Source: Acidobacteriaceae bacterium (GTDB taxonomy: Bacteria; Acidobacteriota; Terriglobia; Bryobacterales; Bryobacteraceae). Taken from it: DNA of 64,000 nt. The stretch's first letter is position 1. Every line of letters starts with the position of its first letter. The notes under the pieces were generated by a model, which was not told where the DNA came from, ran no database searches, and saw only the letters and a list, made by a program, of their open reading frames with translations. A program made the translations under genes and the position numbers. This document shows, one piece after another, positions 1 through 64,000 of the stretch. The stretch is from contig CAJCIT010000231.1 of NCBI GenBank assembly GCA_903970405.1, positions 1 through 64,000 of the forward strand. Direction: 5' to 3'.

Positions 1-823
1 TGGCGGGAATCTGCACCGCCACATCGTCTCCCGGCCTTAGCCAACGGGGGGGCGTCCGCGCCGCTCCCACGCCCGCCGGCGTACCCGTTGAAACGATGTC
101 CCCTGGCTCAAGGGTGAAAACGCTCGAGAGGTATGAGATCAGATACGGAATCTTGAAGATCAAGTTCCGTGTATTGCCGTTCTGAAGAACCTCTCCGTTT
201 ATCACCATACGAACGTCAACGTCATGCGGATCGCGAATTTCATCTTTTGTGACAATCCACGGCCCCATCGGCGCAAACGTATCGAAGGTCTTTCCCATCA
301 GCCATTGTGTGGTTGCCCGCTGGTAATCTCGGGCGCTGACATCGTTGACGATGGTGTACCCGAAAACGTGGTCTTCCCACGCTGACTCGGGGATGTGCCG
401 TCCGCCTTTGCCGATCACAAAAGCAAACTCGGCCTCGTAATCCGGCTTCGTCGAAACCTTCGGCAGAACGATCGCTTCTCCGGGCGCGATCACCGAGGTG
501 GCGAACTTGTTGAAGATGGTCGCCACCGCCGGAATCTCCGATCCGGTTTCTTCCGCGTGATCTCGATAGTTCAGGCCCACGCAGATCAGCTTGCGCGGCT
601 TCGGAATCGGCGCCAGCAATTTTACCGAAGCGAGCGGCGCCGTCTGGAGCTTTGCCGCCTTCACCTTTTCGATGGCGGCATCGCCAGCCTCGATAAAGTC
701 GAGCATCGAGGCATAGCCCAGCTCCGAGACATCGCCCACATGTAGTATATTCGCGGAATCGGCGTTCACAACGCCCACGCGCTCGCCCAGGCTGCCGCCG
801 GGCCGATAGGTCACAAAACGCAT
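1..823 (-). CDS. Fumarylacetoacetate hydrolase family protein (3' end outside window)
   Basis: The protein belongs to the FAH family, which cleaves or hydrates 2-oxo acids such as acylpyruvates or 2-hydroxyhepta-2,4-diene-1,7-dioate using a divalent metal. I translated it from the ATG at 823; 274 codons are visible and the C-terminus runs off the left edge. The metal-binding pattern is present: Glu130 and Glu132 in PDYEAEFAFVIGK and Asp161 in VNDVSARDYQ. The N-terminal beta-rich domain (about residues 1-75) precedes the catalytic core. The C-terminal motif STGTPAGVG, typical of the family, is also seen. The exact substrate cannot be told from sequence. It lies just downstream of rpmB on the same strand, with about 90 bases between them, and has no obvious pathway partner in the window. 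Confidence 0.93.
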   Translation of the reverse strand, partial: MRFVTYRPGGSLGERVGVVNADSANILHVGDVSELGYASMLDFIEAGDAAIEKVKAAKLQTAPLASVKLLAPIPKPRKLICVGLNYRDHAEETGSEIPAVATIFNKFATSVIAPGEAIVLPKVSTKPDYEAEFAFVIGKGGRHIPESAWEDHVFGYTIVNDVSARDYQRATTQWLMGKTFDTFAPMGPWIVTKDEIRDPHDVDVRMVINGEVLQNGNTRNLIFKIPYLISYLSSVFTLEPGDIVSTGTPAGVGAARTPPRWLRPGDDVAVQIPA

Positions 824-916
824 AACTTGGATAGTGTGCGCAGATTGGCGCGCCGTCCGCAACCCAAAAATTGCCAAGCAGTTCGAGCGTCGACCGCTTT
901 AGCAGGTTTCTCTGGG

Positions 917-1144
917 CTACGCCGCGGCGGTAGTCTTCGCAGCGGTCTTGGTGAGCGGTGCTTTGATCACTTTTCCGTCGCGGATACAGGTGGTACAGAC
1001 CCGCAGGCGCTTACCGCCGCCATTCACGAAGGCATGCACGCTCTGCAGGTTCAGATTCCAACGACGCTTGGTGACATTGTGGGCGTGGCTGATCTTGTTC
1101 CCAAATTGGGGCCCGCGGCCGCACACTTCACATACTTTCGCCAT
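917..1144 (-). CDS. rpmB: 50S ribosomal protein L28
   Basis: This is a 75-residue L28 of the large ribosomal subunit. The start ATG at 1144 is chosen because the family begins MAKVCEVCG and a strong GGGAGGAG ribosome binding site lies just upstream; a longer open frame to 1207 has no family support. Two CxxC pairs (C4/C7 near the start and RVCTTC in the middle) mark the zinc-binding form of L28. The core GNKISHAHNVTKRRWNLN is canonical for the family. An alanine- and lysine-rich tail ends the protein. It appears to be a single-gene unit; no other ribosomal gene is next to it. Confidence 0.97.
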   Translation of the reverse strand: MAKVCEVCGRGPQFGNKISHAHNVTKRRWNLNLQSVHAFVNGGGKRLRVCTTCIRDGKVIKAPLTKTAAKTTAAA

Positions 1145-1289
1145 ACAAACGAACTCCTCCCAGCCATTGGCCGGGTCACAAAACCCTAAGTGTACCAATC
1201 GAGCCACAATCCTGCAAGTGAGACTGCAAATGGTTGAAAGGAAACCGGTTGCGGTGAGCTTGAGTCATGCGATCCCTTTCGAATAATGC

Positions 1290-1421
1290 CTAGCCGATGG
1301 CGCTGAAGAGCTCGCACAGCGCCTCGATCACCTTGCCGAGCCCTCGGCAGACGAGCTCCAGAAGGGCTTCGGAGATCACCTCGCCCAACATGTACAGCAC
1401 GAGTTCCAGCAGAAACTCCAC
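1290..1421 (-). CDS. Small hydrophobic peptide (43 aa), uncharacterised
   Basis: This short reading frame starts with GTG at 1421, preceded by an AGGAGGAG ribosome binding site at good spacing, and ends with TAG at 1290. The product begins VEFLLELVLYMLGEVISEAL and continues as a leucine- and glutamate-rich, probably amphipathic or membrane-associated helix with two cysteines. It sits in the gap between rpmB and the divergent bshA. I do not recognise a family. The strong Shine-Dalgarno sequence and the helical pattern argue that it is translated. It could be a small membrane protein or a leader peptide; no function is claimed. Confidence 0.5.
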   Translation of the reverse strand: MEFLLELVLYMLGEVISEALLELVCRGLGKVIEALCELFSAIG

Positions 1422-1565
1422 TCCCTGTTCTCCTCCTCTGGCCGAGGATACGCATGAGAGTGGCCGCTGGTTCGCGCAGAACCCCCCCCGTGGCTGTCAT
1501 AGTCTAAGGAAGACGCCCGTTTCGAGTCGAGTAAATGCGCCCCTGGCGCTTGAGGGAGGGTCCGC

Positions 1566-2672
1566 TTGCGCATCGGTATCACTTGTTATCCGACGTATGG
1601 AGGCAGCGGCATTGTGGCCACCGAACTGGGTCTGGAACTTGCCAACCGCGGGCATGAGGTCCACTTCATCACCTACGCGAATCCAATTCGCCTGGACCCA
1701 GGCACGCCGCGCATCCACTACCACGAGGTGGAAGTCTCCAATTATCCGCTGTTCCAGTATCCGCCGTATTGCCTGGCGCTGGCATCCCGAATGGCGGAGG
1801 TGGCGGAGCGGCAAAATCTGGATTTGTTGCATGTGCACTATGCGATTCCGCACTCGGTATCGGCGTTTCTGGCGAAGCAGATGATCGTGAACCGGCGGCT
1901 TCCGTTCATCACCACGCTGCATGGAACCGACATTACGCTGGTGGGCGCGGACCGATCGTACTTCCCCATCACCCGATTTTCGATTGAGCAATCGGACGGC
2001 ATCACCACCATCAGCGACTACATGAAGCAGAGGACGGTGGAATTCTTCGGCATTCAAAAGCAAATTCACGTGATTCACAACTTCGTGAACTGCAGCTTGT
2101 ATCGCCCACAACCCGAGGCGCAGGCGGGACGCAGACGGATCATGCACATTTCGAATTTCCGCCCGGTGAAGCGCGTTCAGGATTGCATTCGCGCGTTCGC
2201 CGAAGTGCGCCGCCAGGTGGACGCGGAGCTGATTATGGCGGGGGACGGTCCCGAGCGGGGTCCGGCGGAGGCGCTGGCGCGAGAGTTGGGCGTGGAAGAG
2301 GCGGTGGTGTTTCTAGGCAAGCAGGATCACGTGGAGCGGTTGATTCCGAAAGCGCACGCGCTGCACCTACCCAGCGAACTGGAGGCATTTGGACTCGCCG
2401 CTTTGGAGGCGATGGCCTGCGGCGTGGTTCCAGTTTCTACGCGGACCGGCGGGGTGCCGGACCTGATTACCCATGGGCACGACGGATTTATGGAAGATGT
2501 GGGGGACATTGAGTCCCAAGCGCGACGGCTCACCGAGTTGCTGACCGATGAACGGCTGCGAGAGCGGATGGCGGCCGCGGCCCGGCAGACGGCAGTGGAG
2601 CGTTTTGCGACCGAGCTGCTGATTCCCAAGTATGAGGCGCTCTACGCCCAGGTTTGTGAAGAAGCCGGCTAA
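1566..2672 (+). CDS. bshA: N-acetyl-alpha-D-glucosaminyl L-malate synthase (bacillithiol pathway)
   Basis: BshA transfers GlcNAc from UDP-GlcNAc to L-malate, the first step of bacillithiol synthesis in the cytoplasm. The 368-residue length and the start MRIGITCYPTYGGSGIVATE are characteristic of BshA. It has the GT4 two-domain layout: an N-terminal acceptor domain with HGTDITLVG at about 119-127, and a C-terminal nucleotide-sugar domain with the retaining EX7E pair Glu273/Glu281 in ELEAFGLAALEAMACG. Translation starts at TTG 1566 behind a GGGAGGG ribosome binding site. The later genes bshB and bshC are not in the window. Other GT4 enzymes are possible, but the N-terminal signature makes BshA likely. 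Confidence 0.9.
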   Translation: MRIGITCYPTYGGSGIVATELGLELANRGHEVHFITYANPIRLDPGTPRIHYHEVEVSNYPLFQYPPYCLALASRMAEVAERQNLDLLHVHYAIPHSVSAFLAKQMIVNRRLPFITTLHGTDITLVGADRSYFPITRFSIEQSDGITTISDYMKQRTVEFFGIQKQIHVIHNFVNCSLYRPQPEAQAGRRRIMHISNFRPVKRVQDCIRAFAEVRRQVDAELIMAGDGPERGPAEALARELGVEEAVVFLGKQDHVERLIPKAHALHLPSELEAFGLAALEAMACGVVPVSTRTGGVPDLITHGHDGFMEDVGDIESQARRLTELLTDERLRERMAAAARQTAVERFATELLIPKYEALYAQVCEEAG

Positions 2673-2790
2673 GAAGCGGTGAAAAAACTGGCACCCATCC
2701 TGAAGCCGAAGAGTCAGACCATCCGGCAATAGTGGTGGGCCCCGTTCCATCAAGGCTCCCCATCGCGGTCTGACGCGAAATGTACGCAGT

Positions 2791-3480
2791 TCAATGCTGG
2801 TCCGATCCCGAAGGGGTGCCATCCGACCATCGGCCAACGGGAATCAAGAACACCGTCAGGCGCTCCTCGGGATACTTGATTCCGAGAATGGGCGACTCTG
2901 GCAATCCGGCGCCCCAGAATTTCGGATCGGTGTCGGGTGTGAAGAACATAAGATGCGGAAGCCAATGACCGAGACGATTACTAAGATAGGTTTGCTTGGA
3001 CAGCATGTAGGCCACTGCCCCCGTTTCGGCCGTTTGCAGTTCACCGCTCTTGACTGCTGCTTCGACGGCTATCCGAACCTGGGCTTTCGACCCTCCAGCC
3101 ATTGCAACCTGGGTCCGCTTGATGGTAGCCGGTACCTGAGACTTCGCGGCGAGAGCGTTATAGCAGATCGGTGCACGCAATCTTGGATCCCAGAAGTCGG
3201 GATCGTCATAATCGGCAGACCAGGAGCGTGCCACCATGCAGACGAAGCCGTTTGTGCCCTTCACCGCAGTCTGAAAACCACTTTCGGTGAGAACGAGAAT
3301 TTCGGCCTCGCCCGCGATGGATTTCGGCGCCGCACTACGCGCGAGAAGTATTTCCGCATCTCGGGGCATCAAGTATTCCGAAAGTGGCGCCATCCTCGGA
3401 TAAGCAGTCTTTGCGCCTTGAGCAGTTCCTTGCAACGGCAGAAGAAAAAACAAAACCAGAACACTCCCAATAAGTTTCAT
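2791..3480 (-). CDS. Secreted protein of unknown function, third gene of an ArsR operon
   Basis: The 229-residue product starts at ATG 3480 behind AAAGGAG and has a clear Sec signal peptide (KLIGSVLVLFFLLPLQGTAQG). The mature part is soluble, with a Trp/Asp-rich stretch (SWSADYDDPDFWDP at about 90-105), and I recognise no domain. Its start codon overlaps the ArsR stop codon as ATGA (3477-3480), so the two genes are probably translationally coupled. It is therefore expected to be controlled by that repressor. The periplasmic location is inferred from the signal peptide. It could act on the same ligand as the SRPBCC protein of the operon, but nothing in the sequence proves this. Confidence 0.8.
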   Translation of the reverse strand: MKLIGSVLVLFFLLPLQGTAQGAKTAYPRMAPLSEYLMPRDAEILLARSAAPKSIAGEAEILVLTESGFQTAVKGTNGFVCMVARSWSADYDDPDFWDPRLRAPICYNALAAKSQVPATIKRTQVAMAGGSKAQVRIAVEAAVKSGELQTAETGAVAYMLSKQTYLSNRLGHWLPHLMFFTPDTDPKFWGAGLPESPILGIKYPEERLTVFLIPVGRWSDGTPSGSDQH

Positions 3481-3854
3481 TTCGGTCTCCTTTGTCGGAC
3501 ATCTTTCGCTGACTTGCGTTGATCCTTTGTGGGCTCTTCTTCGGCAAGGACACGCAGCCGTTCGAGGGCGGTCGACCAATAGCGCTCATACTTCGCAATC
3601 CATGGGCTCAGTGCGGCGACGAAGGCATCCGATTCCAACTGATAAATCTGTTGCCGCCCTCGACGCGTTGCGCATACCAGACCCGCGGCCCGGAGGCTCA
3701 TCAAGTGTTTCGAAATGCCCGACGTCACCAGGTCGGGGAACTCGGCGGCCAGTTGACCGACGGTTAAGGGCCCGCGTTCGGCGAGGAGATCGAGGATTTG
3801 CCGGCGCGTCGGGTCGGCCAAAATCCTGAACAGGGTGTCGCTATCGCCTGACAT
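3477..3854 (-). CDS. ArsR/SmtB-family winged-helix transcriptional repressor
   Basis: This 125-residue DNA-binding protein has the ArsR winged helix: DPTRRQILDLLAERGPLTVG (about residues 13-32), followed by the recognition helix region SGISKHLMSLRAAGLV and the wing RRGRQQIYQLE. It lacks the CxC metal site of arsenic or cadmium sensors, so it is of the non-metal type that commonly accompanies SRPBCC/AHSA1 genes. Its start overlaps the SRPBCC gene by 14 bases, and its stop overlaps the secreted-protein gene by four, giving a three-gene operon. The tandem palindromes at 4296-4328 over the operon promoter are the obvious operator, which implies autoregulation. The inducer is unknown. Confidence 0.92.
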   Translation of the reverse strand: MSGDSDTLFRILADPTRRQILDLLAERGPLTVGQLAAEFPDLVTSGISKHLMSLRAAGLVCATRRGRQQIYQLESDAFVAALSPWIAKYERYWSTALERLRVLAEEEPTKDQRKSAKDVRQRRPK

Positions 3855-4278
3855 CTCCGGCGCTCACAAGATCTCCCAAGCGATCGAGAATGCGGTGGAC
3901 GTCGGCGCCGCGCTCATAGTCCTGTACCGTCTCAGTCCAATCCGAACGGCCGATGCCTTCAAATCCATCGTGAATGAGGGTGACGCGCGTGCCTGTAGCG
4001 GTGGGAACAAGCGCGATGACTAACCGCGCCGGGTTCACCCACCCACTGCCCTCCTCGAGCCATGAAAGAATCAGGCTTTTCTCCGGCTCGAGTTCCAATA
4101 CGGTCCCGCTGATCCATGTCTGATCGTCGGGTCCGAGAAAGCGGTAGGAACCGCCTACACGCAAATCGATGTCCAGATCCGAGCTGATCCAGCGGCGCAG
4201 AGCTTCCTGGGTTGCCAACCAGCGCCAGACGGCACCGGGCGGAGCATTGATCTCGATCGAACGGACGACCTGTGGCAT
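3841..4278 (-). CDS. SRPBCC (AHSA1/START-like) domain protein
   Basis: The 145-residue protein has the AHSA1-type SRPBCC fold throughout: the start VVRSIEINAPPGAVWRWLA, a central GGSYRF segment and the strand ISGTVLELEPEKSLILSW. SRPBCC proteins form a deep hydrophobic ligand cavity. It is the first gene of an operon with an ArsR repressor and a secreted protein. This pairing of an ArsR gene with an AHSA1 gene is common in soil bacteria, but its ligand is generally unknown. An AGGAGG ribosome binding site precedes the ATG at 4278. No catalytic residue can be assigned. Confidence 0.9.
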   Translation of the reverse strand: MPQVVRSIEINAPPGAVWRWLATQEALRRWISSDLDIDLRVGGSYRFLGPDDQTWISGTVLELEPEKSLILSWLEEGSGWVNPARLVIALVPTATGTRVTLIHDGFEGIGRSDWTETVQDYERGADVHRILDRLGDLVSAGDVRR

Positions 4279-4295
4279 AAAATCCTCCTAACATC

Positions 4296-4344
4296 TTACC
4301 GTCGGGTAATATATTACTATACGGTAATGCTTTGGTCAAGTCAA
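4296..4344 (-). promoter_or_regulatory. Promoter and tandem palindromic operator of the SRPBCC/ArsR operon
   Basis: Read on the minus strand, TTGACT (4339-4344) and TATAGT (4316-4321) are separated by exactly 17 bases and form a good sigma-70 promoter for the gene starting at 4278. Two inverted repeats overlie it: TTACC-GTCG-GGTAA at 4296-4309 and ATTAC-6-GTAAT at 4313-4328. The second covers the -10 box. They also nest in a larger TTACCGT/ACGGTAA pair (4296-4302 and 4321-4327) and a central 12-base palindrome GTAATATATTAC (4306-4317). Binding of the ArsR dimer here would block transcription initiation. Confidence 0.75.
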
Positions 4345-4443
4345 CCGCGAGATGACCGCGGGGCAAACGGTTCGTAGAGTGGTATAGCAACGTATAAACC
4401 CAGGATTCGCGCAACGAAGCTACGATGAAAGGAGGGCATAAAC

Positions 4444-4690
4444 ATGAACCTCGAAATCCATAAACCCGAACTCGCGCAGCGTGCGCAAGCGCAGATTCAG
4501 AGCGGCCATTTCCATGATGCGGACGAGCTAATCTGAAAGGCCCTTGACGCGCTCGACATCCAGGAGGCCGCCGCCGCACCGCCGACGGCAATCGGCGCAG
4601 TTGGTGCTCGCGGCGTTACAAGCCTCGCCCTATCGCGATATAGATCTCATGCCACCTCCCAAAGTCCTAAAAATGAAGACAAAGGCATGA
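4444..4690 (+). pseudogene. Broken ParD/RHH-like antitoxin gene
   Basis: From ATG 4444 the frame encodes MNLEIHKPELAQRAQAQIQS and continues GHFHDADELI, which resembles the N-terminus of small ribbon-helix-helix antitoxins common in acidobacteria. It stops at an in-frame TGA (4534-4536), after which KALDALDIQEA continues in the same frame. The typical C-terminal tail (ALQASPYRDIDLMPPP) is found in a different frame and ends at TGA 4688-4690. The gene therefore carries both a nonsense codon and a frameshift. No toxin gene lies beside it; the next gene, an esterase, starts at 4687 overlapping the old stop as ATGA. The family assignment is from memory of the motif and is moderately sure. Confidence 0.6.
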
Positions 4691-5406
4691 AGAAGCAGAC
4701 ACGCAATCACCTCAACCCCAAGCTAAGTGAGTCCGACGGAGCGCCCGCCAAGCCCGGCCCAGTCTCGGGAGAGTTTGTCACCGAGATGTTCGAGTACGAC
4801 CGCGGAAGGCAGGTCACGGTGTACGTTCCACCGGACCCGCCCGAAGGAATCGTCTTCGCCGGCGACGGTCAGCGAATCTCGAAGTGGGGCCGGTTGCTCC
4901 AGAAGGCAGACGTACCGCCCACAATGCTCGTCGGCGTACATGGGCTGACCGATGAGACGCTGCGGCTCCATGAGTACTCACCGGGCTTTGAGCCGGAGCG
5001 GTTCGCGGCACACGAGAAGTTCTTCGTCGAGGACGTTCGCCGATGGACGGAGTCGCGGTTTGGCGTGGCGCCGCCCACTGAACGTACCGCGGTGTTCGGC
5101 GTCTCGGCGGGTGGAGAGCTGGCCCTCGCTCTTGGGCTTCGGCATCCGCATGTCTACGGTGCGGTCTTGTGCGCCTCGCCTGGCGGCGGTTACAAGCCGC
5201 CTGGCATTATGCCGAGTCCGCTCCCGCGCACATACCTTGTCGCCGGCACACAGGAGCCGTTCTTCCTCGAGAACGCAAGGAGGTGGGCGGACGCGCTGCG
5301 CGATCGAGACGCGGATGTCGTCATGAATGAGCGAGCTGGGTCGCACGGTGGCGCATTCTGGCGGGAAGAGTTCCCGCTGATGGTGGCGTGGGCATTCGGA
5401 CGATGA
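4687..5406 (+). CDS. Esterase, enterochelin-esterase-like alpha/beta hydrolase
   Basis: This is a 239-residue serine hydrolase of the putative esterase (Esterase_D-like) group. The nucleophile elbow is GVSAGGE with Ser140, inside the order VFGVSAGGELALALGLRHP, and the likely catalytic His lies in AGSHGGAFWR near residue 222. No signal peptide is visible, so the enzyme is probably cytoplasmic. The substrate cannot be assigned; relatives cleave siderophore esters or small acyl esters. The ATG at 4687 overlaps the end of the upstream antitoxin remnant, and the first roughly 30 residues are low-complexity and may not be part of the fold. A later start is possible. Confidence 0.85.
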   Translation: MKKQTRNHLNPKLSESDGAPAKPGPVSGEFVTEMFEYDRGRQVTVYVPPDPPEGIVFAGDGQRISKWGRLLQKADVPPTMLVGVHGLTDETLRLHEYSPGFEPERFAAHEKFFVEDVRRWTESRFGVAPPTERTAVFGVSAGGELALALGLRHPHVYGAVLCASPGGGYKPPGIMPSPLPRTYLVAGTQEPFFLENARRWADALRDRDADVVMNERAGSHGGAFWREEFPLMVAWAFGR

Positions 5407-5527
5407 CGCATGGCGACCATCCAAAGAAGCCTTTGTTCGCGGCCTGAGCAAGCAGGTCTCCGGGTTATTGAGCAGCTCAATACGGCGTTCAGTATGTCCT
5501 GCTCCTGACCTGGGCGCGGAACAGCTC

Positions 5528-6850
5528 TCAGCCTCCGGGCGCTCCCCGCACGGGCGCAACTGAGCGCGAGGGCGTCTGCGTCGGCCCTGTGATGAGACGC
5601 GCGCCGCGGCTGAAGGTGATGTATTGGAATCCCCACTGGATCATCACCATGATGCGGTTGCGGAATTCGACAAGGTAAAGGACGTGAACGAAGAGCCAGA
5701 TCAACCAGGCGATCAGGCCCGAAAGATGGAGCCCGGCGATGTCGGCGACGGCTGAGCCGCGCCCGATCACCGCCAGGCTGCCCTTGTCGAAGTAGTGAAA
5801 CGGCTTCGTGACAGGCTTTCCCTTTAGACGCCCAAGGATGACTTTGGCGGCATACTCGCCGCCCTGCATGGCGACCTGGGCGACGCCGGGCAGAACCTTC
5901 CCGTCTGAGCCCGCAATCTGCGCAATGTCTCCGATGATGAAGACTTCGGGATGGCCAGGGAGCGTAAGGTCTGGATTCACCTTCAGACGCCTCAGCTTGT
6001 CGAGCTGCGCGCCGCTTTGGACGGCCAGCGATTCAGTGAGTTCAGACGAAGTGACGCCGGCGGCCCACAACACCGTGCGGGTGTGCATAGTGCAATCGCC
6101 ACTGGCTGCGCGATACGTTAGCCGCTGGTCTGAGATGTCAATGACGCGGACACCCGTCTTCACGTTGACGCCGAGCTTATTCAGTGAACGAACCGCCGCC
6201 TCCGCCAAGTCGGGCGGGAACGCCGACATAATGCGCGGCGAGCCTTCCAGGAGGAAGATCTGGGACTCTTCGGGCCGGATGGCGCGAAACTCGTGCTTCA
6301 AGGTGAAGCGCGCGATTTCACCGAGGGCCCCAGCGAGCTCGACGCCCGTCAATCCTCCGCCGACAATGGCGAACCGCAACCAGGCTTTGCGTTCTTCGGG
6401 GTCAGTTTCGCGCTCGGCCGCTTCGAAGGCAAACAGTATCTTGTGGCGGATGGCGGTGGCTTCCTCAATGGTTTTCAGACTGGGCGCTACATCACGCCAT
6501 ACATCCTTCCCGAAATAGGCGCTGCGCGAACCGGCCGCAACGATGAGCGAGTCATAGGGGACCATGCCGCCATCGCTCAAGGAGACCTCGCGCCGCGCCA
6601 GATCGATCTTCACGACGTCACCGAGGAAGACTTCCGTGTTCTTCTGGCCGGCCAGTACGCTGCGAATGGGCGCCGCAATTTCACCAGGCGACAATGTGCC
6701 CGTCGCCACCTGGTACATGAGCGGCTGAAACAAATGGAAGTTACGGCGATCGATCACGGTTACGTCCGCCCGCGCATGCTTCAAGCCTTGGGCTGCGTAC
6801 AAGCCGCCGAAACCGGCGCCGATGATGACAATCCGTTGTTGAGCGCTCAC
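5528..6850 (-). CDS. ndh: Type II NADH dehydrogenase (NDH-2)
   Basis: NDH-2 oxidises NADH and reduces quinone at the inner membrane without pumping protons. The 440-residue protein has the FAD-binding IVIIGAGFGGLYAAQGL at residues 7-23, a second nucleotide-binding motif IVGGGLTGVELAGAL near 164-178, and the FAD-contacting segment VFIIGDIAQI. A C-terminal hydrophobic stretch (SGLIAWLIWLFVHVLYLVEFRNR) provides membrane attachment, as usual for the family. It follows a membrane-anchored peroxiredoxin-like gene by 42 bases on the same strand, so the two are probably co-transcribed, linking quinone reduction to thiol redox control. The proline- and serine-rich tail after residue 420 is not conserved family sequence as far as I can tell. 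Confidence 0.95.
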   Translation of the reverse strand: MSAQQRIVIIGAGFGGLYAAQGLKHARADVTVIDRRNFHLFQPLMYQVATGTLSPGEIAAPIRSVLAGQKNTEVFLGDVVKIDLARREVSLSDGGMVPYDSLIVAAGSRSAYFGKDVWRDVAPSLKTIEEATAIRHKILFAFEAAERETDPEERKAWLRFAIVGGGLTGVELAGALGEIARFTLKHEFRAIRPEESQIFLLEGSPRIMSAFPPDLAEAAVRSLNKLGVNVKTGVRVIDISDQRLTYRAASGDCTMHTRTVLWAAGVTSSELTESLAVQSGAQLDKLRRLKVNPDLTLPGHPEVFIIGDIAQIAGSDGKVLPGVAQVAMQGGEYAAKVILGRLKGKPVTKPFHYFDKGSLAVIGRGSAVADIAGLHLSGLIAWLIWLFVHVLYLVEFRNRIMVMIQWGFQYITFSRGARLITGPTQTPSRSVAPVRGAPGG

Positions 6851-6892
6851 TCTCGCCTCTTCTTGAGAGCCTCGGCGCGGGAGACGAAATTC

Positions 6893-7903
6893 CTAACTCG
6901 CAACAGCCTCGGCGGCGCCGTCCTCAATATCCAATTGCAGCACACGCCGGTAGTTGGGCCGGTCAGCTACGGATCGGTGCAGGAAGCTGCGTACGATGTG
7001 GCCTTGAAGAATCACGAAGATGCCCGGCATCTGGAACACGTCGCCAACCACCCACCCCAAACCGTGACGTTCGAAGACGGCGGCGGCGGCTAAACGCCAG
7101 ACTGCCGCCGGTCCAAACACGTTCAGCAGGCCGCCGCGGCCGAGGCCGAACGCACGATAGATGACGCGATTGTTGTCGCTCACCCGCGGCAAATCGGCAA
7201 GGCCGTAGAACTGGAAAACCTCACGCGCCTGCCGATCGGCGGCCATGTGTATCAGCACAATCTGCGTGCCGGTGCTCTCTATTTCCTTGCGCTGTTTGGA
7301 AAGATCGGAGAGCGATTCACGGCAGAAGGGACATCCGAACTGACGGAGGAACACCATAATAACCGGCTGGCGTTTCGACATCTCAAGCAGCGCCAGGCCC
7401 TTGTTCGTACGGCTGCGAAGGGCCATCTCTTGAACGGCCGGAGAAATCTTCCGAACGACGCCCGGCCGCACCCTATAAGCCTTCAAGAGGATGAGGGCGA
7501 AGGGAACTAACCAGATGAGGCCAATGTTCCAGCTATAGTTCCAGGGCCACCGGCCGGCGGGCGCGGTTTGAAACAACTCGATTGCCGCGGCGATATTCGT
7601 CAGCAGACCCATCAGCACAACCGGCCAGTGGCGAACGGGATTCGTTGCCGCTGCTAAGCAGCCCACTCCCAAGATACCGGCGACTGTGCCGATTCCTTGC
7701 CAGACTTCGGGAACGTTGGGCGCGCCAAACAAATGGAAGAGCAATGAGGCCCAAATGAAAGCTCCCCACAGCACGTTAAAGACGCCGGCCGACGCCATCG
7801 TCCAGGACATCCAATGTACCGCCTGAGCTGCTCGACCTGAATTTGAGGGCGTGGACGCATCGATCTCACTGTTGTCGGGCCCATATGGCAACTCATTCAA
7901 CAT
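6893..7903 (-). CDS. Membrane-anchored peroxiredoxin-like (AhpC/TSA-type) protein
   Basis: The 336-residue protein is a fusion. Residues 31-145 contain about four transmembrane helices (around 33-58, 70-87, 93-111 and 125-141). Residues 165-325 form a thioredoxin-fold domain of the SelL/PRXL2-like group, with FLRQFGCPFCRESL carrying Cys191 and Cys194 and downstream elements such as YRAFGLGRGG and GDVFQMPGIFVI. The catalytic domain is expected to reduce peroxides or disulfides at the membrane face. The gene is upstream of ndh with a 42-base gap, suggesting an operon. It could alternatively serve as a membrane thiol reductase. The N-terminal membrane region has no family I recognise. Confidence 0.85.
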   Translation of the reverse strand: MLNELPYGPDNSEIDASTPSNSGRAAQAVHWMSWTMASAGVFNVLWGAFIWASLLFHLFGAPNVPEVWQGIGTVAGILGVGCLAAATNPVRHWPVVLMGLLTNIAAAIELFQTAPAGRWPWNYSWNIGLIWLVPFALILLKAYRVRPGVVRKISPAVQEMALRSRTNKGLALLEMSKRQPVIMVFLRQFGCPFCRESLSDLSKQRKEIESTGTQIVLIHMAADRQAREVFQFYGLADLPRVSDNNRVIYRAFGLGRGGLLNVFGPAAVWRLAAAAVFERHGLGWVVGDVFQMPGIFVILQGHIVRSFLHRSVADRPNYRRVLQLDIEDGAAEAVAS

Positions 7904-8031
7904 TCGCTTTAATTAAGAGATGACGCTCGGGGCTTTGTCGCGCTAAAAAGCCCAGGGATTTCTTGACTTTCTCCCATGAACCTGCGACGCCCCCTGTGCC
8001 CGAGCGGAATCCTACCGGATACGACGTCTCG

Positions 8032-9030
8032 ATGCAGGTAGAGTTTCACGATTATGGCGTTTTCCTGCCGGAGATCGACCTCTGGCTGGATTCCACCGCC
8101 CCACAGCGCGCCACCTGGATTTCGCACGGCCATCGTGACCATGCACGCGGCCGCCATGAAAGGGTTCTCGGAACAAGTACCACGCTACGCTTTTACCGAA
8201 TGAGGCTCACGGTCGAGCCTCAGGACCGGGAACCCGAGGAATTCCCACTGGAGTTCGGAGAAACTCTCGATTGGAATGGCGCTCTGCTGACCGCTTATCC
8301 TGCCGGCCACATCCTGGGCGCCGCGCAACTTCTGGTCACTTACAAAGGGGAACGCCTGGTCTACACGGGCGACGTCAAGTTGCGGCCGCCACTGGCTGGC
8401 GTCACCGCTGTTACGGTTCCCTGTGACCGGCTGATTATTGAATCGACCTTCGGTCTGCCCATCTACCGGCTTCTGTCACGCGAAGAAGCGCGCGAGCGCA
8501 TCGTTAGGTTCGCCAGGGAATGTCTGGCCGAACAATCGATTCCGGCTTTCATCGGGTACGCGCTCGGCCGGGGACAGGAAATCGTTAGCATTCTGTGCGA
8601 GGCAGGTATCCGAACGGCGGTTCATGGCGCGATCGCCCGATTCATCCCGATCTACGAGGAGGCGGGTTATCGCTTTCCCGGATGGGAGGCCTATGACGCT
8701 CGCGAAACCGCCGGCAAAGCCCTGGTTATCGTGCCCACGCATGGCAGCGGGCTGAAGGCGCGAGGAAGAAACATTCGTATCGCCTATGTGTCGGGATGGG
8801 CGGCGTTGAGCAATGCGCGAGCGCGGTCCGGGGCCGAGGAACTGATTCCGTACTCTGACCACTCAGATTTCGATGAACTGCTCGATATGGTCACTCACAG
8901 CGGTGCGAGACACATCGACCTGGTCCACGGCTACACGGAACCGTTTTCGAGGATACTCATGAAGCGCGGTTTTGAGGCGCGGGGCCATCGCGCCGGCGCC
9001 GGCACGAACGTTGAGGACGCCGAAGGGTAA
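8032..9030 (+). CDS. Ligase-associated DNA exonuclease, metallo-beta-lactamase/beta-CASP fold
   Basis: The 332-residue protein matches bacterial MBL-fold nucleases related to mRNA 3'-processing factors that are encoded beside ATP-dependent DNA ligases. The zinc-binding motif is HGHRDH with His32, His34, Asp36 and His37, and later metal or active-site elements include GHILGAAQLL, YTGDVK and the C-terminal SDHSDFDELL and VHGYTEPF. I chose ATG 8032 because family members start close to the segment equivalent to EFHDYGVFLPEIDLWLD; the open frame extends to ATG 7963, which remains possible. The DNA ligase begins six bases after its stop, so the pair almost certainly works together in repair of DNA ends. 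Confidence 0.9.
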   Translation: MQVEFHDYGVFLPEIDLWLDSTAPQRATWISHGHRDHARGRHERVLGTSTTLRFYRMRLTVEPQDREPEEFPLEFGETLDWNGALLTAYPAGHILGAAQLLVTYKGERLVYTGDVKLRPPLAGVTAVTVPCDRLIIESTFGLPIYRLLSREEARERIVRFARECLAEQSIPAFIGYALGRGQEIVSILCEAGIRTAVHGAIARFIPIYEEAGYRFPGWEAYDARETAGKALVIVPTHGSGLKARGRNIRIAYVSGWAALSNARARSGAEELIPYSDHSDFDELLDMVTHSGARHIDLVHGYTEPFSRILMKRGFEARGHRAGAGTNVEDAEG

Positions 9031-9036
9031 TTACGG

Positions 9037-10698
9037 ATGGACGAACTGGCGCAAGTCTGTGAGCGTATTGCCGCTTCCGCCAGCCGTCTCCGGAAGGCCG
9101 GTTTGTTGGCCGATTACCTGCGCACTCTGGACGATTCCGCCCTCTTGCTGGCGGTGCGCTTTCTCAGCACAGGGCCCATCGCCAAAGGCGGTGTGAATCG
9201 AACGTTGTTCGGCGACGAAGAGAAGCAGCGGCTCTCCATCGGCTACGCCACGATGCGCGAAGCTTTGGAACGGGTGGTGGACTGGGACCCCGAAACGTTG
9301 CGCCTCTGCTATCAGGAAGTCGGCGACGCGGGCGAGACCATTGGCTTGCTGGTGCGCGGTCACACAAAGGAAGAGCCGCTGACACTGGCCGGCGCGAACG
9401 ACATTTACCAGCAGTTGTTCCGTACCCGACTCACTGCCCGCAAGGTGGAACTGCTCACGGAGGTCTTTCGAACATACCGGCCGCTGACCATCAAGTATTT
9501 CGTGAAGGTGGTCACCGGGAATCTGCGCATCGGCCTTTTAGCCAAGATGGTGGAAGAGGCCGTCGCCGTAGCGGCGGGGCTGCCGGTTGAAGCCATTGCC
9601 GACGCGAACAACCGTCTGGGGGATCTGGCGCAAGTGGCTGTTGCCGCGCGCAAGGGAACGCTGAGCGCCATTGAAACCCGGATCTTCCACCCGATGGATT
9701 TCATGCTGGCGAAGCCGCTGGACCGCGTCGAGGACTTGCCCACGCCGGCGAAATGGTTCGTCGAAGACAAATATGACGGCATTCGTTCCCAGGTACACAT
9801 CGACAAGGGACGTGTGAAGATCTATTCGCGCGGCATGGAAGACGTGACTTCCGGTTTTCCGGAGATCGAGCGTGCCTTCAGCGGCGCGAGCAGCACGGCG
9901 ATTGTGGATGGGGAGTTACTCGCCTGGCGCAATGGACGGGCACTGAACTTCACTGTGCTTCAACAACGGATTGCCCGCAAGAGCGTTCGGGCCGCCCTAC
10001 TGCTGGAGGTGCCGGTTGTCTTTGTCGCGTATGATCTGCTTCTCGAAAGCGGGCAGTTGCTGACGGGCGAGCCGCTGGAGACTCGCCGCGCCAGACTGGA
10101 AGCGCTGGTTGCCGGGCGTAAGAGCCTCTCCGCTGAGCCGGAAAGCCTCGTGCTATCGCCGCAAACCAGGCTGGCGGACCACGCCGCGCTAGAGCAGCAC
10201 TTCAATGAAGCCCGCGCTCGCGGGAACGAAGGCCTGCTAATTAAGCGCAGTGGAAGCGTCTATGAATCGGGGAAGCGGAGCGGGGCGTGGATGAAGCTGA
10301 AGCGGCCCTACGCGACACTGGATGTTGTTGTCACGGCCGCCGAACAGGGCCACGGCCGGCGGGCCACCGTCTTCTCCGATTACACTTTTGCAGTTCGCTC
10401 CCCTGACGGATTTGCGAACGTCGGCAAGGTATATTCTGGCTTGACGGATGCAGAGATCAAAGAACTCACCAAGATTTTCCGCTCGCTGTCGCTGCAACGA
10501 TTCGGACGCGTGATGCTGGTAAAACCGGTGGTGGTCCTCGAGGTTGCGTTCGACGGAATTCAAAAGAGCTCCCGCCACAAGAGCGGTTATGCTTTGCGGT
10601 TCCCGCGCATCGTTCGCTGGCGGCAGGATAAGAGGCCGGAGGAGTGTGACGACCTCCAGCGCGTCGAAAGGCTCTACGAAGCGTCGCTGGGCGGTTGA
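9037..10698 (+). CDS. ATP-dependent DNA ligase
   Basis: This 553-residue ligase seals nicks with ATP through a lysyl-AMP intermediate. The order is an N-terminal DNA-binding domain (about 1-215), an adenylation domain with motif I EDKYDGIRSQ where Lys245 is the nucleophile, motif III-like AIVDGELLAW, motif IV EGLLIKRSGSVYESGKRSGAWMKLK with motif V, and a C-terminal OB domain from about residue 425. It matches the bacterial ligase class that travels with an MBL exonuclease, here six bases upstream. Two other usual partners, an Lhr-like helicase and a metallophosphoesterase, are absent from the window. The ATG at 9037 is the only sensible start. Confidence 0.95.
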   Translation: MDELAQVCERIAASASRLRKAGLLADYLRTLDDSALLLAVRFLSTGPIAKGGVNRTLFGDEEKQRLSIGYATMREALERVVDWDPETLRLCYQEVGDAGETIGLLVRGHTKEEPLTLAGANDIYQQLFRTRLTARKVELLTEVFRTYRPLTIKYFVKVVTGNLRIGLLAKMVEEAVAVAAGLPVEAIADANNRLGDLAQVAVAARKGTLSAIETRIFHPMDFMLAKPLDRVEDLPTPAKWFVEDKYDGIRSQVHIDKGRVKIYSRGMEDVTSGFPEIERAFSGASSTAIVDGELLAWRNGRALNFTVLQQRIARKSVRAALLLEVPVVFVAYDLLLESGQLLTGEPLETRRARLEALVAGRKSLSAEPESLVLSPQTRLADHAALEQHFNEARARGNEGLLIKRSGSVYESGKRSGAWMKLKRPYATLDVVVTAAEQGHGRRATVFSDYTFAVRSPDGFANVGKVYSGLTDAEIKELTKIFRSLSLQRFGRVMLVKPVVVLEVAFDGIQKSSRHKSGYALRFPRIVRWRQDKRPEECDDLQRVERLYEASLGG

Positions 10699-10744
10699 CG
10701 CGAGGGAAGCCGCGCGAAATGAGTAGGTCTGGGCTCCCACCAAT

Positions 10745-11257
10745 TCAGTGCTGCCATCCAGACGCCCGGATGTCCTTCATCAACAGCATCAAGTGCAGCG
10801 GATGCACGGGGGAGGGTTCAAAATCAAACCGCATGTAGAACTGCCGCGCTTCCTCATTCAGCGCATGCACCAAAACCGCCCTGACCGCAATGATTTCGGC
10901 AGCGGATGCGGATCGCACCAGCGCGTCCTTCAGCAAAGCGCGCCCGAGCCCCGAGCCTTTCTCGGAATCATGGACAGCGAGGCGCGCAAGAAGCACGACA
11001 CCGATGGGATGATTTGGCGCGCCTTTGCCGACCCGCAGCGGCGCATCCTCCCGGTTGACGCTTCCAGCCGTCAGCGAATAGTAGCCGACCACTCGATTTT
11101 TCCGATGGACGAGATAGGTGGTCGTAAGATCGCTTTGCTGATTGGCATACGCAAACCGCTTCAGCCAATGATCAAGCGACTCCGCGCCGCAGGAAAACGC
11201 ATCGAGTTCGTGATGTCTGGCCAGCTTCTCCGGGCCGGTCAATGAAGCATCAGCCAC
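10745..11257 (-). CDS. GNAT acetyltransferase toxin, TacT type
   Basis: The 170-residue GNAT protein has the TacT layout: an N-terminal DAFSCGAESLDHWLKRFA, central RVVGYYSLTAGSV, acetyl-CoA loop EKGSGLGRALL, and the conserved tyrosine of ARQFYMRFDFEPSPVHPLHLMLLM near the C-terminus. TacT enzymes acetylate the amino group of charged tRNAs and stop translation. The GTG start at 11257 directly follows the TAA of the DUF1778 antitoxin, giving a tightly coupled pair. The gene seems intact, unlike the related locus at 39861-40221. The target tRNA cannot be read from sequence. Confidence 0.9.
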   Translation of the reverse strand: MADASLTGPEKLARHHELDAFSCGAESLDHWLKRFAYANQQSDLTTTYLVHRKNRVVGYYSLTAGSVNREDAPLRVGKGAPNHPIGVVLLARLAVHDSEKGSGLGRALLKDALVRSASAAEIIAVRAVLVHALNEEARQFYMRFDFEPSPVHPLHLMLLMKDIRASGWQH

Positions 11258-11545
11258 TTAGCTTCTTTCTAAGATCGAGGGTTCGGTGAGCAGCTTGCGC
11301 AGTCGTGGCCGTACACGCGCGGGGCGCTCCAGCGCGTTATTGAAAGCCTTCCACTGCTTATCCGAAAGGACAAAATGCACTTGATCGGCTATGGTCTCTT
11401 CCGCACGTGTACAAGCGCTCTCCAGAACGAAATCGGTCATGCTGATACCGCGTTTGTCCGCTGCCGCCCGGATCAATGATTCCTGAACCGATGTGGCGCG
11501 CAGATTTATCCGCCGGTCCTTGTTTCTGGATACAACACTTGCCAT
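11258..11545 (-). CDS. DUF1778 antitoxin, TacA type
   Basis: This 95-residue protein has the ribbon-helix-helix N-terminus of DUF1778 antitoxins (RRINLRATSVQESLIRAAAD, then MTDFVLESA) and a C-terminal segment LSDKQWKAFNNALERP typical of the toxin-wrapping region. It should bind its own promoter as a dimer and neutralise the adjacent GNAT toxin. The ATG at 11545 is preceded by AAGGGA. Its stop codon abuts the toxin GTG with no gap. The order antitoxin then toxin is standard for the family. Confidence 0.9.
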   Translation of the reverse strand: MASVVSRNKDRRINLRATSVQESLIRAAADKRGISMTDFVLESACTRAEETIADQVHFVLSDKQWKAFNNALERPARVRPRLRKLLTEPSILERS

Positions 11546-11797
11546 AAGTTCCCTTCTTTATTGTACACACATCGTATGACAACACTGGAGTTGGCGAGCA
11601 TTCTCCTTGAGCGCAGTCTGCATCACGAACCCAAACACAACGACGCCTAGCCAAACGGGCCGCGACTCGACCGCGCAGCGATGTCATTTTAGGCACGCGT
11701 TATTCGAACCGCTATTGATCTCCCGGTTAGCCCCGGCCCGGGTTATACACCCCTCATCGCTCCGCTTTGATACGCTACCCCTTTCGGTTCACCTCTC

Positions 11798-12649
11798 ATG
11801 CGTCACAAGTCACTTTTCAAAATTACGATGGTTCTGATTCCGGCTCTCGCTCTGATCGGTCTTGCGCTCTGGGCTCAGCAACCCCAAAACCACGACCTCG
11901 GTTTTACGGACACGCCCATTCTGCCCGGCCTTCCCTGGCATGTGCATGACCCGAACCGCCCCCATCCCAAGGTGGTCACCCCCTCCGATCAGCCCGGCGG
12001 CGCGCCCTCTGACGCCATCGTCCTCTTCGATGGAACCGACCTCTCCCACTGGACCTCCCACCACAGCAACATCACCAAGGCCGGCTCCGATGGCCCCGCC
12101 GAATGGAAGGTGGAGAACGGCTACGTGGAGGTGGTGCCCGGCACTGGCGACATTGCGTCTAAAGAGAAGTTCGGAGACGCCCAGTATCACGTCGAATGGG
12201 CCTCGCCCGCCGTTGTCCAAGGAACCAGCCAAGGCCGTGGCAACAGCGGCGTGATCGTCCAGGGCCGCTACGAAATTCAGGTGCTCGATTCCTACAACAG
12301 CCCGACCTATGCTGACGGGCAGGCGGGCGCCATCTACGGGCAGTGGCCCCCACTGGTCAACGCGACCCGGCCGCCCGGAGTCTGGCAGACCTACGACATC
12401 GTCTTTGAAGCTCCTAAGTTTGACGGCGACAAACTGGTGAAGCCGGCCTACTTCACCGTCTTTCTGAACGGCATCCTGCTTCACAATCGCAAGGAGTCCA
12501 TGGGCCCGATGGTCTACCGGCAGGTCGCGCACTATTCGCCGCAACCGGCCGAAGACTCGCTGGTTCTGCAGAATCACGGCAATAAGGACCGCTTCCGCAA
12601 CATTTGGGTCCGGCGGCTGGCGGGGTACGATCAACCGGAAACCAAGTAG
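11798..12649 (+). CDS. DUF1080 (3-keto-disaccharide hydrolase-like) secreted protein
   Basis: The 283-residue protein has an N-terminal hydrophobic signal sequence (MVLIPALALIGLALWAQQ) followed by a concanavalin-like jelly roll of the DUF1080 family: IVLFDGTDLSHWTS, then WKVENGYVEV, GNSGVIVQGRYEIQVLDSY and the C-terminal NIWVRRL. Some members hydrolyse 3-keto-glycosides formed by Gfo/Idh/MocA dehydrogenases. It is predicted to be exported to the periplasm or cell surface. The HAD gene starts four bases after its stop. Acidobacteria and Planctomycetes carry many copies of this family; the substrate here is unknown. Confidence 0.9.
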   Translation: MRHKSLFKITMVLIPALALIGLALWAQQPQNHDLGFTDTPILPGLPWHVHDPNRPHPKVVTPSDQPGGAPSDAIVLFDGTDLSHWTSHHSNITKAGSDGPAEWKVENGYVEVVPGTGDIASKEKFGDAQYHVEWASPAVVQGTSQGRGNSGVIVQGRYEIQVLDSYNSPTYADGQAGAIYGQWPPLVNATRPPGVWQTYDIVFEAPKFDGDKLVKPAYFTVFLNGILLHNRKESMGPMVYRQVAHYSPQPAEDSLVLQNHGNKDRFRNIWVRRLAGYDQPETK

Positions 12650-12652
12650 GCT

Positions 12653-13423
12653 TTGGCGCCGGCTCCCGCACTCATTCTCTTCGATATCGATGGCACGCTG
12701 ATGAGCCGCGCCGGGGCGCATCACAAGCGGGCGCTTGAGGAGGCGGTTCGCCGGATGGCTGGCCGCACCTCATCTCTGGACGCCGTTCCCACCCACGGCA
12801 AACTGGACCGTGACCTGCTCAATTTGCTGCTGACCGAAGCCGGGCTTTCGCAACGAGCCCGGCGCCTCGCGCTTCCCGAAACCATTCGCTTGGCTCAAAG
12901 CATCTACATCGAGTCCTCGCCACCCCGGCTCGAAGATCGGCTATGCCCCGGCGTGCGACCCTTGCTCGAAACCCTGGCCGGGGAGAAATTCGCCTTAGGG
13001 TTGGTCACCGGCAACCTCACCGCCATCGGTTGGCGCAAGCTGGAACTGGCCGGCATTCGTCACTTCTTCCAATTCGGAGCGTTTTCCGAACAAGCGGCAA
13101 CGCGGGCCTTACTCGCCCGTGCCGCCATCCGCCACGCCCGCAAAGCGCAGTTGGTGGAACGCGCCGCACCCGTTGCGCTCATCGGCGACCATGCGAATGA
13201 TGTGCATGCCGCCCACTGGAATCGGATTTATGCGATCGCGACTGGAACTGGCCTCGGCAGTACCGAAGAACTACGGGCCGCCCGCCCGCATCTGTTTGTA
13301 ACGGACCTTACTGAGCTCCGGATTTCCGCCTTGGCCACGCTGTTCGCGTCACCCATAGCAGGCCAAACCAAACGGCGAAGAGAACCAGTAATTCCGCCAC
13401 GCCCAGACGCGCCTCCGGCTTAA
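12653..13423 (+). CDS. HAD-superfamily hydrolase (phosphatase-like)
   Basis: The protein is a 256-residue HAD hydrolase. Motif I is FDIDGTLMS near residue 10, motif II is the VTGN segment (residue about 119), and motif IV-like acidic residues lie in LIGDHANDVHAA. The alpha-helical cap between residues 20 and 90 is of the phosphoglycolate-phosphatase type. The start is taken as TTG 12653, four bases after the DUF1080 stop; a later start would remove motif I. The last 30 residues are basic and proline-rich and run over a small convergent gene, so they may not be functional. The substrate is unknown. Confidence 0.85.
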   Translation: MAPAPALILFDIDGTLMSRAGAHHKRALEEAVRRMAGRTSSLDAVPTHGKLDRDLLNLLLTEAGLSQRARRLALPETIRLAQSIYIESSPPRLEDRLCPGVRPLLETLAGEKFALGLVTGNLTAIGWRKLELAGIRHFFQFGAFSEQAATRALLARAAIRHARKAQLVERAAPVALIGDHANDVHAAHWNRIYAIATGTGLGSTEELRAARPHLFVTDLTELRISALATLFASPIAGQTKRRREPVIPPRPDAPPA

Positions 13424-13499
13424 TCGCGCTGAGCACGGCCACGGTTCCCAAACAGAAAATCGTAGCGGCGGCGGTAAGTCTGATGTAGACGAAAAGCAT
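13308..13499 (-). CDS. Small two-helix membrane protein
   Basis: The 63-residue product consists of two clear transmembrane helices (about 4-26 and 34-52) separated by a short polar loop, and ends in a basic tail. The frame overlaps the end of the convergent HAD gene by 116 bases, which lowers confidence. The hydrophobic pattern is unlikely to arise by chance from the opposite strand of the region after 13423, where no other gene lies. No family is recognised. Confidence 0.45.
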   Translation of the reverse strand: MLFVYIRLTAAATIFCLGTVAVLSAIKPEARLGVAELLVLFAVWFGLLWVTRTAWPRRKSGAQ

Positions 13500-13685
13500 T
13501 AGTATTTAACGTATCAATTGGACCTTGAATCCGAAACAGACGAAAGTTTACCGGTGATTTACGTTATTTGCTCTTTCAAAGACCCAGATTTCTGTTTAAA
13601 TAAAGCCAGAGCGGTTTCAATTTCGATCCGCCCTCGCGGCTTGGTCTTAACGTTTGGCGCTGCCCGCCTGAACAGGGGAGATTTT

Positions 13686-14129
13686 ATGAGCCCTGTATTG
13701 ACCCCGACGCCTCGACCCGCAGCGGCGAGGCTCCTCTTTATTGGCAATGGCGCCGGCGAACACCTTTCGCTCCAGCGCATTCTTCAGGATTGGAATCTTC
13801 GAAGGGCCGGTTCATGCGCGCAGGCAATGGCTGCGATCGACTTGGAGCTGCCCAATGTGATTGTGTGCGAGGAGGAGCTGCCCGATGGTACGTGGCGCAG
13901 CGTCGTTTCGGCCGTTCAGATCCGGCCCGCGCCTCCGCCGGTGATCGTTCTGTCGTACCGGGAGGATGAGCGTCTTTGGGCGGAGGTTCTGCGCCGAGGC
14001 GGTTTCGATGTTCTGGCCTGTCCGTTGGACCCTTCCCGGACCAGGTTGGCCATCGACTATGCCGCCCTGCGATCGCACTCAGAATCGAGCCCGCCGGGCG
14101 TAATGCGAATGGCGGCGCAGGGGTACTGA
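13686..14129 (+). CDS. Degenerate receiver-domain protein (pseudo-receiver)
   Basis: The 147-residue protein follows the response-regulator receiver fold, starting with a beta strand ARLLFIGNG and showing VIVCEEELPDG where a receiver has its phosphoacceptor aspartate. At that position it has Glu62 instead of Asp; the acidic pair normally at the end of strand 1 is replaced by Gly-Asn; the conserved lysine before the cis-proline is Cys112. Ser90 at the switch position is retained. It is thus expected to be phosphorylation-independent. ATG 13686 is preceded by GGGGAG. It has no output domain and lies 84 bases upstream of the carotenoid genes on the same strand, so a regulatory role for that cluster is plausible but inferred. 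Confidence 0.7.
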   Translation: MSPVLTPTPRPAAARLLFIGNGAGEHLSLQRILQDWNLRRAGSCAQAMAAIDLELPNVIVCEEELPDGTWRSVVSAVQIRPAPPPVIVLSYREDERLWAEVLRRGGFDVLACPLDPSRTRLAIDYAALRSHSESSPPGVMRMAAQGY

Positions 14130-14213
14130 CCGGAGACCTCCGGGCGTGAATCGGGCAGTGCGTGTTCAAAGCGAAAATAAACCTGCGGTCGAAAGCCGGA
14201 CATCTCTAAGTAA

Positions 14214-15053
14214 GTGAAGACTCACCTGAGGAGCCAGGCCAGTATCGCTCTCGATCGGTGCCAGGTAGACGAATACCTGGATCGTCTATTGTCTTGCGAG
14301 GCATCGCGGTCGAACGGCGTCGTCCAGGAGGCGATGAGATACGCCGTGTTGGGACGCGCCCAACGCGTCCGGCCGATTCTCGCGCTCCGGGTAGCGCGTA
14401 CCCTGGGGCGGCGCGGCCCGCTCCCGCTCTGTGCCGGCTGCAGCGTGGAGTTGCTGCATTGCGCTTCGCTGATTATCGACGATCTTCCCTGTATGGACGA
14501 CGCGCCAGTGCGCCGGGATCGGCCGTCCGTGCATATCAAGTTCGGAGAGGCGGCGGCCGTGCTGGCCGCCTTTGGTCTGGTGGCGCTGTCCGCCCGTTTG
14601 CTTGTGGAGGTGGAGGCGACGCTCCTGGAGCACCAACGCCTCGCCGATTTCCAAATCGAGCTCCTGCGCAGTCTGGATTGTTCGGGCCTCATTGCCGGAC
14701 AGGCGCTGGACCTGCAACTGGCTGACAATCGCTACCCGCGCACCGATTGCCGGGTGACTGAGTTGAAGACTGTGCCGCTGTTCCAGTTGGCGGTGGCCGG
14801 CGGCGCTCTTTGCTCCGATCTCGATTCAAATGAAGAGGCCCTGCTGCAGTGTTTCGGCCGCGAGTTTGGGCTTGCGTTCCAAATGACGGACGACCTCCTT
14901 GACGGCGAATCCATTGAGCGCAACTTGCTCGAAGACAAGTTCAGCACTCTGCGGGCCGCCATCTCTCCATTTGGGCCCCGCAGCCGGGAACTGGAGGAGC
15001 TCCTCGACTATCTGCATGCGCGAGCAACAACTCAAGGACCGTACGTTCAGTAA
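14214..15053 (+). CDS. crtE: Polyprenyl (geranylgeranyl-type) diphosphate synthase
   Basis: This trans-prenyltransferase condenses isopentenyl diphosphate with allylic diphosphates to feed carotenoid synthesis. In 279 residues it shows the first aspartate-rich motif DDLPCMDD (Asp89, Asp90, Asp95, Asp96), the basic RRDRPS after it, the GQALDL segment at 162-167, and the second motif DDLLD (226-230). It starts with GTG 14214. Its 3' end overlaps phytoene desaturase, which marks an operon. Product length (farnesyl or geranylgeranyl diphosphate) cannot be read reliably, so crtE is assigned by context; a C15 product would make the downstream pathway C30. Confidence 0.85.
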   Translation: MKTHLRSQASIALDRCQVDEYLDRLLSCEASRSNGVVQEAMRYAVLGRAQRVRPILALRVARTLGRRGPLPLCAGCSVELLHCASLIIDDLPCMDDAPVRRDRPSVHIKFGEAAAVLAAFGLVALSARLLVEVEATLLEHQRLADFQIELLRSLDCSGLIAGQALDLQLADNRYPRTDCRVTELKTVPLFQLAVAGGALCSDLDSNEEALLQCFGREFGLAFQMTDDLLDGESIERNLLEDKFSTLRAAISPFGPRSRELEELLDYLHARATTQGPYVQ

Positions 15054-16575
15054 TCTCCCGGTAAGCCCGCCCGCGTTTCTTCCGTCAAGCGCCAAGAAAA
15101 AAGTGGTTGTGGTCGGCAGTGGATTCGGAGGTCTCAGCGCGGCCGTCCGCCTGCAAACCAAAGGCTTTGACGTGGATCTGATTGAGGCTCGCGACAAACT
15201 GGGCGGCCGCGCCTACCTCTATGAGCAGGACGGCTTCAAGTTCGATGGCGGCCCCACGGTGATTACCGCGCCGTTCATGATTGAAGAGTTGTTCACCGGC
15301 GCCGGGCGCAACCCGGCCGATTATGTGCGCATGGTTCCCGTGGAGCCGTTCTACCGGATTGAGTTTCATGACGGCCGATCCTTCGAATACGGGCTGGACG
15401 AGGCCGAGACCGAGCGGCGAGTGGCTGCCTTCGCTCCCAACGATCTGGACGGGTACCGCCGCATGGTGCGGCATGCTAAAGCCATCTTCGACAAAGGCTT
15501 TCTGGAACTGTCCAACCGGCCATTCCTAAGATTTAGCGACATGCTCAGGGTGGCGCCCGATCTGGTTCGTCTCCAGTCCTATAAGTCGGTTTATCGTTTC
15601 GCGGCCGGCTACGTGAAGGATCCGCTTCTCCGGCGCGTCTTCAGCTTTCATCCGCTATTGGTCGGTGGCAATCCCTTTCAGACAACTTCCATCTACGCGC
15701 TGATTCACTACCTCGAACGGCGATGGGGTGTTCATTACGCGATGGGCGGCACGGGATCGATCGTCGCGGGCCTGGGACGCCTGTTCACGGAACTGGGTGG
15801 ACGCGTGCATCTCAGTACGCCAGTCGCGAAGATTTTAGTGGAAGCCGGCGCTGCCGTGGGCGTTCGCACCGCCGCGGGCGAGACGTATCGCGCCGACGCG
15901 GTGGTGAGTAATGCGGATGTGGCTAACACGTACCGCAAAATGGTTGCGCCGGAGCATCGTCCGAAGTATACAGACCGGCGCCTGGCCAGAATGCGCTACA
16001 GCATGTCTCTATTCGTAATTTATTTTGGCACGCGAAAACAATACCCCGGCATCGAACACCACACCATTATCTTGAGCGAAAGTTACCGCGAACTGCTCAA
16101 CGACATTTTCAATAAGAAGTTGCTGCGCGATGATTTCTCGCTCTATCTGCATCGGCCGACGGCCACCGACTCATCGATGGCGCCTGCTGGATGCGACTGC
16201 TTCTACGCGCTGGCGCCGGTTCCTCACCAGGAAAGCGGTATCGACTGGACGAAGCAGGCGCCTTTGTTTCGCGATCGGATCACGAAGTTTCTGGATGAGC
16301 GCTATCTGCCCGGCTTGCTTGAAAATCTGGTTACGGAGCGCCTGCTGACACCTCTAGATTTCGAAACTACGTTAGACACCTATCGGGGGTCCGGCTTCTC
16401 CTTTGAGCCGCTCTTTCGGCAAAGCGCCTGGTTCCGTCCCCACAACGAATCGGAGGACGTCCGTAACCTCTACTTTGTGGGAGCGGGAACGCACCCGGGC
16501 GCGGGCGTTCCGGGAGTTCTCTCATCCGCTAAAATTGCCGAACAATTGATCTGCGATCGTTTGCGGAGCAATTGA
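15016..16575 (+). CDS. crtI: Phytoene desaturase family FAD enzyme
   Basis: CrtI-type enzymes desaturate phytoene (or the C30 analogue) step by step at the membrane. The 519-residue protein has the dinucleotide-binding VVVVGSGFGGLSAAVRL near its N-terminus, the GGRAYLYEQDGFKFDGGPT active-site region, and the C-terminal FAD motif NLYFVGAGTHPGAGVPGVL. I chose ATG 15016, overlapping crtE by 38 bases, because residues from the longer frame starting at 14899 overlap conserved crtE sequence and look unlike CrtI. A GTG further down near 15100 is also possible. The next gene starts two bases after its stop. Confidence 0.92.
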   Translation: MREQQLKDRTFSNLPVSPPAFLPSSAKKKVVVVGSGFGGLSAAVRLQTKGFDVDLIEARDKLGGRAYLYEQDGFKFDGGPTVITAPFMIEELFTGAGRNPADYVRMVPVEPFYRIEFHDGRSFEYGLDEAETERRVAAFAPNDLDGYRRMVRHAKAIFDKGFLELSNRPFLRFSDMLRVAPDLVRLQSYKSVYRFAAGYVKDPLLRRVFSFHPLLVGGNPFQTTSIYALIHYLERRWGVHYAMGGTGSIVAGLGRLFTELGGRVHLSTPVAKILVEAGAAVGVRTAAGETYRADAVVSNADVANTYRKMVAPEHRPKYTDRRLARMRYSMSLFVIYFGTRKQYPGIEHHTIILSESYRELLNDIFNKKLLRDDFSLYLHRPTATDSSMAPAGCDCFYALAPVPHQESGIDWTKQAPLFRDRITKFLDERYLPGLLENLVTERLLTPLDFETTLDTYRGSGFSFEPLFRQSAWFRPHNESEDVRNLYFVGAGTHPGAGVPGVLSSAKIAEQLICDRLRSN

Positions 16576-16576
16576 T

Positions 16577-17497
16577 TTGCCGCCGGCCGCCGACTCCAGC
16601 CTCGAACCTCTCTACCGCCAAGCGGCGGAGGCAACTGCCAAAGGATCGAAGAGCTTCTACTTCGCCACGCGCTTCTTTCCACCTGCTTTGGCTCGCGCCG
16701 CGCATTCAGTCTATTGGTTCTGCCGTTATACCGACGATTTGGCGGACGAGTGCGAAACAGTGGAGCGGGGAAGGCGCGACATCGAAGAGTGGTCCGGACG
16801 GCTGAAGCAAGCCGAGGATGGCGCCCGGGACGTCCATCCGGTGCTGCGGCTATTCCTGCATACGGCCCGAGAATACGAGATCCCGCTCGGGTACGCACAT
16901 GAGCTGATCGAAGGTATGCGCATGGACCTGACGCGGAGCCGCTATCCGGATTTCCCGTCGCTGCGCCTGTTCTGTTATCGAGTCGCGTCTGTGGTTGGGC
17001 TCATGATGTCATGGGTGATCGGCTTTGAGAATCCGGTCGACCGCGAACGCGCTCTGCCGCACGCGATCGATCTTGGCATCGCCATGCAACTGACTAACAT
17101 TCTTCGCGACATTGGCGAGGATCGCAGCCGAGGGCGCATCTACATTCCACAGGATGAGATGGCGCGCTTCGGTTACAGCGAAGAGAGTTTGCTGGCCGGT
17201 GAGCGCAATCGGGCTTTTTCGAACCTGATGAGCTTTCAGGTGGAGCGCGCCCGCGCCTACTATGAGCAAGGCAACAAAGGCATCCCGTTGCTAGATCCGC
17301 GCGGCCGGTTTGCCGTTAAGATTGCGTCCGATGTTTACCGCGAGATTCTAATGTGCGTGGAAGCCAGCCGCTTCGACGTGTTTGAGCATCGCGCCGTGGT
17401 GCCGGCCGCGCGAAAGTACTGGCTCACTGCCCGCAACCTGAGCCTTCCCATACTGCGCCATTCCGTCTCACGCCTGCCCTTTTGGAGACAGCCGTGA
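16577..17497 (+). CDS. crtB: Phytoene/squalene synthase family (phytoene synthase)
   Basis: This 306-residue enzyme joins two prenyl diphosphates head to head to make phytoene (or dehydrosqualene if fed with C15 units). The first Asp-rich motif is DDLAD (Asp53-Asp57) after VYWFCRYT, and the second lies in NILRDIGEDRSRGRIYIP, where the substrate magnesium is bound. It begins at TTG 16577 immediately after the crtI stop. Its own stop TGA overlaps the GTG of the sulfite-oxidase-like gene by four bases. Squalene synthases share the same motifs, but the crtE-crtI context favours carotenoid synthesis. Confidence 0.92.
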   Translation: MPPAADSSLEPLYRQAAEATAKGSKSFYFATRFFPPALARAAHSVYWFCRYTDDLADECETVERGRRDIEEWSGRLKQAEDGARDVHPVLRLFLHTAREYEIPLGYAHELIEGMRMDLTRSRYPDFPSLRLFCYRVASVVGLMMSWVIGFENPVDRERALPHAIDLGIAMQLTNILRDIGEDRSRGRIYIPQDEMARFGYSEESLLAGERNRAFSNLMSFQVERARAYYEQGNKGIPLLDPRGRFAVKIASDVYREILMCVEASRFDVFEHRAVVPAARKYWLTARNLSLPILRHSVSRLPFWRQP

Positions 17498-19029
17498 CGC
17501 CGGGGAAAGAGACGCTGGCCGAGACCCTGCGGGCCTCGTCAATCGGAACGGTGCTTGGCCTTACCGGTCATTACGCATGGTTTTATGCGAGCGGCTCGCC
17601 ACTGTTGACTGACCGCATTGCCGAATGGATCATGGCGCGAACGCCGTCACGGTATGCCGTATGGATTCTGGATCGTCTGGGACCGTGGGGCAAGCCGTCG
17701 GCAATGACGGGCGCGCTAGCCACGCTGGGCTTCGCGGCGTTTCTGATCAGGCGAAGCGGCTGTCTCACTTCATACCGCTGGCGCATTCCGGCGATAGCGG
17801 GCACGGCCTTTGCCGCGGCTACGGTGGTTTCATTCGCATTTGACTACCGGTGGCTGACCGGCGAGATCTCGTTTTGGCTGCCGCTCACCGGCTTTCTCGC
17901 ACTGTGTCTTTGGCAAAAGCGAGGCGCCGTGAAGCCGACCGGCTCGGCGGCGCCGCACCTGGATGCGATGAGGCTCGAGGCACCGGTGGAGGCGCGCCGC
18001 GAATTCCTCGCCGCGGTCACTCGGTATGGGCTGCCGCTGGCAATGTCGGGCGGTGTAGCGGCGGTGGCGGCGGAAAGCTACTTTCGCGAAGAGGTTCTGG
18101 CGCGCCGCGCCTCGAATCCAGTGGATCTTTTCCCGTTTCATCCGCCGGTTGACGACGATTTCGCCCAAGGACTGGTCCGCCCGCTCATCACGCCGGTTCC
18201 ACAGTTCTACGGCATGAGCAAGAACACCGTAGACCCGGTGATTGATGTGCGCAATTGGCGCTTGACAGTGAGCCTGGATGGCTGGCCGGTGCGCCGCTTC
18301 CGCTATGGCGATCTCTTTGCCCTGCGCAACCGCGACCTTCGCTTCGTGACGCTGCGCTGCATCAGTAACACCCTGAAGTCTGACCTGATGGGAACAGCCG
18401 AATGGGCGGGCCTCCGCCTCTCACAGTTGATTGACCCAAACGCCATTCCTTCCCGCATGATTGAGGTTGCCTTCATCGGCGTGGAGGGGCATGACGACAG
18501 CATGAGTCTGGACTATGCCTTTGGCGAAGAAACGCTGCTGGCATTCGGCATGAACGGCAAGACCTTGAGCCGGACCCACGGTTTTCCGCTGCGTTTGCTG
18601 GCGCCGCGCTACTATGGCTGCCGCAATGTGAAATGGATTGGGGAGATCCGGTTTGTGAGCAAGCCTTACTACGGCACGTGGCAGCGGCTGGGGTATACAA
18701 AAGAGCCGAGAATACACACGGCCTCGCATATCGATCGCATGTTGAGGGTGGATGGCCGCTTGCGTTTCGGTGGCGTTTCGTTCGCGGGCAGCCGCGGCAT
18801 TCGCGCTGTTCGCGTGCGCTCAAACGGCGGCCCGTGGAGTGAGGCGAAGCTTGAGCGTCCACTGTCGGCGTACACATGGACGCGCTGGATTGCGGAGTTG
18901 CCGGCGGCTTCCGGTGACACGCTTGAAGCCAATGCGCAGGACGGCTTCGGCGCGTGGCAGGAACTTGCCGAAGCGAGTCCGTTTCCGGCTGGTCCGATTG
19001 GCCCAACCATCGTCAAGGTTCGAGTGTGA
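17494..19029 (+). CDS. Membrane-anchored molybdopterin (sulfite-oxidase-like) oxidoreductase
   Basis: The 511-residue protein has an N-terminal membrane region of about 145 residues (three or four helices, around 20-35, 70-87, 100-116 and 124-140) and one further helix near 175. From about residue 230 it shows the sulfite-oxidase fold: RNWRLTVSLDGWPVRRF, then FVTLRCISNTLKSDLMGTAEWAGL with Cys289 as the likely molybdenum ligand, and the C-terminal dimerisation domain ending VRSNGGPWSEAKLE. It starts at GTG 17494 inside the crtB stop and its own stop overlaps the glycosyltransferase GTG. A redox role in carotenoid tailoring is possible but is an inference; a general periplasmic sulfoxide or sulfite role cannot be excluded. 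Confidence 0.85.
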   Translation: MTPGKETLAETLRASSIGTVLGLTGHYAWFYASGSPLLTDRIAEWIMARTPSRYAVWILDRLGPWGKPSAMTGALATLGFAAFLIRRSGCLTSYRWRIPAIAGTAFAAATVVSFAFDYRWLTGEISFWLPLTGFLALCLWQKRGAVKPTGSAAPHLDAMRLEAPVEARREFLAAVTRYGLPLAMSGGVAAVAAESYFREEVLARRASNPVDLFPFHPPVDDDFAQGLVRPLITPVPQFYGMSKNTVDPVIDVRNWRLTVSLDGWPVRRFRYGDLFALRNRDLRFVTLRCISNTLKSDLMGTAEWAGLRLSQLIDPNAIPSRMIEVAFIGVEGHDDSMSLDYAFGEETLLAFGMNGKTLSRTHGFPLRLLAPRYYGCRNVKWIGEIRFVSKPYYGTWQRLGYTKEPRIHTASHIDRMLRVDGRLRFGGVSFAGSRGIRAVRVRSNGGPWSEAKLERPLSAYTWTRWIAELPAASGDTLEANAQDGFGAWQELAEASPFPAGPIGPTIVKVRV

Positions 19030-20147
19030 CCGGTTTTCAAAACGTAACGGCTGAATCGGCTGCACTCACCGGAGCCGCGGTTGGACTCGGCATTGCATTC
19101 TTCCTGTGGAAGTCGCGTCGCAATTACCTATTGCTGCCGGAGGTGCCAGCGCCGCGTGAAGCGGAGGGCCAGCGCGTTGACGTTACCATCGTGATTCCAG
19201 CTCGCAATGAGGCCCGGAATATCGGCCGGTTGGTGGCGAGCGTATTGCGAAGCGGGCGGGTGTTAGTGGTGGACGACTCATCGACTGACGACACCGCCTC
19301 CCATGCCGCCCGGGCGGGAGCGGAGGTGATTGCTGCACCGCCGCTGCCCGCTGGGGCCTTGGGCAAGCCCCATGCCTGCTCCTTCGGAGCCCGCCAAGCC
19401 GACACGCGCTGGGTTCTGTTCCTGGACGCCGATACCTGGTTTGAGCCCGGCTTTGTGCCGTCACTGATCCATTTTGCGGAGCAGCGTCGATTGCAGATGG
19501 CGACTGTGTTTCTTGATTTGCACTGCGTCTCACTGGCGGAGAAGGTTCTGCTGCCGTATGCGATTGCCCTCTATTTTGCGGGGGTGAGCGCACGCGCGGT
19601 CAACGATTCGAATTCCCCGGAGTCGCTGGCGAATGGGCAGTGCCTGTTATTCGAGCGCGAAGCGTATGAAGCTATAGGAGGTCACCAGGCTGTGATTGCC
19701 AGCGTCATTGAGGACGTTGCGCTGGCGCGGCTGGCTAAACAAAAGAAGCTCCGAGTGCGCGTTCTGAGGACTGTGACGCTAGGCCATGTCCGGATGTACG
19801 AGAGTTTTCAAGCCATCTGGCGCGGCTTCCAAAAGAACTCGTTTCGCTTTCTCCTGATCAACCCTTTTACCGGAGTTCAGGTCATTGCGGCGTCGATTCT
19901 GCTGACGTCTTATCTGCCGGTGATCGCGCTCTTATGGGCCGGGGGCCTGCCGCCGTGGTGCGTCGCGGCGTTCGCTTTGGCGCCGGTGCTGTGGCTGTCG
20001 GGCTGGTACAGCGCGCCTCACGGCCGGCATCCGTGGCGCTCTCTTCTGGCACCGCTCGGAATCTATTTCTTTCAAGCCATCGCGCTGAATGGGATGCTGA
20101 CCACGTTGTTTGGCCTCAAAGCCGATTGGAAGGGACGTCGTGTCTGA
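19026..20147 (+). CDS. Family 2 glycosyltransferase, carotenoid-cluster (CrtQ-like role)
   Basis: The 373-residue enzyme is a membrane GT2: one N-terminal helix (about 12-28), the catalytic domain with VTIVIPARNEARNIGRL, VVDDSSTDDT, the metal-binding FLDADTWFEPG, and NGQCLLFEREAYEAIGGH followed by the acidic SVIEDVALARLAK, and about three C-terminal helices. It starts at GTG 19026 in the GTGA overlap with the preceding gene. The architecture resembles 4,4'-diaponeurosporenoate glycosyltransferases and hopanoid-associated GT2 enzymes. Its position between carotenoid core genes and an acyltransferase supports glycosylation of a carotenoid, but the acceptor is inferred. Confidence 0.85.
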   Translation: MTGFQNVTAESAALTGAAVGLGIAFFLWKSRRNYLLLPEVPAPREAEGQRVDVTIVIPARNEARNIGRLVASVLRSGRVLVVDDSSTDDTASHAARAGAEVIAAPPLPAGALGKPHACSFGARQADTRWVLFLDADTWFEPGFVPSLIHFAEQRRLQMATVFLDLHCVSLAEKVLLPYAIALYFAGVSARAVNDSNSPESLANGQCLLFEREAYEAIGGHQAVIASVIEDVALARLAKQKKLRVRVLRTVTLGHVRMYESFQAIWRGFQKNSFRFLLINPFTGVQVIAASILLTSYLPVIALLWAGGLPPWCVAAFALAPVLWLSGWYSAPHGRHPWRSLLAPLGIYFFQAIALNGMLTTLFGLKADWKGRRV

Positions 20148-20880
20148 GACTATCGCGAGCCCCGGAAAGTTGACATATCCGGTGCCCTACCGCATCGTCA
20201 GCCGCATTTGGCCAAACATCCTGAACAACACCCCCTACGACATTGACCTGCTGACCCGCCAGCTTTCTGACCGGTTCCACTACGACCCGATTATCGAAGG
20301 GATCGATCGTCTGCCGGAGTCCTCGCGTTTCGTGTTGGCGGCGAATCACTACGAACGGAAGGGTCTTTGGATTTTGCATATCGCGGCTGTGTTGACGCGG
20401 ATTATTGCGCGGCGCTACGGACTTGGTGACCCTCCGGTCCGTTGGGTGGTGACGGCGAACTGGCCACCCTTGAAGCTTGGCAACCGGCGGGTTGCTTCCC
20501 CCGGAGACGTACTGTTACCGCGCGTAGCCACGGCCTTCTCCTGCTATCCCGTTTCGTTCTCCGGCGGCAACCCTGCGTTTACGGCCCGCAGCATCCGCCG
20601 CATCTTGAGAGAGATTCCTGAAGGTGGCCGCCCCCTTGGTCTCTTCCCGGAGGGGGTGATGGGCACGGCGGATAAAATGAGTGCGCCCCTACCTGGAATC
20701 AACCGCCTTTTAACGCATCTGGCCAAGCGCGGCGTGCCGGTAGCGCCATTCGGAATCTCAGAACAAGGGCGATATGTGGTGCGGATCGGGCCGGCCATTG
20801 CCACCGGCGAGTTGTTGGCGGCGAGGGACCCGGCGGAGTTAGTAATGGAGAGGATCAGCGAGTTGACCGTGGAAAGGTGA
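20140..20880 (+). CDS. Glycerol-phosphate-acyltransferase-like enzyme with altered HX4D motif
   Basis: The 246-residue protein resembles PlsC-type acyltransferases. It has LAANHYERKG at 67-75, where the family normally has NHX4D but the aspartate position is Gly75, and a standard LFPEGVMGTAD (168-178) matching motif III. It starts at GTG 20140, overlapping the glycosyltransferase by eight bases, and so belongs to the same operon. By analogy with CrtO of staphyloxanthin synthesis it may attach a fatty acid to the carotenoid glucoside. The missing Asp makes the classical catalytic dyad incomplete, so either another residue substitutes or the activity differs. Confidence 0.8.
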   Translation: MSETIASPGKLTYPVPYRIVSRIWPNILNNTPYDIDLLTRQLSDRFHYDPIIEGIDRLPESSRFVLAANHYERKGLWILHIAAVLTRIIARRYGLGDPPVRWVVTANWPPLKLGNRRVASPGDVLLPRVATAFSCYPVSFSGGNPAFTARSIRRILREIPEGGRPLGLFPEGVMGTADKMSAPLPGINRLLTHLAKRGVPVAPFGISEQGRYVVRIGPAIATGELLAARDPAELVMERISELTVER

Positions 20881-21424
20881 GTCTGAACAGCTGCCATGCA
20901 AGTGCCAAACTTCCCAATGCGCCGGAGCTATCAGCGCTCGACGCTCATCGACATCTCCGCCACCATAAGGATTGTTAAGTGAATAGTATTGTATTTAGCA
21001 CGCTGGTTACACAAGATGAACGCGACCGGAATCGCCCGGTCCCTGGCGGGTGAAGGTCGGGGACCGACCGGGTCGCATGCCGCCCGGCGTACGAAGCGAG
21101 AAGCAGTGCGTTCCTTATTAAATGGAGTCTGTGCCAGAGTCGCTCACGGCACTGGCGATTAAGCTGGTGTCACCAATAGTTACTTAGTGCTATCGGGTCG
21201 GCCAACTTCGATCCGAGTCAATAAACAGATGGTTCGTTCGCCGCGCATGAAGAATGAAACAGACTATCTTATCGAGTTGGCACACTAGACCTCTACGCAG
21301 AAGGCTCGGCGGGGCGCGGAATAAACGGGCCAATTCGGGATAGATGTTCGCGGTCTCGGAATGTTCACTGTAGATCTGATATGCGAGATCGACATGCCCG
21401 TAATGGGACAGGAGAATAATAAGC
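20881..21424. other. Gap without a recognisable gene, with a hairpin
   Basis: The stretch after the acyltransferase has no convincing reading frame. A stem CGGTCCC (21037-21043) with GGGACCG (21060-21066) and a 16-base loop is present, but no T-run follows, so it is not a standard terminator. The gap ends where the truncated cruF-like gene begins, with an in-frame stop at 21419-21421, and it may contain the breakpoint that removed the 5' part of that gene. Confidence 0.5.
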
Positions 21425-21979
21425 TTGGCTATGCGCTCCGGCGGCTTGCGGGGTTCGCGCGCCGTCACCGTTCCCATCGTCGCCACATTTGCAATGGTGG
21501 CGTGGGACGTGGCCATGGACCCGGTGTGGTCGACCGTCGTGAAGGCCTGGATTTGGCGCGATGGCGGCATGTACTTCGGCGTGCCTCTCTCAAATTTCCG
21601 CGGCTGGGTGATCACGGTATTTCTCATCTACCAGTTGTTCGCGATTTCGCTGCGGCGGCGCGCGGACCGGAGCACGCTGCCGCCGATTCCCCATTGGCGG
21701 CTGGCAGTGACGGGCTACGCCATCACGGCCGGTGGGAACTTGCTGTTGCTACTTCCAAACAGCCGGCCAGCTACGGTAGCGGATGCTACGGGCAGAATCT
21801 GGAATGTAGCGGAGATCGCCGCCGCAACAGCGATGGTATCCATCTTCGCGATGGGCGCATTTGCCGTGGTGGCCTGGGTCAACGGCAGCGAGACCGAAGA
21901 GCGCCAGTGGCGTGGAAGTGGCAATATCCCGATCGGCGGTTCGGCTACATCTATTTTCCTAACAGCCGAAGACGTATAA
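21425..21979 (+). pseudogene. 5'-truncated CruF-like carotenoid biosynthesis protein (DUF422)
   Basis: The 184 codons encode the C-terminal part of a CruF/DUF422 membrane protein: VAWDVAMDPVWSTVVKAWIW, then GMYFGVPLSNFRGWV, and two more hydrophobic helices. CruF-type enzymes hydrate the terminal double bond of gamma-carotene or lycopene. Full members have roughly 100 more residues with several helices before the DPxW motif; here an in-frame stop at 21419-21421 precedes the first possible start (TTG 21425). The upstream 540 bases do not encode the missing part in any frame that I could see. It is therefore either a remnant or, less likely, a short functional variant. Its position after the acyltransferase fits the carotenoid operon. 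Confidence 0.7.
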
Positions 21980-21987
21980 TTCCCGCC

Positions 21988-22122
21988 ATGACACAACCGG
22001 CCAGCGAAGGACTCGCCCCACACCCAAGACGCTTGTGGACGGCCATCCTTCGCGATATCCAATTCTGGGTTCCCGTCGGCGTTCTAGCCCTCGGACTGCT
22101 GCTCCTCCGGATCGCCCAATGA
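21988..22122 (+). CDS. 44-residue single-helix membrane protein
   Basis: Starting with ATG 21988, the frame encodes MTQPASEGLAPHPRRLWTAI and then a helix FWVPVGVLALGLLLLRIAQ. The stop codon TGA overlaps the ATG of the next permease gene as ATGA (22119-22122), which argues that it is translated and coupled. It may assist insertion or stability of the permease. No family is recognised. Confidence 0.55.
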   Translation: MTQPASEGLAPHPRRLWTAILRDIQFWVPVGVLALGLLLLRIAQ

Positions 22123-23432
22123 GTTTCGCAAGCACCGCCGCTACCGGAGCTTCCAGCCAGCCGCTGCCTGACCGTTCGCGGCAACGCCTGCTGCACAGGC
22201 TTGGAATCTTTTGCGGTTTTGCGGCGGCCATCTGGCTGGCTGGGGCAGAGGCGCCCACAAAACTGGTGACGGTGGCCGTTTCGCCGGTGGTGATCTCTTT
22301 CATGATGGTGCTGGGCGCTTTCGTCTCGCGGTGGAGTCTCCCCGCCTTGATTCGCGGAACCGGCGACACCTTCCGCGACGCCCGCCATGTGCCGCACCTG
22401 GTGCTGTGGGGCGTCATGGCCGGCTGCCTCTGGGCGGTGGGAAACACGCTCACCATTTTTGCGGTTCGCGACATCGGCTTGAGCCTCGCCTTCCCGCTAT
22501 GGAACTCGAACAGCCTGATCGGCATTCTGTGGGGCACCTTGCTCTTCAAAGAGCTGCATCGATGCGGTTGGTGGCGAAAAATCGGCGTGGTGGGCGGCGC
22601 GGTGGTGATCTTCACGGGCGCGATCCTCATCTCCGCTGCATCGGCGTCCGGGGCGGCTCACGGGAATCCGGCGCGCGGAATCGCCGAAGCGGTGGGCGCC
22701 GGCCTGATGTTCGGAACCATGTACGTGCCCTACCGCAAGGCGTATATAACCGGCATGAACCCGCTGACATTTCTCACCTTTTTCACCTTCGGCGAGATGA
22801 CGATGATGACGGCGGTGGCGCTGATTTTCACTGGCGGCGCGGGCGCGTTCTGGCATGAGCTGGCCGCGAATCGGAACATCCTGCTGTGGCCCATGCTGGG
22901 CGGCTTCATGTGGGTGGTGGGCGATCTGTTCCAGAATTACGCCACAAAATATGTCGGCATCAGCCGGGGCATTCCGTTGTCGAATACCAACCAGCTTTGG
23001 GGATTGCTGCTGGGGCTGCTGGTATTTGGCGAATTGCGCGGATTGACCGCCAACACCTATGCGGAAGTGATTGGCGGATCGGTGATGATGGCGTTGGGTG
23101 CGCTCGCGATTGCGTCCTGCTCGGCGTCAGAGGGTGAGTACGCGGGCTGGAAACGGGCTGCCCAGCGCGAAACCGACCTTTACGGAATTGACCCGGCGTA
23201 CGTGGCCGCGCGCATGGAAGGCCGCGAGGTCAGTGCGAATGAAGTCCGTCGGACCTGGGTGGATTGGCTGATGATTGCAGCGGCAACGACCCTGTTTTTG
23301 GTGGTTGGATCTCTCGCCCATGTCCCGCGCATGGAGATTCATAGCGGATGGCTGGGGCTGTTCGCAGCGTTGATGGCGGCGGTGTTGGCGGCCGGCGGCA
23401 TCGCATTGTGGCGAGTGACGAAGTTTACCTGA
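22119..23432 (+). CDS. DMT-superfamily sugar permease (glucose/ribose porter type)
   Basis: The 437-residue integral membrane protein has about ten transmembrane helices, with the GRP-type signatures NTLTIFAVRDIGLSLAFPLWN, GTMYVPYRKAYI and ISRGIPLSNTNQLWGLLLGLLVFGEL. Members of this branch transport glucose, ribose or rhamnose by proton or sodium coupling. The extended loop between the last helices (residues about 345-390) is charged. It starts at ATG 22119 inside the stop of the 44-residue peptide. The substrate is not readable. It follows the carotenoid region but is probably unrelated to it in function. Confidence 0.8.
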   Translation: MSFASTAATGASSQPLPDRSRQRLLHRLGIFCGFAAAIWLAGAEAPTKLVTVAVSPVVISFMMVLGAFVSRWSLPALIRGTGDTFRDARHVPHLVLWGVMAGCLWAVGNTLTIFAVRDIGLSLAFPLWNSNSLIGILWGTLLFKELHRCGWWRKIGVVGGAVVIFTGAILISAASASGAAHGNPARGIAEAVGAGLMFGTMYVPYRKAYITGMNPLTFLTFFTFGEMTMMTAVALIFTGGAGAFWHELAANRNILLWPMLGGFMWVVGDLFQNYATKYVGISRGIPLSNTNQLWGLLLGLLVFGELRGLTANTYAEVIGGSVMMALGALAIASCSASEGEYAGWKRAAQRETDLYGIDPAYVAARMEGREVSANEVRRTWVDWLMIAAATTLFLVVGSLAHVPRMEIHSGWLGLFAALMAAVLAAGGIALWRVTKFT

Positions 23433-23558
23433 CATCTTTAGTTTCTAGCCGACATGGTCTGAGAATTCATCTCTCAGAATCGGATGGCAGGCTACGACTG
23501 CATAACATACGCGTAACTTACTGTTCTATCCTGTAACTGGTCGCCAGTCGCCGGAGGC

Positions 23559-23700
23559 CTTCTGAACCGCGCGCGCAGCAAGCGGACCACGGCTGGTCTC
23601 ACTTCCCTTTTGCGTATAAGCCGGCGCTGGTGGTTATGCCCTTCCTGCACAGGCGGTTCCGATGGGTCACGGTCCGCTTGCTGCGCGCGCGGTTCAGAAG
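23559..23700. repeat. Perfect 30-base inverted repeat with an 82-base loop
   Basis: Positions 23559-23588 and 23671-23700 are exact reverse complements over 30 bases. The arms carry the core GCGCGCGGTTCAGAAG (right arm), which is also seen in the dispersed repeats at about 40529 and 46551. The loop (23589-23670) shows no coding. The structure lies in the 318-base gap between the sugar permease and the Gfo/Idh/MocA gene, which converge, so it may serve as a bidirectional structural element at the 3' ends or be a mobile REP-type palindrome. No run of T follows, so an intrinsic terminator is not certain. Confidence 0.85.
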
Positions 23701-23750
23701 GACTGGCTGTGCTTGAACAGACCCCGGGATTTCAAGGGCGGAGGCGGTGG

Positions 23751-24827
23751 CTAATTGTAGCGCACATCGGCCGCTTGCCCAGGGCCAATCAGCGCGCTCA
23801 TGCCGGCGGAGATGGCTTCCTGGGCGCGAAGGCCGTCGCGGTGGGTGGTGGGGAATGGCGAGCCCGTGCGGCAGCACTCAATGAACGTGGCAAGCTCCGT
23901 TTTATACGCGGCGCCGAAGCGGTCAATGAACTCGGGTAGCGGGCGATTGTACTCGCGCTGCGGGAATGTCTTGCGGGCAAGCGGCTCCGTCCGTCCGCGC
24001 CGGCCGTAGGCTTCGACGGTAATCTCGGTCAGCTTCTGATCGAAATGGCCCACGTGAATCTGTCCCTCTTCACCAAAGAGAATCGTCTCCACGCGGTAGC
24101 CGGAGACGTGGTTGCGGCTCACTTGCACCTGCGCCAGCAGATCGTCGTCAAACCAAAGGCAGAGCAGGGCATCGTCGAAATCCTCCACGCAAGTGGTGAG
24201 TGCGTGACTGTAGACCCTTGAGCCGAGGGCCAGCGCTTTGGTGGGCGTCCGCCCGGTGAGCCAGAGAATTTCGTCCACATTATGGACGGACATGTCCGAT
24301 AAAATGCCACCGCTCTTGTATCCATTTGGAGCGGGATTCGAATCCTCGAGGGCTGAGTACACCTTGAAGACCCGGCCGATGACGCCGCTTTCCATGAGCT
24401 GTTTTGCGTATTGAAGGGGCGCGTCGAAGCGACGCTGAAAGGCGAGCATCAAAGCCCGCGGATGATTGCGGTCGAGTTCGGCGGCAAAAGCGCGGTCGGC
24501 GTCTAGCGTGCCGGTCAGCGGCTTCTCGAGTAAGACACGAAACCCGGCCGAGATGAGGGCCGCCGAATGCTCCCGATGATTCTCGGTGGGCGTCACGATT
24601 ACGGCCGCATTGCAGATGCGCGATTCGGCTAATTCTTCTACCGAGCGGAAAACGGGAAGATCCTGGCCAATCTCAGCGAGGAAGCGCTGAGCGCGGCCTT
24701 CATCGGGCTCAGCCAACGCGGCGAGTTCGCAAGCCTGTGTTTCGCGGGCGAGTTCATGCGCGTGGAGGGCATGTATCGCGCCCATGCGGCCTAGACCCGC
24801 CACGGCCACTCTCAGCGGTTCAATCAT
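23751..24827 (-). CDS. Gfo/Idh/MocA family oxidoreductase
   Basis: This 358-residue NAD(P)-dependent dehydrogenase has the Rossmann motif VAVAGLGRMGAIHALHAHEL near the N-terminus, the EKPLTGT motif that places the cofactor lysine, and the central NPAPNGYKSGGILSDMSVHNVDEILWL with the substrate-binding His and Asp typical of inositol 2-dehydrogenase-like members. ATG 24827 is preceded by GGGAG; an upstream start at 24845 is less likely. No signal peptide or Tat motif is present, so it is cytoplasmic. Substrate could be myo-inositol, a sugar or a 3-keto glycoside. It diverges from the gene at 24922 with a 94-base shared control region. Confidence 0.9.
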   Translation of the reverse strand: MIEPLRVAVAGLGRMGAIHALHAHELARETQACELAALAEPDEGRAQRFLAEIGQDLPVFRSVEELAESRICNAAVIVTPTENHREHSAALISAGFRVLLEKPLTGTLDADRAFAAELDRNHPRALMLAFQRRFDAPLQYAKQLMESGVIGRVFKVYSALEDSNPAPNGYKSGGILSDMSVHNVDEILWLTGRTPTKALALGSRVYSHALTTCVEDFDDALLCLWFDDDLLAQVQVSRNHVSGYRVETILFGEEGQIHVGHFDQKLTEITVEAYGRRGRTEPLARKTFPQREYNRPLPEFIDRFGAAYKTELATFIECCRTGSPFPTTHRDGLRAQEAISAGMSALIGPGQAADVRYN

Positions 24828-24921
24828 AAGCTCCCAAGAATACAATGGCCAGGTTTATGGACGGTGAACTTAGAGATTTCCGTTGAACGGCAAATTCCGC
24901 CCCTGTATTTTAGAGAGAACC

Positions 24922-26010
24922 ATGGCCAAACAAGGTGCGAAACCGGCAGTGGAAGTCCCGGCTCATTTCTTCGAACAGGAACTTGAAGGAGAGGCGCCGC
25001 CGACTCTGAAAGTGATGGACATTCTCTATCGGCAGGCCGTGCAGATCTGGAACCTGCGGGCCTGGGATCTGCTGAGCGAGTCAGAGCTTGTTCTGGTGCG
25101 GGAGAACGCCGGCCTCCGGTATTGCTCCGTCATGGGTAGGCTCGGCGAGGTCTTTGCGGTGCAAGGCTATATCGGCGAGCAAGGGTATCGTGTCTTCCGC
25201 CGATTATCGTCGGGGCAGCTCACCGATTCCGGCGAGTATCTCGGCACTGTGCACGCGGTCACGCTGGATTTCGTTCAGGCCCGCGAAGTGACAGCCGCGG
25301 ACCGGAGGTTGCTCACCGCGTTCAAACATTCCGCCCGTTCGATGGGTGTGTCGCCTATTTTCCGCTGCGTCCGTCCGGGCCACCGGCCATGGTTCATTAC
25401 CGACGAGGAGGCGTGGACCCTGGCGCGCTGCTTAAGTGCGGTGATTGGAATGTGTACCCTCGTCTCTGGGAAGAAGAGCGTTCATTATTGGGATGTAGAG
25501 GACGTCTACCCATTGTTATCGCTAGTAGACGCAGAAGACGGCACAACGAAAGTTCACGTCGAACAAGTGCTTGCGCCCCTTCCAGCCGAACCGCCGCTGC
25601 CCGTTGCGCGCCTGGGAGTTGAGCAGATAGAACGGTTGCTGAAGTGGGCCCGAGCGACTGCCGGGGTGATTGAGCTCGATTATTTTGTGAGCGACGTTGT
25701 GATCGGAAAAAAGACCGAGCGTCCGACGTGCATGTGTATCGCGATGGCAGCCGACGCCAAAACCGGCGTCATCTTGAACTGGAACCTGCTGAAGCCATCC
25801 GATCCGATTCAGGAAGCGCTGGCCTCAACGCTTATGAATGCCATGGCGGCAAGGCAGAGCGTGCCCGAGCAGGTGCTGGTCAGGAGCAAGCGATTTCATG
25901 AGTGCCTCAAACTGATCGGCGAAGCGGCCTTGTTTCCGATCCGGGTGGCCCGCTCGCTCCCCGGAATCGACGGAGCAAAGGAATTCCTTCTACGCCAGAT
26001 GAAGCGATGA
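24922..26010 (+). CDS. Conserved hypothetical cytoplasmic protein (DUF6930/DUF7309-like)
   Basis: The 362-residue protein has no signal peptide or transmembrane helix. The first third contains IWNLRAWDLLSESELVLV and VMGRLGEVFAVQGYIGEQGYRVFRRL, followed by PIFRCVRPGHRPWFITDEEA, and the last part repeats an alpha/beta unit (LDYFVSDVVIGKK, then TCMCIAMAADAKTGVILNW). This resembles proteins with tandem DUF7309 and DUF6930 domains, but I am only moderately sure of those names. ATG 24922 starts after AGAGAGAACC. The function is unknown. It is divergent from the Gfo/Idh/MocA gene and followed by a dispersed repeat. Confidence 0.7.
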   Translation: MAKQGAKPAVEVPAHFFEQELEGEAPPTLKVMDILYRQAVQIWNLRAWDLLSESELVLVRENAGLRYCSVMGRLGEVFAVQGYIGEQGYRVFRRLSSGQLTDSGEYLGTVHAVTLDFVQAREVTAADRRLLTAFKHSARSMGVSPIFRCVRPGHRPWFITDEEAWTLARCLSAVIGMCTLVSGKKSVHYWDVEDVYPLLSLVDAEDGTTKVHVEQVLAPLPAEPPLPVARLGVEQIERLLKWARATAGVIELDYFVSDVVIGKKTERPTCMCIAMAADAKTGVILNWNLLKPSDPIQEALASTLMNAMAARQSVPEQVLVRSKRFHECLKLIGEAALFPIRVARSLPGIDGAKEFLLRQMKR

Positions 26011-26056
26011 GGTCTTCTGGCGGCTCACCGTGTCTAACCGTTTCTGGGGCGGGCTG

Positions 26057-26145
26057 CACGCCCGCGGTTCGGAAGTTGCGTGAGCGATCTGGGAACGTCA
26101 GAACCAGCGCCAACCGGTCGCTGTGTGGCGGTCGCGGCTCTGAAG
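26057..26145 (+). repeat. Dispersed intergenic repeat, copy 1
   Basis: About 90 bases beginning CGCCCGCGGTTCGGAAG share high similarity with the element at 46537-46631: the block starting at GTTGCGTGAGCGATCT (26075) matches it over 36 bases with one difference. It continues through ACCGGTCGCTGTG to GTCGCGGCTCTG, a form also present in the hairpin at 46187-46266. It fills most of the gap between two co-directional genes. Confidence 0.75.
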
Positions 26146-26231
26146 GGTTGCGGCGAAGAGGCCACGGGGAACGGGTCGGCGGTTTATGCTTGTCATGAAT
26201 GACGCGCTCTCTTGTGACGCGCTTAGAATCC

Positions 26232-27158
26232 ATGCCCACGCCAATGACCGATAGACGCCTCTTTCTTAAGACCGGACTCGCCGCCTTCGCCGCCACGGCC
26301 TTCCCGCTCTCGGCAGACCCCGCCCGCACGAAGCCCCGCTTGGGCGTTGTGGTGGGTTTTTCCGCGGATAATCCACCCGACAAGGCCATCGCCCACGTGA
26401 AAGCCTTCGGTCTGACGTGCTGTCAGGTGTCGGTGGGAATGTCGCCCACGAGTCTTGTCGAACCTTTGAAAGAAGCGCTGGCCAAGTACCAGGTGGAGGC
26501 CACTGCCGCCATGACCCTGGGCACGGGCAAAATGGTGTGGGATTTCTACCAGGGTCCCTTGACCATCGGCCTGGTGCCGCCCCAGACGCGCGCTGCCCGC
26601 ATCGACGCGCTGAAGCGAGCGTCGGATCTCGCCAAGCTTTGCGACATCAAGGCCGTTCACACACATTGCGGTTTCATACCTGAAAATCCAAATGAGCCGC
26701 TTTATTCGGAAACCGTGAAGGCGATTGCGGAAGTAGCGGGCCACTGCAAGGCGAACGGCCAAACTTTTCTGATGGAGACCGGGCAGGAAACGCCGGTGAC
26801 TCTTCTGCGGGCGATCCGCGACGCAGGGTTGGACAATATTGGCGTGAATCTCGACACCGCCAATCTCATTCTGTACGGGAAGGGCGATCCGGTGGCGGCT
26901 CTGGATGTCATCGGCCAGTACGTGCGCGGTCTGCATGCGAAGGACGGTCTTTATCCCACTGACCCGAAAAACTTGGGAGAAGAAGTGGCTATCGGAAAGG
27001 GCAAAGTCGATTTCCCGGAAGTGATTCGCAAACTGCACAAGCTGCAATACACCGGACCCATCACGATTGAGCGGGAGATCTCCGGCGCCCGCCAGGAAGA
27101 GGATATCCGCGCGTCCATTGTTTACTTGCAAGGCTTGATCGATGCAACGTACGGATAG
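26232..27158 (+). CDS. Sugar phosphate isomerase/epimerase-like TIM-barrel, exported by a Tat-type signal
   Basis: The 308-residue protein starts with a twin-arginine signal (TDRRLFLKTGLAAFAATAFP) and continues with a xylose-isomerase-like TIM barrel (AP endonuclease family 2). Metal-site segments include the Glu of FLMETGQETP, NIGVNLDTANLILYG, GLHAKDGLYP and TIEREISG. Start ATG 26232 is taken; ATG 26244 is equally possible and would place the RR motif at the very N-terminus. Acidobacteria carry many such exported isomerase-like proteins of unknown substrate. The next gene, a peptidase, starts 35 bases after its stop and may be co-transcribed. Confidence 0.88.
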   Translation: MPTPMTDRRLFLKTGLAAFAATAFPLSADPARTKPRLGVVVGFSADNPPDKAIAHVKAFGLTCCQVSVGMSPTSLVEPLKEALAKYQVEATAAMTLGTGKMVWDFYQGPLTIGLVPPQTRAARIDALKRASDLAKLCDIKAVHTHCGFIPENPNEPLYSETVKAIAEVAGHCKANGQTFLMETGQETPVTLLRAIRDAGLDNIGVNLDTANLILYGKGDPVAALDVIGQYVRGLHAKDGLYPTDPKNLGEEVAIGKGKVDFPEVIRKLHKLQYTGPITIEREISGARQEEDIRASIVYLQGLIDATYG

Positions 27159-27192
27159 CCGCCGCCACCGCCTTGGGCTTTACACTAATCAG

Positions 27193-28587
27193 ATGCTCCG
27201 CTTGTGTCTCAGCCTCTGCCTTGCCGTTTCGTTTGCTCTTGCCGCGGAACCACCCGACTGGAAAAAGATCGACGAAGAGACTCTGAAGCATTACCAGGCT
27301 CTGATCCGGATCGATTCCACAGACCCGCCGGGTAACGAGACCAGGGTGGTGGATTATGTGAAAACCGTCCTCGACGCCGAAGGCATTCCTTACATCGTGG
27401 CGGCGAAGGATCCGGCGCGCGCCAATATCATCGCCCGTCTCAAGGGGAACGGCTCCAAACGGCCGCTGTTGATTGTCGGCCACTCGGACACGGTGAAGGT
27501 GGATGAGAAAAAGTGGATCTACCCGCCTTTTAGCGCGACCCGCAAGGACGGTTATATCTACGGCCGCGGGACGATTGACGATAAGGACAACCTCACGGCT
27601 TCGCTGATGACGCTGATCCTGCTCAAGCGATCGGGCATCAAGCTCGATCGGGACGTGATCTTTCTGAGCGAAGCCGGCGAGGAGGCCGCCACCGGCCCCG
27701 GCATTGAGTACCTGGTGGAAGAACACTGGAAGGATATAGAGGCCGAGATCTGTCTGGCGGAGGGCGGCTTGGTGACGCGCCGCAACGGGGAGATCCGCTA
27801 TGCGCTCATCCAAACAGCCGAAAAGTCGCCGAATCTGGTCCGGCTGACCGCGCATGGTCCGGCGGGGCACGGCTCGCGGCCGTTGCGAACGAATGCCATT
27901 GTTCATCTATCGCGCGCAGTGGAAACCATTGCCATGTGGGACCCGCCCATGCGGTTCAATGACACCACCCGCTACTACTTTGAGAAGCTGGCGTCGGTGT
28001 CAACGCCTGAAGAGGCGGCGCGCTACAACAGCCTGTTCGATTCGCAGAAGTCGGCGGCGGCGCGCGAATACCTGGCCCAGAATGAGCCCGGCAACTATTC
28101 CATGCTGCACACCTCCATTTCGCCCAACATCATTCGCGCCGGCTACCAGATCAACGTGATCCCATCCAGCGCGGAAGCCGAACTGGACGTCCGCGCGTTG
28201 CCGGATGAGGATATGCCGAAGTTCCTGGATGCGATTCGCAAACAGATCAACGATCCGGCGGTGGATGTGACGCTGGAGAAACGAAACGACCGGCCGCGCA
28301 CGGACCCGTCGTCAATTCATTCCGAGGCCTATGCGGCGCTGGAAGCGGCGAACCGGTCCGTTTACGACACGTCGACGATTCCGGTGATGAGCACCGGCGC
28401 CACCGATATGGCGTTTCTCCGCGCCAGAGGAGTGCAATGCTACGGTATCGGACCGATGATTGACGAAGAGGATGCGCCGAAGGGCTTCGGTGCGCATAGC
28501 GACCAGGAGCGGCTACTGGAGGAAGCCATCTACAAGTTCGTTCGGTTCAATTGGGACGTGGTGACGAACCTGGCGGCATCGAAATGA
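27193..28587 (+). CDS. M20 family metallopeptidase, exported
   Basis: The 464-residue protein has a Sec signal peptide (MLRLCLSLCLAVSFALAAEP) and the M20/M25/M40 di-zinc peptidase fold. Metal ligands are seen in VGHSDTVKVD, in GRGTIDDKDN, in the general-base SEAGEEAATG and at the C-terminal AHSDQER. The lid domain carries the conserved HGPAGHGSRP. Such enzymes are aminopeptidases or carboxypeptidases, dipeptidases or deacylases. ATG 27193 gives the signal sequence at the right place; the longer frame from 27142 adds a basic extension. It is likely periplasmic. Confidence 0.92.
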   Translation: MLRLCLSLCLAVSFALAAEPPDWKKIDEETLKHYQALIRIDSTDPPGNETRVVDYVKTVLDAEGIPYIVAAKDPARANIIARLKGNGSKRPLLIVGHSDTVKVDEKKWIYPPFSATRKDGYIYGRGTIDDKDNLTASLMTLILLKRSGIKLDRDVIFLSEAGEEAATGPGIEYLVEEHWKDIEAEICLAEGGLVTRRNGEIRYALIQTAEKSPNLVRLTAHGPAGHGSRPLRTNAIVHLSRAVETIAMWDPPMRFNDTTRYYFEKLASVSTPEEAARYNSLFDSQKSAAAREYLAQNEPGNYSMLHTSISPNIIRAGYQINVIPSSAEAELDVRALPDEDMPKFLDAIRKQINDPAVDVTLEKRNDRPRTDPSSIHSEAYAALEAANRSVYDTSTIPVMSTGATDMAFLRARGVQCYGIGPMIDEEDAPKGFGAHSDQERLLEEAIYKFVRFNWDVVTNLAASK

Positions 28588-28588
28588 G

Positions 28589-29065
28589 TCACAGGCCCGC
28601 GAGTTTCAAGGCCGGTTGGCCCGTCAGCATGCGGCGCGAGTAGTCGATTTGGCCGTTGTGGTAAGAGAGATGCCCGAGCGTATGGATGAGGTACTGGCGA
28701 GTGGATAGCGGCTTTCCGAGGACAATCTCCGGATAGTTCTCAGACAGATCTTCGTCCGAAAGGCCGGCAATCACGGCAGGAATCGTGTCGGTCAGCTCAG
28801 CGAAACGAGCCACCATATTGGCAACAGGAATGGATTGGCCGGTGAACTCCTCGTCGCGGTGGCGCTGGTACGCGATCTGCCCCAATTGCCGGCCGATGTA
28901 CTCCCGAAGATTTCCTTCCAGGTGAAGCGCCAGGTTCCCCGGAGAGTTGGCGCAGTGCGGCGCTTTCGCCCACAGCGAGCCATCCTCGGGAAAGGCCTCC
29001 AGTTGTTGCCGGACGCGCGTGATGTCGCGGCGGTAGAGCTCGGCCAACTCGTGACTTAGTGACAT
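28589..29065 (-). CDS. DinB-like (DUF1572-type) four-helix protein
   Basis: The 158-residue protein is of the DinB/YfiT-like putative metalloenzyme superfamily. The metal-binding histidines are expected in LALHLEGNLREYI (about residue 48) and in HTLGHLSYHNGQIDYSRRM (about 129-141). DinB folds bind zinc or nickel and often act as thiol-dependent transferases, some using bacillithiol; bshA at 1566 makes that cofactor plausible in this organism. The gene is convergent with the M20 gene, stops overlapping closely, and is followed upstream by the S9 peptidase with three bases between them. Its specific reaction is unknown. Confidence 0.85.
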   Translation of the reverse strand: MSLSHELAELYRRDITRVRQQLEAFPEDGSLWAKAPHCANSPGNLALHLEGNLREYIGRQLGQIAYQRHRDEEFTGQSIPVANMVARFAELTDTIPAVIAGLSDEDLSENYPEIVLGKPLSTRQYLIHTLGHLSYHNGQIDYSRRMLTGQPALKLAGL

Positions 29066-29067
29066 GA

Positions 29068-31146
29068 TTAGCGGCTGGCCGCGGAAGTTGTGGTGGGCGC
29101 CGCCGGGGTGGCCGGCTTCACGAACTTGTCGTACCAGGCAACCCAGCGCTCCATGCGGTCGCGCACGTAACTGGGTCGGGTAATGCCGTGGAACTCATTC
29201 GGATAGATGACCAGTTTCGTCTCAACGCCTAGGCTGCGCAGCGCCTGGTACATCTGTTCGCCGCCTTGCAGCGGCACGTTGAAGTCTTTCGATCCGCCCA
29301 TAAAGAGGGTCGGCGTCTTGATTCGATCGGCGTGGAGGAACGGGTACGAGAGCTTGACATAGGTGTCCCAGCCCTGGGGGGTCCAGGGCGGGCCGATCTC
29401 ATAGTCGTACTGGATAATGTACTGATCCACGCCGTAGAACGAGACGGTAAAGGCAGTGCCCGCGCCGCTGACCGCTGCCTTGAAGCGGGTGTCGCTGGCG
29501 ATGGTGTAGTCGGTCAGGATGCCGCCATAGCTCCAGCCCCCCACAACGAGGCGGTCCGGATCGGCAATACCCATCTCGATGGCGTGATTGACGCCGGCGA
29601 TGAGGTCTTCCACTTCATGGTGTCCCCAATCGGCCCAGATGGAGCGCGAATATTTCTGACCGCGGCCGGAACTGCCTCTATAGTTCACCTGCAAGACTGA
29701 GTAGCCGTTGGCGGCAAACCACTGGCGCATCATGTCCCAGCGATGGCCATCTTGTCCGTTGGGGCCGCCGTGAATGAAGAGCACCAGGGGAGTTCTGGTT
29801 CCCTTTACGTAGCCGACGGGTGTTGTCAGCAATCCGTGCGCCTCATTGCCGTCTTTGCTGGTGTATGAGACATCCTGTGTCTCGGCGACTTCAAGTTCGT
29901 TCAGGAGAGCGGTGTTCTGATGCGTGAGTTGGCGAAGCTTGCCGCCGTCCATGACATAGACTTCAGTGAACGAGGTATCGTTGCCGGAAAGGGTAGCCCA
30001 GCAGGCGCCTTGCGAGCTTGGATTTGAGACGACAATCGGCGGCGTTAACAGTTTCTCGACAGCGCCGGAGCCGGAGGCGCTGACGCGGGCCGGGTAGTCA
30101 GACCGGTCATCGTCCACCAAAAACTCAATCCATTGGCCATCGGCGCTGAAGCGGGGATTGGCGATCCCGCGATCGAGCTTCTCGACCGTCGCCAAAAGTT
30201 CCGCCGGCTTCGAACCATCGGCGGCAACGACTCCCAGGTGATGCATGGCGTAGGCGCCCCATTTCTTGTCCTCGCCGGCGACGAAGGTAATCGTTTTGCC
30301 ATCGGGACTCCACTGTGGCTTGGCGCCGTCTACGTGTTGGGCGTCGGTCGTTAAAGCGCGTTCCGCTGAGCCCGGCTTTGCGTCACTGACGTAGACATCC
30401 CCAGACGGTTCGCGATCGGGGTCGTCATGATGGTTGCTCAAGAACGCGATCTTCGTTCCGTCAGGAGACCAGGAGGGCGAGGCTTCGTTGAACTTCGACT
30501 TAGTCAGCCGCTCCAGCTTAGCGCTGGAGATATCGAACAAGTAAATGTAAGTGTGGAGGCCGGACCGCAAATAGCCTTCGCGATCCTGCTTGAAGTGGTA
30601 GCGGTCAATGACGATAGGCTTGGGCGCTTTCGGCTTCGCGGCGGGGTCTTTGTCTTTATCTTTCTCAGCCTCCTCCTCGGGATCGGGATCGGCGATCACC
30701 AGCGCCAGACGCTTCGAATCGGGCGACCACTCATATCCTTCCAGGTTGCCCTTGACTTCGGTTAGCTGGTAGGCCTCGCCGCCGGACCGGTTCAGCAGCC
30801 AGATCTGGCTGCCTTTCGCCTTGCCCGGTCGAGAGGAGGTGAATGAGAGGTAGCGGCCGTCCGGGCTAAAGCGCGGTCCGCCTTCGCCTTCCGTGCTGAA
30901 GGTGATCTGACGGTCGCTGGTGCCGTCGATATCGGCCAGCCAGACGTGGGCCGCGCTCTTGTCCTCCTTTACGTCGATCGTAGAGACCACGTAGGCGACG
31001 CTTTTGCCTTCCGGCGAGCATTGCGGGTCACGCACCTCGCGAACGCGGGCGAGGTCGTCCAGCTTGAAGGGATGGCGCGCGGGCTGGGCGGTGAGGCCGC
31101 CGGCAGCGAGGATGCTCACCAGGAGCAGAGAACGAAAAGGAGGCAT
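29068..31146 (-). CDS. S9 family (prolyl oligopeptidase/acylaminoacyl-type) serine peptidase, secreted
   Basis: This 692-residue exopeptidase has a signal peptide (MPPFRSLLLVSILAAGGLTAQ), a beta-propeller of roughly 400 residues with repeated WSPDGxxIxF units, and a C-terminal alpha/beta hydrolase domain. The nucleophile is Ser539 in GGWSYGG, with the acid in MGGSKDFNVP and the histidine in YPNEFHGI. Proteins of this group remove dipeptides or acylated residues from peptides in the periplasm. A lysine/aspartate-rich insert near residue 165-185 (EEEAEKDKDKDP) breaks the propeller and may be an exposed loop. It precedes the DinB-like gene on the same strand. Confidence 0.93.
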   Translation of the reverse strand: MPPFRSLLLVSILAAGGLTAQPARHPFKLDDLARVREVRDPQCSPEGKSVAYVVSTIDVKEDKSAAHVWLADIDGTSDRQITFSTEGEGGPRFSPDGRYLSFTSSRPGKAKGSQIWLLNRSGGEAYQLTEVKGNLEGYEWSPDSKRLALVIADPDPEEEAEKDKDKDPAAKPKAPKPIVIDRYHFKQDREGYLRSGLHTYIYLFDISSAKLERLTKSKFNEASPSWSPDGTKIAFLSNHHDDPDREPSGDVYVSDAKPGSAERALTTDAQHVDGAKPQWSPDGKTITFVAGEDKKWGAYAMHHLGVVAADGSKPAELLATVEKLDRGIANPRFSADGQWIEFLVDDDRSDYPARVSASGSGAVEKLLTPPIVVSNPSSQGACWATLSGNDTSFTEVYVMDGGKLRQLTHQNTALLNELEVAETQDVSYTSKDGNEAHGLLTTPVGYVKGTRTPLVLFIHGGPNGQDGHRWDMMRQWFAANGYSVLQVNYRGSSGRGQKYSRSIWADWGHHEVEDLIAGVNHAIEMGIADPDRLVVGGWSYGGILTDYTIASDTRFKAAVSGAGTAFTVSFYGVDQYIIQYDYEIGPPWTPQGWDTYVKLSYPFLHADRIKTPTLFMGGSKDFNVPLQGGEQMYQALRSLGVETKLVIYPNEFHGITRPSYVRDRMERWVAWYDKFVKPATPAAPTTTSAASR

Positions 31147-31666
31147 AAGAATACAGGTTACAGCGTTCCGCGGCGGGTCAGTTTGAGGACTTCAAGCCAC
31201 AGCGAAGCAAAAACCGGCCGAGCGGTGGCTCCACCCCGCTCCCTAGCAGAAGCTCCCGGAGACCGATGCGCGATGCGAGCCGTATCGCGGACATCGGCTT
31301 CCGATAATCCGGTCAACGGCGAACGAGCTCTTCCATCGCGAGATTGGCCGTTGCGGGACGAAGGCTTTGGCATCCGGGCAGTAGATATCGTGTCTCGAAG
31401 TTGCCCGTGCCGTCGAGAATAGGATCCTCGTCGTTTGAGGGTGTGAGGTAGAGCCATTGCCGTTGCAAATGGGAGGCGTCCACATAATCCCGGTCAATCA
31501 GCTTCGGCCTGCCAACGCCACTTCGAGCCAGCGCTTTCGGCCTGGAAGACGCCCAGCGCAGCGATCCTGCCGAATGGAGCGCCTCTACAACCGTGGAGTT
31601 TTGTGCTATCGCACGGGGCAAGAGACGACGCTCATCTCATCTCGTCAGTGGCGTAGTTTCTCAGTT
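31147..31666. other. 520-base stretch with no convincing gene
   Basis: The region upstream of the S9 gene has only overlapping short frames on both strands. A frame on the minus strand at 31313-31621 encodes a stretch (LIDRDYVDASHLQRQWLYLTP) that looks protein-like, but the frame has no clear ribosome binding site and no family. It may be a gene remnant; it is not called as a gene. Confidence 0.4.
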
Positions 31667-31975
31667 TCATTTCTTGGTGTCAGCCTCGAAATGTATACAG
31701 AGAATAGCCAAGCCGCCCAAGAGCAGGGGCCTCTGGGTAAACCAGCCATCCGCTTTAAGGCGCCCGGCTCCGGTGCCGCATAGATAAGGACGAGCCCAAA
31801 TGGTATCGTTGTTACGGCTCCCGCTTGCGTCACTCGCCGTCGTATCGGCTGAACGATTAAATATCAATCCAGCCAAGAAAACAACCAAACCGCAGAAGAT
31901 AGAAATCGTTCCGTAGTATGAGAGCAGCGCCTCGCCGCAGAGGGCACCGGAACCTTGATGCGCCAAGTGCGCCAT
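31667..31975 (-). CDS. Hypothetical membrane protein
   Basis: The 102-residue frame from ATG 31975 has one clear transmembrane helix (YYGTISIFCGLVVFLAGLIF at about 21-40) and a second hydrophobic stretch (PLLLGGLAILCIHF at about 83-96). The middle is polar. No family is recognised. Hydrophobic organisation makes it more credible than neighbouring frames, but the region is poor in recognisable genes, and a remnant cannot be excluded. Confidence 0.4.
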   Translation of the reverse strand: MAHLAHQGSGALCGEALLSYYGTISIFCGLVVFLAGLIFNRSADTTASDASGSRNNDTIWARPYLCGTGAGRLKADGWFTQRPLLLGGLAILCIHFEADTKK

Positions 31976-32147
31976 CGTCAGCTACCGAAATAACGTGAAT
32001 GAGTGGTTTACCGCTTGCCCTCAGCATTGCGGTTCTATTCCGGGTACGTCTCAACTCCCGCCGCCCGAATACCCCTGTGGAAGACGCTACGCTCAAGAAT
32101 TGAACAATGAGTTCGACTACAGGACTTCCTAGGCGCGTCTGCGCGTT

Positions 32148-32396
32148 TTATACAGTCGCTTTGAGTAGCGCTGCAGCGAGAGCCTTTGCTGACGTAACAT
32201 CAAGAGACAAACACGCAAACGTCTCACCTTTTCCGGCGCGCGACAAGGCAATGGCGATGGTCGCATTGTCGTTTCGCTGTACGCTCGCGCCGCCGAGATC
32301 AAAGCTGACGGGAACGGTGCCTTCGGGAGCTAATTCCGCGTCGTTCAAAAGTCTCGGCAGCGCCAGCCGTGAGCCAGTTATTTCGATTCGCTCCAT
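32148..32396 (-). CDS. Small hypothetical protein
   Basis: The 82-residue product (starting MERIEITGSRLALPRLLNDA) is soluble, with predicted beta strands in the first half and an alanine-rich helix at the end (SAKALAAALLKATV). There is no signal peptide. Its composition is protein-like and it uses the usual GC-rich codons. No family is recognised. It stands alone between two poorly coding stretches. Confidence 0.45.
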   Translation of the reverse strand: MERIEITGSRLALPRLLNDAELAPEGTVPVSFDLGGASVQRNDNATIAIALSRAGKGETFACLSLDVTSAKALAAALLKATV

Positions 32397-32465
32397 AGCC
32401 GCTACGCTACCACGTTGTCACGGTTAGGTCCGGCTCCTCGCATTACATAGTAGAGTGAAAGCGGT

Positions 32466-33500
32466 ATGTCGAATCCGCCTGAGGTCCTCTTTGACCGGTA
32501 CCTCCGGGCGCTTAGCAAGGCCGAAGATCGCAAACGCTACAAAGGGAAAAGGACCTGGCCAGCCTGCCCATCCAGTGTTGGGGCAATGGCTGAGGATTCA
32601 AGAGTGGTTTAACGAGTCCCTCAACCAAGAAGGAGATATTGATGGCCACGTCGAGCATCCTCCGTTTCATCTTGATTTCATGGACGATTACTGGGCTTCG
32701 AACGCCATCGCGTTTCGAACGGATGAGTACTCGTTCGTCGGCCTCACCATGACGTTAGTCGCTACATTGTGGGACGTTTGCCGCCGTCTGAGCAGATCCG
32801 AAGCCATCGCGGCGCTACTTGATGTCGCGCAACCCTTAGAGGAGTGCGGGCCGCTTCACGTGCTGCTGTCTCAAATTCGGCACAGATTTATCGTGGCGCA
32901 TGAATATACGCACCATGTCCACGGGCACTTATCCCCGGAGGGCACTGAGTCTGTCTTCTTCAACGAGATTCTGAACAGCGAGAACGGGAACCTGGCGGCG
33001 CAGACCTTTGAGGTCGCTGCGGACGCTTACGCTGCTTTTCAGGTCCTGGCTAATCTGGATGGCGACTGGCGATCACAGGCAGTGGGGCTTCTAAGACTGG
33101 ATACGGAATCAGCCAGCGTCCAGGACCAACTGCTTTTTTCTTGCTTCGTCGTTGGTATAGGGGCATATCTGTTTTCTCGTCGTCCTGACGTTGTGGATAG
33201 TGCCAATATTTATAATTTGAGCATCCACCGCAGTCCGCGAGGATGGACTATATTATGTGCCAAGCTGTCAAATGGTCCAAAGCAAGTCACCCCAGTCTCA
33301 CCGCGCAGATCATACCAGATCGATTTCAAGAGATAATGAACGCTGTGGCAGCCGCCACGGCCGAAATGAACGGGGGTAAGGATTGGACCGCGCAGGTTGC
33401 GTTCCTCAAATCCGATGGCGGTTCCGCATATTTGAAGAAACTGGATGAAAGCGTCGAAAAGTCCATACAAATCTTAGGGAGTAGTAAATCAGAAGCGTGA
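32466..33500 (+). pseudogene. Frameshifted metallopeptidase-like gene (HEXXH protein)
   Basis: Three adjoining frames give one protein. From ATG 32466 the frame MSNPPEVLFDRYLRALSKAE runs to about 32545; the middle part continues in the +1 frame as HPVLGQWLRIQEWFNESL through a zincin motif HEYTHHVHGH and FEVAADAYAAFQVL; near 33216 the reading returns to the first frame as FEHPPQSARMDYIMCQAVKW and ends at 33500. Each piece looks like genuine protein, so two compensating frameshifts separate them. The HEXXH motif, followed by an acidic residue about 40 residues later, suggests a zinc peptidase of the gluzincin kind. Sequencing errors are an alternative explanation. Confidence 0.65.
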
Positions 33501-33621
33501 AGAATTCTGATCCCAGGGCCTGAACTGACGTTATCGTAGCTTCTTGCCCCGTTGAAATTTGGCGGGAAGTGCTCGACAGAAGTCTCGAATTCGTCTGGCC
33601 GTCCGTGACTGTGGGCGACGC

Positions 33622-35673
33622 TTACTTTGATGCCGGTGAAGAGTCGGAGTGTTTAACCGGCGGTCCCTCGTTCTGGGGATCGTATCCAATGGACTTCATA
33701 AACATCTTTTGAATGTCCCCTATCCCCGATGGCCGTCTCATCAGACGATCAGCTACCGCAAGAGGTCCGAGAAGTAAGCTCATCGGGAATATCAGTACCG
33801 GCCAAAGCAGGGCGAAAAGGGCGACGCCTTGCGTACCTTTAGCCCACAGCAGGTACGTCGCTATTGGACAAGCAATCCACTTCAGTCTGACAACCAGGGC
33901 CCCCAACCAGGCAAGCTCTGGAACAATGAATCTATGCCTAACGAACAAAATCCAAAGCACGTCAGCGATGAGAGCGGCGGCGACAACGGACCACCACGTA
34001 AAGAACAAAAGCGCCACCGGGGCTAATGGCTGAGAAATGAAAAGCGGCCAGTTCTGCCACTCTACTGCGCGAAGCCAACACCATCGCAAATTATCGTCGT
34101 CTGAGTGCTCAAACGAGTTCCACATAAACGATCCCCTTCCGCTTCGGCGATTAGCGACGCTCGCCGCGTGATCTGCCGTCGCATTGTTCTGCTGGGACGC
34201 ATCGGACCCGGGCGCAGAACTCCTGTAGCTCTGTGCCTCAGCCTCATCCTGATCGGCGGCCATGCCGAACCAGCGTTCAGCCTCGGTGTCGCTCTGGACT
34301 ACGCCGGTTCCGCTGCGGTACATGGAGCCGAGTCTGCGCTGTGCCTGAGCGTTACCCTGATCGGCGGCCATGCGAAACCAGCCGGCAGCTTCAACGTAGC
34401 TCTGCGCTACCCCATGACCGTATTCGTACATGCACCCGAGCTCGCACTGCGCCGTAGAGTCACCCTGATCGGCGGCCTTGCGAATCCAACGGGCGGCTTC
34501 AGTGTAGTCCTGCCGCACACCAAAGTTCGTTGGGTCGTATTGCCTGTAGTAGATCAGACCTAATTCGCGTTGCGCTCCTGCTTCCCCGAGTTCCGCAGCG
34601 ATTCGGTACCAGCGCTCAGCTTCAGCTTCGTCGAGCGATACTCCCGCCTGGCGTGCAAAATAGCACATCAGGTAAAGCTGGCCCCGCGCTCCAACGTGCC
34701 CCTGTTCGGCGGCCTTGTGGAGCCACCTGAGAGCTTCGGTGTAGCCTTGCGCCAGTCCTCGCCCGTCGCGGTACATAAACTGCAACTCTACCTGGAGCAC
34801 AAGCGCTTCACAGCCACCGGCCTCGCTAAACCAGCGGACAGCCGCGGCTCTGTCTTGCGTTACACCGTCACCACTCTCGTACATGAGGCCAAGCGCACCT
34901 TGCGCTATAAAATTACCGTCTTCGGCTGCCTTCCGAAGCCAGCGCGCGGCCTCGGCATGATCGTGCCTTACCCCTTCCCCGTTTCGGTATAAGAAGCCGA
35001 GCTTGCATTGGGCCTCAGCGTCACCTTGGTCGGCGGCCTTGCGAAACCAGTGGGCGGCTTCAGCGTCGTCCTGAGTTACGCCCCGACCGCTGCGATGCAT
35101 GAAGCCCAATTCGCATTGCGCACTAACATTACCCGCGTCGGCAGCCATGCGGAGCCAACGGAGCGCCTCTGCATGATCCTGGCCGACCCCTTCACCGCTG
35201 CTATATAAGAGGCTGAGCTCGTACTGCGCTCGAGCATCACCCTGATCGGCGGCCTTGCGAAACCATTGAGCGGCTTCAACGCAGTCCTGCACGACCCCGT
35301 CGCCCGCTTTGTACGTATCGCCGAGGTCTTTTTGCGCCCCGGCATCCCCATTGTCGGCGGCGCTGCGCAACCAACGGAAGGACTCAGCTTTGTCCTGCGC
35401 CGCCCCCTCGCGCCCGTACATGAGACTTAGCATGTACTCTGCCCTAACATTGCCCTGGTCGGCTGCCTTGCGAAACCATCGGATCGCCTCGGCGTCGTCC
35501 TGCGCCACCACTCGCCCTCTCGCATAAATGTGGCCGAGCATGCGCTGCGCGTCAGCGTGGCCCTGGTCGGCGGCGTCGTAGAACCAGCGGAAGGCTTCGG
35601 CTTCATCTTGCAGTACACCTTGGCCCTCCAAATACATCATGCCCAGTTTGTACTGCACGTCAGCGTCAGCCAT
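33622..35673 (-). CDS. Sel1-repeat protein with C-terminal membrane domain
   Basis: The 683-residue protein contains about 13 consecutive Sel1-like repeats (residues 3-475), each of about 36 residues on the pattern AQxxLGxMYxxGxGVxQDxxEAxRWFRKAADQGx. Repeats 10 and 11 are longer, and repeats 8-10 are the most diverged. A low-complexity linker (475-525) leads to about four transmembrane helices (around 535-645) and a polar tail. The repeat solenoid would project into the cytoplasm or periplasm and bind partner proteins. There is no N-terminal signal peptide. Sel1 proteins often act in stress signalling or effector immunity; here the partner is unknown. Confidence 0.9.
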   Translation of the reverse strand: MADADVQYKLGMMYLEGQGVLQDEAEAFRWFYDAADQGHADAQRMLGHIYARGRVVAQDDAEAIRWFRKAADQGNVRAEYMLSLMYGREGAAQDKAESFRWLRSAADNGDAGAQKDLGDTYKAGDGVVQDCVEAAQWFRKAADQGDARAQYELSLLYSSGEGVGQDHAEALRWLRMAADAGNVSAQCELGFMHRSGRGVTQDDAEAAHWFRKAADQGDAEAQCKLGFLYRNGEGVRHDHAEAARWLRKAAEDGNFIAQGALGLMYESGDGVTQDRAAAVRWFSEAGGCEALVLQVELQFMYRDGRGLAQGYTEALRWLHKAAEQGHVGARGQLYLMCYFARQAGVSLDEAEAERWYRIAAELGEAGAQRELGLIYYRQYDPTNFGVRQDYTEAARWIRKAADQGDSTAQCELGCMYEYGHGVAQSYVEAAGWFRMAADQGNAQAQRRLGSMYRSGTGVVQSDTEAERWFGMAADQDEAEAQSYRSSAPGSDASQQNNATADHAASVANRRSGRGSFMWNSFEHSDDDNLRWCWLRAVEWQNWPLFISQPLAPVALLFFTWWSVVAAALIADVLWILFVRHRFIVPELAWLGALVVRLKWIACPIATYLLWAKGTQGVALFALLWPVLIFPMSLLLGPLAVADRLMRRPSGIGDIQKMFMKSIGYDPQNEGPPVKHSDSSPASK

Positions 35674-35925
35674 GATTGCCTCGCGTCATGCCGGAGAATG
35701 TCACCTTAAGAATGGTCTGCGCGACGTCAGCCCCTCTAATTCTAGCCGCCCTGTATTACCCATAAAGGATTTAGATCCAGGGCGGAGCAGAGCAGGTTCG
35801 AATACCAAATTGAGTTGGCTCTGCTCGGCAAGTCTAGCCAAACAAAGATCCATATCCTTGCTCGCTCTCTCCCTCGCAACCTAGAAATATCCGCCGACGC
35901 GGCGGGATGTTGGCGTGGCGCCGCC

Positions 35926-37132
35926 TCACCCAAGCTGCGGTACAGCCCCATACACGCCCCCCAGATATTTCTGATAGTAGTTGTCGTTTCTGCGAACCGA
36001 CTGGATGTCCTGCAGCGCATAAACGCGAGTACGCCCACCCGAATCCTTCTCGCAGAAATAGATCTCCTCTTTTACCAGGTCATCGAGCAAGGAGGCATTG
36101 TGGCAACTCATCCAAATCTGAGCGTCCCGGTGATTTCTCACCGGGTCATAGAACCAGCGTAGGATCTCCGGGAGCACCGCTGGATGGATGGAGAGATCTA
36201 ATTCGTCTATGACTGCGATGCCGCCCGCTGCGATCGTCTGGATGAGCAGCGGAAATACCCGGACGAACTGGCGCGTTCCGTGGCTCTCGAGTTGCATGGG
36301 CATGGGGTTCGCCAGCCCCTCGTGCTCGAATCTTGCCACTGGGCCTCCATTGATGGAATCGATGGACATGCCCTTAATACCAAGATCGACCCGCTCAATC
36401 TCCCGATTCAGCGCCTCCAGCATGGCGGGGTTTTCCGCGTAGTACCTGACGATATTCCCTTCCGGGAAGTCTGTCTTGTCGACGAGAATGTTGCTGACGA
36501 TGCTGGCCGCCAGCCGTTGAAAAAGAAGAGACGGACCATGATCGAACTGCGCCATGGTAGAGATAAGACTCGCATTTGCACGCACTTTGGAGATTACCTG
36601 CCGGTAGCCCGGCAAGCCAAAGCCTTTGCCGAATCGAACGTTGCCTTGCGCGTCCCGCTCGAAAAATCGAAGCGTCTTGCCGCCGATGGGCCACTGTCTT
36701 AACGATTCAGAAGCGACGGCCTTCGGCTTTCCGTTCTCGTTCCGAAAGCCGACTTCGTAAACGTACTTGGCACATTCACCGTGACACTCATGGATCAGGC
36801 TAGCGGGTCCGGTGAAATGGATGGCCAGCCTAGTGGGAAGATGGACAGCCTCCCGGTCGTTGAAACACTCGCATGGCTGGAAGCCGTCCGGTGCGAGTTG
36901 GAAGCTGTGTTGAACAAACCAGCTCAAAAAGGCCAGTGGCCCGCAATACAGTCGACTTTCCGGAGGCATTCGCGCCAAATAGAGCGACGACTTTGGGCAC
37001 GCGCTCTTGAGCGCCGGCACGGATCTCCGCGAAACGCCCGGCAATGTTTGGCACGTTTTCCGTGATTCGCAGATCCAGGACTTGCGGCAGCCGGATGGAG
37101 TAGAAATTTTCAATTTCGATCCGCGAAATCAT
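35926..37132 (-). pseudogene. AAA-family ATPase (AAA15/SMC-like), broken by one extra base
   Basis: The N-terminal part from ATG 37132 (MISRIEIENFYSIRLPQVLD) holds a Walker A motif VALFGANASGKSTVLRA. The frame then shifts. The rest of the protein lies in another frame, beginning LAFLSWFVQHSFQLAPDG and reaching the Walker B IAVIDELDLSIHPAVLPEIL and the terminal RRNDNYYQKYLGGVYGAVP. Removing a single base near 36937 would join the two exactly in phase as STVLRA-LAFLS. The intact protein would have about 400 residues and resemble the OLD/AAA15 type ATPases of phage-defence and stress loci. No partner nuclease or RloB-like gene follows. Either a real loss or a sequencing error. Confidence 0.75.
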
Positions 37133-37164
37133 TAAAGTGGTCCGCAACGAGTCAGCAACGCTGT

Positions 37165-37213
37165 CTATACGCGCTACATTAGCATATTTCGGCTAATCTA
37201 TTGACTATACGCG
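37165..37213 (-). promoter_or_regulatory. Repeats in the leader of the AAA ATPase gene
   Basis: Two identical nine-base repeats, CTATACGCG, lie at 37165-37173 and 37205-37213, 40 bases apart. Between them is an inverted repeat TTAGC (37179-37183) and GCTAA (37192-37196) with an eight-base loop. The segment is AT-rich compared with its surroundings and sits 33 bases upstream of the ATPase start. It probably holds the promoter and a protein-binding site. No regulator is identified. Confidence 0.4.
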
Positions 37214-37302
37214 GGCAGAAATAGAGGGGCCCCGAACCCGAGTAACCGGCGGAACAACGGCGGTGAGGGTCCGGGCGTTGACCGTCAGGGCGTTGAGCCT
37301 CT

Positions 37303-38067
37303 CTAAAGCCAAAATCTCTGTGATAACTTCTCTGGAGTATCGATCACAGCAGTCGGCTCCAGATTAATCGTCGAAAACAATCCTTCGATGCCGATTTCTT
37401 CAAGCGATAAGGACATCATCTCGCGAACGATCGCCGTGTAGTCATCACTCAAAATCGTCGACTGAGGACAAAGATTGGTGATCAGGACCAATCCAGTGGG
37501 ATGAGAATCGACGACGGTAAATGCGAGATCGGGTCTGTGCTTGCGCAAGGCGAGAAGGGTGCGCCATACGTCGCCCGGCCGCCAATCCTTTCGGTGCGCC
37601 TCAACCGTCGGCGACGGCGTGCGACTGGCAATCGCCATTTCCACGGGGACGCAATCGTGCAACACGATCACTGAGTTGCGGCGGCAGTGGCGCTCCGTAT
37701 TAGAGAAGTCACGCAGCAGGAACTCGCAAAGATGCAGCCCGTCCAGGAACGCCAAATCGACGGGACCATCGAATATCCGAGTTAAATCGTAGCGGCGGAA
37801 AAAGGCGTCGCTGGGGATTTGGTAAAAAGCGCAGAACGGCTTCCTGCCGATGACATCTTGGTTGAGGTCAAATCTCGGATCCACCGCCACCGACGCGCAA
37901 TTGGCAATGGATAGGGAAGCGCCGCTGCTGGTCCCGATTTCGAAATAACTCGCTGGGGCGAGCCGTTCATGCAACCACCTCAAGACGGTGAAATAGTGCG
38001 TGCCCTCAAGGTCCGGCACCGAGACTCGGTGCCGCTCTTCATCGGTGGAAAGGCTCGTTGCGGTCAT
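37303..38067 (-). CDS. Class I SAM-dependent methyltransferase
   Basis: The 254-residue protein has the Methyltransf_24-like fold: motif I YFEIGTSSGASLSIA (about 42-56), the acidic VDPRFD after it, and the LAFLDGLHLCEFLLRDF segment where an Asp/His pair is found in this group. ATG 38067 is preferred over the longer frame to 38193, whose extra residues are arginine-rich. Members modify small molecules or sugars of surface polysaccharides. No genetic partner points to a substrate; the neighbouring CE15 esterase is on the same strand with 29 bases between them and could be co-transcribed. Confidence 0.8.
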   Translation of the reverse strand: MTATSLSTDEERHRVSVPDLEGTHYFTVLRWLHERLAPASYFEIGTSSGASLSIANCASVAVDPRFDLNQDVIGRKPFCAFYQIPSDAFFRRYDLTRIFDGPVDLAFLDGLHLCEFLLRDFSNTERHCRRNSVIVLHDCVPVEMAIASRTPSPTVEAHRKDWRPGDVWRTLLALRKHRPDLAFTVVDSHPTGLVLITNLCPQSTILSDDYTAIVREMMSLSLEEIGIEGLFSTINLEPTAVIDTPEKLSQRFWL

Positions 38068-38096
38068 GGGTGGGGTGAGAAGGGTCCCGTTACGCC

Positions 38097-39671
38097 TCAA
38101 GAAGTTGGATTGCGACTCATCAGCGTATCGGCCCACTTGATAAAGTACTTTACATTCGGGGCGTCGGTGTGGCCGCCATCGTGCTGCCGCCATGCCAACT
38201 GCCCATCCAGCAGTCCAACGTTCACCGGTGGCATCTTTTCTGTGTGATAGTCGCTCGATACGCCAAGGGCCTTGGCCCCCAGGAGCTCAAACACCGGCTG
38301 CGCCGCCACAGTGGCCATGTAGCTTCCTTCCTGATCGAGCCACTTCGCGTCGCCCGCCGCAGGAACGCCGTAGCTGATAAAGGTCATCCGAGGCGCGCAC
38401 AAGGCGATGAGCTCATGTGAATCGACAGGCAAGTCCCCCGGATTTTTCGAGCCGAAGGCTGAGTCTGACGCTCCATACTTCAAGAAATTGCCGGCCATCC
38501 AGTGGTACTCGCCGCTACCGGTCAGGCTTTCCACCGCTTCACCGAAGTTGCGCCTATTCAGCTTGGCCCCGCCCTCACCCGAAGAGCCAATCAACCCCAT
38601 CGCAAAGCGCTGCTCAAAAGCCAGGGTCACCAGGGCGGCCTTGCCATACCGGGATACGCCTTCGATGCCCACATGTTTGGCGTCGACGGACGGGTCGGTT
38701 TCGAGGTAATCGAGCCCCCGCGCCGCACCCCATGCCCAGGCACGAAGGGATCCCCAGTCGTCGGGTTTACGGGGCTGGCCTTTGTTGACCAACCCAATGA
38801 TTCCGCGCGTCAGGCCGGCGCCGTTGTCAGCTTGGATGCTCCCGGGGTCGATCATTGCGTAACCCCAGCCATCGGCAATCAGTTGCGATGTCGTCGGCGG
38901 GTCGCCTGCGGGACGGGGACCTCCGAGCCCGAAGGATGGCGTCAGCGCGTTGAGCGGGCTGTAGCCGGGGTATGCGGCGAAGATCGAAGCCAACTCGGGA
39001 TCGTTTTTCTCAAGCAAGGCTTTGAGGGCCCGATTAATGCGCTCCATATCCTCTTGAGGCGGCTGCGCCGGACTTGGCAAGCCCGTTCTGCCGAACATCA
39101 TCAATAGCGGGACTGGTTTCTTCGCATTCGCAGGAACCACGACGGTCATTGCGATATTCACTTCGATTTGTGGAAACGCGGAATTATCCACGTGTCCCAC
39201 CAGTTGTTTCGCAATCACCGGCGTAAAGCCGAGAAACTCGCGGTCCGTCACTTTCACTGTCCAGGTCACCTTCGGCAAGTTCCTGGGCAAGCGTCCATAA
39301 ACTTCCCGTTCGAAATCCTCCACAATCTCGGGACGGCGCTCAGTCCACCACATTTCAGCGGTGGTCACGCGCTTCCCATTCTTCAAGGTCAATAGATCCG
39401 GCAGATTGGGAAACGGATTTGCGAGCGATTCATCGTAATTGGCGTGATTCGGCGCTTTTTCGTCGCCGCTGGGGCCGGGCCGCAGCGCCTTAATGCCGAG
39501 CTGGTCCATCATATTCCGGTGATCCTGATCGGCCGTCATGCCCGCCGGAGCGGACGGCTGTGCAGCGTCCCCGAAGAGCGAGCCCAACATCAAACTACAA
39601 GCGACGGTCAAACTCAGCCGCCAAACACGCTTCCCAGCAATTACTGACTCAAACACGAAACGCCTCCACAA
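38097..39671 (-). CDS. CE15-type glucuronoyl esterase (acetyl xylan esterase-like), secreted
   Basis: The 524-residue enzyme carries an N-terminal signal segment (RLSLTVACSLMLGSLFGDAAQ) and the CE15 alpha/beta hydrolase. The nucleophile is Ser340 in GVEGVSRYGKAALVTL-type context (GVSRYGKAA here), followed by GSSGEGGAKLNRRN and the histidine of QHDGGHTDAPN near residue 505. CE15 enzymes cut the ester between glucuronic acid of xylan and lignin alcohols. The N-terminal 110 residues after the signal (with NLPDLLTLKNGKRV) are the usual leading segment of bacterial CE15. The organism thus appears able to attack plant cell wall, consistent with the xylonate dehydratase further on. Confidence 0.88.
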   Translation of the reverse strand: MWRRFVFESVIAGKRVWRLSLTVACSLMLGSLFGDAAQPSAPAGMTADQDHRNMMDQLGIKALRPGPSGDEKAPNHANYDESLANPFPNLPDLLTLKNGKRVTTAEMWWTERRPEIVEDFEREVYGRLPRNLPKVTWTVKVTDREFLGFTPVIAKQLVGHVDNSAFPQIEVNIAMTVVVPANAKKPVPLLMMFGRTGLPSPAQPPQEDMERINRALKALLEKNDPELASIFAAYPGYSPLNALTPSFGLGGPRPAGDPPTTSQLIADGWGYAMIDPGSIQADNGAGLTRGIIGLVNKGQPRKPDDWGSLRAWAWGAARGLDYLETDPSVDAKHVGIEGVSRYGKAALVTLAFEQRFAMGLIGSSGEGGAKLNRRNFGEAVESLTGSGEYHWMAGNFLKYGASDSAFGSKNPGDLPVDSHELIALCAPRMTFISYGVPAAGDAKWLDQEGSYMATVAAQPVFELLGAKALGVSSDYHTEKMPPVNVGLLDGQLAWRQHDGGHTDAPNVKYFIKWADTLMSRNPTS

Positions 39672-39860
39672 ACTCGATGGTCTCCTTGGAGGACGAAACG
39701 GTCCTCTGTGGCGTTACTATACCCCGCGAGATCGATCGATAATCCGGCAGTCATCGTCTGGCGCGATGGTGGGCCGCGGCCGTCCAGCAGATGGGCTTGA
39801 TTTCTTGACGTGTACGGGTAAACGGCGTACAGTGGGGAAACCATAGGTCAGGAGCATTCC

Positions 39861-40190
39861 ATGCCGCGCCGAGCCACCACCCGCACCACCCGGCTGGAAG
39901 CCCACATCACGCCCGATGCCCTCGCCGTCGTCCGCCGCGCCGCCGAAATCCAGGGCCGCTCGGTCAGTGACTTTGTCGTTGCGGCTGCTCAGGAAGCGGC
40001 GCAAAGGACTGTCTCTGAGATCGAGGTTGTCCGCCTGTCGCGTGCAGCGCAGGAAAAATTCGTCGCGTTGCTGTTAAAGCCTCCGGCGCCGCCGCCCGCC
40101 CTGAAGAAGGCCTTTGAACGTCACCGCGCCCTGGTCCGCCAGCAGGGCGGCGCTTCTGCGCTAGAGCATGGACAGACCCTTTCGTATTGA
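39861..40190 (+). CDS. DUF1778 antitoxin (TacA type) without functional toxin
   Basis: This 109-residue antitoxin has the RHH N-terminus (RTTRLEAHITPDALAVVRRAAEI then SVSDFVVAAAQEAA) and the C-terminal LSRAAQEKFVALLLKPPAPPP and KKAFERHRALV that normally wraps the GNAT toxin. Its 3' end overlaps, by 23 bases, a toxin start that now stops after 17 codons. The antitoxin frame itself is complete. It may persist as an anti-addiction factor or autoregulator. The promoter is not clear. Confidence 0.85.
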   Translation: MPRRATTRTTRLEAHITPDALAVVRRAAEIQGRSVSDFVVAAAQEAAQRTVSEIEVVRLSRAAQEKFVALLLKPPAPPPALKKAFERHRALVRQQGGASALEHGQTLSY

Positions 40191-40221
40191 AGCCCTCTCC
40201 GCGGATCACGACCGGTGGTAA
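40168..40221 (+). pseudogene. Remnant of a GNAT toxin: 17 codons
   Basis: From ATG 40168 the frame encodes MDRPFRIEALSADHDRW and ends at TAA 40219-40221. This is the exact kind of N-terminus found in TacT-type GNAT toxins paired with DUF1778 antitoxins, and the 23-base overlap with the antitoxin is typical. The remaining 150 or so codons are absent; the following sequence is unrelated and carries a gene on the other strand. So the toxin has been deleted or disrupted. Confidence 0.7.
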
Positions 40222-40244
40222 TTTACCAGTCTCTGTCCCGAAAC

Positions 40245-40526
40245 TTACTGTTTATGAAACGTGACAGAGCGGCAGAGGGGAAACAGTCTTGCACGGAGAA
40301 ATGCTTTACGAACTGTTTCCAGTTGAGGAACATACCGGGGCGGCTCCGGCCCGATCCAATACGTGTCGTTGTCGCCAAACGGCTCCCACGCTTCAAACGC
40401 CACGCCGTCAAGTTCGAAGCGGCAAGAAACGTCCTGGCTGAACCAAGAGAGCGACGGCGACCACACGTTCTGGACACCGTCAATCGCTGCGGCAACGAGG
40501 AACTTCGCCTTTACCCGCTTGCTCAC
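40245..40526 (-). CDS. Hypothetical protein, perhaps a gene fragment
   Basis: The 93-residue frame from GTG 40526 contains protein-like segments such as FELDGVAFEAWEPFGDNDTY and IGPEPPRYVPQLETVRKAF. It lacks a signal peptide. Its start codon falls inside the dispersed repeat copy 2, so it may have been fused to or truncated by it. No family is recognised. Its stop lies just beyond the toxin remnant on the other strand. Confidence 0.4.
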   Translation of the reverse strand: MSKRVKAKFLVAAAIDGVQNVWSPSLSWFSQDVSCRFELDGVAFEAWEPFGDNDTYWIGPEPPRYVPQLETVRKAFLRARLFPLCRSVTFHKQ

Positions 40527-40604
40527 GCGCGCGGTTCAGAAGAGGGCGTCGGTCGCTCTGCGAACGTAGGGACCAGCACCGCCCGGTCGCTCCCTGAGGG
40601 CTGT
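40513..40604 (+). repeat. Dispersed intergenic repeat, copy 2
   Basis: This copy contains the core ACGCGCGCGGTTCAGAAG at 40525-40542 and then GGTCGCTCTGCGAACGTAGG, GACCAGCACCGCCCGGTCGC and TCCCTGAGGG, following the order of copies at 26057 and 46537. It is the most complete version of the middle part. It overlaps the start codon of the small hypothetical gene on the minus strand. Confidence 0.75.
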
Positions 40605-40837
40605 GAGAAATTGGTGCCTGACTTAAGCGCCTTCGAGAGTCTACTGAAAATTAAGGCTTACGAAAGGGCGCTACGCGCGGCTCAGGCGGACGGGCTGTCT
40701 TGGACGATGGACCCAAGATTTCAAGAGCGCAGCCCTTGGTTAGGCTCAAGGAAGCGAAACCGGAAGGGCCTGGCCCAAGCGAGTAACAACATCCACACCG
40801 GGCTGACCTGTACACTTTGGTTTGCGAGTGAACCAGA

Positions 40838-42838
40838 GTGAGTGAACCAGTGAGTAACGAGCCGGCCCTTCTTTCCATTTTCGAGACGCCCGATCCGAGT
40901 CTTCTGCGAGTGCCAACCCATGCCGACGGGCCCAGCGGATTGATTCCTTTGAACGCCGACCTCCTGCTGAATGCGCCGTCCGGCACGCTGTTCGGACTTT
41001 CGCAGGACGTGGGCATGGGGTGGAAGCCTCAGGACTTGAGAGGCGCCGAAATTCTGTTGTTGAGCACCCATGGCGGCCTGCGCGCCGACGATGGGACGCC
41101 CATCGCCTTGGGCTACCACACCGGACATTGGGAGGTGGGCCTGCTGGTGGCCGAAGCGGCGCGCGAGATTAAGCGAGCCGGCTCCATCCCTTTCGCCGCG
41201 GCCTGCACCGATCCCTGCGACGGGCGGACCCAGGGGACGCCGGGGATGTTCGATTCCCTGCCCTACCGCAACGACGCGGCGACGGTGTTCCGGCGCCTCA
41301 TCCGATCGCTGCCAAACCGGGCGGGCGTGGTTGGGATCGCCACCTGCGACAAAGGCCTTCCGGCGATGATGATGGCGCTGGCAAGCTGCGGGTCATTGCC
41401 CTCGATTTTGATCCCGGGCGGCGTGACGCTGCTGCCGGCGAAGGGCGAAGATGCCGGTAAGGTGCAGACCATTGGAGCGCGGTTTGCCCACGGTGAGATC
41501 TCGCTTGAATATGCGGAGGAGGTGGCTTGTACAGCATGCGCGACACCAGGCGGCGGCTGCCAGTTTCTGGGGACGGCTGCCACGTCGCAAGTGGTTGGCG
41601 AGGCGCTGGGACTCTCGCTGCCGCATACGGCGCTTGCGCCCTCAGGCCATCCGATTTGGCTGGACATGGCGACACGTTCGGCGAAGGCTATCCTGCGTAT
41701 GCATCGCCGGGGAATGGGTACGGCCAGCGTAGTAACGCCCGCGGCACTGCGAAATGCGATGGTCTTACATGCGGCGTTTGGCGGTTCCACGAATCTGTTG
41801 TTGCATATTCCAGCCATCGCGCACGCGGCGGGATTGCCGCGGCCGACGCCCGACGATTGGACCTCGCTGAACCGGCAGGTGCCGCGGCTGGTTGACGCTC
41901 TGCCGAACGGTCCGCGCAACTTTGCCACGGTTCAGGTTTTCCTCGCCGGCGGCGTGCCGGAGGCAATGCTGCATTTGCGCAAAGCGGGGCTGCTGGATAC
42001 GAAAGTTCTAACGGTGACGGGTGAAACGCTGGACACGTGCCTGGATTGGTGGGAACAGAGCAATCGGCGGCGCGAGTTAAAGCTGGAACTGGAACGCCGC
42101 GATGGGATCGATGCATCCGACGTCATTATGGATCCGGCGCAAGCGAAGTCACGGGGCCTGACGCCGACTGTTTGCTTTCCGACGGGGAATCTGGCGCCTG
42201 AAGGATCGGTAGTGAAAAGCACGGCGATCGATCCGGCGGTTGTCGGCGAGGACAATGTGTATCGCAAGCGCGGCAGAGCGCGCGTGTTCACCACAGAGCA
42301 TCTCGCCATCGCCGCCATTAAGTCTCACATGATTCTGGACGGAGAAGTGCTGGTGCTGATTTGCGGTGGACCGCTGGGCTCAGGCATGCAGGAGACATAC
42401 CAGGTGACTTCGGCACTGAAGCATCTGGGATTTGGAAAGAATATTGCGGTTCTGACTGACGCCCGGTTTAGCGGCGTGTCAACCGGCGCCTGTATCGGCC
42501 ATGTGTCGCCGGAAGCGCTGGCGGGCGGGCCCATCGGGAAGCTGCGGAATGGCGATGTGATTGAGATTGTCATTGACCGGAATACGCTCAAGGCGTCGGT
42601 GAATTTTGTGGGCGAAGGGAAGACGGAGTTCTCGGCGGAAGCGGGAGCGGCGATTCTCGCGGCCAGGCCGCCGCGTGAAGATTTGGCGCCCGATCCGCTC
42701 CTGCCCGATGACACCAAGCTGTGGGCGGCGCTGGTGCAGGCCAGCGGAGGAGTTTGGGGCGGATGCGTTTACGACACACAGGCGATTACGGAACGGCTGC
42801 GCGTAACCGGGACTTTGCTGGGCCAGCCCACAGCCTAA
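40838..42838 (+). CDS. D-xylonate-type dehydratase, IlvD/Edd family (YjhG/YagF group)
   Basis: The 666-residue enzyme dehydrates a sugar acid to a 2-keto-3-deoxy acid; the size and the motifs match the YjhG/YagF branch rather than IlvD or Edd. Iron-sulfur cysteines are seen in [20 protein letters not shown], in [11 protein letters not shown], and in [19 protein letters not shown]. The C-terminal domain includes [18 protein letters not shown] and [17 protein letters not shown]. It starts at GTG 40838 (a second GTG lies 12 bases on). It would act in xylose oxidation, matching the xylan esterase (38097-39671), but the xylose dehydrogenase and lactonase are not in the window. Confidence 0.9.
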
Positions 42839-42899
42839 AGGATGTGCCACCACAGTTGCCGCAAGGGTCCCCCCGTGGCGCGGGCCACGCCTAAAAAAT

Positions 42900-45800
42900 C
42901 TAGAACACCACCTTCATACCGAACTGAATCTGCCGTGACGTTGTCGCGGTGCTAGTGATCAGACCCGCGGTTGAGCTCACTTGTCCGCTGGAAAAGACAA
43001 TCGCGTTCGGAGTACCGAAATTGGCGTGGTTCAGCGCGTTGAAGAATTCTGACCGGATCTGCAGTTTTACGCGCTCAGTAATGGCGATGTTCTTGAACAG
43101 CGACACGTCAAGGTCGGCGAGACCCGGCCCGGTCAACACGCCGCGCCCTACGTTCCCATAAGTGCCCGCCGTGGGCAGGACAAACGCATTGGGATTGAAC
43201 CATTGATTCGGATTCCCTTCCACAATCGGCCCGCTGAAGGTTGTGCTGTAGGAGGGGCGGTCCGGGTTGCGGGTATCGCCGTCGCCCGAACGGTTCGAAC
43301 CGACTTGCGGAGTGACGGGGAATCCGCTCAGCAGCGTGGCAATTCCATTCAGTTGCCAGCCGCCGATGAATTTATCGCCGGTGTCAGAGACATTCCCAAA
43401 CCAGGCTTTGCCGCGCCCGAGCGGCAGCTCGTAACGGGCCGACAAACTGGCCTGATGATCGGCATTGAGCGCGGACGGCCCCCAGTCAGCCCGCAGGTCA
43501 TTGCGATTCAGCACCATCTGGGCTTCGTTGCTGGCCTGCGCGCCGGTCAGCGCGGAATTGATGTCCAGGTTTTTTGACCACGTGTAGTTCGCGCGAAATT
43601 CCAGGCCATGGCTGAATCGCTGCGTAACGTCAGTCTGAAGCGCGTTGTAACTGCTGTTGCCTTCCGTGTACCAAAAGAAGCCGCCGGAGAGGTAGGGGTT
43701 GGGCCGCGTCCCGACGGGGATATAGCTAACGCCTTCGGCGACCTTCCCTTTCGCCGAACCCACGCCGCCCGAAACGCAGCCCGCTACATTTTGACACACC
43801 TCGGCCGGAATGCTGTTCGGATCGATGCTGATCAATTCGTGGTACCCGAATGACCCGACGTAAGCCACTCTCAGTGACATCTGATTCGTCAACTGCCGCT
43901 CCACAGTGAGATTCCATTCGTTCACCGCCGGGGTTTTGGCGTTGGGCTGAACGCCTTGCGGCGCATAGGTAGTGCAAGGCGCGGCAACTCCCGGGCCGCA
44001 CTGGGGCGGGGGTTGCACTCCTTTCGCGACGGGAACAATAGATGGCAGCGGAACGTTCGCGTACGAAGCCGTTCCGTTGTAGGGCGGCAAGGAATTCACC
44101 AGAAAACTGAGATCGTCAATCAGCGAGTAGTAGACGCCATACCCGGCGCGAATAGCCGTTTTTCCGTCGCCCGCCGGATCCCACGCCAGCCCAAGCCGCG
44201 GACCCAACAGGTGGGCGGCGTTGTTAGCGGTGAAGAGCGATTTGCCCACCAGGGGGTTCGTCTCCAAAACGCCGGCTGAATTTGTGATGTAATTCGAAGC
44301 GCGGCCATCGGCCTCATTCCAGCCATCGGTGAATTCGTAGCGCAGGCCGGCGCGCACCGTCAAATTCCGCCGCACTTTCATTACATCTTCGGCATACCAG
44401 GCGCCCAGAAAGCTGCGGAAGGCCAACTCGCTGGGATTCGGCACCACCTGAAAGCTGCTCACCGTTCCTTGCAGGAACGTGGTTAGGCTGGTGAAACTGG
44501 CCTGGCCCAGTTGGCGAGAAGCCGTATCTTCGTTATCCTGTAGCGGCTGGAACCAGACGCCGACATTGAATTGATGGATGCCCTTCGTAAATTGGAAGTC
44601 ATCCTCATAGGTAAAGAGGTTTCTCCGGTTCCAGACGTTCGCCGCGTTATTCGGGCCGGCTGATGTAATGGCCGATGCGCCGGTGGTGGTGACGCCACCT
44701 CCTATCACAATTCCGCCCGGACCCCCACTGCCTGTCACAAAATTGAGGTCCGAAGGGAACGATGTCACCTGCGGGGCGTTGAAGTTGAATGCCGCCCGGG
44801 AGAAACCCAACCGGGCCGTATTCAGCGCTTCAGGTGAAAAAATGTGCGTTTCCTGCAAGCTGGCTACTTGACTCACCAGAATCAGGTACTGCGCAAACAA
44901 GGGGTCGGACGCAGGCGTCAGGTTAGTGCCGTCATCAATCGTGTACGCCGCGGTGAGGGTATCGCGATCGCCAATCGCGTAGTCCCCGCGCATGGTGCCG
45001 AAGTCTTCATGGACGCTCTGGCGAGGATTGTTGTAGGAAAGCGCAATCCCGGTGGGCACGCCGTTCGAATATAACTCCGGACCGTTGGCCGCGGGCCACA
45101 GCGCCATATACTTCAGCATCGCGGGATTGAGCTTCGCAACAGGCTTATAGATGCCGGCGGCATTGGGGAGCAAGCCCAGACGCGCCTGGGCATCAGGCAC
45201 TTCGCTCAAGCTGCTTTCGGCCAGCGCCTGGCGGAAGCCTTCATAGTTGCCGAAGAGGAACAGGCGGTTCTTGATCACGGGTCCGCCCAGCGAGCCGCCA
45301 AACTGATTCCGGCGGAACGGCGGCACGAAGCCGCGGTCGAAGAAATTTCTCGCGTCCAGATCGCTGTTACGGAGGAACTCAAACAGCGTTCCGTGCACGG
45401 CATTGGCTCCCGATTGCGTAACCACAATGACCTGCCCCCCCGCCCGTTTGCCGTATTCGGCCGAATAGGTGTCGGTCAGAATGTTGAATTCGCGAACGGC
45501 GTCAATGCCCAGTAGTTCCCCGCTGGCTCCGCCGGGCGTGTCGGCCAGTTGGCTGGAGCCGGTGTATTCAATTCCGTTCAAGAGCACGATGTTGTCCGCG
45601 GGCCGCCGGCCTTCCACGCTGAATGTGTTGCCGTTACTGGTGCTGGTTCCGGCGCTTTTCAGGGTGAAGTCGATGGCGCCGGGATTCAAAGTGATGAGAT
45701 TGTCGAAACTGCGCCCATTCAGCGGAAGATCTTTCACTTGGCTCGCGCCCACCAGTCCGGCAGTCGATTCCGTAGTTGTGTTGACGATTGGCGCTTCGTC

Positions 45801-46181
45801 TGAAACGTTGACTTCGGAGACGAATGTCCCCACCTCAAGCTGGAAATTCACCGTGGCGTTCTGATTCAGCGTCAGCGTGACGCCCGTCCGGTTCACCGGC
45901 TTGAATCCGCTCTTCTCGGCGCGGACTTCCGTTGGTCCAAGGGGCAGGGCCAGAACCTTGTAGTTGCCGGATGCATCAGTTGTGTCGCTCCGCCGTGCTC
46001 CGGTTTCGAGGCTGGTGACGGTGATGCTGGCCCCTGGAACGCCACTTCCCGAGGGGTCCACCACCGTGCCCGATAGAGCCGCTGTGACCTGCGCGTGGAT
46101 GGGGCGCGCACCAGCCAGAAGGAGCAGTCCCACTGCCGCAAGTCCGAGAACCACGGCGAAAAGTGACTTAAGCGTCCACAA
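42900..46181 (-). CDS. TonB-dependent receptor-like (Oar-like) outer-membrane protein
   Basis: This protein of about 1093 residues carries a signal segment (TLKSLFAVVLGLAAVGLLLLAGARPIHAQ), a carboxypeptidase-regulatory-like beta domain (ALSGTVVDPSGSGVPGASITVTS, about 30-110), a plug region with VKDLPLNGRSFDNLITLNPG, and a beta-barrel ending IQFGMKVVF with an aromatic last residue. Such proteins are abundant in acidobacteria and are thought to import or bind carbohydrates or peptides. The start is uncertain: TTG 46181 places the signal peptide at the N-terminus, but it has its ribosome binding site too close; the frame continues upstream through the palindrome at 46187-46266 to ATGs at 46292, 46328 and 46493. 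Confidence 0.88.
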   Translation of the reverse strand: MWTLKSLFAVVLGLAAVGLLLLAGARPIHAQVTAALSGTVVDPSGSGVPGASITVTSLETGARRSDTTDASGNYKVLALPLGPTEVRAEKSGFKPVNRTGVTLTLNQNATVNFQLEVGTFVSEVNVSDEAPIVNTTTESTAGLVGASQVKDLPLNGRSFDNLITLNPGAIDFTLKSAGTSTSNGNTFSVEGRRPADNIVLLNGIEYTGSSQLADTPGGASGELLGIDAVREFNILTDTYSAEYGKRAGGQVIVVTQSGANAVHGTLFEFLRNSDLDARNFFDRGFVPPFRRNQFGGSLGGPVIKNRLFLFGNYEGFRQALAESSLSEVPDAQARLGLLPNAAGIYKPVAKLNPAMLKYMALWPAANGPELYSNGVPTGIALSYNNPRQSVHEDFGTMRGDYAIGDRDTLTAAYTIDDGTNLTPASDPLFAQYLILVSQVASLQETHIFSPEALNTARLGFSRAAFNFNAPQVTSFPSDLNFVTGSGGPGGIVIGGGVTTTGASAITSAGPNNAANVWNRRNLFTYEDDFQFTKGIHQFNVGVWFQPLQDNEDTASRQLGQASFTSLTTFLQGTVSSFQVVPNPSELAFRSFLGAWYAEDVMKVRRNLTVRAGLRYEFTDGWNEADGRASNYITNSAGVLETNPLVGKSLFTANNAAHLLGPRLGLAWDPAGDGKTAIRAGYGVYYSLIDDLSFLVNSLPPYNGTASYANVPLPSIVPVAKGVQPPPQCGPGVAAPCTTYAPQGVQPNAKTPAVNEWNLTVERQLTNQMSLRVAYVGSFGYHELISIDPNSIPAEVCQNVAGCVSGGVGSAKGKVAEGVSYIPVGTRPNPYLSGGFFWYTEGNSSYNALQTDVTQRFSHGLEFRANYTWSKNLDINSALTGAQASNEAQMVLNRNDLRADWGPSALNADHQASLSARYELPLGRGKAWFGNVSDTGDKFIGGWQLNGIATLLSGFPVTPQVGSNRSGDGDTRNPDRPSYSTTFSGPIVEGNPNQWFNPNAFVLPTAGTYGNVGRGVLTGPGLADLDVSLFKNIAITERVKLQIRSEFFNALNHANFGTPNAIVFSSGQVSSTAGLITSTATTSRQIQFGMKVVF

Positions 46182-46186
46182 CCCTT

Positions 46187-46266
46187 CCGAGCCGCGACCG
46201 TCCGGGAGCGACCGCGTTGCTGGTCCTATCCCGCTAGCCGGTCGCTCCCTCACGGTCGCGGCTCGG
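46187..46266. repeat. Palindromic repeat in the leader of the Oar-like receptor
   Basis: Positions 46187-46214 and 46239-46266 pair over 28 bases with two mismatches, leaving a 24-base loop. The right arm, CGGTCGCTCCC, then CACGGTCGCGGCTCGG, matches the ends of dispersed copies at 26057 and 40513. The hairpin lies immediately upstream of the proposed start of the receptor gene. Because its length keeps the frame open, the receptor ORF can be read through it. Confidence 0.8.
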
Positions 46267-46536
46267 TCTGCTCGGCGGCTCGGTCGGGACATTGTCCGAG
46301 CAAATGTGAGCGTGAGGAGATGAAGCATCGTAATCAACAACCAGTTTAGTGAACACGCCCGTGAGTGGCTCGAAGAGGATAACCTGACGTATAGGTAGCC
46401 GGCGCGGCCGCAACCTGCGGGGCGGCCCGTTGGCAGGATGGGCCACCACCACTGTCGCTCCCTGAGATCCGAGAACGTTGGAAAAAACCTCAATCTAATG
46501 TCAGGAGGGCACCGCAGCAGCGAGTCACTGCCCGTT

Positions 46537-46631
46537 ACCCGATTGCTTACGCGCGCGGTTCAGAAGTTGCGTGAGCGATCTGCGAACGTCAGAACCAGCG
46601 CCGCCGGCCGCTCCCTGATGATCGGGCTCTG
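46537..46631 (+). repeat. Dispersed intergenic repeat, copy 3
   Basis: This copy starts ACCCGATTGCTTACGCGCG, has the core GCGCGCGGTTCAGAAG (46551-46566), and continues GTTGCGTGAGCGATCTGCG to the block CCGGCCGCTCCCTGATG and GGGCTCTG. The block from 46566 matches copy 1 with one difference over 36 bases. With the hairpin at 46187 it takes up much of the 568-base gap between the receptor and the cytochrome-like gene, where I see no gene. Confidence 0.75.
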
Positions 46632-46749
46632 CAGCACCGCGGGAGGCGCCCGCTCCGAGCACGTAAGTTGTCAAGCCTATTCCTCCCCACACAGTTCATT
46701 CTAGTCAGGCTCGCGCAGGCAGCTATGCACCATCCGGAAACGATCATAG

Positions 46750-48084
46750 CTACTTCCGCTTGCGCAAGGCGAAGAAGGCTTTCTTATCGAGCGCGGCGTC
46801 CACTGCCACATCGAAGAATCCCACCATCATCTCTTCCCATGTCTGCTCGCCCCACCTCACCGCCGAGTCCGGATCGGGATTGTTCGGGTTGTTGCGTGAG
46901 TTATCCCATTCGGCGGTGGCGCTAAGCGTCGCGCCGGCGGGAAGCCGCAGCGGCTCGGCCAGGCGGTAGCTCATTTGCCAGTGGAAATCCCAATTCACAT
47001 CGAGGAGCGTGCGGGGCCTTTCTCCCGGTAAGGCAACCGAAAACGTGAAGCGCTTGCCGCGCGCGTGCAGATGAGGAAACAGGTTCAGCAGCAGCGCATC
47101 GCCAGGCATGGTTCCGTGCACACTGGCGCGATAATCCGGTACGCCTGGTGGAATCAGGAACCGATCATTGGTGAGTTGCAGGCTGAGCACGCGCTGCGTA
47201 GGCCGCTGCTTTGAAAACACCAGACCGATGGACGTCTGGTCATGCGAAGCCACGCCGCGGGTGGTGTAGTGCATCTGGAAGACAAGATCGGAACCGGCCT
47301 TGATGAACTTGGCCATGCCCGCGGGCCACCGGTCCGGCAAACTGCCCGGGGCATACACCAGCAGCAGATCGCTATCGGTCCAGGCGGCGCCCTTCCGGTC
47401 TTCTTCAGAAGTGAGCGTGCGGCTGGTGAAGGTGGGCCCAACAGGCGCGCCCTTCATCCATGTTGAGCCGGGCTCGCGAACGTAGACGACGGCATGGTGG
47501 ACGGCGGCGCGGTCGCCCGGACGAATTTCCGCCATCTGGACCCAGCGATCTTCGGTGAAGTGCGTGGGCACAATGGCATAGGTGTAATCGATATCGCCCT
47601 TGGCAGGCAAAGCAACGCGCGGCATGGTGAAGACAACATCAGGCTGGTTGCCTTCAGTCCCCAGTGACCAGCCCGCTGCCCAATGCTTCGGAGGCGGCGC
47701 CTCGGCGGGATTGCCCGCGGGCGCGCCGGCGCTGGCCCAGTTACTAACCATGCGAATCTCTTCATCACGAAGGGTCGGGTCATTGGCGAATTTCGCTGAC
47801 GAACCAGGACGCACGAACCAAGGTGGCATGGCGCGCTGAATGACGCGCTCGCGAATAGCCCGCGCCCACGGCCGCGCTTGCGCGTACGTTTCGAGACTCA
47901 TCGGCCCGATCTGGCCCGGGCGGTGGCAGGACTGGCAGCGCTCCTGAAGGATAGGAAGAACGTCGCGATAAAAGGTGGGTCCGGAGGATGCCGCGCCGCT
48001 TGTCGTGAAGTCGAGGAACAGAAGAGCCGCGGCGACAGCGCTAATCGGCCGCTTCGGACGTCGCAGTCTCAGGCGATTTCTCAT
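46750..48084 (-). CDS. Exported heme c / copper type II monooxygenase-like protein
   Basis: The 444-residue protein has a basic N-terminus with a hydrophobic signal (AVAAALLFLDFTTSGAASSG), a single heme c site CQSCH (Cys50, Cys53, His54) within YRDVLPILQERC, and then a region like copper type II ascorbate-dependent monooxygenases: AAVHHAVVYVREPG, LVFQMHYTTRG and LFPHLHARGK supply the histidine-rich motifs. It would sit in the periplasm and may oxidise an organic substrate. ATG 48084 is chosen from the signal sequence; its 5' end overlaps the crotonase gene by 44 bases. It is probably transcribed with that upstream operon. Confidence 0.8.
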   Translation of the reverse strand: MRNRLRLRRPKRPISAVAAALLFLDFTTSGAASSGPTFYRDVLPILQERCQSCHRPGQIGPMSLETYAQARPWARAIRERVIQRAMPPWFVRPGSSAKFANDPTLRDEEIRMVSNWASAGAPAGNPAEAPPPKHWAAGWSLGTEGNQPDVVFTMPRVALPAKGDIDYTYAIVPTHFTEDRWVQMAEIRPGDRAAVHHAVVYVREPGSTWMKGAPVGPTFTSRTLTSEEDRKGAAWTDSDLLLVYAPGSLPDRWPAGMAKFIKAGSDLVFQMHYTTRGVASHDQTSIGLVFSKQRPTQRVLSLQLTNDRFLIPPGVPDYRASVHGTMPGDALLLNLFPHLHARGKRFTFSVALPGERPRTLLDVNWDFHWQMSYRLAEPLRLPAGATLSATAEWDNSRNNPNNPDPDSAVRWGEQTWEEMMVGFFDVAVDAALDKKAFFALRKRK

Positions 48085-48868
48085 TCTCGGTTTCCGGATA
48101 CGTGGAAGGCGGCATGGAAGGCCAGCGCACATCGCGATGTTCTTTGAAGGCGCGCACTCCTTCCCGGAAATCCTCACCGGACATCACCTTTGACCGCAGG
48201 GTCATGGCGAGTTCGCCTTGCTCCCTGGCAGACAGGCCGCGGCTGCGGCGAACATACTCGAGGCCGGCGGAAATAGCGGTTGGACTGGCCCGCGCCAGAT
48301 CGCGGGCGATGGCGCTGGCGCGGTCATCCACCTCAAACGGAAAGATGACTTGATGGACCAGGCCCCATGTCAAAGCATCCTCGGTGGAAAAGAGCCGGCC
48401 AGTGAGACTGAGCTCAAGCGTGCGCCGGGGCCCCAGGGCCGCCTCCACCGCGCGGTAAATCGCGAAGGGCCACAAGCCGACGCGCATCTCCGTTAAACCG
48501 AAGAGAGCGCCGTGTGCGGCGATGACCACGTGGCCTTGCGCCACCAACCCCATGCCGCCGCCGAGCGCCGGGCCGTTCACGCAGATGACAATCGGCTTGG
48601 AGGCGTGGGCGCCGATGGTGAACAGGCGTTCGTGCGAAGTCAGCTTGTGGCGATTTGCTTCATGCGCTGCTTCCTCAAGATCCATGCCGGCGCTGAATAC
48701 TGTGCCGGCCGCGCCGATGAGAATGGAGCCGATTTGGGGATCGTGTTGAACCGCTTCAATGTGCGCGGCGAGATCATCGCACATCTTGGCAGTCAGCGCG
48801 TTGCGCTTCTCCGGACGATTGAGAGTGATGCGCAGAACGCGGTGGTCACGCCGAACCAGTAAGCTCAT
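48041..48868 (-). CDS. Enoyl-CoA hydratase/isomerase family protein (crotonase)
   Basis: The 275-residue crotonase has the N-terminal LRITLNRPEKRNALT, the oxyanion-hole segment FSAGMDLEEA, and CVNGPALGGGMGLVAQGHVVIAA followed by FGLTEMRVGLWP. In classical hydratases two glutamates act; the first of them (in GGGxEL) is replaced here by Gly, while the second is kept in LTEMRVG. It may thus be an isomerase, hydrolase or hydratase with altered chemistry. The gene overlaps the AtuA C-terminal-like gene by 23 bases and belongs to the acyl-CoA operon. The last 25 residues are low complexity and overlap the next gene. Confidence 0.88.
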   Translation of the reverse strand: MSLLVRRDHRVLRITLNRPEKRNALTAKMCDDLAAHIEAVQHDPQIGSILIGAAGTVFSAGMDLEEAAHEANRHKLTSHERLFTIGAHASKPIVICVNGPALGGGMGLVAQGHVVIAAHGALFGLTEMRVGLWPFAIYRAVEAALGPRRTLELSLTGRLFSTEDALTWGLVHQVIFPFEVDDRASAIARDLARASPTAISAGLEYVRRSRGLSAREQGELAMTLRSKVMSGEDFREGVRAFKEHRDVRWPSMPPSTYPETENEKSPETATSEAAD

Positions 48869-49184
48869 GAGGCTCTACCTCGACTTCCATTGTTAGCAGA
48901 GCCGCGCCGTGAGTCTTGCCCTGGGCGTCGGTCCGCAGGGAGATAGTGCCGCCGCCATCCAGGGCCTGCTCCATCACAAAGTTCAGCGCCAGAAGATTAG
49001 GCAACTCATAGCGCGTGACTGGGCCAAGCACTAGCGGGCCGAAGTGCGACTTCACGCGATCGGCGGTGACTTCGCGAACGAGCGCCGGATAGTAGCGGGG
49101 TTCCTTGGCGATCAGGCCGACATTCGAGATGTCGCCTTTATCGCCCGAGCGGGCATGGGCAATCTCACGCAAACGGATTTTCAT
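48846..49184 (-). CDS. AtuA C-terminal-domain-like protein
   Basis: The 112-residue protein begins MKIRLREIAHARSGDKGDISNVGLI, the signature of the C-terminal part of AtuA/DUF1446 proteins, and contains GPVTRYELPNLLALNFVMEQALDGGG. In Pseudomonas AtuA is one polypeptide; here this part is a separate gene whose ATG overlaps the stop of the N-terminal gene as ATGA (49181-49184). The two products probably associate. Its job in acyclic terpene or related acyl-CoA metabolism is unknown. Confidence 0.85.
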   Translation of the reverse strand: MKIRLREIAHARSGDKGDISNVGLIAKEPRYYPALVREVTADRVKSHFGPLVLGPVTRYELPNLLALNFVMEQALDGGGTISLRTDAQGKTHGAALLTMEVEVEPHELTGSA

Positions 49185-50515
49185 GAGATCGCCTCAATGG
49201 CAGGCTGGATGGCGTTACGCGGAATCAGCGCCGGCCAATAGGCAACTACCTCGCGCACCGCCGGACGGCCTTCGCCATAACCGGTGGCGGTGGGCGGGCC
49301 ATTGAGCACCAGCGGAATCACCTCACGACTGAAGCGTTCAAGGCTTCCTTTGTCGCGGCCGCGCGCGCCGATTCTCACTTGCACTTCGGCCGGCTCCGCC
49401 AGCGGCGGCGCCAAATGCGCGAGACAGGCGTTGATACCGAAGAACTCGGTGTGAATCTTCTCGAAAGACAGATTGAGGGCCGCGAGACGTTCGCGGACGA
49501 TGCGGTCAGCCGTTTCTGCCTTCGCCAGGGCATCGGGCGCCGAGTAGACCAGCGTGCCGATACACTTCCACCCGTGCAGGTAAGAAATGGAGACCTTGAG
49601 GAGGTCCGGACGGGGAGCGCCGCGGACGCCCGAGAGAGCGATGCGATCGGGGCCATCGTCCGTGAGATGCACGGTGGTGAAGTCAGCCACGACATCAGGC
49701 GTGAGGTACCGCGTGGGATCGCCTATTTCGTAGACCAGTTGTTCAGTGACGGTGGCGCGGGTGACGCGGCCGCCGGTGCCGGGATGCTTGGTGATGACCA
49801 TGTGGCCGCCGGCTTCGGCCTCAATGAGGGGGAAACCGATGTTCGCGAAGTCTGGTGTGGTTTGCCAGTCCAGATGGCAGTTCCCGCCGGTGGCTTGCGC
49901 GCCGCATTCAATGATGTGACCGGCCGCAGTCCCCGCGGCCAGAAGATCCCAATCGTCTTCTTTCCAACCGAACTCGTGGATCATGGGCGCCAGGGCCAGC
50001 GCGGCGTCGGCGCAACGGCCCGTTAGAACGATGTCGGCGCCGGTATCGAGCGCGCGCGCCATGGGAAACGCGCCGGCGTAGGCATTGGCGCTTTGAATGC
50101 GATCCCGAATGCTCACCAAGGGTGCGCCGGTATCGATGTTCCTGAGTTCGTGTCCGCATGTGACGAGGTCGTCTATCTTGCCGAGAACGTCATCGCCCAG
50201 AACGACGGCCACCTTGAGACCAGGAGCAAGGCGCAGAATTTCACGGGCACAGGCCACAGGATTAACGCCGCCGGCATTAGCGACTACCCGGACGCCCTTC
50301 GAACGCAGAGAGGGCGCGAGTTTGGCGGCGAGCGGCGGGAAGTCACGCGCATAGCCCAGGTTGGGATCGGCCTTGCGCTGCTTCTGAAGAATCGACATAG
50401 TAACTTCAGCGAGATAATCCAGCGTGAGATAGTCAAGCGGACCGCCTTCCACGAGGCGAACGGGCGCTTCCAGCCAGTCGCCCCAGAACCCTTGGCCATT
50501 GGCGATCCGAATCAT
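49181..50515 (-). CDS. AtuA-like acyclic terpene utilisation protein (DUF1446)
   Basis: The 444-residue protein starts MIRIANGQGFWGDWLEAPVR and contains LDYLTLDYLAEVTMSILQKQR, VVANAGGVNPVACAREI, VLTGRCADAALALAPMIHEFGW and GGNCHLDWQTTPDF, all typical of DUF1446/AtuA. AtuA is needed for growth on citronellol or geraniol in pseudomonads, but its reaction is not known. Its ATG overlaps the stop of the carboxylase gene (ATGA at 50512-50515), so it is translationally coupled. The pathway could be acyclic terpene or a leucine-like branched acid. Confidence 0.88.
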   Translation of the reverse strand: MIRIANGQGFWGDWLEAPVRLVEGGPLDYLTLDYLAEVTMSILQKQRKADPNLGYARDFPPLAAKLAPSLRSKGVRVVANAGGVNPVACAREILRLAPGLKVAVVLGDDVLGKIDDLVTCGHELRNIDTGAPLVSIRDRIQSANAYAGAFPMARALDTGADIVLTGRCADAALALAPMIHEFGWKEDDWDLLAAGTAAGHIIECGAQATGGNCHLDWQTTPDFANIGFPLIEAEAGGHMVITKHPGTGGRVTRATVTEQLVYEIGDPTRYLTPDVVADFTTVHLTDDGPDRIALSGVRGAPRPDLLKVSISYLHGWKCIGTLVYSAPDALAKAETADRIVRERLAALNLSFEKIHTEFFGINACLAHLAPPLAEPAEVQVRIGARGRDKGSLERFSREVIPLVLNGPPTATGYGEGRPAVREVVAYWPALIPRNAIQPAIEAIS

Positions 50516-52119
50516 GAGGTGACCGCGTTACCGCCGGGGCTAAGGCCGGGCGCCAGTAGTTGCACAGGAAGATGATCGGTGTGCGGCGCGGCACAGGCGA
50601 CATCGAAGGCGAGTTCCAGAACCCGGCGTGAGGCCAGCGGATCGATAACGGCATCCACATGGCCGCGGGCGGCGGCGTACTTGGCATCGAGCCAGCGGTC
50701 GTAATCGGCGCGGGTTTGTGCGATGCGGTCTTCAAGATCGGCGGGCGCCGGCTCGCCGGCCTTCTTGAGTTTTTCGAGCTCGGGCCCGAAGATGGCTTGC
50801 ACCGCGGATTCGCCTTCCATCACCCCGATGCGCGCCGTGGGCCAACTGAAAGTGAAATTGGGATCGAAGCCCTGGCCGGCCATGGCGTAGTAGCCGGCGC
50901 CGCTGGCGTGGTTCACGGTGAGAACGATCTTCGGGACGGTGGCGCAGGCCATGGATTCAACCATGTCCGCGCCCGCGCGGATAATGCCCGCAGCCTCGGC
51001 GTCGGCGCCCACCATGAATCCGGAGACATCCTGTACATAGAGAAGCGGCATGCGATGGCGTTCGGCGTTCTCAACAAAGTAGGAGACCTTGCGGGCAGAC
51101 TCGGTATAGACAATGCCACCGACGCGGGGACCGGCCGGCGTTTTGAGAAAGCCACGGCGGTTGGCAATGACGCCGATGACGCGGCCATCCAGGCGCGCCG
51201 TGATACAGAGGAATTCCGGCGCATAGTCAGGCTGAAACTCGATGCGGTCGCCCGAATCGAGCAGGCGATCCAGAATGTCTTCGATCTTATAAGGGAGCCG
51301 GTGGTCACTAGGTAAGACGTCGTAGAGCCCTTCGGCGCTCAAGGCCGGCGGATGGCCGTGAATAGGAGCCGCAACTTCCGGCAGCATCCGAAAATGGAGG
51401 CGAATCTGTTCCAGGCAGTCTTCATCGTCTTTGGCGCGATGGTGCGCGACGCCGCTGCGGCTGGTGTGCATGGCGGCGCCCCCTAATGATTCGGCATCCA
51501 CCACCTGGCCGACGGCGCCCTTCACCAGGTTCGGACCGCCGAGTCCCATGAAACTGACGTGTTCCACCATGATGATCATGTCACTGAGCGCGGGCAGGTA
51601 GGCCCCGCCTGCAATGCAGGGGCCCATTACCGCGGCGATTTGCGGTACGCGAAGACGGCGGCGCATCAGCGAGTTGTAGTAGAAGATACGCGCCGCGCCG
51701 TACTGGCCGGGAAAGATGCCGTCCTGGAGGGGAAGGTTGACGCCAGCCGAATCCACAAGATAGACGATAGGAACCCGGTTGCGCATGGCGATCTCTTGGG
51801 CGCGGAGAATCTTGGTGATGGTCTCCGGCCACCAGGCCCCAGCCTTCACCGTGGCGTCATTGGCGACAATCACTGCCGGGCGGCCTTCAATTTTGGCGAT
51901 GCCGGTAACGACGCCCGCTGACGGGGCCTGACCGTCGTACTTGTCGTACGCGATCAGAAGCCCGATCTCAAGGAACATTGTGCCGCGGTCCACTAAGTGG
52001 TTGATGCGTTCGCGCGCCGTCCATTTGCCGTCGCGGTGCTGCTTCTCAATCTTCTTGACGCCGCCGCCCGCCCGCAGGCGGTCTTCCAGTTCCTGTAACT
52101 CGTTGACGAGTTCACGCAT
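50512..52119 (-). CDS. Acyl-CoA carboxylase carboxyltransferase (beta) subunit
   Basis: The 535-residue protein is the carboxyltransferase component that moves CO2 from biotin to an acyl-CoA. It has the N-terminal HRDGKWTARERINHLVDRGT, the carboxybiotin-binding GGAYLPALSDMIIMV, VKGAVGQVVDAESLGGAAMH, and the C-terminal ASGAGYYAMAGQGFDPNFTF with PTARIGVMEGESAVQ. It resembles 3-methylcrotonyl-, geranyl- or propionyl-CoA carboxylases. The biotin carboxylase/BCCP (alpha) subunit is not next to it, so it must be encoded elsewhere. It is the first gene of the operon with AtuA and crotonase genes. Confidence 0.92.
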   Translation of the reverse strand: MRELVNELQELEDRLRAGGGVKKIEKQHRDGKWTARERINHLVDRGTMFLEIGLLIAYDKYDGQAPSAGVVTGIAKIEGRPAVIVANDATVKAGAWWPETITKILRAQEIAMRNRVPIVYLVDSAGVNLPLQDGIFPGQYGAARIFYYNSLMRRRLRVPQIAAVMGPCIAGGAYLPALSDMIIMVEHVSFMGLGGPNLVKGAVGQVVDAESLGGAAMHTSRSGVAHHRAKDDEDCLEQIRLHFRMLPEVAAPIHGHPPALSAEGLYDVLPSDHRLPYKIEDILDRLLDSGDRIEFQPDYAPEFLCITARLDGRVIGVIANRRGFLKTPAGPRVGGIVYTESARKVSYFVENAERHRMPLLYVQDVSGFMVGADAEAAGIIRAGADMVESMACATVPKIVLTVNHASGAGYYAMAGQGFDPNFTFSWPTARIGVMEGESAVQAIFGPELEKLKKAGEPAPADLEDRIAQTRADYDRWLDAKYAAARGHVDAVIDPLASRRVLELAFDVACAAPHTDHLPVQLLAPGLSPGGNAVTS

Positions 52120-52302
52120 AGGGTGCCGCCCTCAGTTTAGCTGGAGGGAGGCAACGAGGTTGCCGGCAAATCGCCGGCTGCTCCCCCTGAACCACAGCGC
52201 GTAAGCCGTGAGAAAATCGGCGCTTGCCGTAAGCGCGATCTGGCGGCTCTTTGACACGCCGCGCGCCTCCAGAGTCTCCGCCTTCGGTTACTTTGCACTG
52301 TC

Positions 52303-52905
52303 TCAGACTAAGTGACCCATCTTTTCCCGCTTGGTCTTGAGATACTCCGTGGCGGCGCCGGTGGGTGGAGCAATGATGGGCGCCCGTTCCACCACTTCGA
52401 TGCCCGCGTTCTCCAAAGCCGCCACTTTATCGGGATTGTTCGATAAGAGGCGGACCTGCTTCACGCCTAAATACCGGATGATCGCGGCGGGCAAGGCATA
52501 ATCGCGCAAGTCCGCGGCGAAGCCCAGCTTGACGTTGGCTTCCACCGTATCCAGGCCCTGGTCCTGCAGTTCGTAAGCGCGTAACTTGTTCATCAGGCCA
52601 ATGCCGCGCCCCTCTTGATGCTCATAAATCAACAGGCCGCGGCCCTCGGCGGCGATCTGCTCAATAGCAAGTTCAAGTTGCGAGCGGCAATCGCAGCGCA
52701 GACTGTGGAACACGTCGCCCGTTAGGCACTCCGAATGAATGCGCACCAGCGCCGGGCCGCCGGCGGGCGAGAGATCGCCCAGTTTCAGAACAACTGCTTC
52801 TTCCACCTCATTCGTCTTGATGCCCTCAAACCCGAAAATGCGGAAGTGGCCGAAGCGAGTCGGAAAGTCGGCTTCGGCAACTTTATTCAGATGGAAATCG
52901 GACAA
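52303..52905 (-). CDS. ribA: GTP cyclohydrolase II
   Basis: RibA opens GTP to 2,5-diamino-6-ribosylamino-4(3H)-pyrimidinone phosphate, the first step of riboflavin synthesis. The 200-residue protein has the zinc ligands Cys60, Cys71 and Cys73 in HSECLTGDVFHSLRCDCRSQ, the EGRGIGLMNKLRAYELQDQG substrate region, and the terminal NNPDKVAALENAGIEVVER. It is a monofunctional RibA, not fused to DHBP synthase. No other rib gene is in the window and no FMN riboswitch was seen upstream. Confidence 0.95.
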   Translation of the reverse strand: MSDFHLNKVAEADFPTRFGHFRIFGFEGIKTNEVEEAVVLKLGDLSPAGGPALVRIHSECLTGDVFHSLRCDCRSQLELAIEQIAAEGRGLLIYEHQEGRGIGLMNKLRAYELQDQGLDTVEANVKLGFAADLRDYALPAAIIRYLGVKQVRLLSNNPDKVAALENAGIEVVERAPIIAPPTGAATEYLKTKREKMGHLV

Positions 52906-53066
52906 AAGAACCTCATTTCGGTGGCGCTCAAGCAGTCTGCTTAGGCACTAGCCCAGACGGGCCCACTCTATCGTGGAGATGCAGCAAAGGCGTGGAAGGA
53001 CTCGGGACCGGCAGCTACTCTTACCATTATAGAGAGCGGGACCTTGACCGGCGTCCGCGAAGGAAG

Positions 53067-54440
53067 ATGCTCGAAGAACAACAGTTAGTGGCGCTGCTGG
53101 TAAAACTGGCCGTGGCTGCGTCCGCGGCCAGCATTCTCATGCGCTTCGGATGGATTCAGCGATTGCTGCTGAAGGATTCGCGCACCATCGCCGAGCGCAT
53201 CCAGCTTGCCATTCTGCTCGGCGCGATTTTCGGCGCCGGGGCCGAGGCGCGCATCCTCAGCGCCAACACCTATTCCGCGCTCGACCTGGCGCTTGAAAGC
53301 GCCATTATCGCCGGCATGTTGGATGGGTATGCCACCGGGCTGCTCACCGGCATCATCGCTTCCCTGCCCGATATGTTCGACGGCAAGTTCATGTCCATGC
53401 CGCTGTTCGCCGCCTGTGGCGTTCTGGGCGGACTGATGCTGGACCTTGCTCCCACCAAAGAGGACATCTGGCACTTTTCGGCCTTCATCGATTTGAATCT
53501 GTATCAATTGGTGCGGCAGGCGATCAAGAGAAAGCGGCCGGCCTTTGACCGGAAGGTGGTGGAGCGCGCCCGCTTTAACCTGATCTGCAACGCCATCGTG
53601 CTGGTGGCTGAATCGCTGCGCCTTGCCGTTCTGCTGCAGTTCAAAGAGCACAGCACCTTTTCTATTGCCCGTAAATGGGGCTTCAACAGCCCGCTTATCC
53701 TGGCGGCGTTGGGCGTCACTACGCTGTTCACCGTGTCACTCCCGATCCGCATCTGGAGCAGCTTCCGGCTGGAAAAGAAGCTGGAACTGCAACAGGCCCG
53801 GTTGATCGAAGCCCGCCTGGCCGCGCTGGCCAATCAAATCAATCCGCATTTTCTCTTCAACACGCTGAATTCGGTTTCGACGTTGATCCGCCTCAATCCC
53901 GAACAGGCGCGCGGGATGATCTACAAGCTTTCGAACATCCTGCGGCGGCTGCTCAAGAAACCTGAGGCCCTGACGCCGCTGCGGGACGAAGTGTCGTTCA
54001 TTGACGACTACCTGGCCATTGAGACCATCCGCTTTGGAGACAAGCTGCGCTTCGAAAAAGACATTGAAGAGCGCGCACTAGACCGGTACGTGCCCAGCAT
54101 GATCCTTCAGCCTATTGTCGAAAATTCCATCAAGCATGGTCTGGCGAGCAAGGTGGAAGGCGGGATGATCGCCCTCCGCGTGTGGCTGGAGGGTGAGCGC
54201 CTGCACATCGCGGTGGAGGATGACGGCGTTGGCATTTCCGAGGCTCGCCTGGCCGGCATTTTCGAGCACGGCATTGGCGTCAGCAATGTTAATGAGCGGC
54301 TTCGTGTGCTGTACGGCGCGGGCTATCGAATGGAAGTGGACAGCGAGCCGGGACGCGGCACGCGCACCAGGATTGAGATTCCTGAAAACCGTCTGGAGCT
54401 GACTGCCCGAACGGTTAGCTCGCTAGCGCATGAAGACTAG
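53067..54440 (+). CDS. LytS/YpdA-type sensor histidine kinase
   Basis: The 457-residue kinase has the membrane region of the 5TM-5TMR_LYT kind (about residues 7-225, six or more hydrophobic helices), a coiled segment (EKKLELQQARLIEARLA) and the His_kinase domain with the phospho-acceptor His261 in NQINPHFLFNTLNSVST. The ATPase part has IVENSIKHG, IAVEDDGVGIS and the final GRGTRTRIEIP. ATG 53067 has an AGGAAG too near for a usual ribosome binding site; the frame can begin at GTG 52992. No LytTR regulator follows: the next gene is on the other strand and overlaps the stop by four bases. The ligand is unknown. Confidence 0.88.
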   Translation: MLEEQQLVALLVKLAVAASAASILMRFGWIQRLLLKDSRTIAERIQLAILLGAIFGAGAEARILSANTYSALDLALESAIIAGMLDGYATGLLTGIIASLPDMFDGKFMSMPLFAACGVLGGLMLDLAPTKEDIWHFSAFIDLNLYQLVRQAIKRKRPAFDRKVVERARFNLICNAIVLVAESLRLAVLLQFKEHSTFSIARKWGFNSPLILAALGVTTLFTVSLPIRIWSSFRLEKKLELQQARLIEARLAALANQINPHFLFNTLNSVSTLIRLNPEQARGMIYKLSNILRRLLKKPEALTPLRDEVSFIDDYLAIETIRFGDKLRFEKDIEERALDRYVPSMILQPIVENSIKHGLASKVEGGMIALRVWLEGERLHIAVEDDGVGISEARLAGIFEHGIGVSNVNERLRVLYGAGYRMEVDSEPGRGTRTRIEIPENRLELTARTVSSLAHED

Positions 54441-55279
54441 CTCTTGATGCCGGCCAGGACGCCCCGCATGTACGAGAAGCTCTTTTCCATGCCCACCAAC
54501 GGCGCATTCTCATTGATTTCGTACTCCAGGTTGACGTAGCCCTGGTAGTTCATCTTCAACAACTGCCGGAAAATGGCCGGGAATGGCATCTTCCCCTCGC
54601 CCACATCGCACTGGCTCTCCCTCACGCTCATGTCCTTGAGGTCCTTGACATGCATGTCCAGCAGGCGGGGTCCGGCGGCGGCGATCGACTCCACCACGTC
54701 CTTTCCCGTTCGCGCAGTGTGGCCGACGTCGATACAGAGGCCGCAGCGTGGATCCATGTTTTTCATCGCTTCGAGGGCGCTCTGCGGCGTGGGGAATTGC
54801 TTGTCCTCCGGACCGTGATTATGAAGGGCGATTTTGATGTCGTACTCCTTCACCAGCGGTTCCAGCATCGGCAGCGTCTCGTGGGTGGGTGCGCAGACAA
54901 TCAGCGGCATTCCCGCGCGCTTGGCGTACTCGAACTTGGCCCGGCGCTGTGCTTCGGAGTCCGTGTCCGGGAAAGAGACGTTACCGCACCCGACAATGAT
55001 GAGGCCGGCGTCGGCAAACTCCTGGCGCGCGGCGTCGATCTGTTCGGGCGTGCTATCCAGCTTGAGGTGGACATCCTTGAGGTTGATGTAGGGCGTCCCG
55101 ATTTTCTTCGTCATGTCGATCGCTTCCGCGCGGCTAAACTTGCGGAGCGAGAATGACGCTATGCCGAGCTTGATGACGGCGCCGCCGCCCATGTCAATCG
55201 ATTGAGCGCCCAGCCCCTCAAACGAGCTAAGTGCGGCTCCGGCGGCTCCGGCGATGTGGATCCATTCACGGCGTGTCAT
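54437..55279 (-). CDS. Exported sugar-isomerase-like TIM-barrel protein
   Basis: This 280-residue xylose-isomerase-like TIM barrel begins with a twin-arginine-like signal (TRREWIHIAGAAGAALSSF). Metal-binding segments can be seen in LIIVGCGNVS, in IALHNHGPEDKQFP, in GLCIDVGHTARTG and in DMHVKDLK. Glutamate near YVNLEYEINENAP ends the barrel. The family includes inosose dehydratases and sugar epimerases; members with Tat signals act in the periplasm, with substrates generally unknown. It is followed upstream by an MFS transporter on the same strand with 89 bases between them, suggesting a link. Confidence 0.88.
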   Translation of the reverse strand: MTRREWIHIAGAAGAALSSFEGLGAQSIDMGGGAVIKLGIASFSLRKFSRAEAIDMTKKIGTPYINLKDVHLKLDSTPEQIDAARQEFADAGLIIVGCGNVSFPDTDSEAQRRAKFEYAKRAGMPLIVCAPTHETLPMLEPLVKEYDIKIALHNHGPEDKQFPTPQSALEAMKNMDPRCGLCIDVGHTARTGKDVVESIAAAGPRLLDMHVKDLKDMSVRESQCDVGEGKMPFPAIFRQLLKMNYQGYVNLEYEINENAPLVGMEKSFSYMRGVLAGIKS

Positions 55280-55368
55280 AGAGGTTTTATCGGAACCATG
55301 CTATATCAAGCGGGGCGGGGAGCGAGGGGCCATTTCTGTAAGGGCGTCGGTCATTGTGAGGTTGTTCG

Positions 55369-56607
55369 TCATTTCAAGCGCGCACCGCGGGTTTCGGGAA
55401 GCGTGAAAATGAGGATTCCGCCAAGCAAGAAGAAGAACGAGGTGCAGGCCAGCGCGGCGCCAAAACCATAACTGTCCGCGACGCGGCCGATTCCGTAAGG
55501 CGCTAGCGCGGCGATAGCGCGGCCGACATTGTATGTCAGCGCCTGACCCACACCGCGAATGGCCGTAGGGTAAAGTTCTGCGAGCATAGAGCCGAATAGT
55601 GAGAAGAAGCCAGTGCCGAAGAAGCCGATGGCCGGGGCAAGGATTTGCAGCCAAAGTTCCTGGTGTAGGCCGCCCCAGCGCGGGATGGTTCCGTAAATAG
55701 GTACGAGAATGGCGGCGGCGATGACGTAGAAGGAGAACGATACACGGCGGCCGATGCGGTCGGAAAGGAAGCCGAAGACGTTGTAGCCAAGCCAGGCGCC
55801 GGCCTGGGAGAGAAAGACGAAGCGGCTGGTTTTGAAGATGTCGAGGCCCGCGCCACCTTGCGAGGCAGGTGCGCCAAGAAAGCTGGGAAGCCATGTAAAA
55901 AGGCCCCAATAGGCCAGAAGCACCACGGCGGCGACGGTGGTGGCCAAGGCCGTCCTGCCCATGACGGAACGGGTCAAAGCGGCGCGCACGGGAATGCGCT
56001 TCTGATGGAGCCAAAGAGGCGGCTCATCGACAGCGCGACGTATATAAAGGGTCAGCAGGGCGGGCGTGATGCCGATCAGGAAGAGAAATCGCCAACCGAC
56101 GTGGGGAAGGATGAGACCGGCGGCGATGGCGGCCAGCATGTACCCGATAGCCCAGCCCGATTGCATGAAGCCTGTGGCGCGGCCCCGCAAAGCAGGAGGC
56201 CAGCTTTCAGAGACAAGTGTTGCTCCGGCGCCCCACTCGCCGCCGAGTCCAATGCCGACCAGCGCGCGCCAGGCGAGGAGTTGCCAGATCGTTTGCGACG
56301 TAGCCGTGCCGGCCGAGGCCAATGAATAGATGAGCACGGTAATGATCAAGGTGCGCGCGCGGCCGAACCGATCGCTGAAGAAACCAGCGAGGATCCCTCC
56401 GGCGGCGCTGGCAATCAGCGTGGCGGAGCCGATGGAGCCGGCCTGGGCGTTGGTGAGCCCAAACTCATGACGGATCGATTGGAGGGCGAACACCAGCAGC
56501 AGGACATCCATCGCGTCAAGCATGTAGCCAAACATGGCGGCCCAGAGAGCTGGCCAGCGGTTGGCGTAGAGCTGAGAATCGGTGGGCGCGGGCACGTGAG
56601 TCTGCAC
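55369..56607 (-). CDS. MFS transporter of the sugar-acid/sialate symporter type
   Basis: This 412-residue permease has 12 predicted helices, with the MFS signature GFFSDRFGRARTLI between helices 2 and 3 and its repeat GFLSDRIGRRVSFSF in the second half. It resembles metabolite:H+ symporters such as those for aromatic acids, sialic acid or shikimate. GTG 56607 is the preferred start; a second GTG lies at 56595, and the longer frame to 56943 is antisense to the sialidase-like gene and unlikely. It diverges from that gene with a 64-base shared region, a hint that it transports a sialic-acid-like product. Confidence 0.85.
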   Translation of the reverse strand: MQTHVPAPTDSQLYANRWPALWAAMFGYMLDAMDVLLLVFALQSIRHEFGLTNAQAGSIGSATLIASAAGGILAGFFSDRFGRARTLIITVLIYSLASAGTATSQTIWQLLAWRALVGIGLGGEWGAGATLVSESWPPALRGRATGFMQSGWAIGYMLAAIAAGLILPHVGWRFLFLIGITPALLTLYIRRAVDEPPLWLHQKRIPVRAALTRSVMGRTALATTVAAVVLLAYWGLFTWLPSFLGAPASQGGAGLDIFKTSRFVFLSQAGAWLGYNVFGFLSDRIGRRVSFSFYVIAAAILVPIYGTIPRWGGLHQELWLQILAPAIGFFGTGFFSLFGSMLAELYPTAIRGVGQALTYNVGRAIAALAPYGIGRVADSYGFGAALACTSFFFLLGGILIFTLPETRGARLK

Positions 56608-56671
56608 GAGTTGGATTTGGCGAGTATAGCGGGCTGGGAGCGCCCTGTGAGCTTGTACGCTTGAAAGGCCG

Positions 56672-57700
56672 ATGCGACCAGCTCTTTCGAACATATTTGC
56701 GGTTGGACTCATGTTGCCGTGCGTGGCCTGCACGCAAGCGCCCGGAGAGTTTGTGGCCGATCCGATGCCAACGCCCCGATGCCATGCGTCCACGGTGGTG
56801 GAGTTGAAGGGCGGCGATCTACTGGCAGCATGGTTCGGGGGAACGGATGAAGGTGCACCGGATGTTGCCATCTGGGCGGCTCGGCAGCAGAACGGCCGGT
56901 GGCTGAAGCCCTTTGAACTGGCGCGAGAGCCGAAGATTGCCACCTATAACCCTGTGCTATTCCACGCGAAGGACGGCGTGCTGTGGTTCTACTACAAGTT
57001 CGGCCCGAGCCCCAAGGAGTGGTCGGCGGCTCGGCGCTGGAGCCGGGATGAGGGGCGGACGTGGTCAGCGACGGAGTATCTGCCGGCGGGACTGCTGGGG
57101 CCGATTCGCGGGAAGCCGCTGCTGTTGCGCGATGGCACGATTCTGGCGGGATCGTCAGTAGAGAGCTACCGGTCATGGGCAGCGTGGATTGAGCGCAGCA
57201 CTGATAATGCGCAAACGTGGACGAAGCATGGGCCGATCTCGATAGAGGGCCCCGCGCCGGCGGGCGCCGACCGGCACGGCATTATTCAACCCGTGCTATT
57301 ACCGCTGGATGACAGCGGGATGCGAATCCGATTGTTGGCGCGGTCGACGAAGGATATCGGGCGGATTAGCGTGGCGGATTCCGCCGATGGTGGGAGGACT
57401 TGGACGAAAGCAAAACCGAGTGAACTATTGAATCCGAATTCGGGGTTCGATGGAGTGCGACTGCGCGACGGGCGTTATGTGTTGCTGTACAACCATTCGT
57501 CGACGATGCGAACGCCGCTGGTGCTGGCGATGAGTAAAGACGCCGAACACTGGACCCGGTTTCTGACTGTAGAGAGTGCTCTCGGAGAGTATTCATACCC
57601 CGCGCTGATACAGGCGGAGAACGGGGATCTGGTGATGACGTATACCTGGAACCGGTTGAAGATTCGGATGGTGAGGGTGAAGGCGGAGAGTGTGAAGTAG
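56672..57700 (+). CDS. Sialidase-family (BNR-repeat) glycosidase-like protein, exported
   Basis: The 342-residue protein begins with a hydrophobic signal ending LPCVACTQA, possibly a lipobox with an unusual residue at -3. The body is a six-bladed beta-propeller of the sialidase type, including HASTVVELKGGDLLAAWFGGT, WSRDEGRTWS and DGGRTWTK (Asp-box motifs), RHGIIQPVLL and YSYPALIQAENGDLVMTYTW. True sialidases carry an arginine triad; Arg residues are present at several conserved positions, but I cannot confirm the triad. It is divergent from an MFS transporter. Other glycan substrates are possible. Confidence 0.85.
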   Translation: MRPALSNIFAVGLMLPCVACTQAPGEFVADPMPTPRCHASTVVELKGGDLLAAWFGGTDEGAPDVAIWAARQQNGRWLKPFELAREPKIATYNPVLFHAKDGVLWFYYKFGPSPKEWSAARRWSRDEGRTWSATEYLPAGLLGPIRGKPLLLRDGTILAGSSVESYRSWAAWIERSTDNAQTWTKHGPISIEGPAPAGADRHGIIQPVLLPLDDSGMRIRLLARSTKDIGRISVADSADGGRTWTKAKPSELLNPNSGFDGVRLRDGRYVLLYNHSSTMRTPLVLAMSKDAEHWTRFLTVESALGEYSYPALIQAENGDLVMTYTWNRLKIRMVRVKAESVK

Positions 57701-57748
57701 GGAGCGGCAAACGCGCCACTCAAGATCAGCCTTACTAAGTCCGGTAAA

Positions 57749-57976
57749 TCACTGCTTCACCTTCGGGCACCAGCGACAGAACGTACAAATGATCTTGGAC
57801 TGGGGGCTGACGCTAAGTTCTACGGGATACCAGCGATGGAGGCCAAGGCAGCATAAGGCGTCCTTGAGCCAATTCGATTCGTGGTGGCGATTGGGCCAGA
57901 GCCGCCCCAATAGGGCTGGGTCAACGGGCGGCGTAGAGCCCCGCGTCCGCGGGCCTTTTGTCTTCGAATGGGGCAT
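57749..57976 (-). CDS. Small cysteine-rich protein, possible zinc ribbon
   Basis: The 75-residue product has DALCCLGLHRWYPVELSV followed by CTFCRWCPKVKQ. The two cysteine clusters with a histidine suggest a zinc-bound knuckle. Similar small proteins with CCLGLHRW and CRWC motifs occur in acidobacteria, to my recollection. The function is unknown. It lies downstream of the PAF-acetylhydrolase-like gene on the same strand, only nine bases after its stop, and might be co-transcribed. The N-terminal 30 residues are low complexity, so a later start is possible. Confidence 0.5.
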   Translation of the reverse strand: MPHSKTKGPRTRGSTPPVDPALLGRLWPNRHHESNWLKDALCCLGLHRWYPVELSVSPQSKIICTFCRWCPKVKQ

Positions 57977-57985
57977 ACGATTGTT

Positions 57986-59350
57986 TCACTCGTGTCCGTA
58001 TGGCATGACGGTGGTTCCCGGATACTGGGAGGCATCGTTCAGTAAGGAGCCTGCTGCGTGCATTAGATATTTGTCAAGGAAAGCGCGGGTGAAGGCTTGA
58101 GTGGAATGCAAGTTATAAAGAGCGTTCTGGGGCTCCGTCGTCCCTACGTGCGCCAGCAGAAGCGGAATATCGCTGAAACTTCCGTGATAGAGGCCCGCGG
58201 ATTTCAAAACAATATCGTAACTTCCGATGGGGCAGGCGTTGAGCTGCTCCTCCTTCTTCTTAAGATAGTCGTTATTCTGGCTTTCGGTGAATCCCCTCCG
58301 TTGGCCGGAATGATCCACCTCAAGAAGAAGAGCGGGCTGCGTAAATCTCTTGCCATCCGGATACTCGGGAAACGCTGCCGCCGGCGGCAACGCGCCATCC
58401 AGGCTCACGCATGCTTTGAAGCGTCGATCCAATTGACAGGCCCGCGCCGCGTAAGCTCCTCCAGCGGAATGTCCCATCGCCGCCACGCGCTCAAGGTCAA
58501 GTCTTCCGGTGAGTGGAAAGTTCTGCAAGTTAGTGCTGTTCAGCCCAACCAGTTTGTTGAGGACGAATACGAGGTCGGCAGCTCCTTCGCTGATCTGAAT
58601 TCCCGCGCCCGCGGCCATTCGTTGAAATCGCTGTTCAGGCGTCAGGCCAGTTGGCTCAGTGTCGCGGTGGAAAGGGACCACTCTATTCTTTGGAAACGCC
58701 ACCGCCATATCTGTGTACGTGTGTTCGATTGAGACAACCACGTATCCGTGGCTGACCAGGTCTTCAATCAAGGACGTGTACGCAAAAGCCGTGCCTCCGA
58801 GCCCGTGTGAGAACAAGACGACGGGAAATGTGCCGGGCGAATTGGCGGGGGGCGCATCTTCAACCGCGTGAGACTCGATTGCTCCGGAAACGATGAGTGG
58901 CCAGGCGGCGCCAAAGTTATCGGCGGTCAGCGCCTCGGTATCCGGGATAGCGGCGATCTGCTTCGCTCCCGGCAGGTAAGTCCCTGCTCTTCCTATGAAG
59001 GTTCGGGATGCCGGATACCAGAGATACACCATCAAGTCGCGGCGCGCTTGTGGATCGGGAGAATAGGCGTCAGGCCGGGAGGTATCGATCCATTCGTAGG
59101 AGATTCGACCGATCCCAAACGGCCCGGATGGCGCAGGCAGCTTAGGTGCTGCCTCCAGTGCTAATGCCTGGGGTCCACCGTTTTGAGGGTCGCGCGGTGC
59201 GCCGTGGCTCTGCGCAGCTTGCCCACAAACTCTGGTGAGCGACCCCACCCCCAGAAGTAGAAAGGCGAATATCAGATTACGGCCGGTCAAGAATGCCTCC
59301 TGGGGCCACGCCGGTTCGCGAAGAAACCGGCGCACGCCGCCACCGCTCAT
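57986..59350 (-). CDS. Secreted alpha/beta hydrolase, PAF-acetylhydrolase-like
   Basis: The 454-residue hydrolase has an N-terminal hydrophobic segment (NLIFAFLLLGVGSLTRVCGQ) as an uncleaved or cleaved signal, and an alpha/beta hydrolase domain close to platelet-activating-factor acetylhydrolase: MVYLWYPAS, FPVVLFSHGLGGTAFAYTSLIEDLVSHGYVV, and the nucleophile elbow AAMGHSAGGAYAARA. The acid and His are expected near VDHSGQRR and LYHGSFSD. It would cleave short or oxidised acyl esters in the periplasm. ATG 59350 is taken rather than the frame opening at 59437. The substrate is not known. Confidence 0.85.
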   Translation of the reverse strand: MSGGGVRRFLREPAWPQEAFLTGRNLIFAFLLLGVGSLTRVCGQAAQSHGAPRDPQNGGPQALALEAAPKLPAPSGPFGIGRISYEWIDTSRPDAYSPDPQARRDLMVYLWYPASRTFIGRAGTYLPGAKQIAAIPDTEALTADNFGAAWPLIVSGAIESHAVEDAPPANSPGTFPVVLFSHGLGGTAFAYTSLIEDLVSHGYVVVSIEHTYTDMAVAFPKNRVVPFHRDTEPTGLTPEQRFQRMAAGAGIQISEGAADLVFVLNKLVGLNSTNLQNFPLTGRLDLERVAAMGHSAGGAYAARACQLDRRFKACVSLDGALPPAAAFPEYPDGKRFTQPALLLEVDHSGQRRGFTESQNNDYLKKKEEQLNACPIGSYDIVLKSAGLYHGSFSDIPLLLAHVGTTEPQNALYNLHSTQAFTRAFLDKYLMHAAGSLLNDASQYPGTTVMPYGHE

Positions 59351-59448
59351 GTCATTGCTTTGCCCCGGATTAGACCAGGATTGATAAAACCAGGATGACA
59401 GAATGGACTTCCTATTAATCTGCGATCCCGCATGCATGAGGCGTTGCC

Positions 59449-59919
59449 GTGATTGAAAGCGTACAAGCCATTGGATTCGTGGAGGCGATTCGTCCGCACG
59501 CGGAGGATGACTTCTGGGGCGGCGAAGAAGCGTGTATTCGTCTTACAGAGACCTTCACGCCGGAGGCACTGCTTGGCATCGCTGACTTTTCGCACGTCGA
59601 GGTGCTTTTCCTGTTCCATGAGGTCGAGGCTTCGAAGATCGTCAGCGGCGCCCGTCATCCGCGGAACAACCGCGACTGGCCGGCGGTTGGTATTTTTGCG
59701 CAGAGGGCCAAGAACAGGCCCAATCGCATCGGAAGCAGCATTTGCCGAGTGGTCCGTGTAGAAGGCGCGAAGCTTTTTGTCAGCGAACTCGATGCGATTA
59801 ATGGGACGCCGGTGTTAGACATTAAGCCAGTGATGGTGGAGTTCCTGCCTCGGGAGCAGGTTCGGCAGCCGGCATGGTCGCATGAATTGATGCGAAGGTA
59901 CTGGGAAGTGAAAGTGTAA
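59449..59919 (+). CDS. trmO: tRNA m6t6A37 methyltransferase TrmO-like protein
   Basis: The 156-residue protein is a YaeB/TrmO-type beta-barrel methyltransferase that adds a methyl group to t6A at position 37 of certain tRNAs using SAM. It has GFVEAIRPHAEDDFWGG at the N-terminus, the binding motif GIFAQRAKNRPNRIGSSICR and LDIKPVMVEFLP; the usual N-terminal element is shorter here. It starts at GTG 59449. Family members without the C-terminal domain exist and may have other targets, so the TrmO name is likely but not certain. It diverges from the hydrolase gene with no partner. Confidence 0.85.
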   Translation: MIESVQAIGFVEAIRPHAEDDFWGGEEACIRLTETFTPEALLGIADFSHVEVLFLFHEVEASKIVSGARHPRNNRDWPAVGIFAQRAKNRPNRIGSSICRVVRVEGAKLFVSELDAINGTPVLDIKPVMVEFLPREQVRQPAWSHELMRRYWEVKV

Positions 59920-60107
59920 TGGAAGCGGCCAATATTACAACGCACTTGCCCCGGTAACGGCAGCGGCGGTTCCGCGTTTGGGCGGTGTTTCAAATGGCGA
60001 ACGGTGTGTTCGGTGCGACGGCAGGGCCGGGCAAAGGAGTCACTACTCAAGCCAGAGGTTTCCCTTTGTGGATCAGGAGACCAGGCAATTGCACGCCGGT
60101 AGGGTTG

Positions 60108-60695
60108 CTACACTCCCTTCCCCACAATCAACGCTACGACATACCGGCACGGCGAACGCAAAGGGTTCTCGAATGCACAGTCTTGTCCGCCCGCAAGTTG
60201 CAGGCAGTCTCCTGGATTCAATTCATGCCGCTCTGGACCTTCCTGAAAAGTGAGCTCGCCTTCCAATAACCAGATTTGCTGGTGAAGCGCGCTGTAGGAA
60301 AGGGCTGGGAATTCAACTTTGGTCTTGGCGGGCAGGTAAACCTCGATCAACTGGAGAGGCATCCCGGCCGGAGGAGAGACCGCGCGCCGCGTGTAGCCGG
60401 TCGCCGGGTCCTGCCAGACCTGCTGTTCTTTATGCCGGTTCAAGCGCCGGTCACTCGATTCCCCTGACAGAAGCAATTCCGACATGGACAAGCCGAATGC
60501 TCCGCTGAGCCGGCTAAGGGTCACCGCGGTAGGACTCGAATCCAGGCGCTCGATCTTGCTGATCATGGCGCGTGAAACGCCGGAGCGATCCGCCAAATCC
60601 TGGATCGTCCAGTTGCGCCGCTTTCTCTCTTGTTGGACTCGGGCCGCCAGTGCTCTGGATACTTCTTCCTCAGCAGCCTCTCCCTGTCTGGTCAT
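60108..60695 (-). CDS. XRE-family regulator with C-terminal cupin
   Basis: The 195-residue repressor has an N-terminal helix-turn-helix (WTIQDLADRSGVSRAMISKIERLDSSPTAVTLSRLS, about 30-65) and a C-terminal cupin_2 domain (about 110-190) with LHQQIWLLEGELTFQEG and NPGDCLQLAGG. Such proteins bind a small ligand in the cupin and control neighbouring transport or catabolic genes. ATG 60695 has AAAGG upstream. It diverges from the EamA exporter, with an inverted repeat in the shared region. The ligand is unknown. Confidence 0.88.
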   Translation of the reverse strand: MTRQGEAAEEEVSRALAARVQQERKRRNWTIQDLADRSGVSRAMISKIERLDSSPTAVTLSRLSGAFGLSMSELLLSGESSDRRLNRHKEQQVWQDPATGYTRRAVSPPAGMPLQLIEVYLPAKTKVEFPALSYSALHQQIWLLEGELTFQEGPERHELNPGDCLQLAGGQDCAFENPLRSPCRYVVALIVGKGV

Positions 60696-60823
60696 CGCGC
60701 CTTTTCTCACTTATGGGGTTTCTCACAATTCGCGCTGGACTCATGTCGCCGCGCGAGCCAAGCTGCAGAACCAGTATCGCGGCTGGCTCGACAAACGCGG
60801 CGTTTCTTCGCGGCGCAGAGTCC

Positions 60824-60878
60824 TTGACTACTATACGAGAATACTATCTATTATTGTAGAACAACGAGACAAGTTCTA
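60824..60878 (+). promoter_or_regulatory. Promoter and inverted repeat before the EamA gene
   Basis: TTGACT (60824-60829) and TCTATT (60847-60852) with 17 bases between them form a candidate promoter for the gene at 60893. Just downstream, TAGAAC (60857-60862) and GTTCTA (60873-60878) form an inverted repeat with a ten-base spacer, and ACGAGA appears twice as a direct repeat. The position between promoter and start fits an operator for the divergent XRE-cupin regulator. Confidence 0.5.
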
Positions 60879-60892
60879 AGGAGGGTGTTCTC

Positions 60893-61846
60893 ATGACGAT
60901 TCAGCTTTTGGCTAAAGCGCATCCAACCAAATGGAAGACCCTGTCGGCGTTCGCCGTCATCTACTTCGTGTGGGGATCGACATTTCTCGCAATTCGCGTA
61001 GGCGTCCGTGAGGTCCCTCCGTTCCTTCTAGCCGCCATGCGGTTCCTGATTGCGGGACTCGTTCTTTATGGCTGGATGATGGCACGGGGCGAACGCTCTC
61101 CGGGCCGGCGCCAATGGATGTCGTCATTCCTTTTGGCCCTGCTGATCTTCGCGGCCGATTATGGGTTGTTGTTCTGGGCCGAAACGCGCGTGCCTTCAGG
61201 CATAGCGGCCGTCATGATGGCCACCATTCCGGCTTTCATGGCCCTTTCTGAGATCGTCATCCTGCGCACGCAGAAACTAACGTTTCGTCTGGCAGTGGCG
61301 CTCCTGATTGGGATTGGGGGAGTGGCTGTTTTGATGAGCCGCACGGTGAACCTGGGCGGCGCGCCAGTCGATCGGGCCGGCGCCATCTCGCTCATCATTG
61401 CTTCAGTGTGTTGGTCCGTGGCGTCTTCACTGGCACGCAAGTTGCCCCTTCCATCCTCGAAGGTTATGCGATCGGGAACTCAGATGCTCGCCGGAGGAGT
61501 GTTACTCGCGCTGACAGCGGCCATCCTGGGAGAATTTCGCGATTTTAGGCCGTGGAGTGTCTCAGCGGGAGCTTGGCTCTCTTTGGTTTACCTGATTGTC
61601 GCCGGCTCGATTATCGGGTTTACCGCCTATTCGTGGCTGATCCATCATGAATCGCCAACCAAAGTCGGAACCTACGCGTACGTGAATCCGGTTGTGGCAG
61701 TGCTTCTTGGATATCTACTGGCCGGCGAGACAATTGGGGCGCGGACGATTCTGGGTAGTCTGTTTGTTCTGGTGAGCGTGGCGGTGGTTGCCACTACGCC
61801 AACGGAGGAAACCGCCGCCATGCCGGCCGGCAAGGATTCGGCATAA
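60893..61846 (+). CDS. EamA/DMT-family exporter
   Basis: The 317-residue protein has ten predicted helices in two EamA repeats: FAVIYFVWGSTFLAIRVGVREVPPFLLAAMRF starts the first, and GAISLIIASVCWSVASSLARK the second. The conserved TKVGTYAYVNPVVAVLLGYLLAGE is near the C-terminus. Members export amino acids or metabolites. An AAGGAGG ribosome binding site lies before ATG 60893. It is divergent from an XRE-cupin regulator and probably controlled by it. The substrate is not readable. Confidence 0.9.
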   Translation: MTIQLLAKAHPTKWKTLSAFAVIYFVWGSTFLAIRVGVREVPPFLLAAMRFLIAGLVLYGWMMARGERSPGRRQWMSSFLLALLIFAADYGLLFWAETRVPSGIAAVMMATIPAFMALSEIVILRTQKLTFRLAVALLIGIGGVAVLMSRTVNLGGAPVDRAGAISLIIASVCWSVASSLARKLPLPSSKVMRSGTQMLAGGVLLALTAAILGEFRDFRPWSVSAGAWLSLVYLIVAGSIIGFTAYSWLIHHESPTKVGTYAYVNPVVAVLLGYLLAGETIGARTILGSLFVLVSVAVVATTPTEETAAMPAGKDSA

Positions 61847-62124
61847 CTCCAGCGAACATCCGCGAGTTCCCGTCGGTTCAGGGGCATTCGATCCGAAACA
61901 GAAACAGGGGACGGAGGGTCCTTTCCCCAAAGAGTCAGAGATGGGAAAAAATCAACGGCTGCGCAAAGGGCCGGAATTGCTGCCGGTTGGCCCACGTGCG
62001 GCCAACCGGCAGGTGCTTTTGGGGGTAAGCTACTCCGGCTCATGCGATTCCAGCAAATACTGTTCAATCGAGATTGCGGCCGGCGCTGCGCTCATATAAC
62101 GATGGGGTACCCTGTGGTGGTCAA

Positions 62125-62886
62125 ATGGCTTCAATGACTTCCTTCAAACGTTCGATCGCCGTCCTTGTGGTTCTGGGGCTAACGGCCGGACGCGTCCTGC
62201 CCCAATCCCAAACAGACGCCGATCTCCGAAAAGAAATCGAAGAGTTGAAGGCGCAAATGAAGTCGATGCAAAGCGATCTGGACCAGATCAAGGCTGCGCT
62301 GCGGGAACAAAGCGCCCGCGCCAATCCCGTGTTCGATATCAGCGGCGCGCCTTCGAAAGGAGATCCGAACGCCAAGCTTGTGATGATCGAATTCTCGGAT
62401 TTCGAGTGCCCTTTCTGCCGGGAGTATTTCAAGACCATATACAACCAGATACTCGATGGGTACGTGAAGACCGGTAAGATCCGCTATGTGTTCATCGATT
62501 TTCCCGGTGAGAAAATTCATCCCCATGCGCTTAAGGCCGCCGAGGCCGCCCGCTGTGCCAATGAGCAGGGAAAGTTCTGGGAGATGCACGATCAACTCTT
62601 CTCGCGTCAGAAGGATCTGGGATCCACCGGCATCGCGGATGCCGCACAGGCCGCCGGGCTGAAGCAGTCCGATTTTGATTCGTGCCTCGCCAGCGGAAGG
62701 TACAACGCGGCGGTCCAAAATGTGGAACAGGCCAATCTTAAGGCGGGAATGAAAGGCACGCCCACCTTCGTCTTTGGCGCCCCCGACCCCGCCAACCCCT
62801 CAAAGGTCAAGATGGCGCGCGCGCTGGTTGGAGGACAGCCTTATACAGCTTTCCAGCAGGTCCTGGATGCCCTGGTGAGTCAGTGA
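62125..62886 (+). CDS. DsbA-like thioredoxin-fold protein, exported
   Basis: The 253-residue protein has a signal peptide (SIAVLVVLGLTAGRVLPQSQ), a coiled-coil segment (LRKEIEELKAQMKSMQSDLDQIKAAL, about 32-60), and a DsbA-type domain with IEFSDFECPFCREYFK as its active site and KGTPTFVFG carrying the cis-proline. It would oxidise or isomerise disulfides in the periplasm. The coiled coil may mediate oligomerisation as in some DsbG-like or BdbD-like proteins. ATG 62125 is favoured; ATG 62134 is close. Its TGA overlaps the GTG of the CRTAC1 gene by four bases, so the next protein is coupled to it. Confidence 0.9.
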   Translation: MASMTSFKRSIAVLVVLGLTAGRVLPQSQTDADLRKEIEELKAQMKSMQSDLDQIKAALREQSARANPVFDISGAPSKGDPNAKLVMIEFSDFECPFCREYFKTIYNQILDGYVKTGKIRYVFIDFPGEKIHPHALKAAEAARCANEQGKFWEMHDQLFSRQKDLGSTGIADAAQAAGLKQSDFDSCLASGRYNAAVQNVEQANLKAGMKGTPTFVFGAPDPANPSKVKMARALVGGQPYTAFQQVLDALVSQ

Positions 62887-64000
62887 TAAGCCGGCGCGAA
62901 GCGCTTCTCCTGCTGGCGGCGGCAGGCCGGACATCGAGTTTTCGCCCAGCGAGTTCAGGCGCCCCGGCACAGCAGGCCACCGGAAGCGCATCGCGAGGCG
63001 TGGCGCCGCAGGAGCGCGGCAAGCCCTCCGGCCTGCCGTTTCACGCAAAATTCACCGACGTTGCGGCAGCGGCGGGTCTGCGCGAGCCGGTGGTCTTCGG
63101 CACGCCCGGCCGCGCCGATTACGTCCTCGAGTCCATGGGCTGCGGAGTCGCTTTTCTGGATTACGATAACGACGGCTGGCTGGATATTCTGGTGCTCTCA
63201 GGGACCCGGCGTCAAGGGCCCGTGCCGGGCGCCACGAACCGGCTCTACCAGAACAATCGTGACGGGACCTTCACCGACGTGACTCGCCGCGCCGGCCTGA
63301 CCCATCAGGGCTGGGCCTTCGGCGTCACCGTCGGAGACTTCGACAATGACGGATTCGACGACATCTTCATCACGCAGTGGGGTCAGAACATCCTCTATCG
63401 CAACAACGGCGACGGCACCTTCACTGATGTCACAGCCAAGGCCGGATTGCTGCATGAGGGTACCCGCTGGGGCGCGGGCTGCACCTGGGTGGATTACAAC
63501 CGCGACGGCTACCTCGACTTATTCGTCACTAACTATCTGGTCTTCGATTTTGAGTCCGTGCCGCCGGCTGGAAAGAACCCCAATTGTAACTTCAGAGGTG
63601 TCCCCGTCTACTATGGACCGCGCGGGCTGCCGCGCGAGCGCTGCCAGCTTTACCGGAACAATGGGAACGGCACCTTTACCGACGTCACCAAAGCGGCCGG
63701 AATCGATCTGCCGGCCCCGGCCTACTATCTGACCGCGATGGCGGCGGACTATCGCGGCGCCGGCTGGCCCGATATCTACGCCGCTTGCGATTCCACGCCG
63801 AGTCAACTGTTTCTCAACCAGCGCGATGGCCGCATGGTGGAGCGGGGCCTTGAACTCGGCGTCGCGGTCAATGAAGATGGAAACGAGCAGGCGGGGATGG
63901 GCCTGGGACTGGGCGACTTCGATAACACCGGCGCTCTGGATCTTTTGAAAACGCACTTCAGCGAGGATACGTCCGCGCTCTATAAGAATTCGGGCCGCGG
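62883..64000 (+). CDS. CRTAC1-family FG-GAP/VCBS-repeat protein (3' end outside window)
   Basis: The visible 372 codons begin with GTG 62883 and a signal-like ISRREALLLLAAAG that resembles a twin-arginine start. They then show a beta-propeller of FG-GAP/VCBS repeats with calcium-binding loops: FLDYDNDGWLDILV, VGDFDNDGFDDIFI, WVDYNRDGYLDLFV and GDFDNTGALDLLK, alternating with RNNGDGTFTDVT-type segments. CRTAC1 and ASPIC/UnbV proteins are surface or periplasmic and abundant in Solibacter-type bacteria. The stop codon is beyond position 64000. The GTGA overlap with the DsbA-like gene suggests shared expression and perhaps folding by it. Confidence 0.92.
   Translation, partial: MISRREALLLLAAAGRTSSFRPASSGAPAQQATGSASRGVAPQERGKPSGLPFHAKFTDVAAAAGLREPVVFGTPGRADYVLESMGCGVAFLDYDNDGWLDILVLSGTRRQGPVPGATNRLYQNNRDGTFTDVTRRAGLTHQGWAFGVTVGDFDNDGFDDIFITQWGQNILYRNNGDGTFTDVTAKAGLLHEGTRWGAGCTWVDYNRDGYLDLFVTNYLVFDFESVPPAGKNPNCNFRGVPVYYGPRGLPRERCQLYRNNGNGTFTDVTKAAGIDLPAPAYYLTAMAADYRGAGWPDIYAACDSTPSQLFLNQRDGRMVERGLELGVAVNEDGNEQAGMGLGLGDFDNTGALDLLKTHFSEDTSALYKNSGR

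Follow-up and report, generated by a model that had tools for sequence, protein, structure and literature searches.

Gene organization of the window

The window, the whole stretch of DNA that was analyzed, is 64,000 nucleotides long and holds a six-gene operon, with all genes on the forward strand in the order crtE, crtI, crtB, SUOX, glycosyltransferase (GT) and acyltransferase (AT). The operon genes, the parts of SUOX and a cruF-like frame were located as follows:

14214..15053, + strand, operon gene 1, crtE, polyprenyl (GGPP-type) diphosphate synthase (PF00348, E=3e-33; conserved first position)
15079..16575, + strand, gene 2, crtI, phytoene desaturase family (TIGR02734, 609 bits; 67-75% identical in relatives)
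16577..17497, + strand, gene 3, crtB, phytoene synthase family, SQS_PSY (PF00494, E=3e-80)
17494..19029, + strand, gene 4, SUOX, membrane-anchored sulfite-oxidase-fold molybdenum oxidoreductase (PF00174, AlphaFold2, Foldseek, syntenic orthologues)
17494..17916, + strand, SUOX residues 1-141, N-terminal membrane part (AlphaFold2 helices; invariant alignment columns)
17986..18108, + strand, SUOX residues 165-205, twin-arginine pair R168 R169, then the final membrane helix, Tat-type signal (conservation; TAT-signal matches; layout of Sco3746)
18235..18681, + strand, SUOX residues 248-396, molybdopterin-binding domain (PF00174)
18358..18360, + strand, Cys289, predicted Mo ligand (invariant in 29/29; same alignment column as the SorA Mo-ligand Cys)
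18721..19008, + strand, SUOX residues 410-505, predicted C-terminal beta domain of the sulfite-oxidase dimerisation type (AlphaFold2 strands; PF03404; SorA alignment)
19026..20147, + strand, gene 5, family-2 glycosyltransferase, HpnB/CruG-like (PF00535, TIGR03469, NF045692)
20110..20880, + strand, gene 6, acyltransferase of the PlsC/PatA fold, start codon uncertain (PF01553; AlphaFold2 and Foldseek)
21425..21979, + strand, cruF-like frame, C-terminal half only (PF04240 match limited to profile positions 96-184; TIGR03460, E=9e-12)

The SUOX frame at 17494-19029 was open and encoded 511 amino acids counted from the GTG at 17494, upstream of which an in-frame TTG was present at 17482. As pointed out in the first-pass annotation, both ends of the gene overlapped carotenoid genes by a GTGA; the start overlapped the stop of crtB (17494-17497), and the end overlapped the start of the GT gene (19026-19029), whose frame at 19026-20147 was open. 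The carotenoid neighbors named there were also found, with crtE, crtI and crtB on the 5' side of SUOX and a CruG/HpnB-like GT and the AT on the 3' side. The open frame of crtI reached back to a TTG at 14899, and homology started near 15079. The cruF-like frame probably represents a remnant outside the operon, as its N-terminal half was not found upstream in any frame; with only the C-terminal half present, the CruF of the window was ruled out as the hydratase of the operon pathway.

Compared with the glycosyltransferase in the carotenoid cluster of Thermus, the GT was 33% identical (3e-31). PF01553 matched the AT weakly, in nine of ten members. The AlphaFold2 model of the AT gave PlsC and PatA as the top Foldseek matches (E=2e-6); this fold match was convincing, whereas a BLAST comparison of the window AT with the Thermus and Deinococcus acyltransferases revealed no convincing similarity. 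The presence of both a GT and an AT suggests that the product of the operon is a glycosyl ester. CrtB and the GT also scored against the hopanoid-pathway models HpnD and HpnB, respectively, as would suit a final product other than a carotenoid glycosyl ester, with the Mo enzyme acting on another lipid (polyprenyl or hopanoid-like) made by the same genes. We consider such a product improbable, as CrtI matched the phytoene desaturase family with 609 bits, and the distant counterparts of CrtE, CrtI, CrtB and GT were grouped in CruF-containing carotenoid clusters.

Conservation of the operon across relatives

We compared the operon by tblastn with 21 loci from named genomes, almost all of which carried the label Bryobacterales or Acidobacteria, and with further genomes of the family. 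The crtE-crtI-crtB-SUOX-GT-AT order and orientation were the same across 21 distinct Bryobacterales loci; the AT was not found at three loci (L050-L052), where SUOX and GT were still adjacent, and the remaining loci were cut by contig ends. Orthologues in the same operon position were 45-58% identical to the 511-residue protein. When all flanking open frames were compared, no conserved neighbors other than the six operon genes were found. The SUOX stop had the shape ATGA, GTGA or TTGA in 29 of the 39 distinct genes, and the GT frame was seen to start at the SUOX stop overlap in at least 10 loci.

As evident from 200 genomes of the family to which the window belongs, operon-type CrtI was present in 40 and SUOX in 41, and both were present in 37 (Fisher p=3e-32, with the genomes treated as independent and relatedness uncorrected). 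In all three CrtI-only genomes and three of the four SUOX-only genomes, the match lay at or near a contig end: G478 and G514 ended inside crtI, G016 began inside crtB, and the match positions in G484, G363 and G431 were near contig ends. These six genomes were dismissed as counter-examples. The fourth SUOX-only genome (G433) carried its match in the interior of a contig; crtI and crtB were gone, and a crtE fragment was fused to a SUOX remnant in which the Mo-ligand Cys was changed to Arg, H333 to Asn and W381 to Arg. Based on this one case, the SUOX gene seems not to be retained without the carotenoid genes. Additionally, CrtI was the operon gene whose pairwise identities were most closely tracked by those of SUOX (Spearman 0.82). 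MoaC, which belongs to Mo cofactor synthesis, was looked for in 17 operon genomes and found in 16. The genomes compared were mostly metagenome-assembled.

A maximum-likelihood tree was built from 39 carotenoid-linked forms together with 29 further SUOX-type domains, which came from relatives and from plasmids. The carotenoid-linked forms made up one clade with a support of 100/100 and a long stem, the placement of which was poorly supported; the question of whether such forms are a clade had been raised at the outset. Plasmids were also searched for homologues with crt linkage outside the phylum; the three annotated ones that were examined (Thermus, Mycobacteroides and Halarchaeum) had no crt neighbors.

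A passing insertion or an annotation accident was ruled out by synteny and co-occurrence. The first-pass annotation had placed the Mo enzyme in carotenoid metabolism, and absence of the gene from orthologous clusters had been set beforehand as the refutation test; no fully readable orthologous cluster without SUOX was found. We are therefore confident that SUOX is a dedicated member of the carotenoid pathway.

Membrane part and predicted topology of SUOX

An AlphaFold2 model was built on the alignment of 29 orthologues (pLDDT 85, pTM 0.78). The model contained helices at residues 8-33, 38-49, 52-91, 94-115, 121-141 and 165-205, followed by a sulfite-oxidase fold. The fusion of a multi-helix membrane segment to a molybdopterin domain, as first described, was apparent from the model and from PF00174; the given length of about 145 residues was too short, because the helix at 165-205 extends the membrane part to about residue 205. 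In the model, the membrane part is predicted to consist of five helices, with a twin-arginine motif preceding the last one. In the orthologue alignment, R169 was conserved in 29/29 and R168 in 26/29, and the PF10399 TAT signal was matched by two members (best E=0.003). The region of the TM1-TM2 loop held the invariant residues E44, W45, M47, T50, P51, W65, K67 and P68. In some carotenoid-linked SUOX proteins the two helices TM3-TM4 were missing; proteins such as those of L042, L044 and L050 were shortened by residue losses between TM2 and the final helix and retained the E44-W45/K67-P68 region.

The fusion architecture is not unique, as an internal twin-arginine helix is also known from other polytopic Mo proteins. 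One example is Sco3746 from Streptomyces coelicolor, for which part of a published report describes Sec-Tat insertion, with the Tat dependence tested by means of reporters (PMC5449189). According to the same part of that report, proteins of this kind resemble the window SUOX in having several membrane helices, a twin arginine before the last helix and a C-terminal Mo-cofactor domain (PMC5449189). The predicted location of the SUOX Mo domain is the periplasm, which it would reach by export via the internal twin-arginine helix. Some differences were present. The homologues of Sco3746 are described there as having conserved histidines in the membrane helices that serve two b hemes (PMC5449189), whereas no invariant His was found in the first 215 residues among the 29 SUOX orthologues, and H26 was present in only 21/29. 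Since a conserved membrane histidine was not found, no built-in heme is predicted for SUOX. Furthermore, the cited part of the report mentions no carotenoid link for the Sco3746 kind (PMC5449189), whereas the window SUOX lies in a crt operon.

Fold and active site of the Mo domain

PF00174 (Oxidored_molyb) was the sole match in a Pfam search of the 511-residue protein, with no match to CruF (PF04240) or CrtC (PF07143); it covered residues 248-396 (E=2e-28; 99 bits against a curated cut-off of 24) and was matched by 29/29 family members. Foldseek revealed SorA, SorT and the chicken and plant sulfite oxidases as the first matches of the AlphaFold2 model (E down to 6e-19), followed by nitrate reductase. 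The C-terminal dimerisation-type domain was covered by the AlphaFold2/Foldseek comparison and the SorA alignment, and PF03404 (Mo-co_dimer) was matched weakly by 10/29 members (best E=5e-4). Cys289, which had been named as the likely Mo ligand, lay within the motif RC[IV]SNTL, was invariant in the 29 aligned orthologues and, in the profile alignment, matched the SorA Cys that binds Mo, in good agreement with that assignment. In addition to Cys289, the invariant residues were Arg288, Ser291, Asn292, His333, Asp335, Arg360, His362, Arg367, Lys380 and Trp381.

The best structural match was of the SorA type (Starkeya novella SorAB; PDB 2blf), which shares the Mo domain and the Mo-ligand Cys with the window SUOX and has the dimerisation-type domain that is predicted for the latter, whereas SorA has no membrane anchor. 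Three active-site differences were found. We take SorA Arg55/chicken Arg138 to be the sulfite-binding Arg and SorA Y236/chicken Y322 to be the catalytic Tyr, with the reference numbering taken from the R55M and Y236F mutant PDB chains and from what is generally known about sulfite oxidases. In the profile alignment, the position of the sulfite-binding Arg was occupied by Met241, which was invariant in 29/29, and the SorA loop bearing Arg109 was missing; the catalytic Tyr position, Y401, was variable, being Tyr in 23/29 and Phe in 6/29. Because the sulfite-binding Arg is replaced by an invariant Met, an anionic substrate is unlikely. A true sulfite oxidase or dehydrogenase whose presence in the operon is accidental or serves some general redox purpose would fit the fold and the best solved relatives, which are sulfite dehydrogenases; it was rejected on the above active-site residues, and the SorA model score (83 bits against a cutoff of 600) and the strict carotenoid linkage also speak against it. 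From their sequences, the carotenoid-linked forms are thus unlikely to be sulfite oxidases by function, and we give a sulfite-oxidizing enzyme at this locus hardly any credence. The term sulfite-oxidase-like, used in the first-pass annotation, holds for the fold and is misleading for the function.

MsrP, from the MsrP-MsrQ (YedYZ) system, offers a second comparison. A role in protection or repair would make SUOX a pigment-dedicated, MsrP-like reductase of methionine sulfoxide or of an oxidized (epoxide or peroxide) carotenoid. Like SUOX as predicted here, MsrP is a Tat-exported Mo enzyme at the membrane; part of one report describes it as belonging to the same superfamily and as membrane-associated with MsrQ (PMC5449189). 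The NCBIfam MsrP model also matched SUOX weakly (E=4e-11), but with only 42.7 bits against a cutoff of 207. MsrP, which acts together with a distinct heme protein, is without the sulfite-oxidase C-terminal domain that is predicted for SUOX, and no MsrQ-like partner was conserved beside the SUOX gene. Moreover, a repair enzyme would not be expected to decay upon loss of crtI and crtB, as seen in the one case of G433. Sulfoxide repair, one of the roles listed at the outset, is therefore less well supported than hydroxylation, for which the circumstantial evidence was the best, and we regard a repair function as rather unlikely.

Alternative oxygen-installing enzymes

Glycosyltransferases require an acceptor group. 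Since CrtE, CrtB and CrtI yield a hydrocarbon, we considered an oxygen-installing role for SUOX. Operon genomes were searched for four families, namely CruF (PF04240), CrtC (PF07143), P450 (PF00067) and FA_hydroxylase (PF04116), the last of which stands for CrtZ-type hydroxylases. Four near-complete, operon-bearing genomes (G400, G443, G461 and G472), of which G461 is closed, had no match to any of the four families, and a single CrtI homologue was present in each, also at a threshold of 1e-5. As these genomes offered no alternative among the tested families, SUOX is the only unaccounted oxidoreductase of the operon. The PF07143 match in the genome of the window lay beside an ABC transporter operon rather than crt genes and is probably an AttH-like protein; it was rejected, as was an FA_hydroxylase immediately 3' of the operon in G408, which was not conserved at other loci.

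CruF was found in 21 other genomes of the family, all of which were without SUOX, and the truncated window copy was the sole overlap. In particular, the closed genomes G416 (CruF) and G461 (SUOX) belong to one genus. The CruF genomes without SUOX had a crtB-crtI-crtE-GT-crtD-cruF cluster, which was read in nine of them, with the families assigned in G416. In Deinococcus deserti, a GT of the homologous type adjoins a CruF-type protein. The Thermus cluster (P450 - lycopene cyclase - acyltransferase - glycosyltransferase - crtI) likewise shares with the window operon a homologous GT beside an acyltransferase and an oxygen-installing enzyme; in Thermus, however, the oxygen comes from the P450 and a Mo enzyme is absent, whereas the window operon has SUOX. 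The known carotenoid 1,2-hydratases, CruF and CrtC, represent two kinds of protein that are distantly related to each other and contain no cofactor (PMC6013536). They would be the functional counterpart of SUOX, placing a hydroxyl on the carotene end ahead of glycosylation, although they are unrelated to it, and CruF was absent or truncated where SUOX was present.

Proposed function of SUOX

We propose that CrtE, CrtB and CrtI would produce an acyclic carotene in the membrane, in which SUOX may be anchored by its five helices with the exported Mo domain at the membrane surface. A Mo-bound water or oxo group could then provide an oxygen function on the end group of the carotene, most simply a hydroxyl formed by dehydrogenative hydroxylation or by hydration of the end double bond. 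Subsequently, the GT and then the AT would yield a glycosyl acyl ester of the oxygenated carotene. SUOX is the best candidate for the oxygen step that enables the attachment of a sugar and a fatty acid, and we put the chance that it installs, with water, the oxygen function glycosylated by the GT at about even. The substrate, reaction direction, product identity and electron acceptor of SUOX are assigned here by inference.

An oxygen-installing role is seriously complicated by the predicted periplasmic location of the Mo domain. The GT uses a cytoplasmic nucleotide sugar, so that the oxygenated end would need to get across to the opposite side of the membrane, or the opposite end would have to be modified. 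Additionally, no redox partner was encoded in the six-gene operon; together with the lack of a conserved membrane His, this means that no electron exit was found for SUOX. Hydration would require no electron acceptor. The periplasmic prediction is better accommodated if SUOX tailors the carotenoid after or apart from glycosylation, for example by oxidizing or reducing the periplasm-facing end, while the GT acceptor arises otherwise, through a side activity of CrtI or an unlinked oxygenase. Such separate tailoring also fits the operon and co-occurrence data, and in 13 of the 17 operon genomes tested, one or more genes of the P450, CrtC or FA_hydroxylase type occurred at some location. On the other hand, the four genomes with a single CrtI were without those families, the CrtC-type match that was examined, in the window genome, adjoined an ABC transporter and not crt genes, and SUOX lay immediately 5' of GT, with overlapping ends in many loci. 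We judge separate tailoring to be a serious but distinctly less probable explanation than oxygen installation ahead of the GT.

Water-derived, Mo-dependent hydroxylation of isoprenoid side chains, as proposed for SUOX, is known from the steroid C25/C26 dehydrogenases S25DH/S26DH (PMC6016249, PMC11061730). These enzymes differ from SUOX in belonging to the DMSO reductase family and in being composed of three subunits that carry Fe-S clusters and heme b. Limonene dehydrogenase was dropped as a further Mo precedent, being a flavoenzyme. We found no report of a Mo enzyme in carotenoid biosynthesis in the open-licence full-text literature, and we know of no carbon-hydroxylating member in the sulfite-oxidase fold. 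It is plausible, with a likelihood somewhat short of even, that a Mo enzyme of the SUOX fold adds a water oxygen to the carotene end group; this reaction would yield hydroxylated carotenoids by a third route, independent of O2, beside CruF and CrtC, and SUOX would be the first carbon-hydroxylating or alkene-hydrating member of its family.

The six-gene operon with SUOX was found in dozens of acidobacteria, and the place of SUOX in a carotenoid operon represents a new use of a known fold. If the proposed function is true, SUOX would constitute a new enzyme class in carotenoid biosynthesis and a new reaction for the sulfite-oxidase family, and a water-using, O2-independent enzyme would become available for carotenoid engineering. 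It would also give a concrete function to one branch of the large, mostly uncharacterized group of membrane-bound 'molybdopterin-dependent oxidoreductases' and would explain how the pigments are functionalized in widespread acidobacteria without the known hydratases and oxygenases that were tested.

Decayed SUOX locus in a relative

One relative, genome G433, carried the gene for the membrane-anchored sulfite-oxidase-fold enzyme (SUOX) in a decayed form.

L160 (G433, C15), about 7641-8321: decayed SUOX fused with a crtE fragment

At this locus, crtI and crtB were lost and the crtE fragment was joined to the SUOX remnant, in which the Mo-ligand Cys was replaced by Arg; the adjoining glycosyltransferase (GT) gene was, by appearance, still nearly full length.

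Acyltransferase and neighboring genes

The operon acyltransferase (window 20110-20880, +) retained the NH and FPEG motifs, and the aspartate position of HX4D appeared to be Gly in the orthologues (NHYQRKG). In one genome only, the immediate 3' neighbor of the acyltransferase gene was an FA_hydroxylase gene.

L155 (G408), 4891-6156, -: FA_hydroxylase (sterol-desaturase-like)

The window also encoded a large outer-membrane protein.

42900-46493, -: beta-barrel protein, carboxypeptidase-regulatory-like domain (PF25183)

CruF in the window and in relatives

Relatives without the SUOX operon contained an alternative carotenoid cluster with cruF, the carotenoid 1,2-hydratase gene (L164-L172).

L164 (G416), 6855-14409: crtB-crtI-crtE-GT-crtD-cruF; also at L165-L172

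The G416 copy had an alpha/beta hydrolase gene between crtI and crtE. Among the SUOX-bearing genomes tested, the only CruF trace was a fragment in the window.

21425-21979, +: CruF-like carotenoid hydratase, C-terminal half, 3' of the SUOX operon

No N-terminal half of this frame was found upstream, and the fragment is possibly left over from the alternative CruF pathway.
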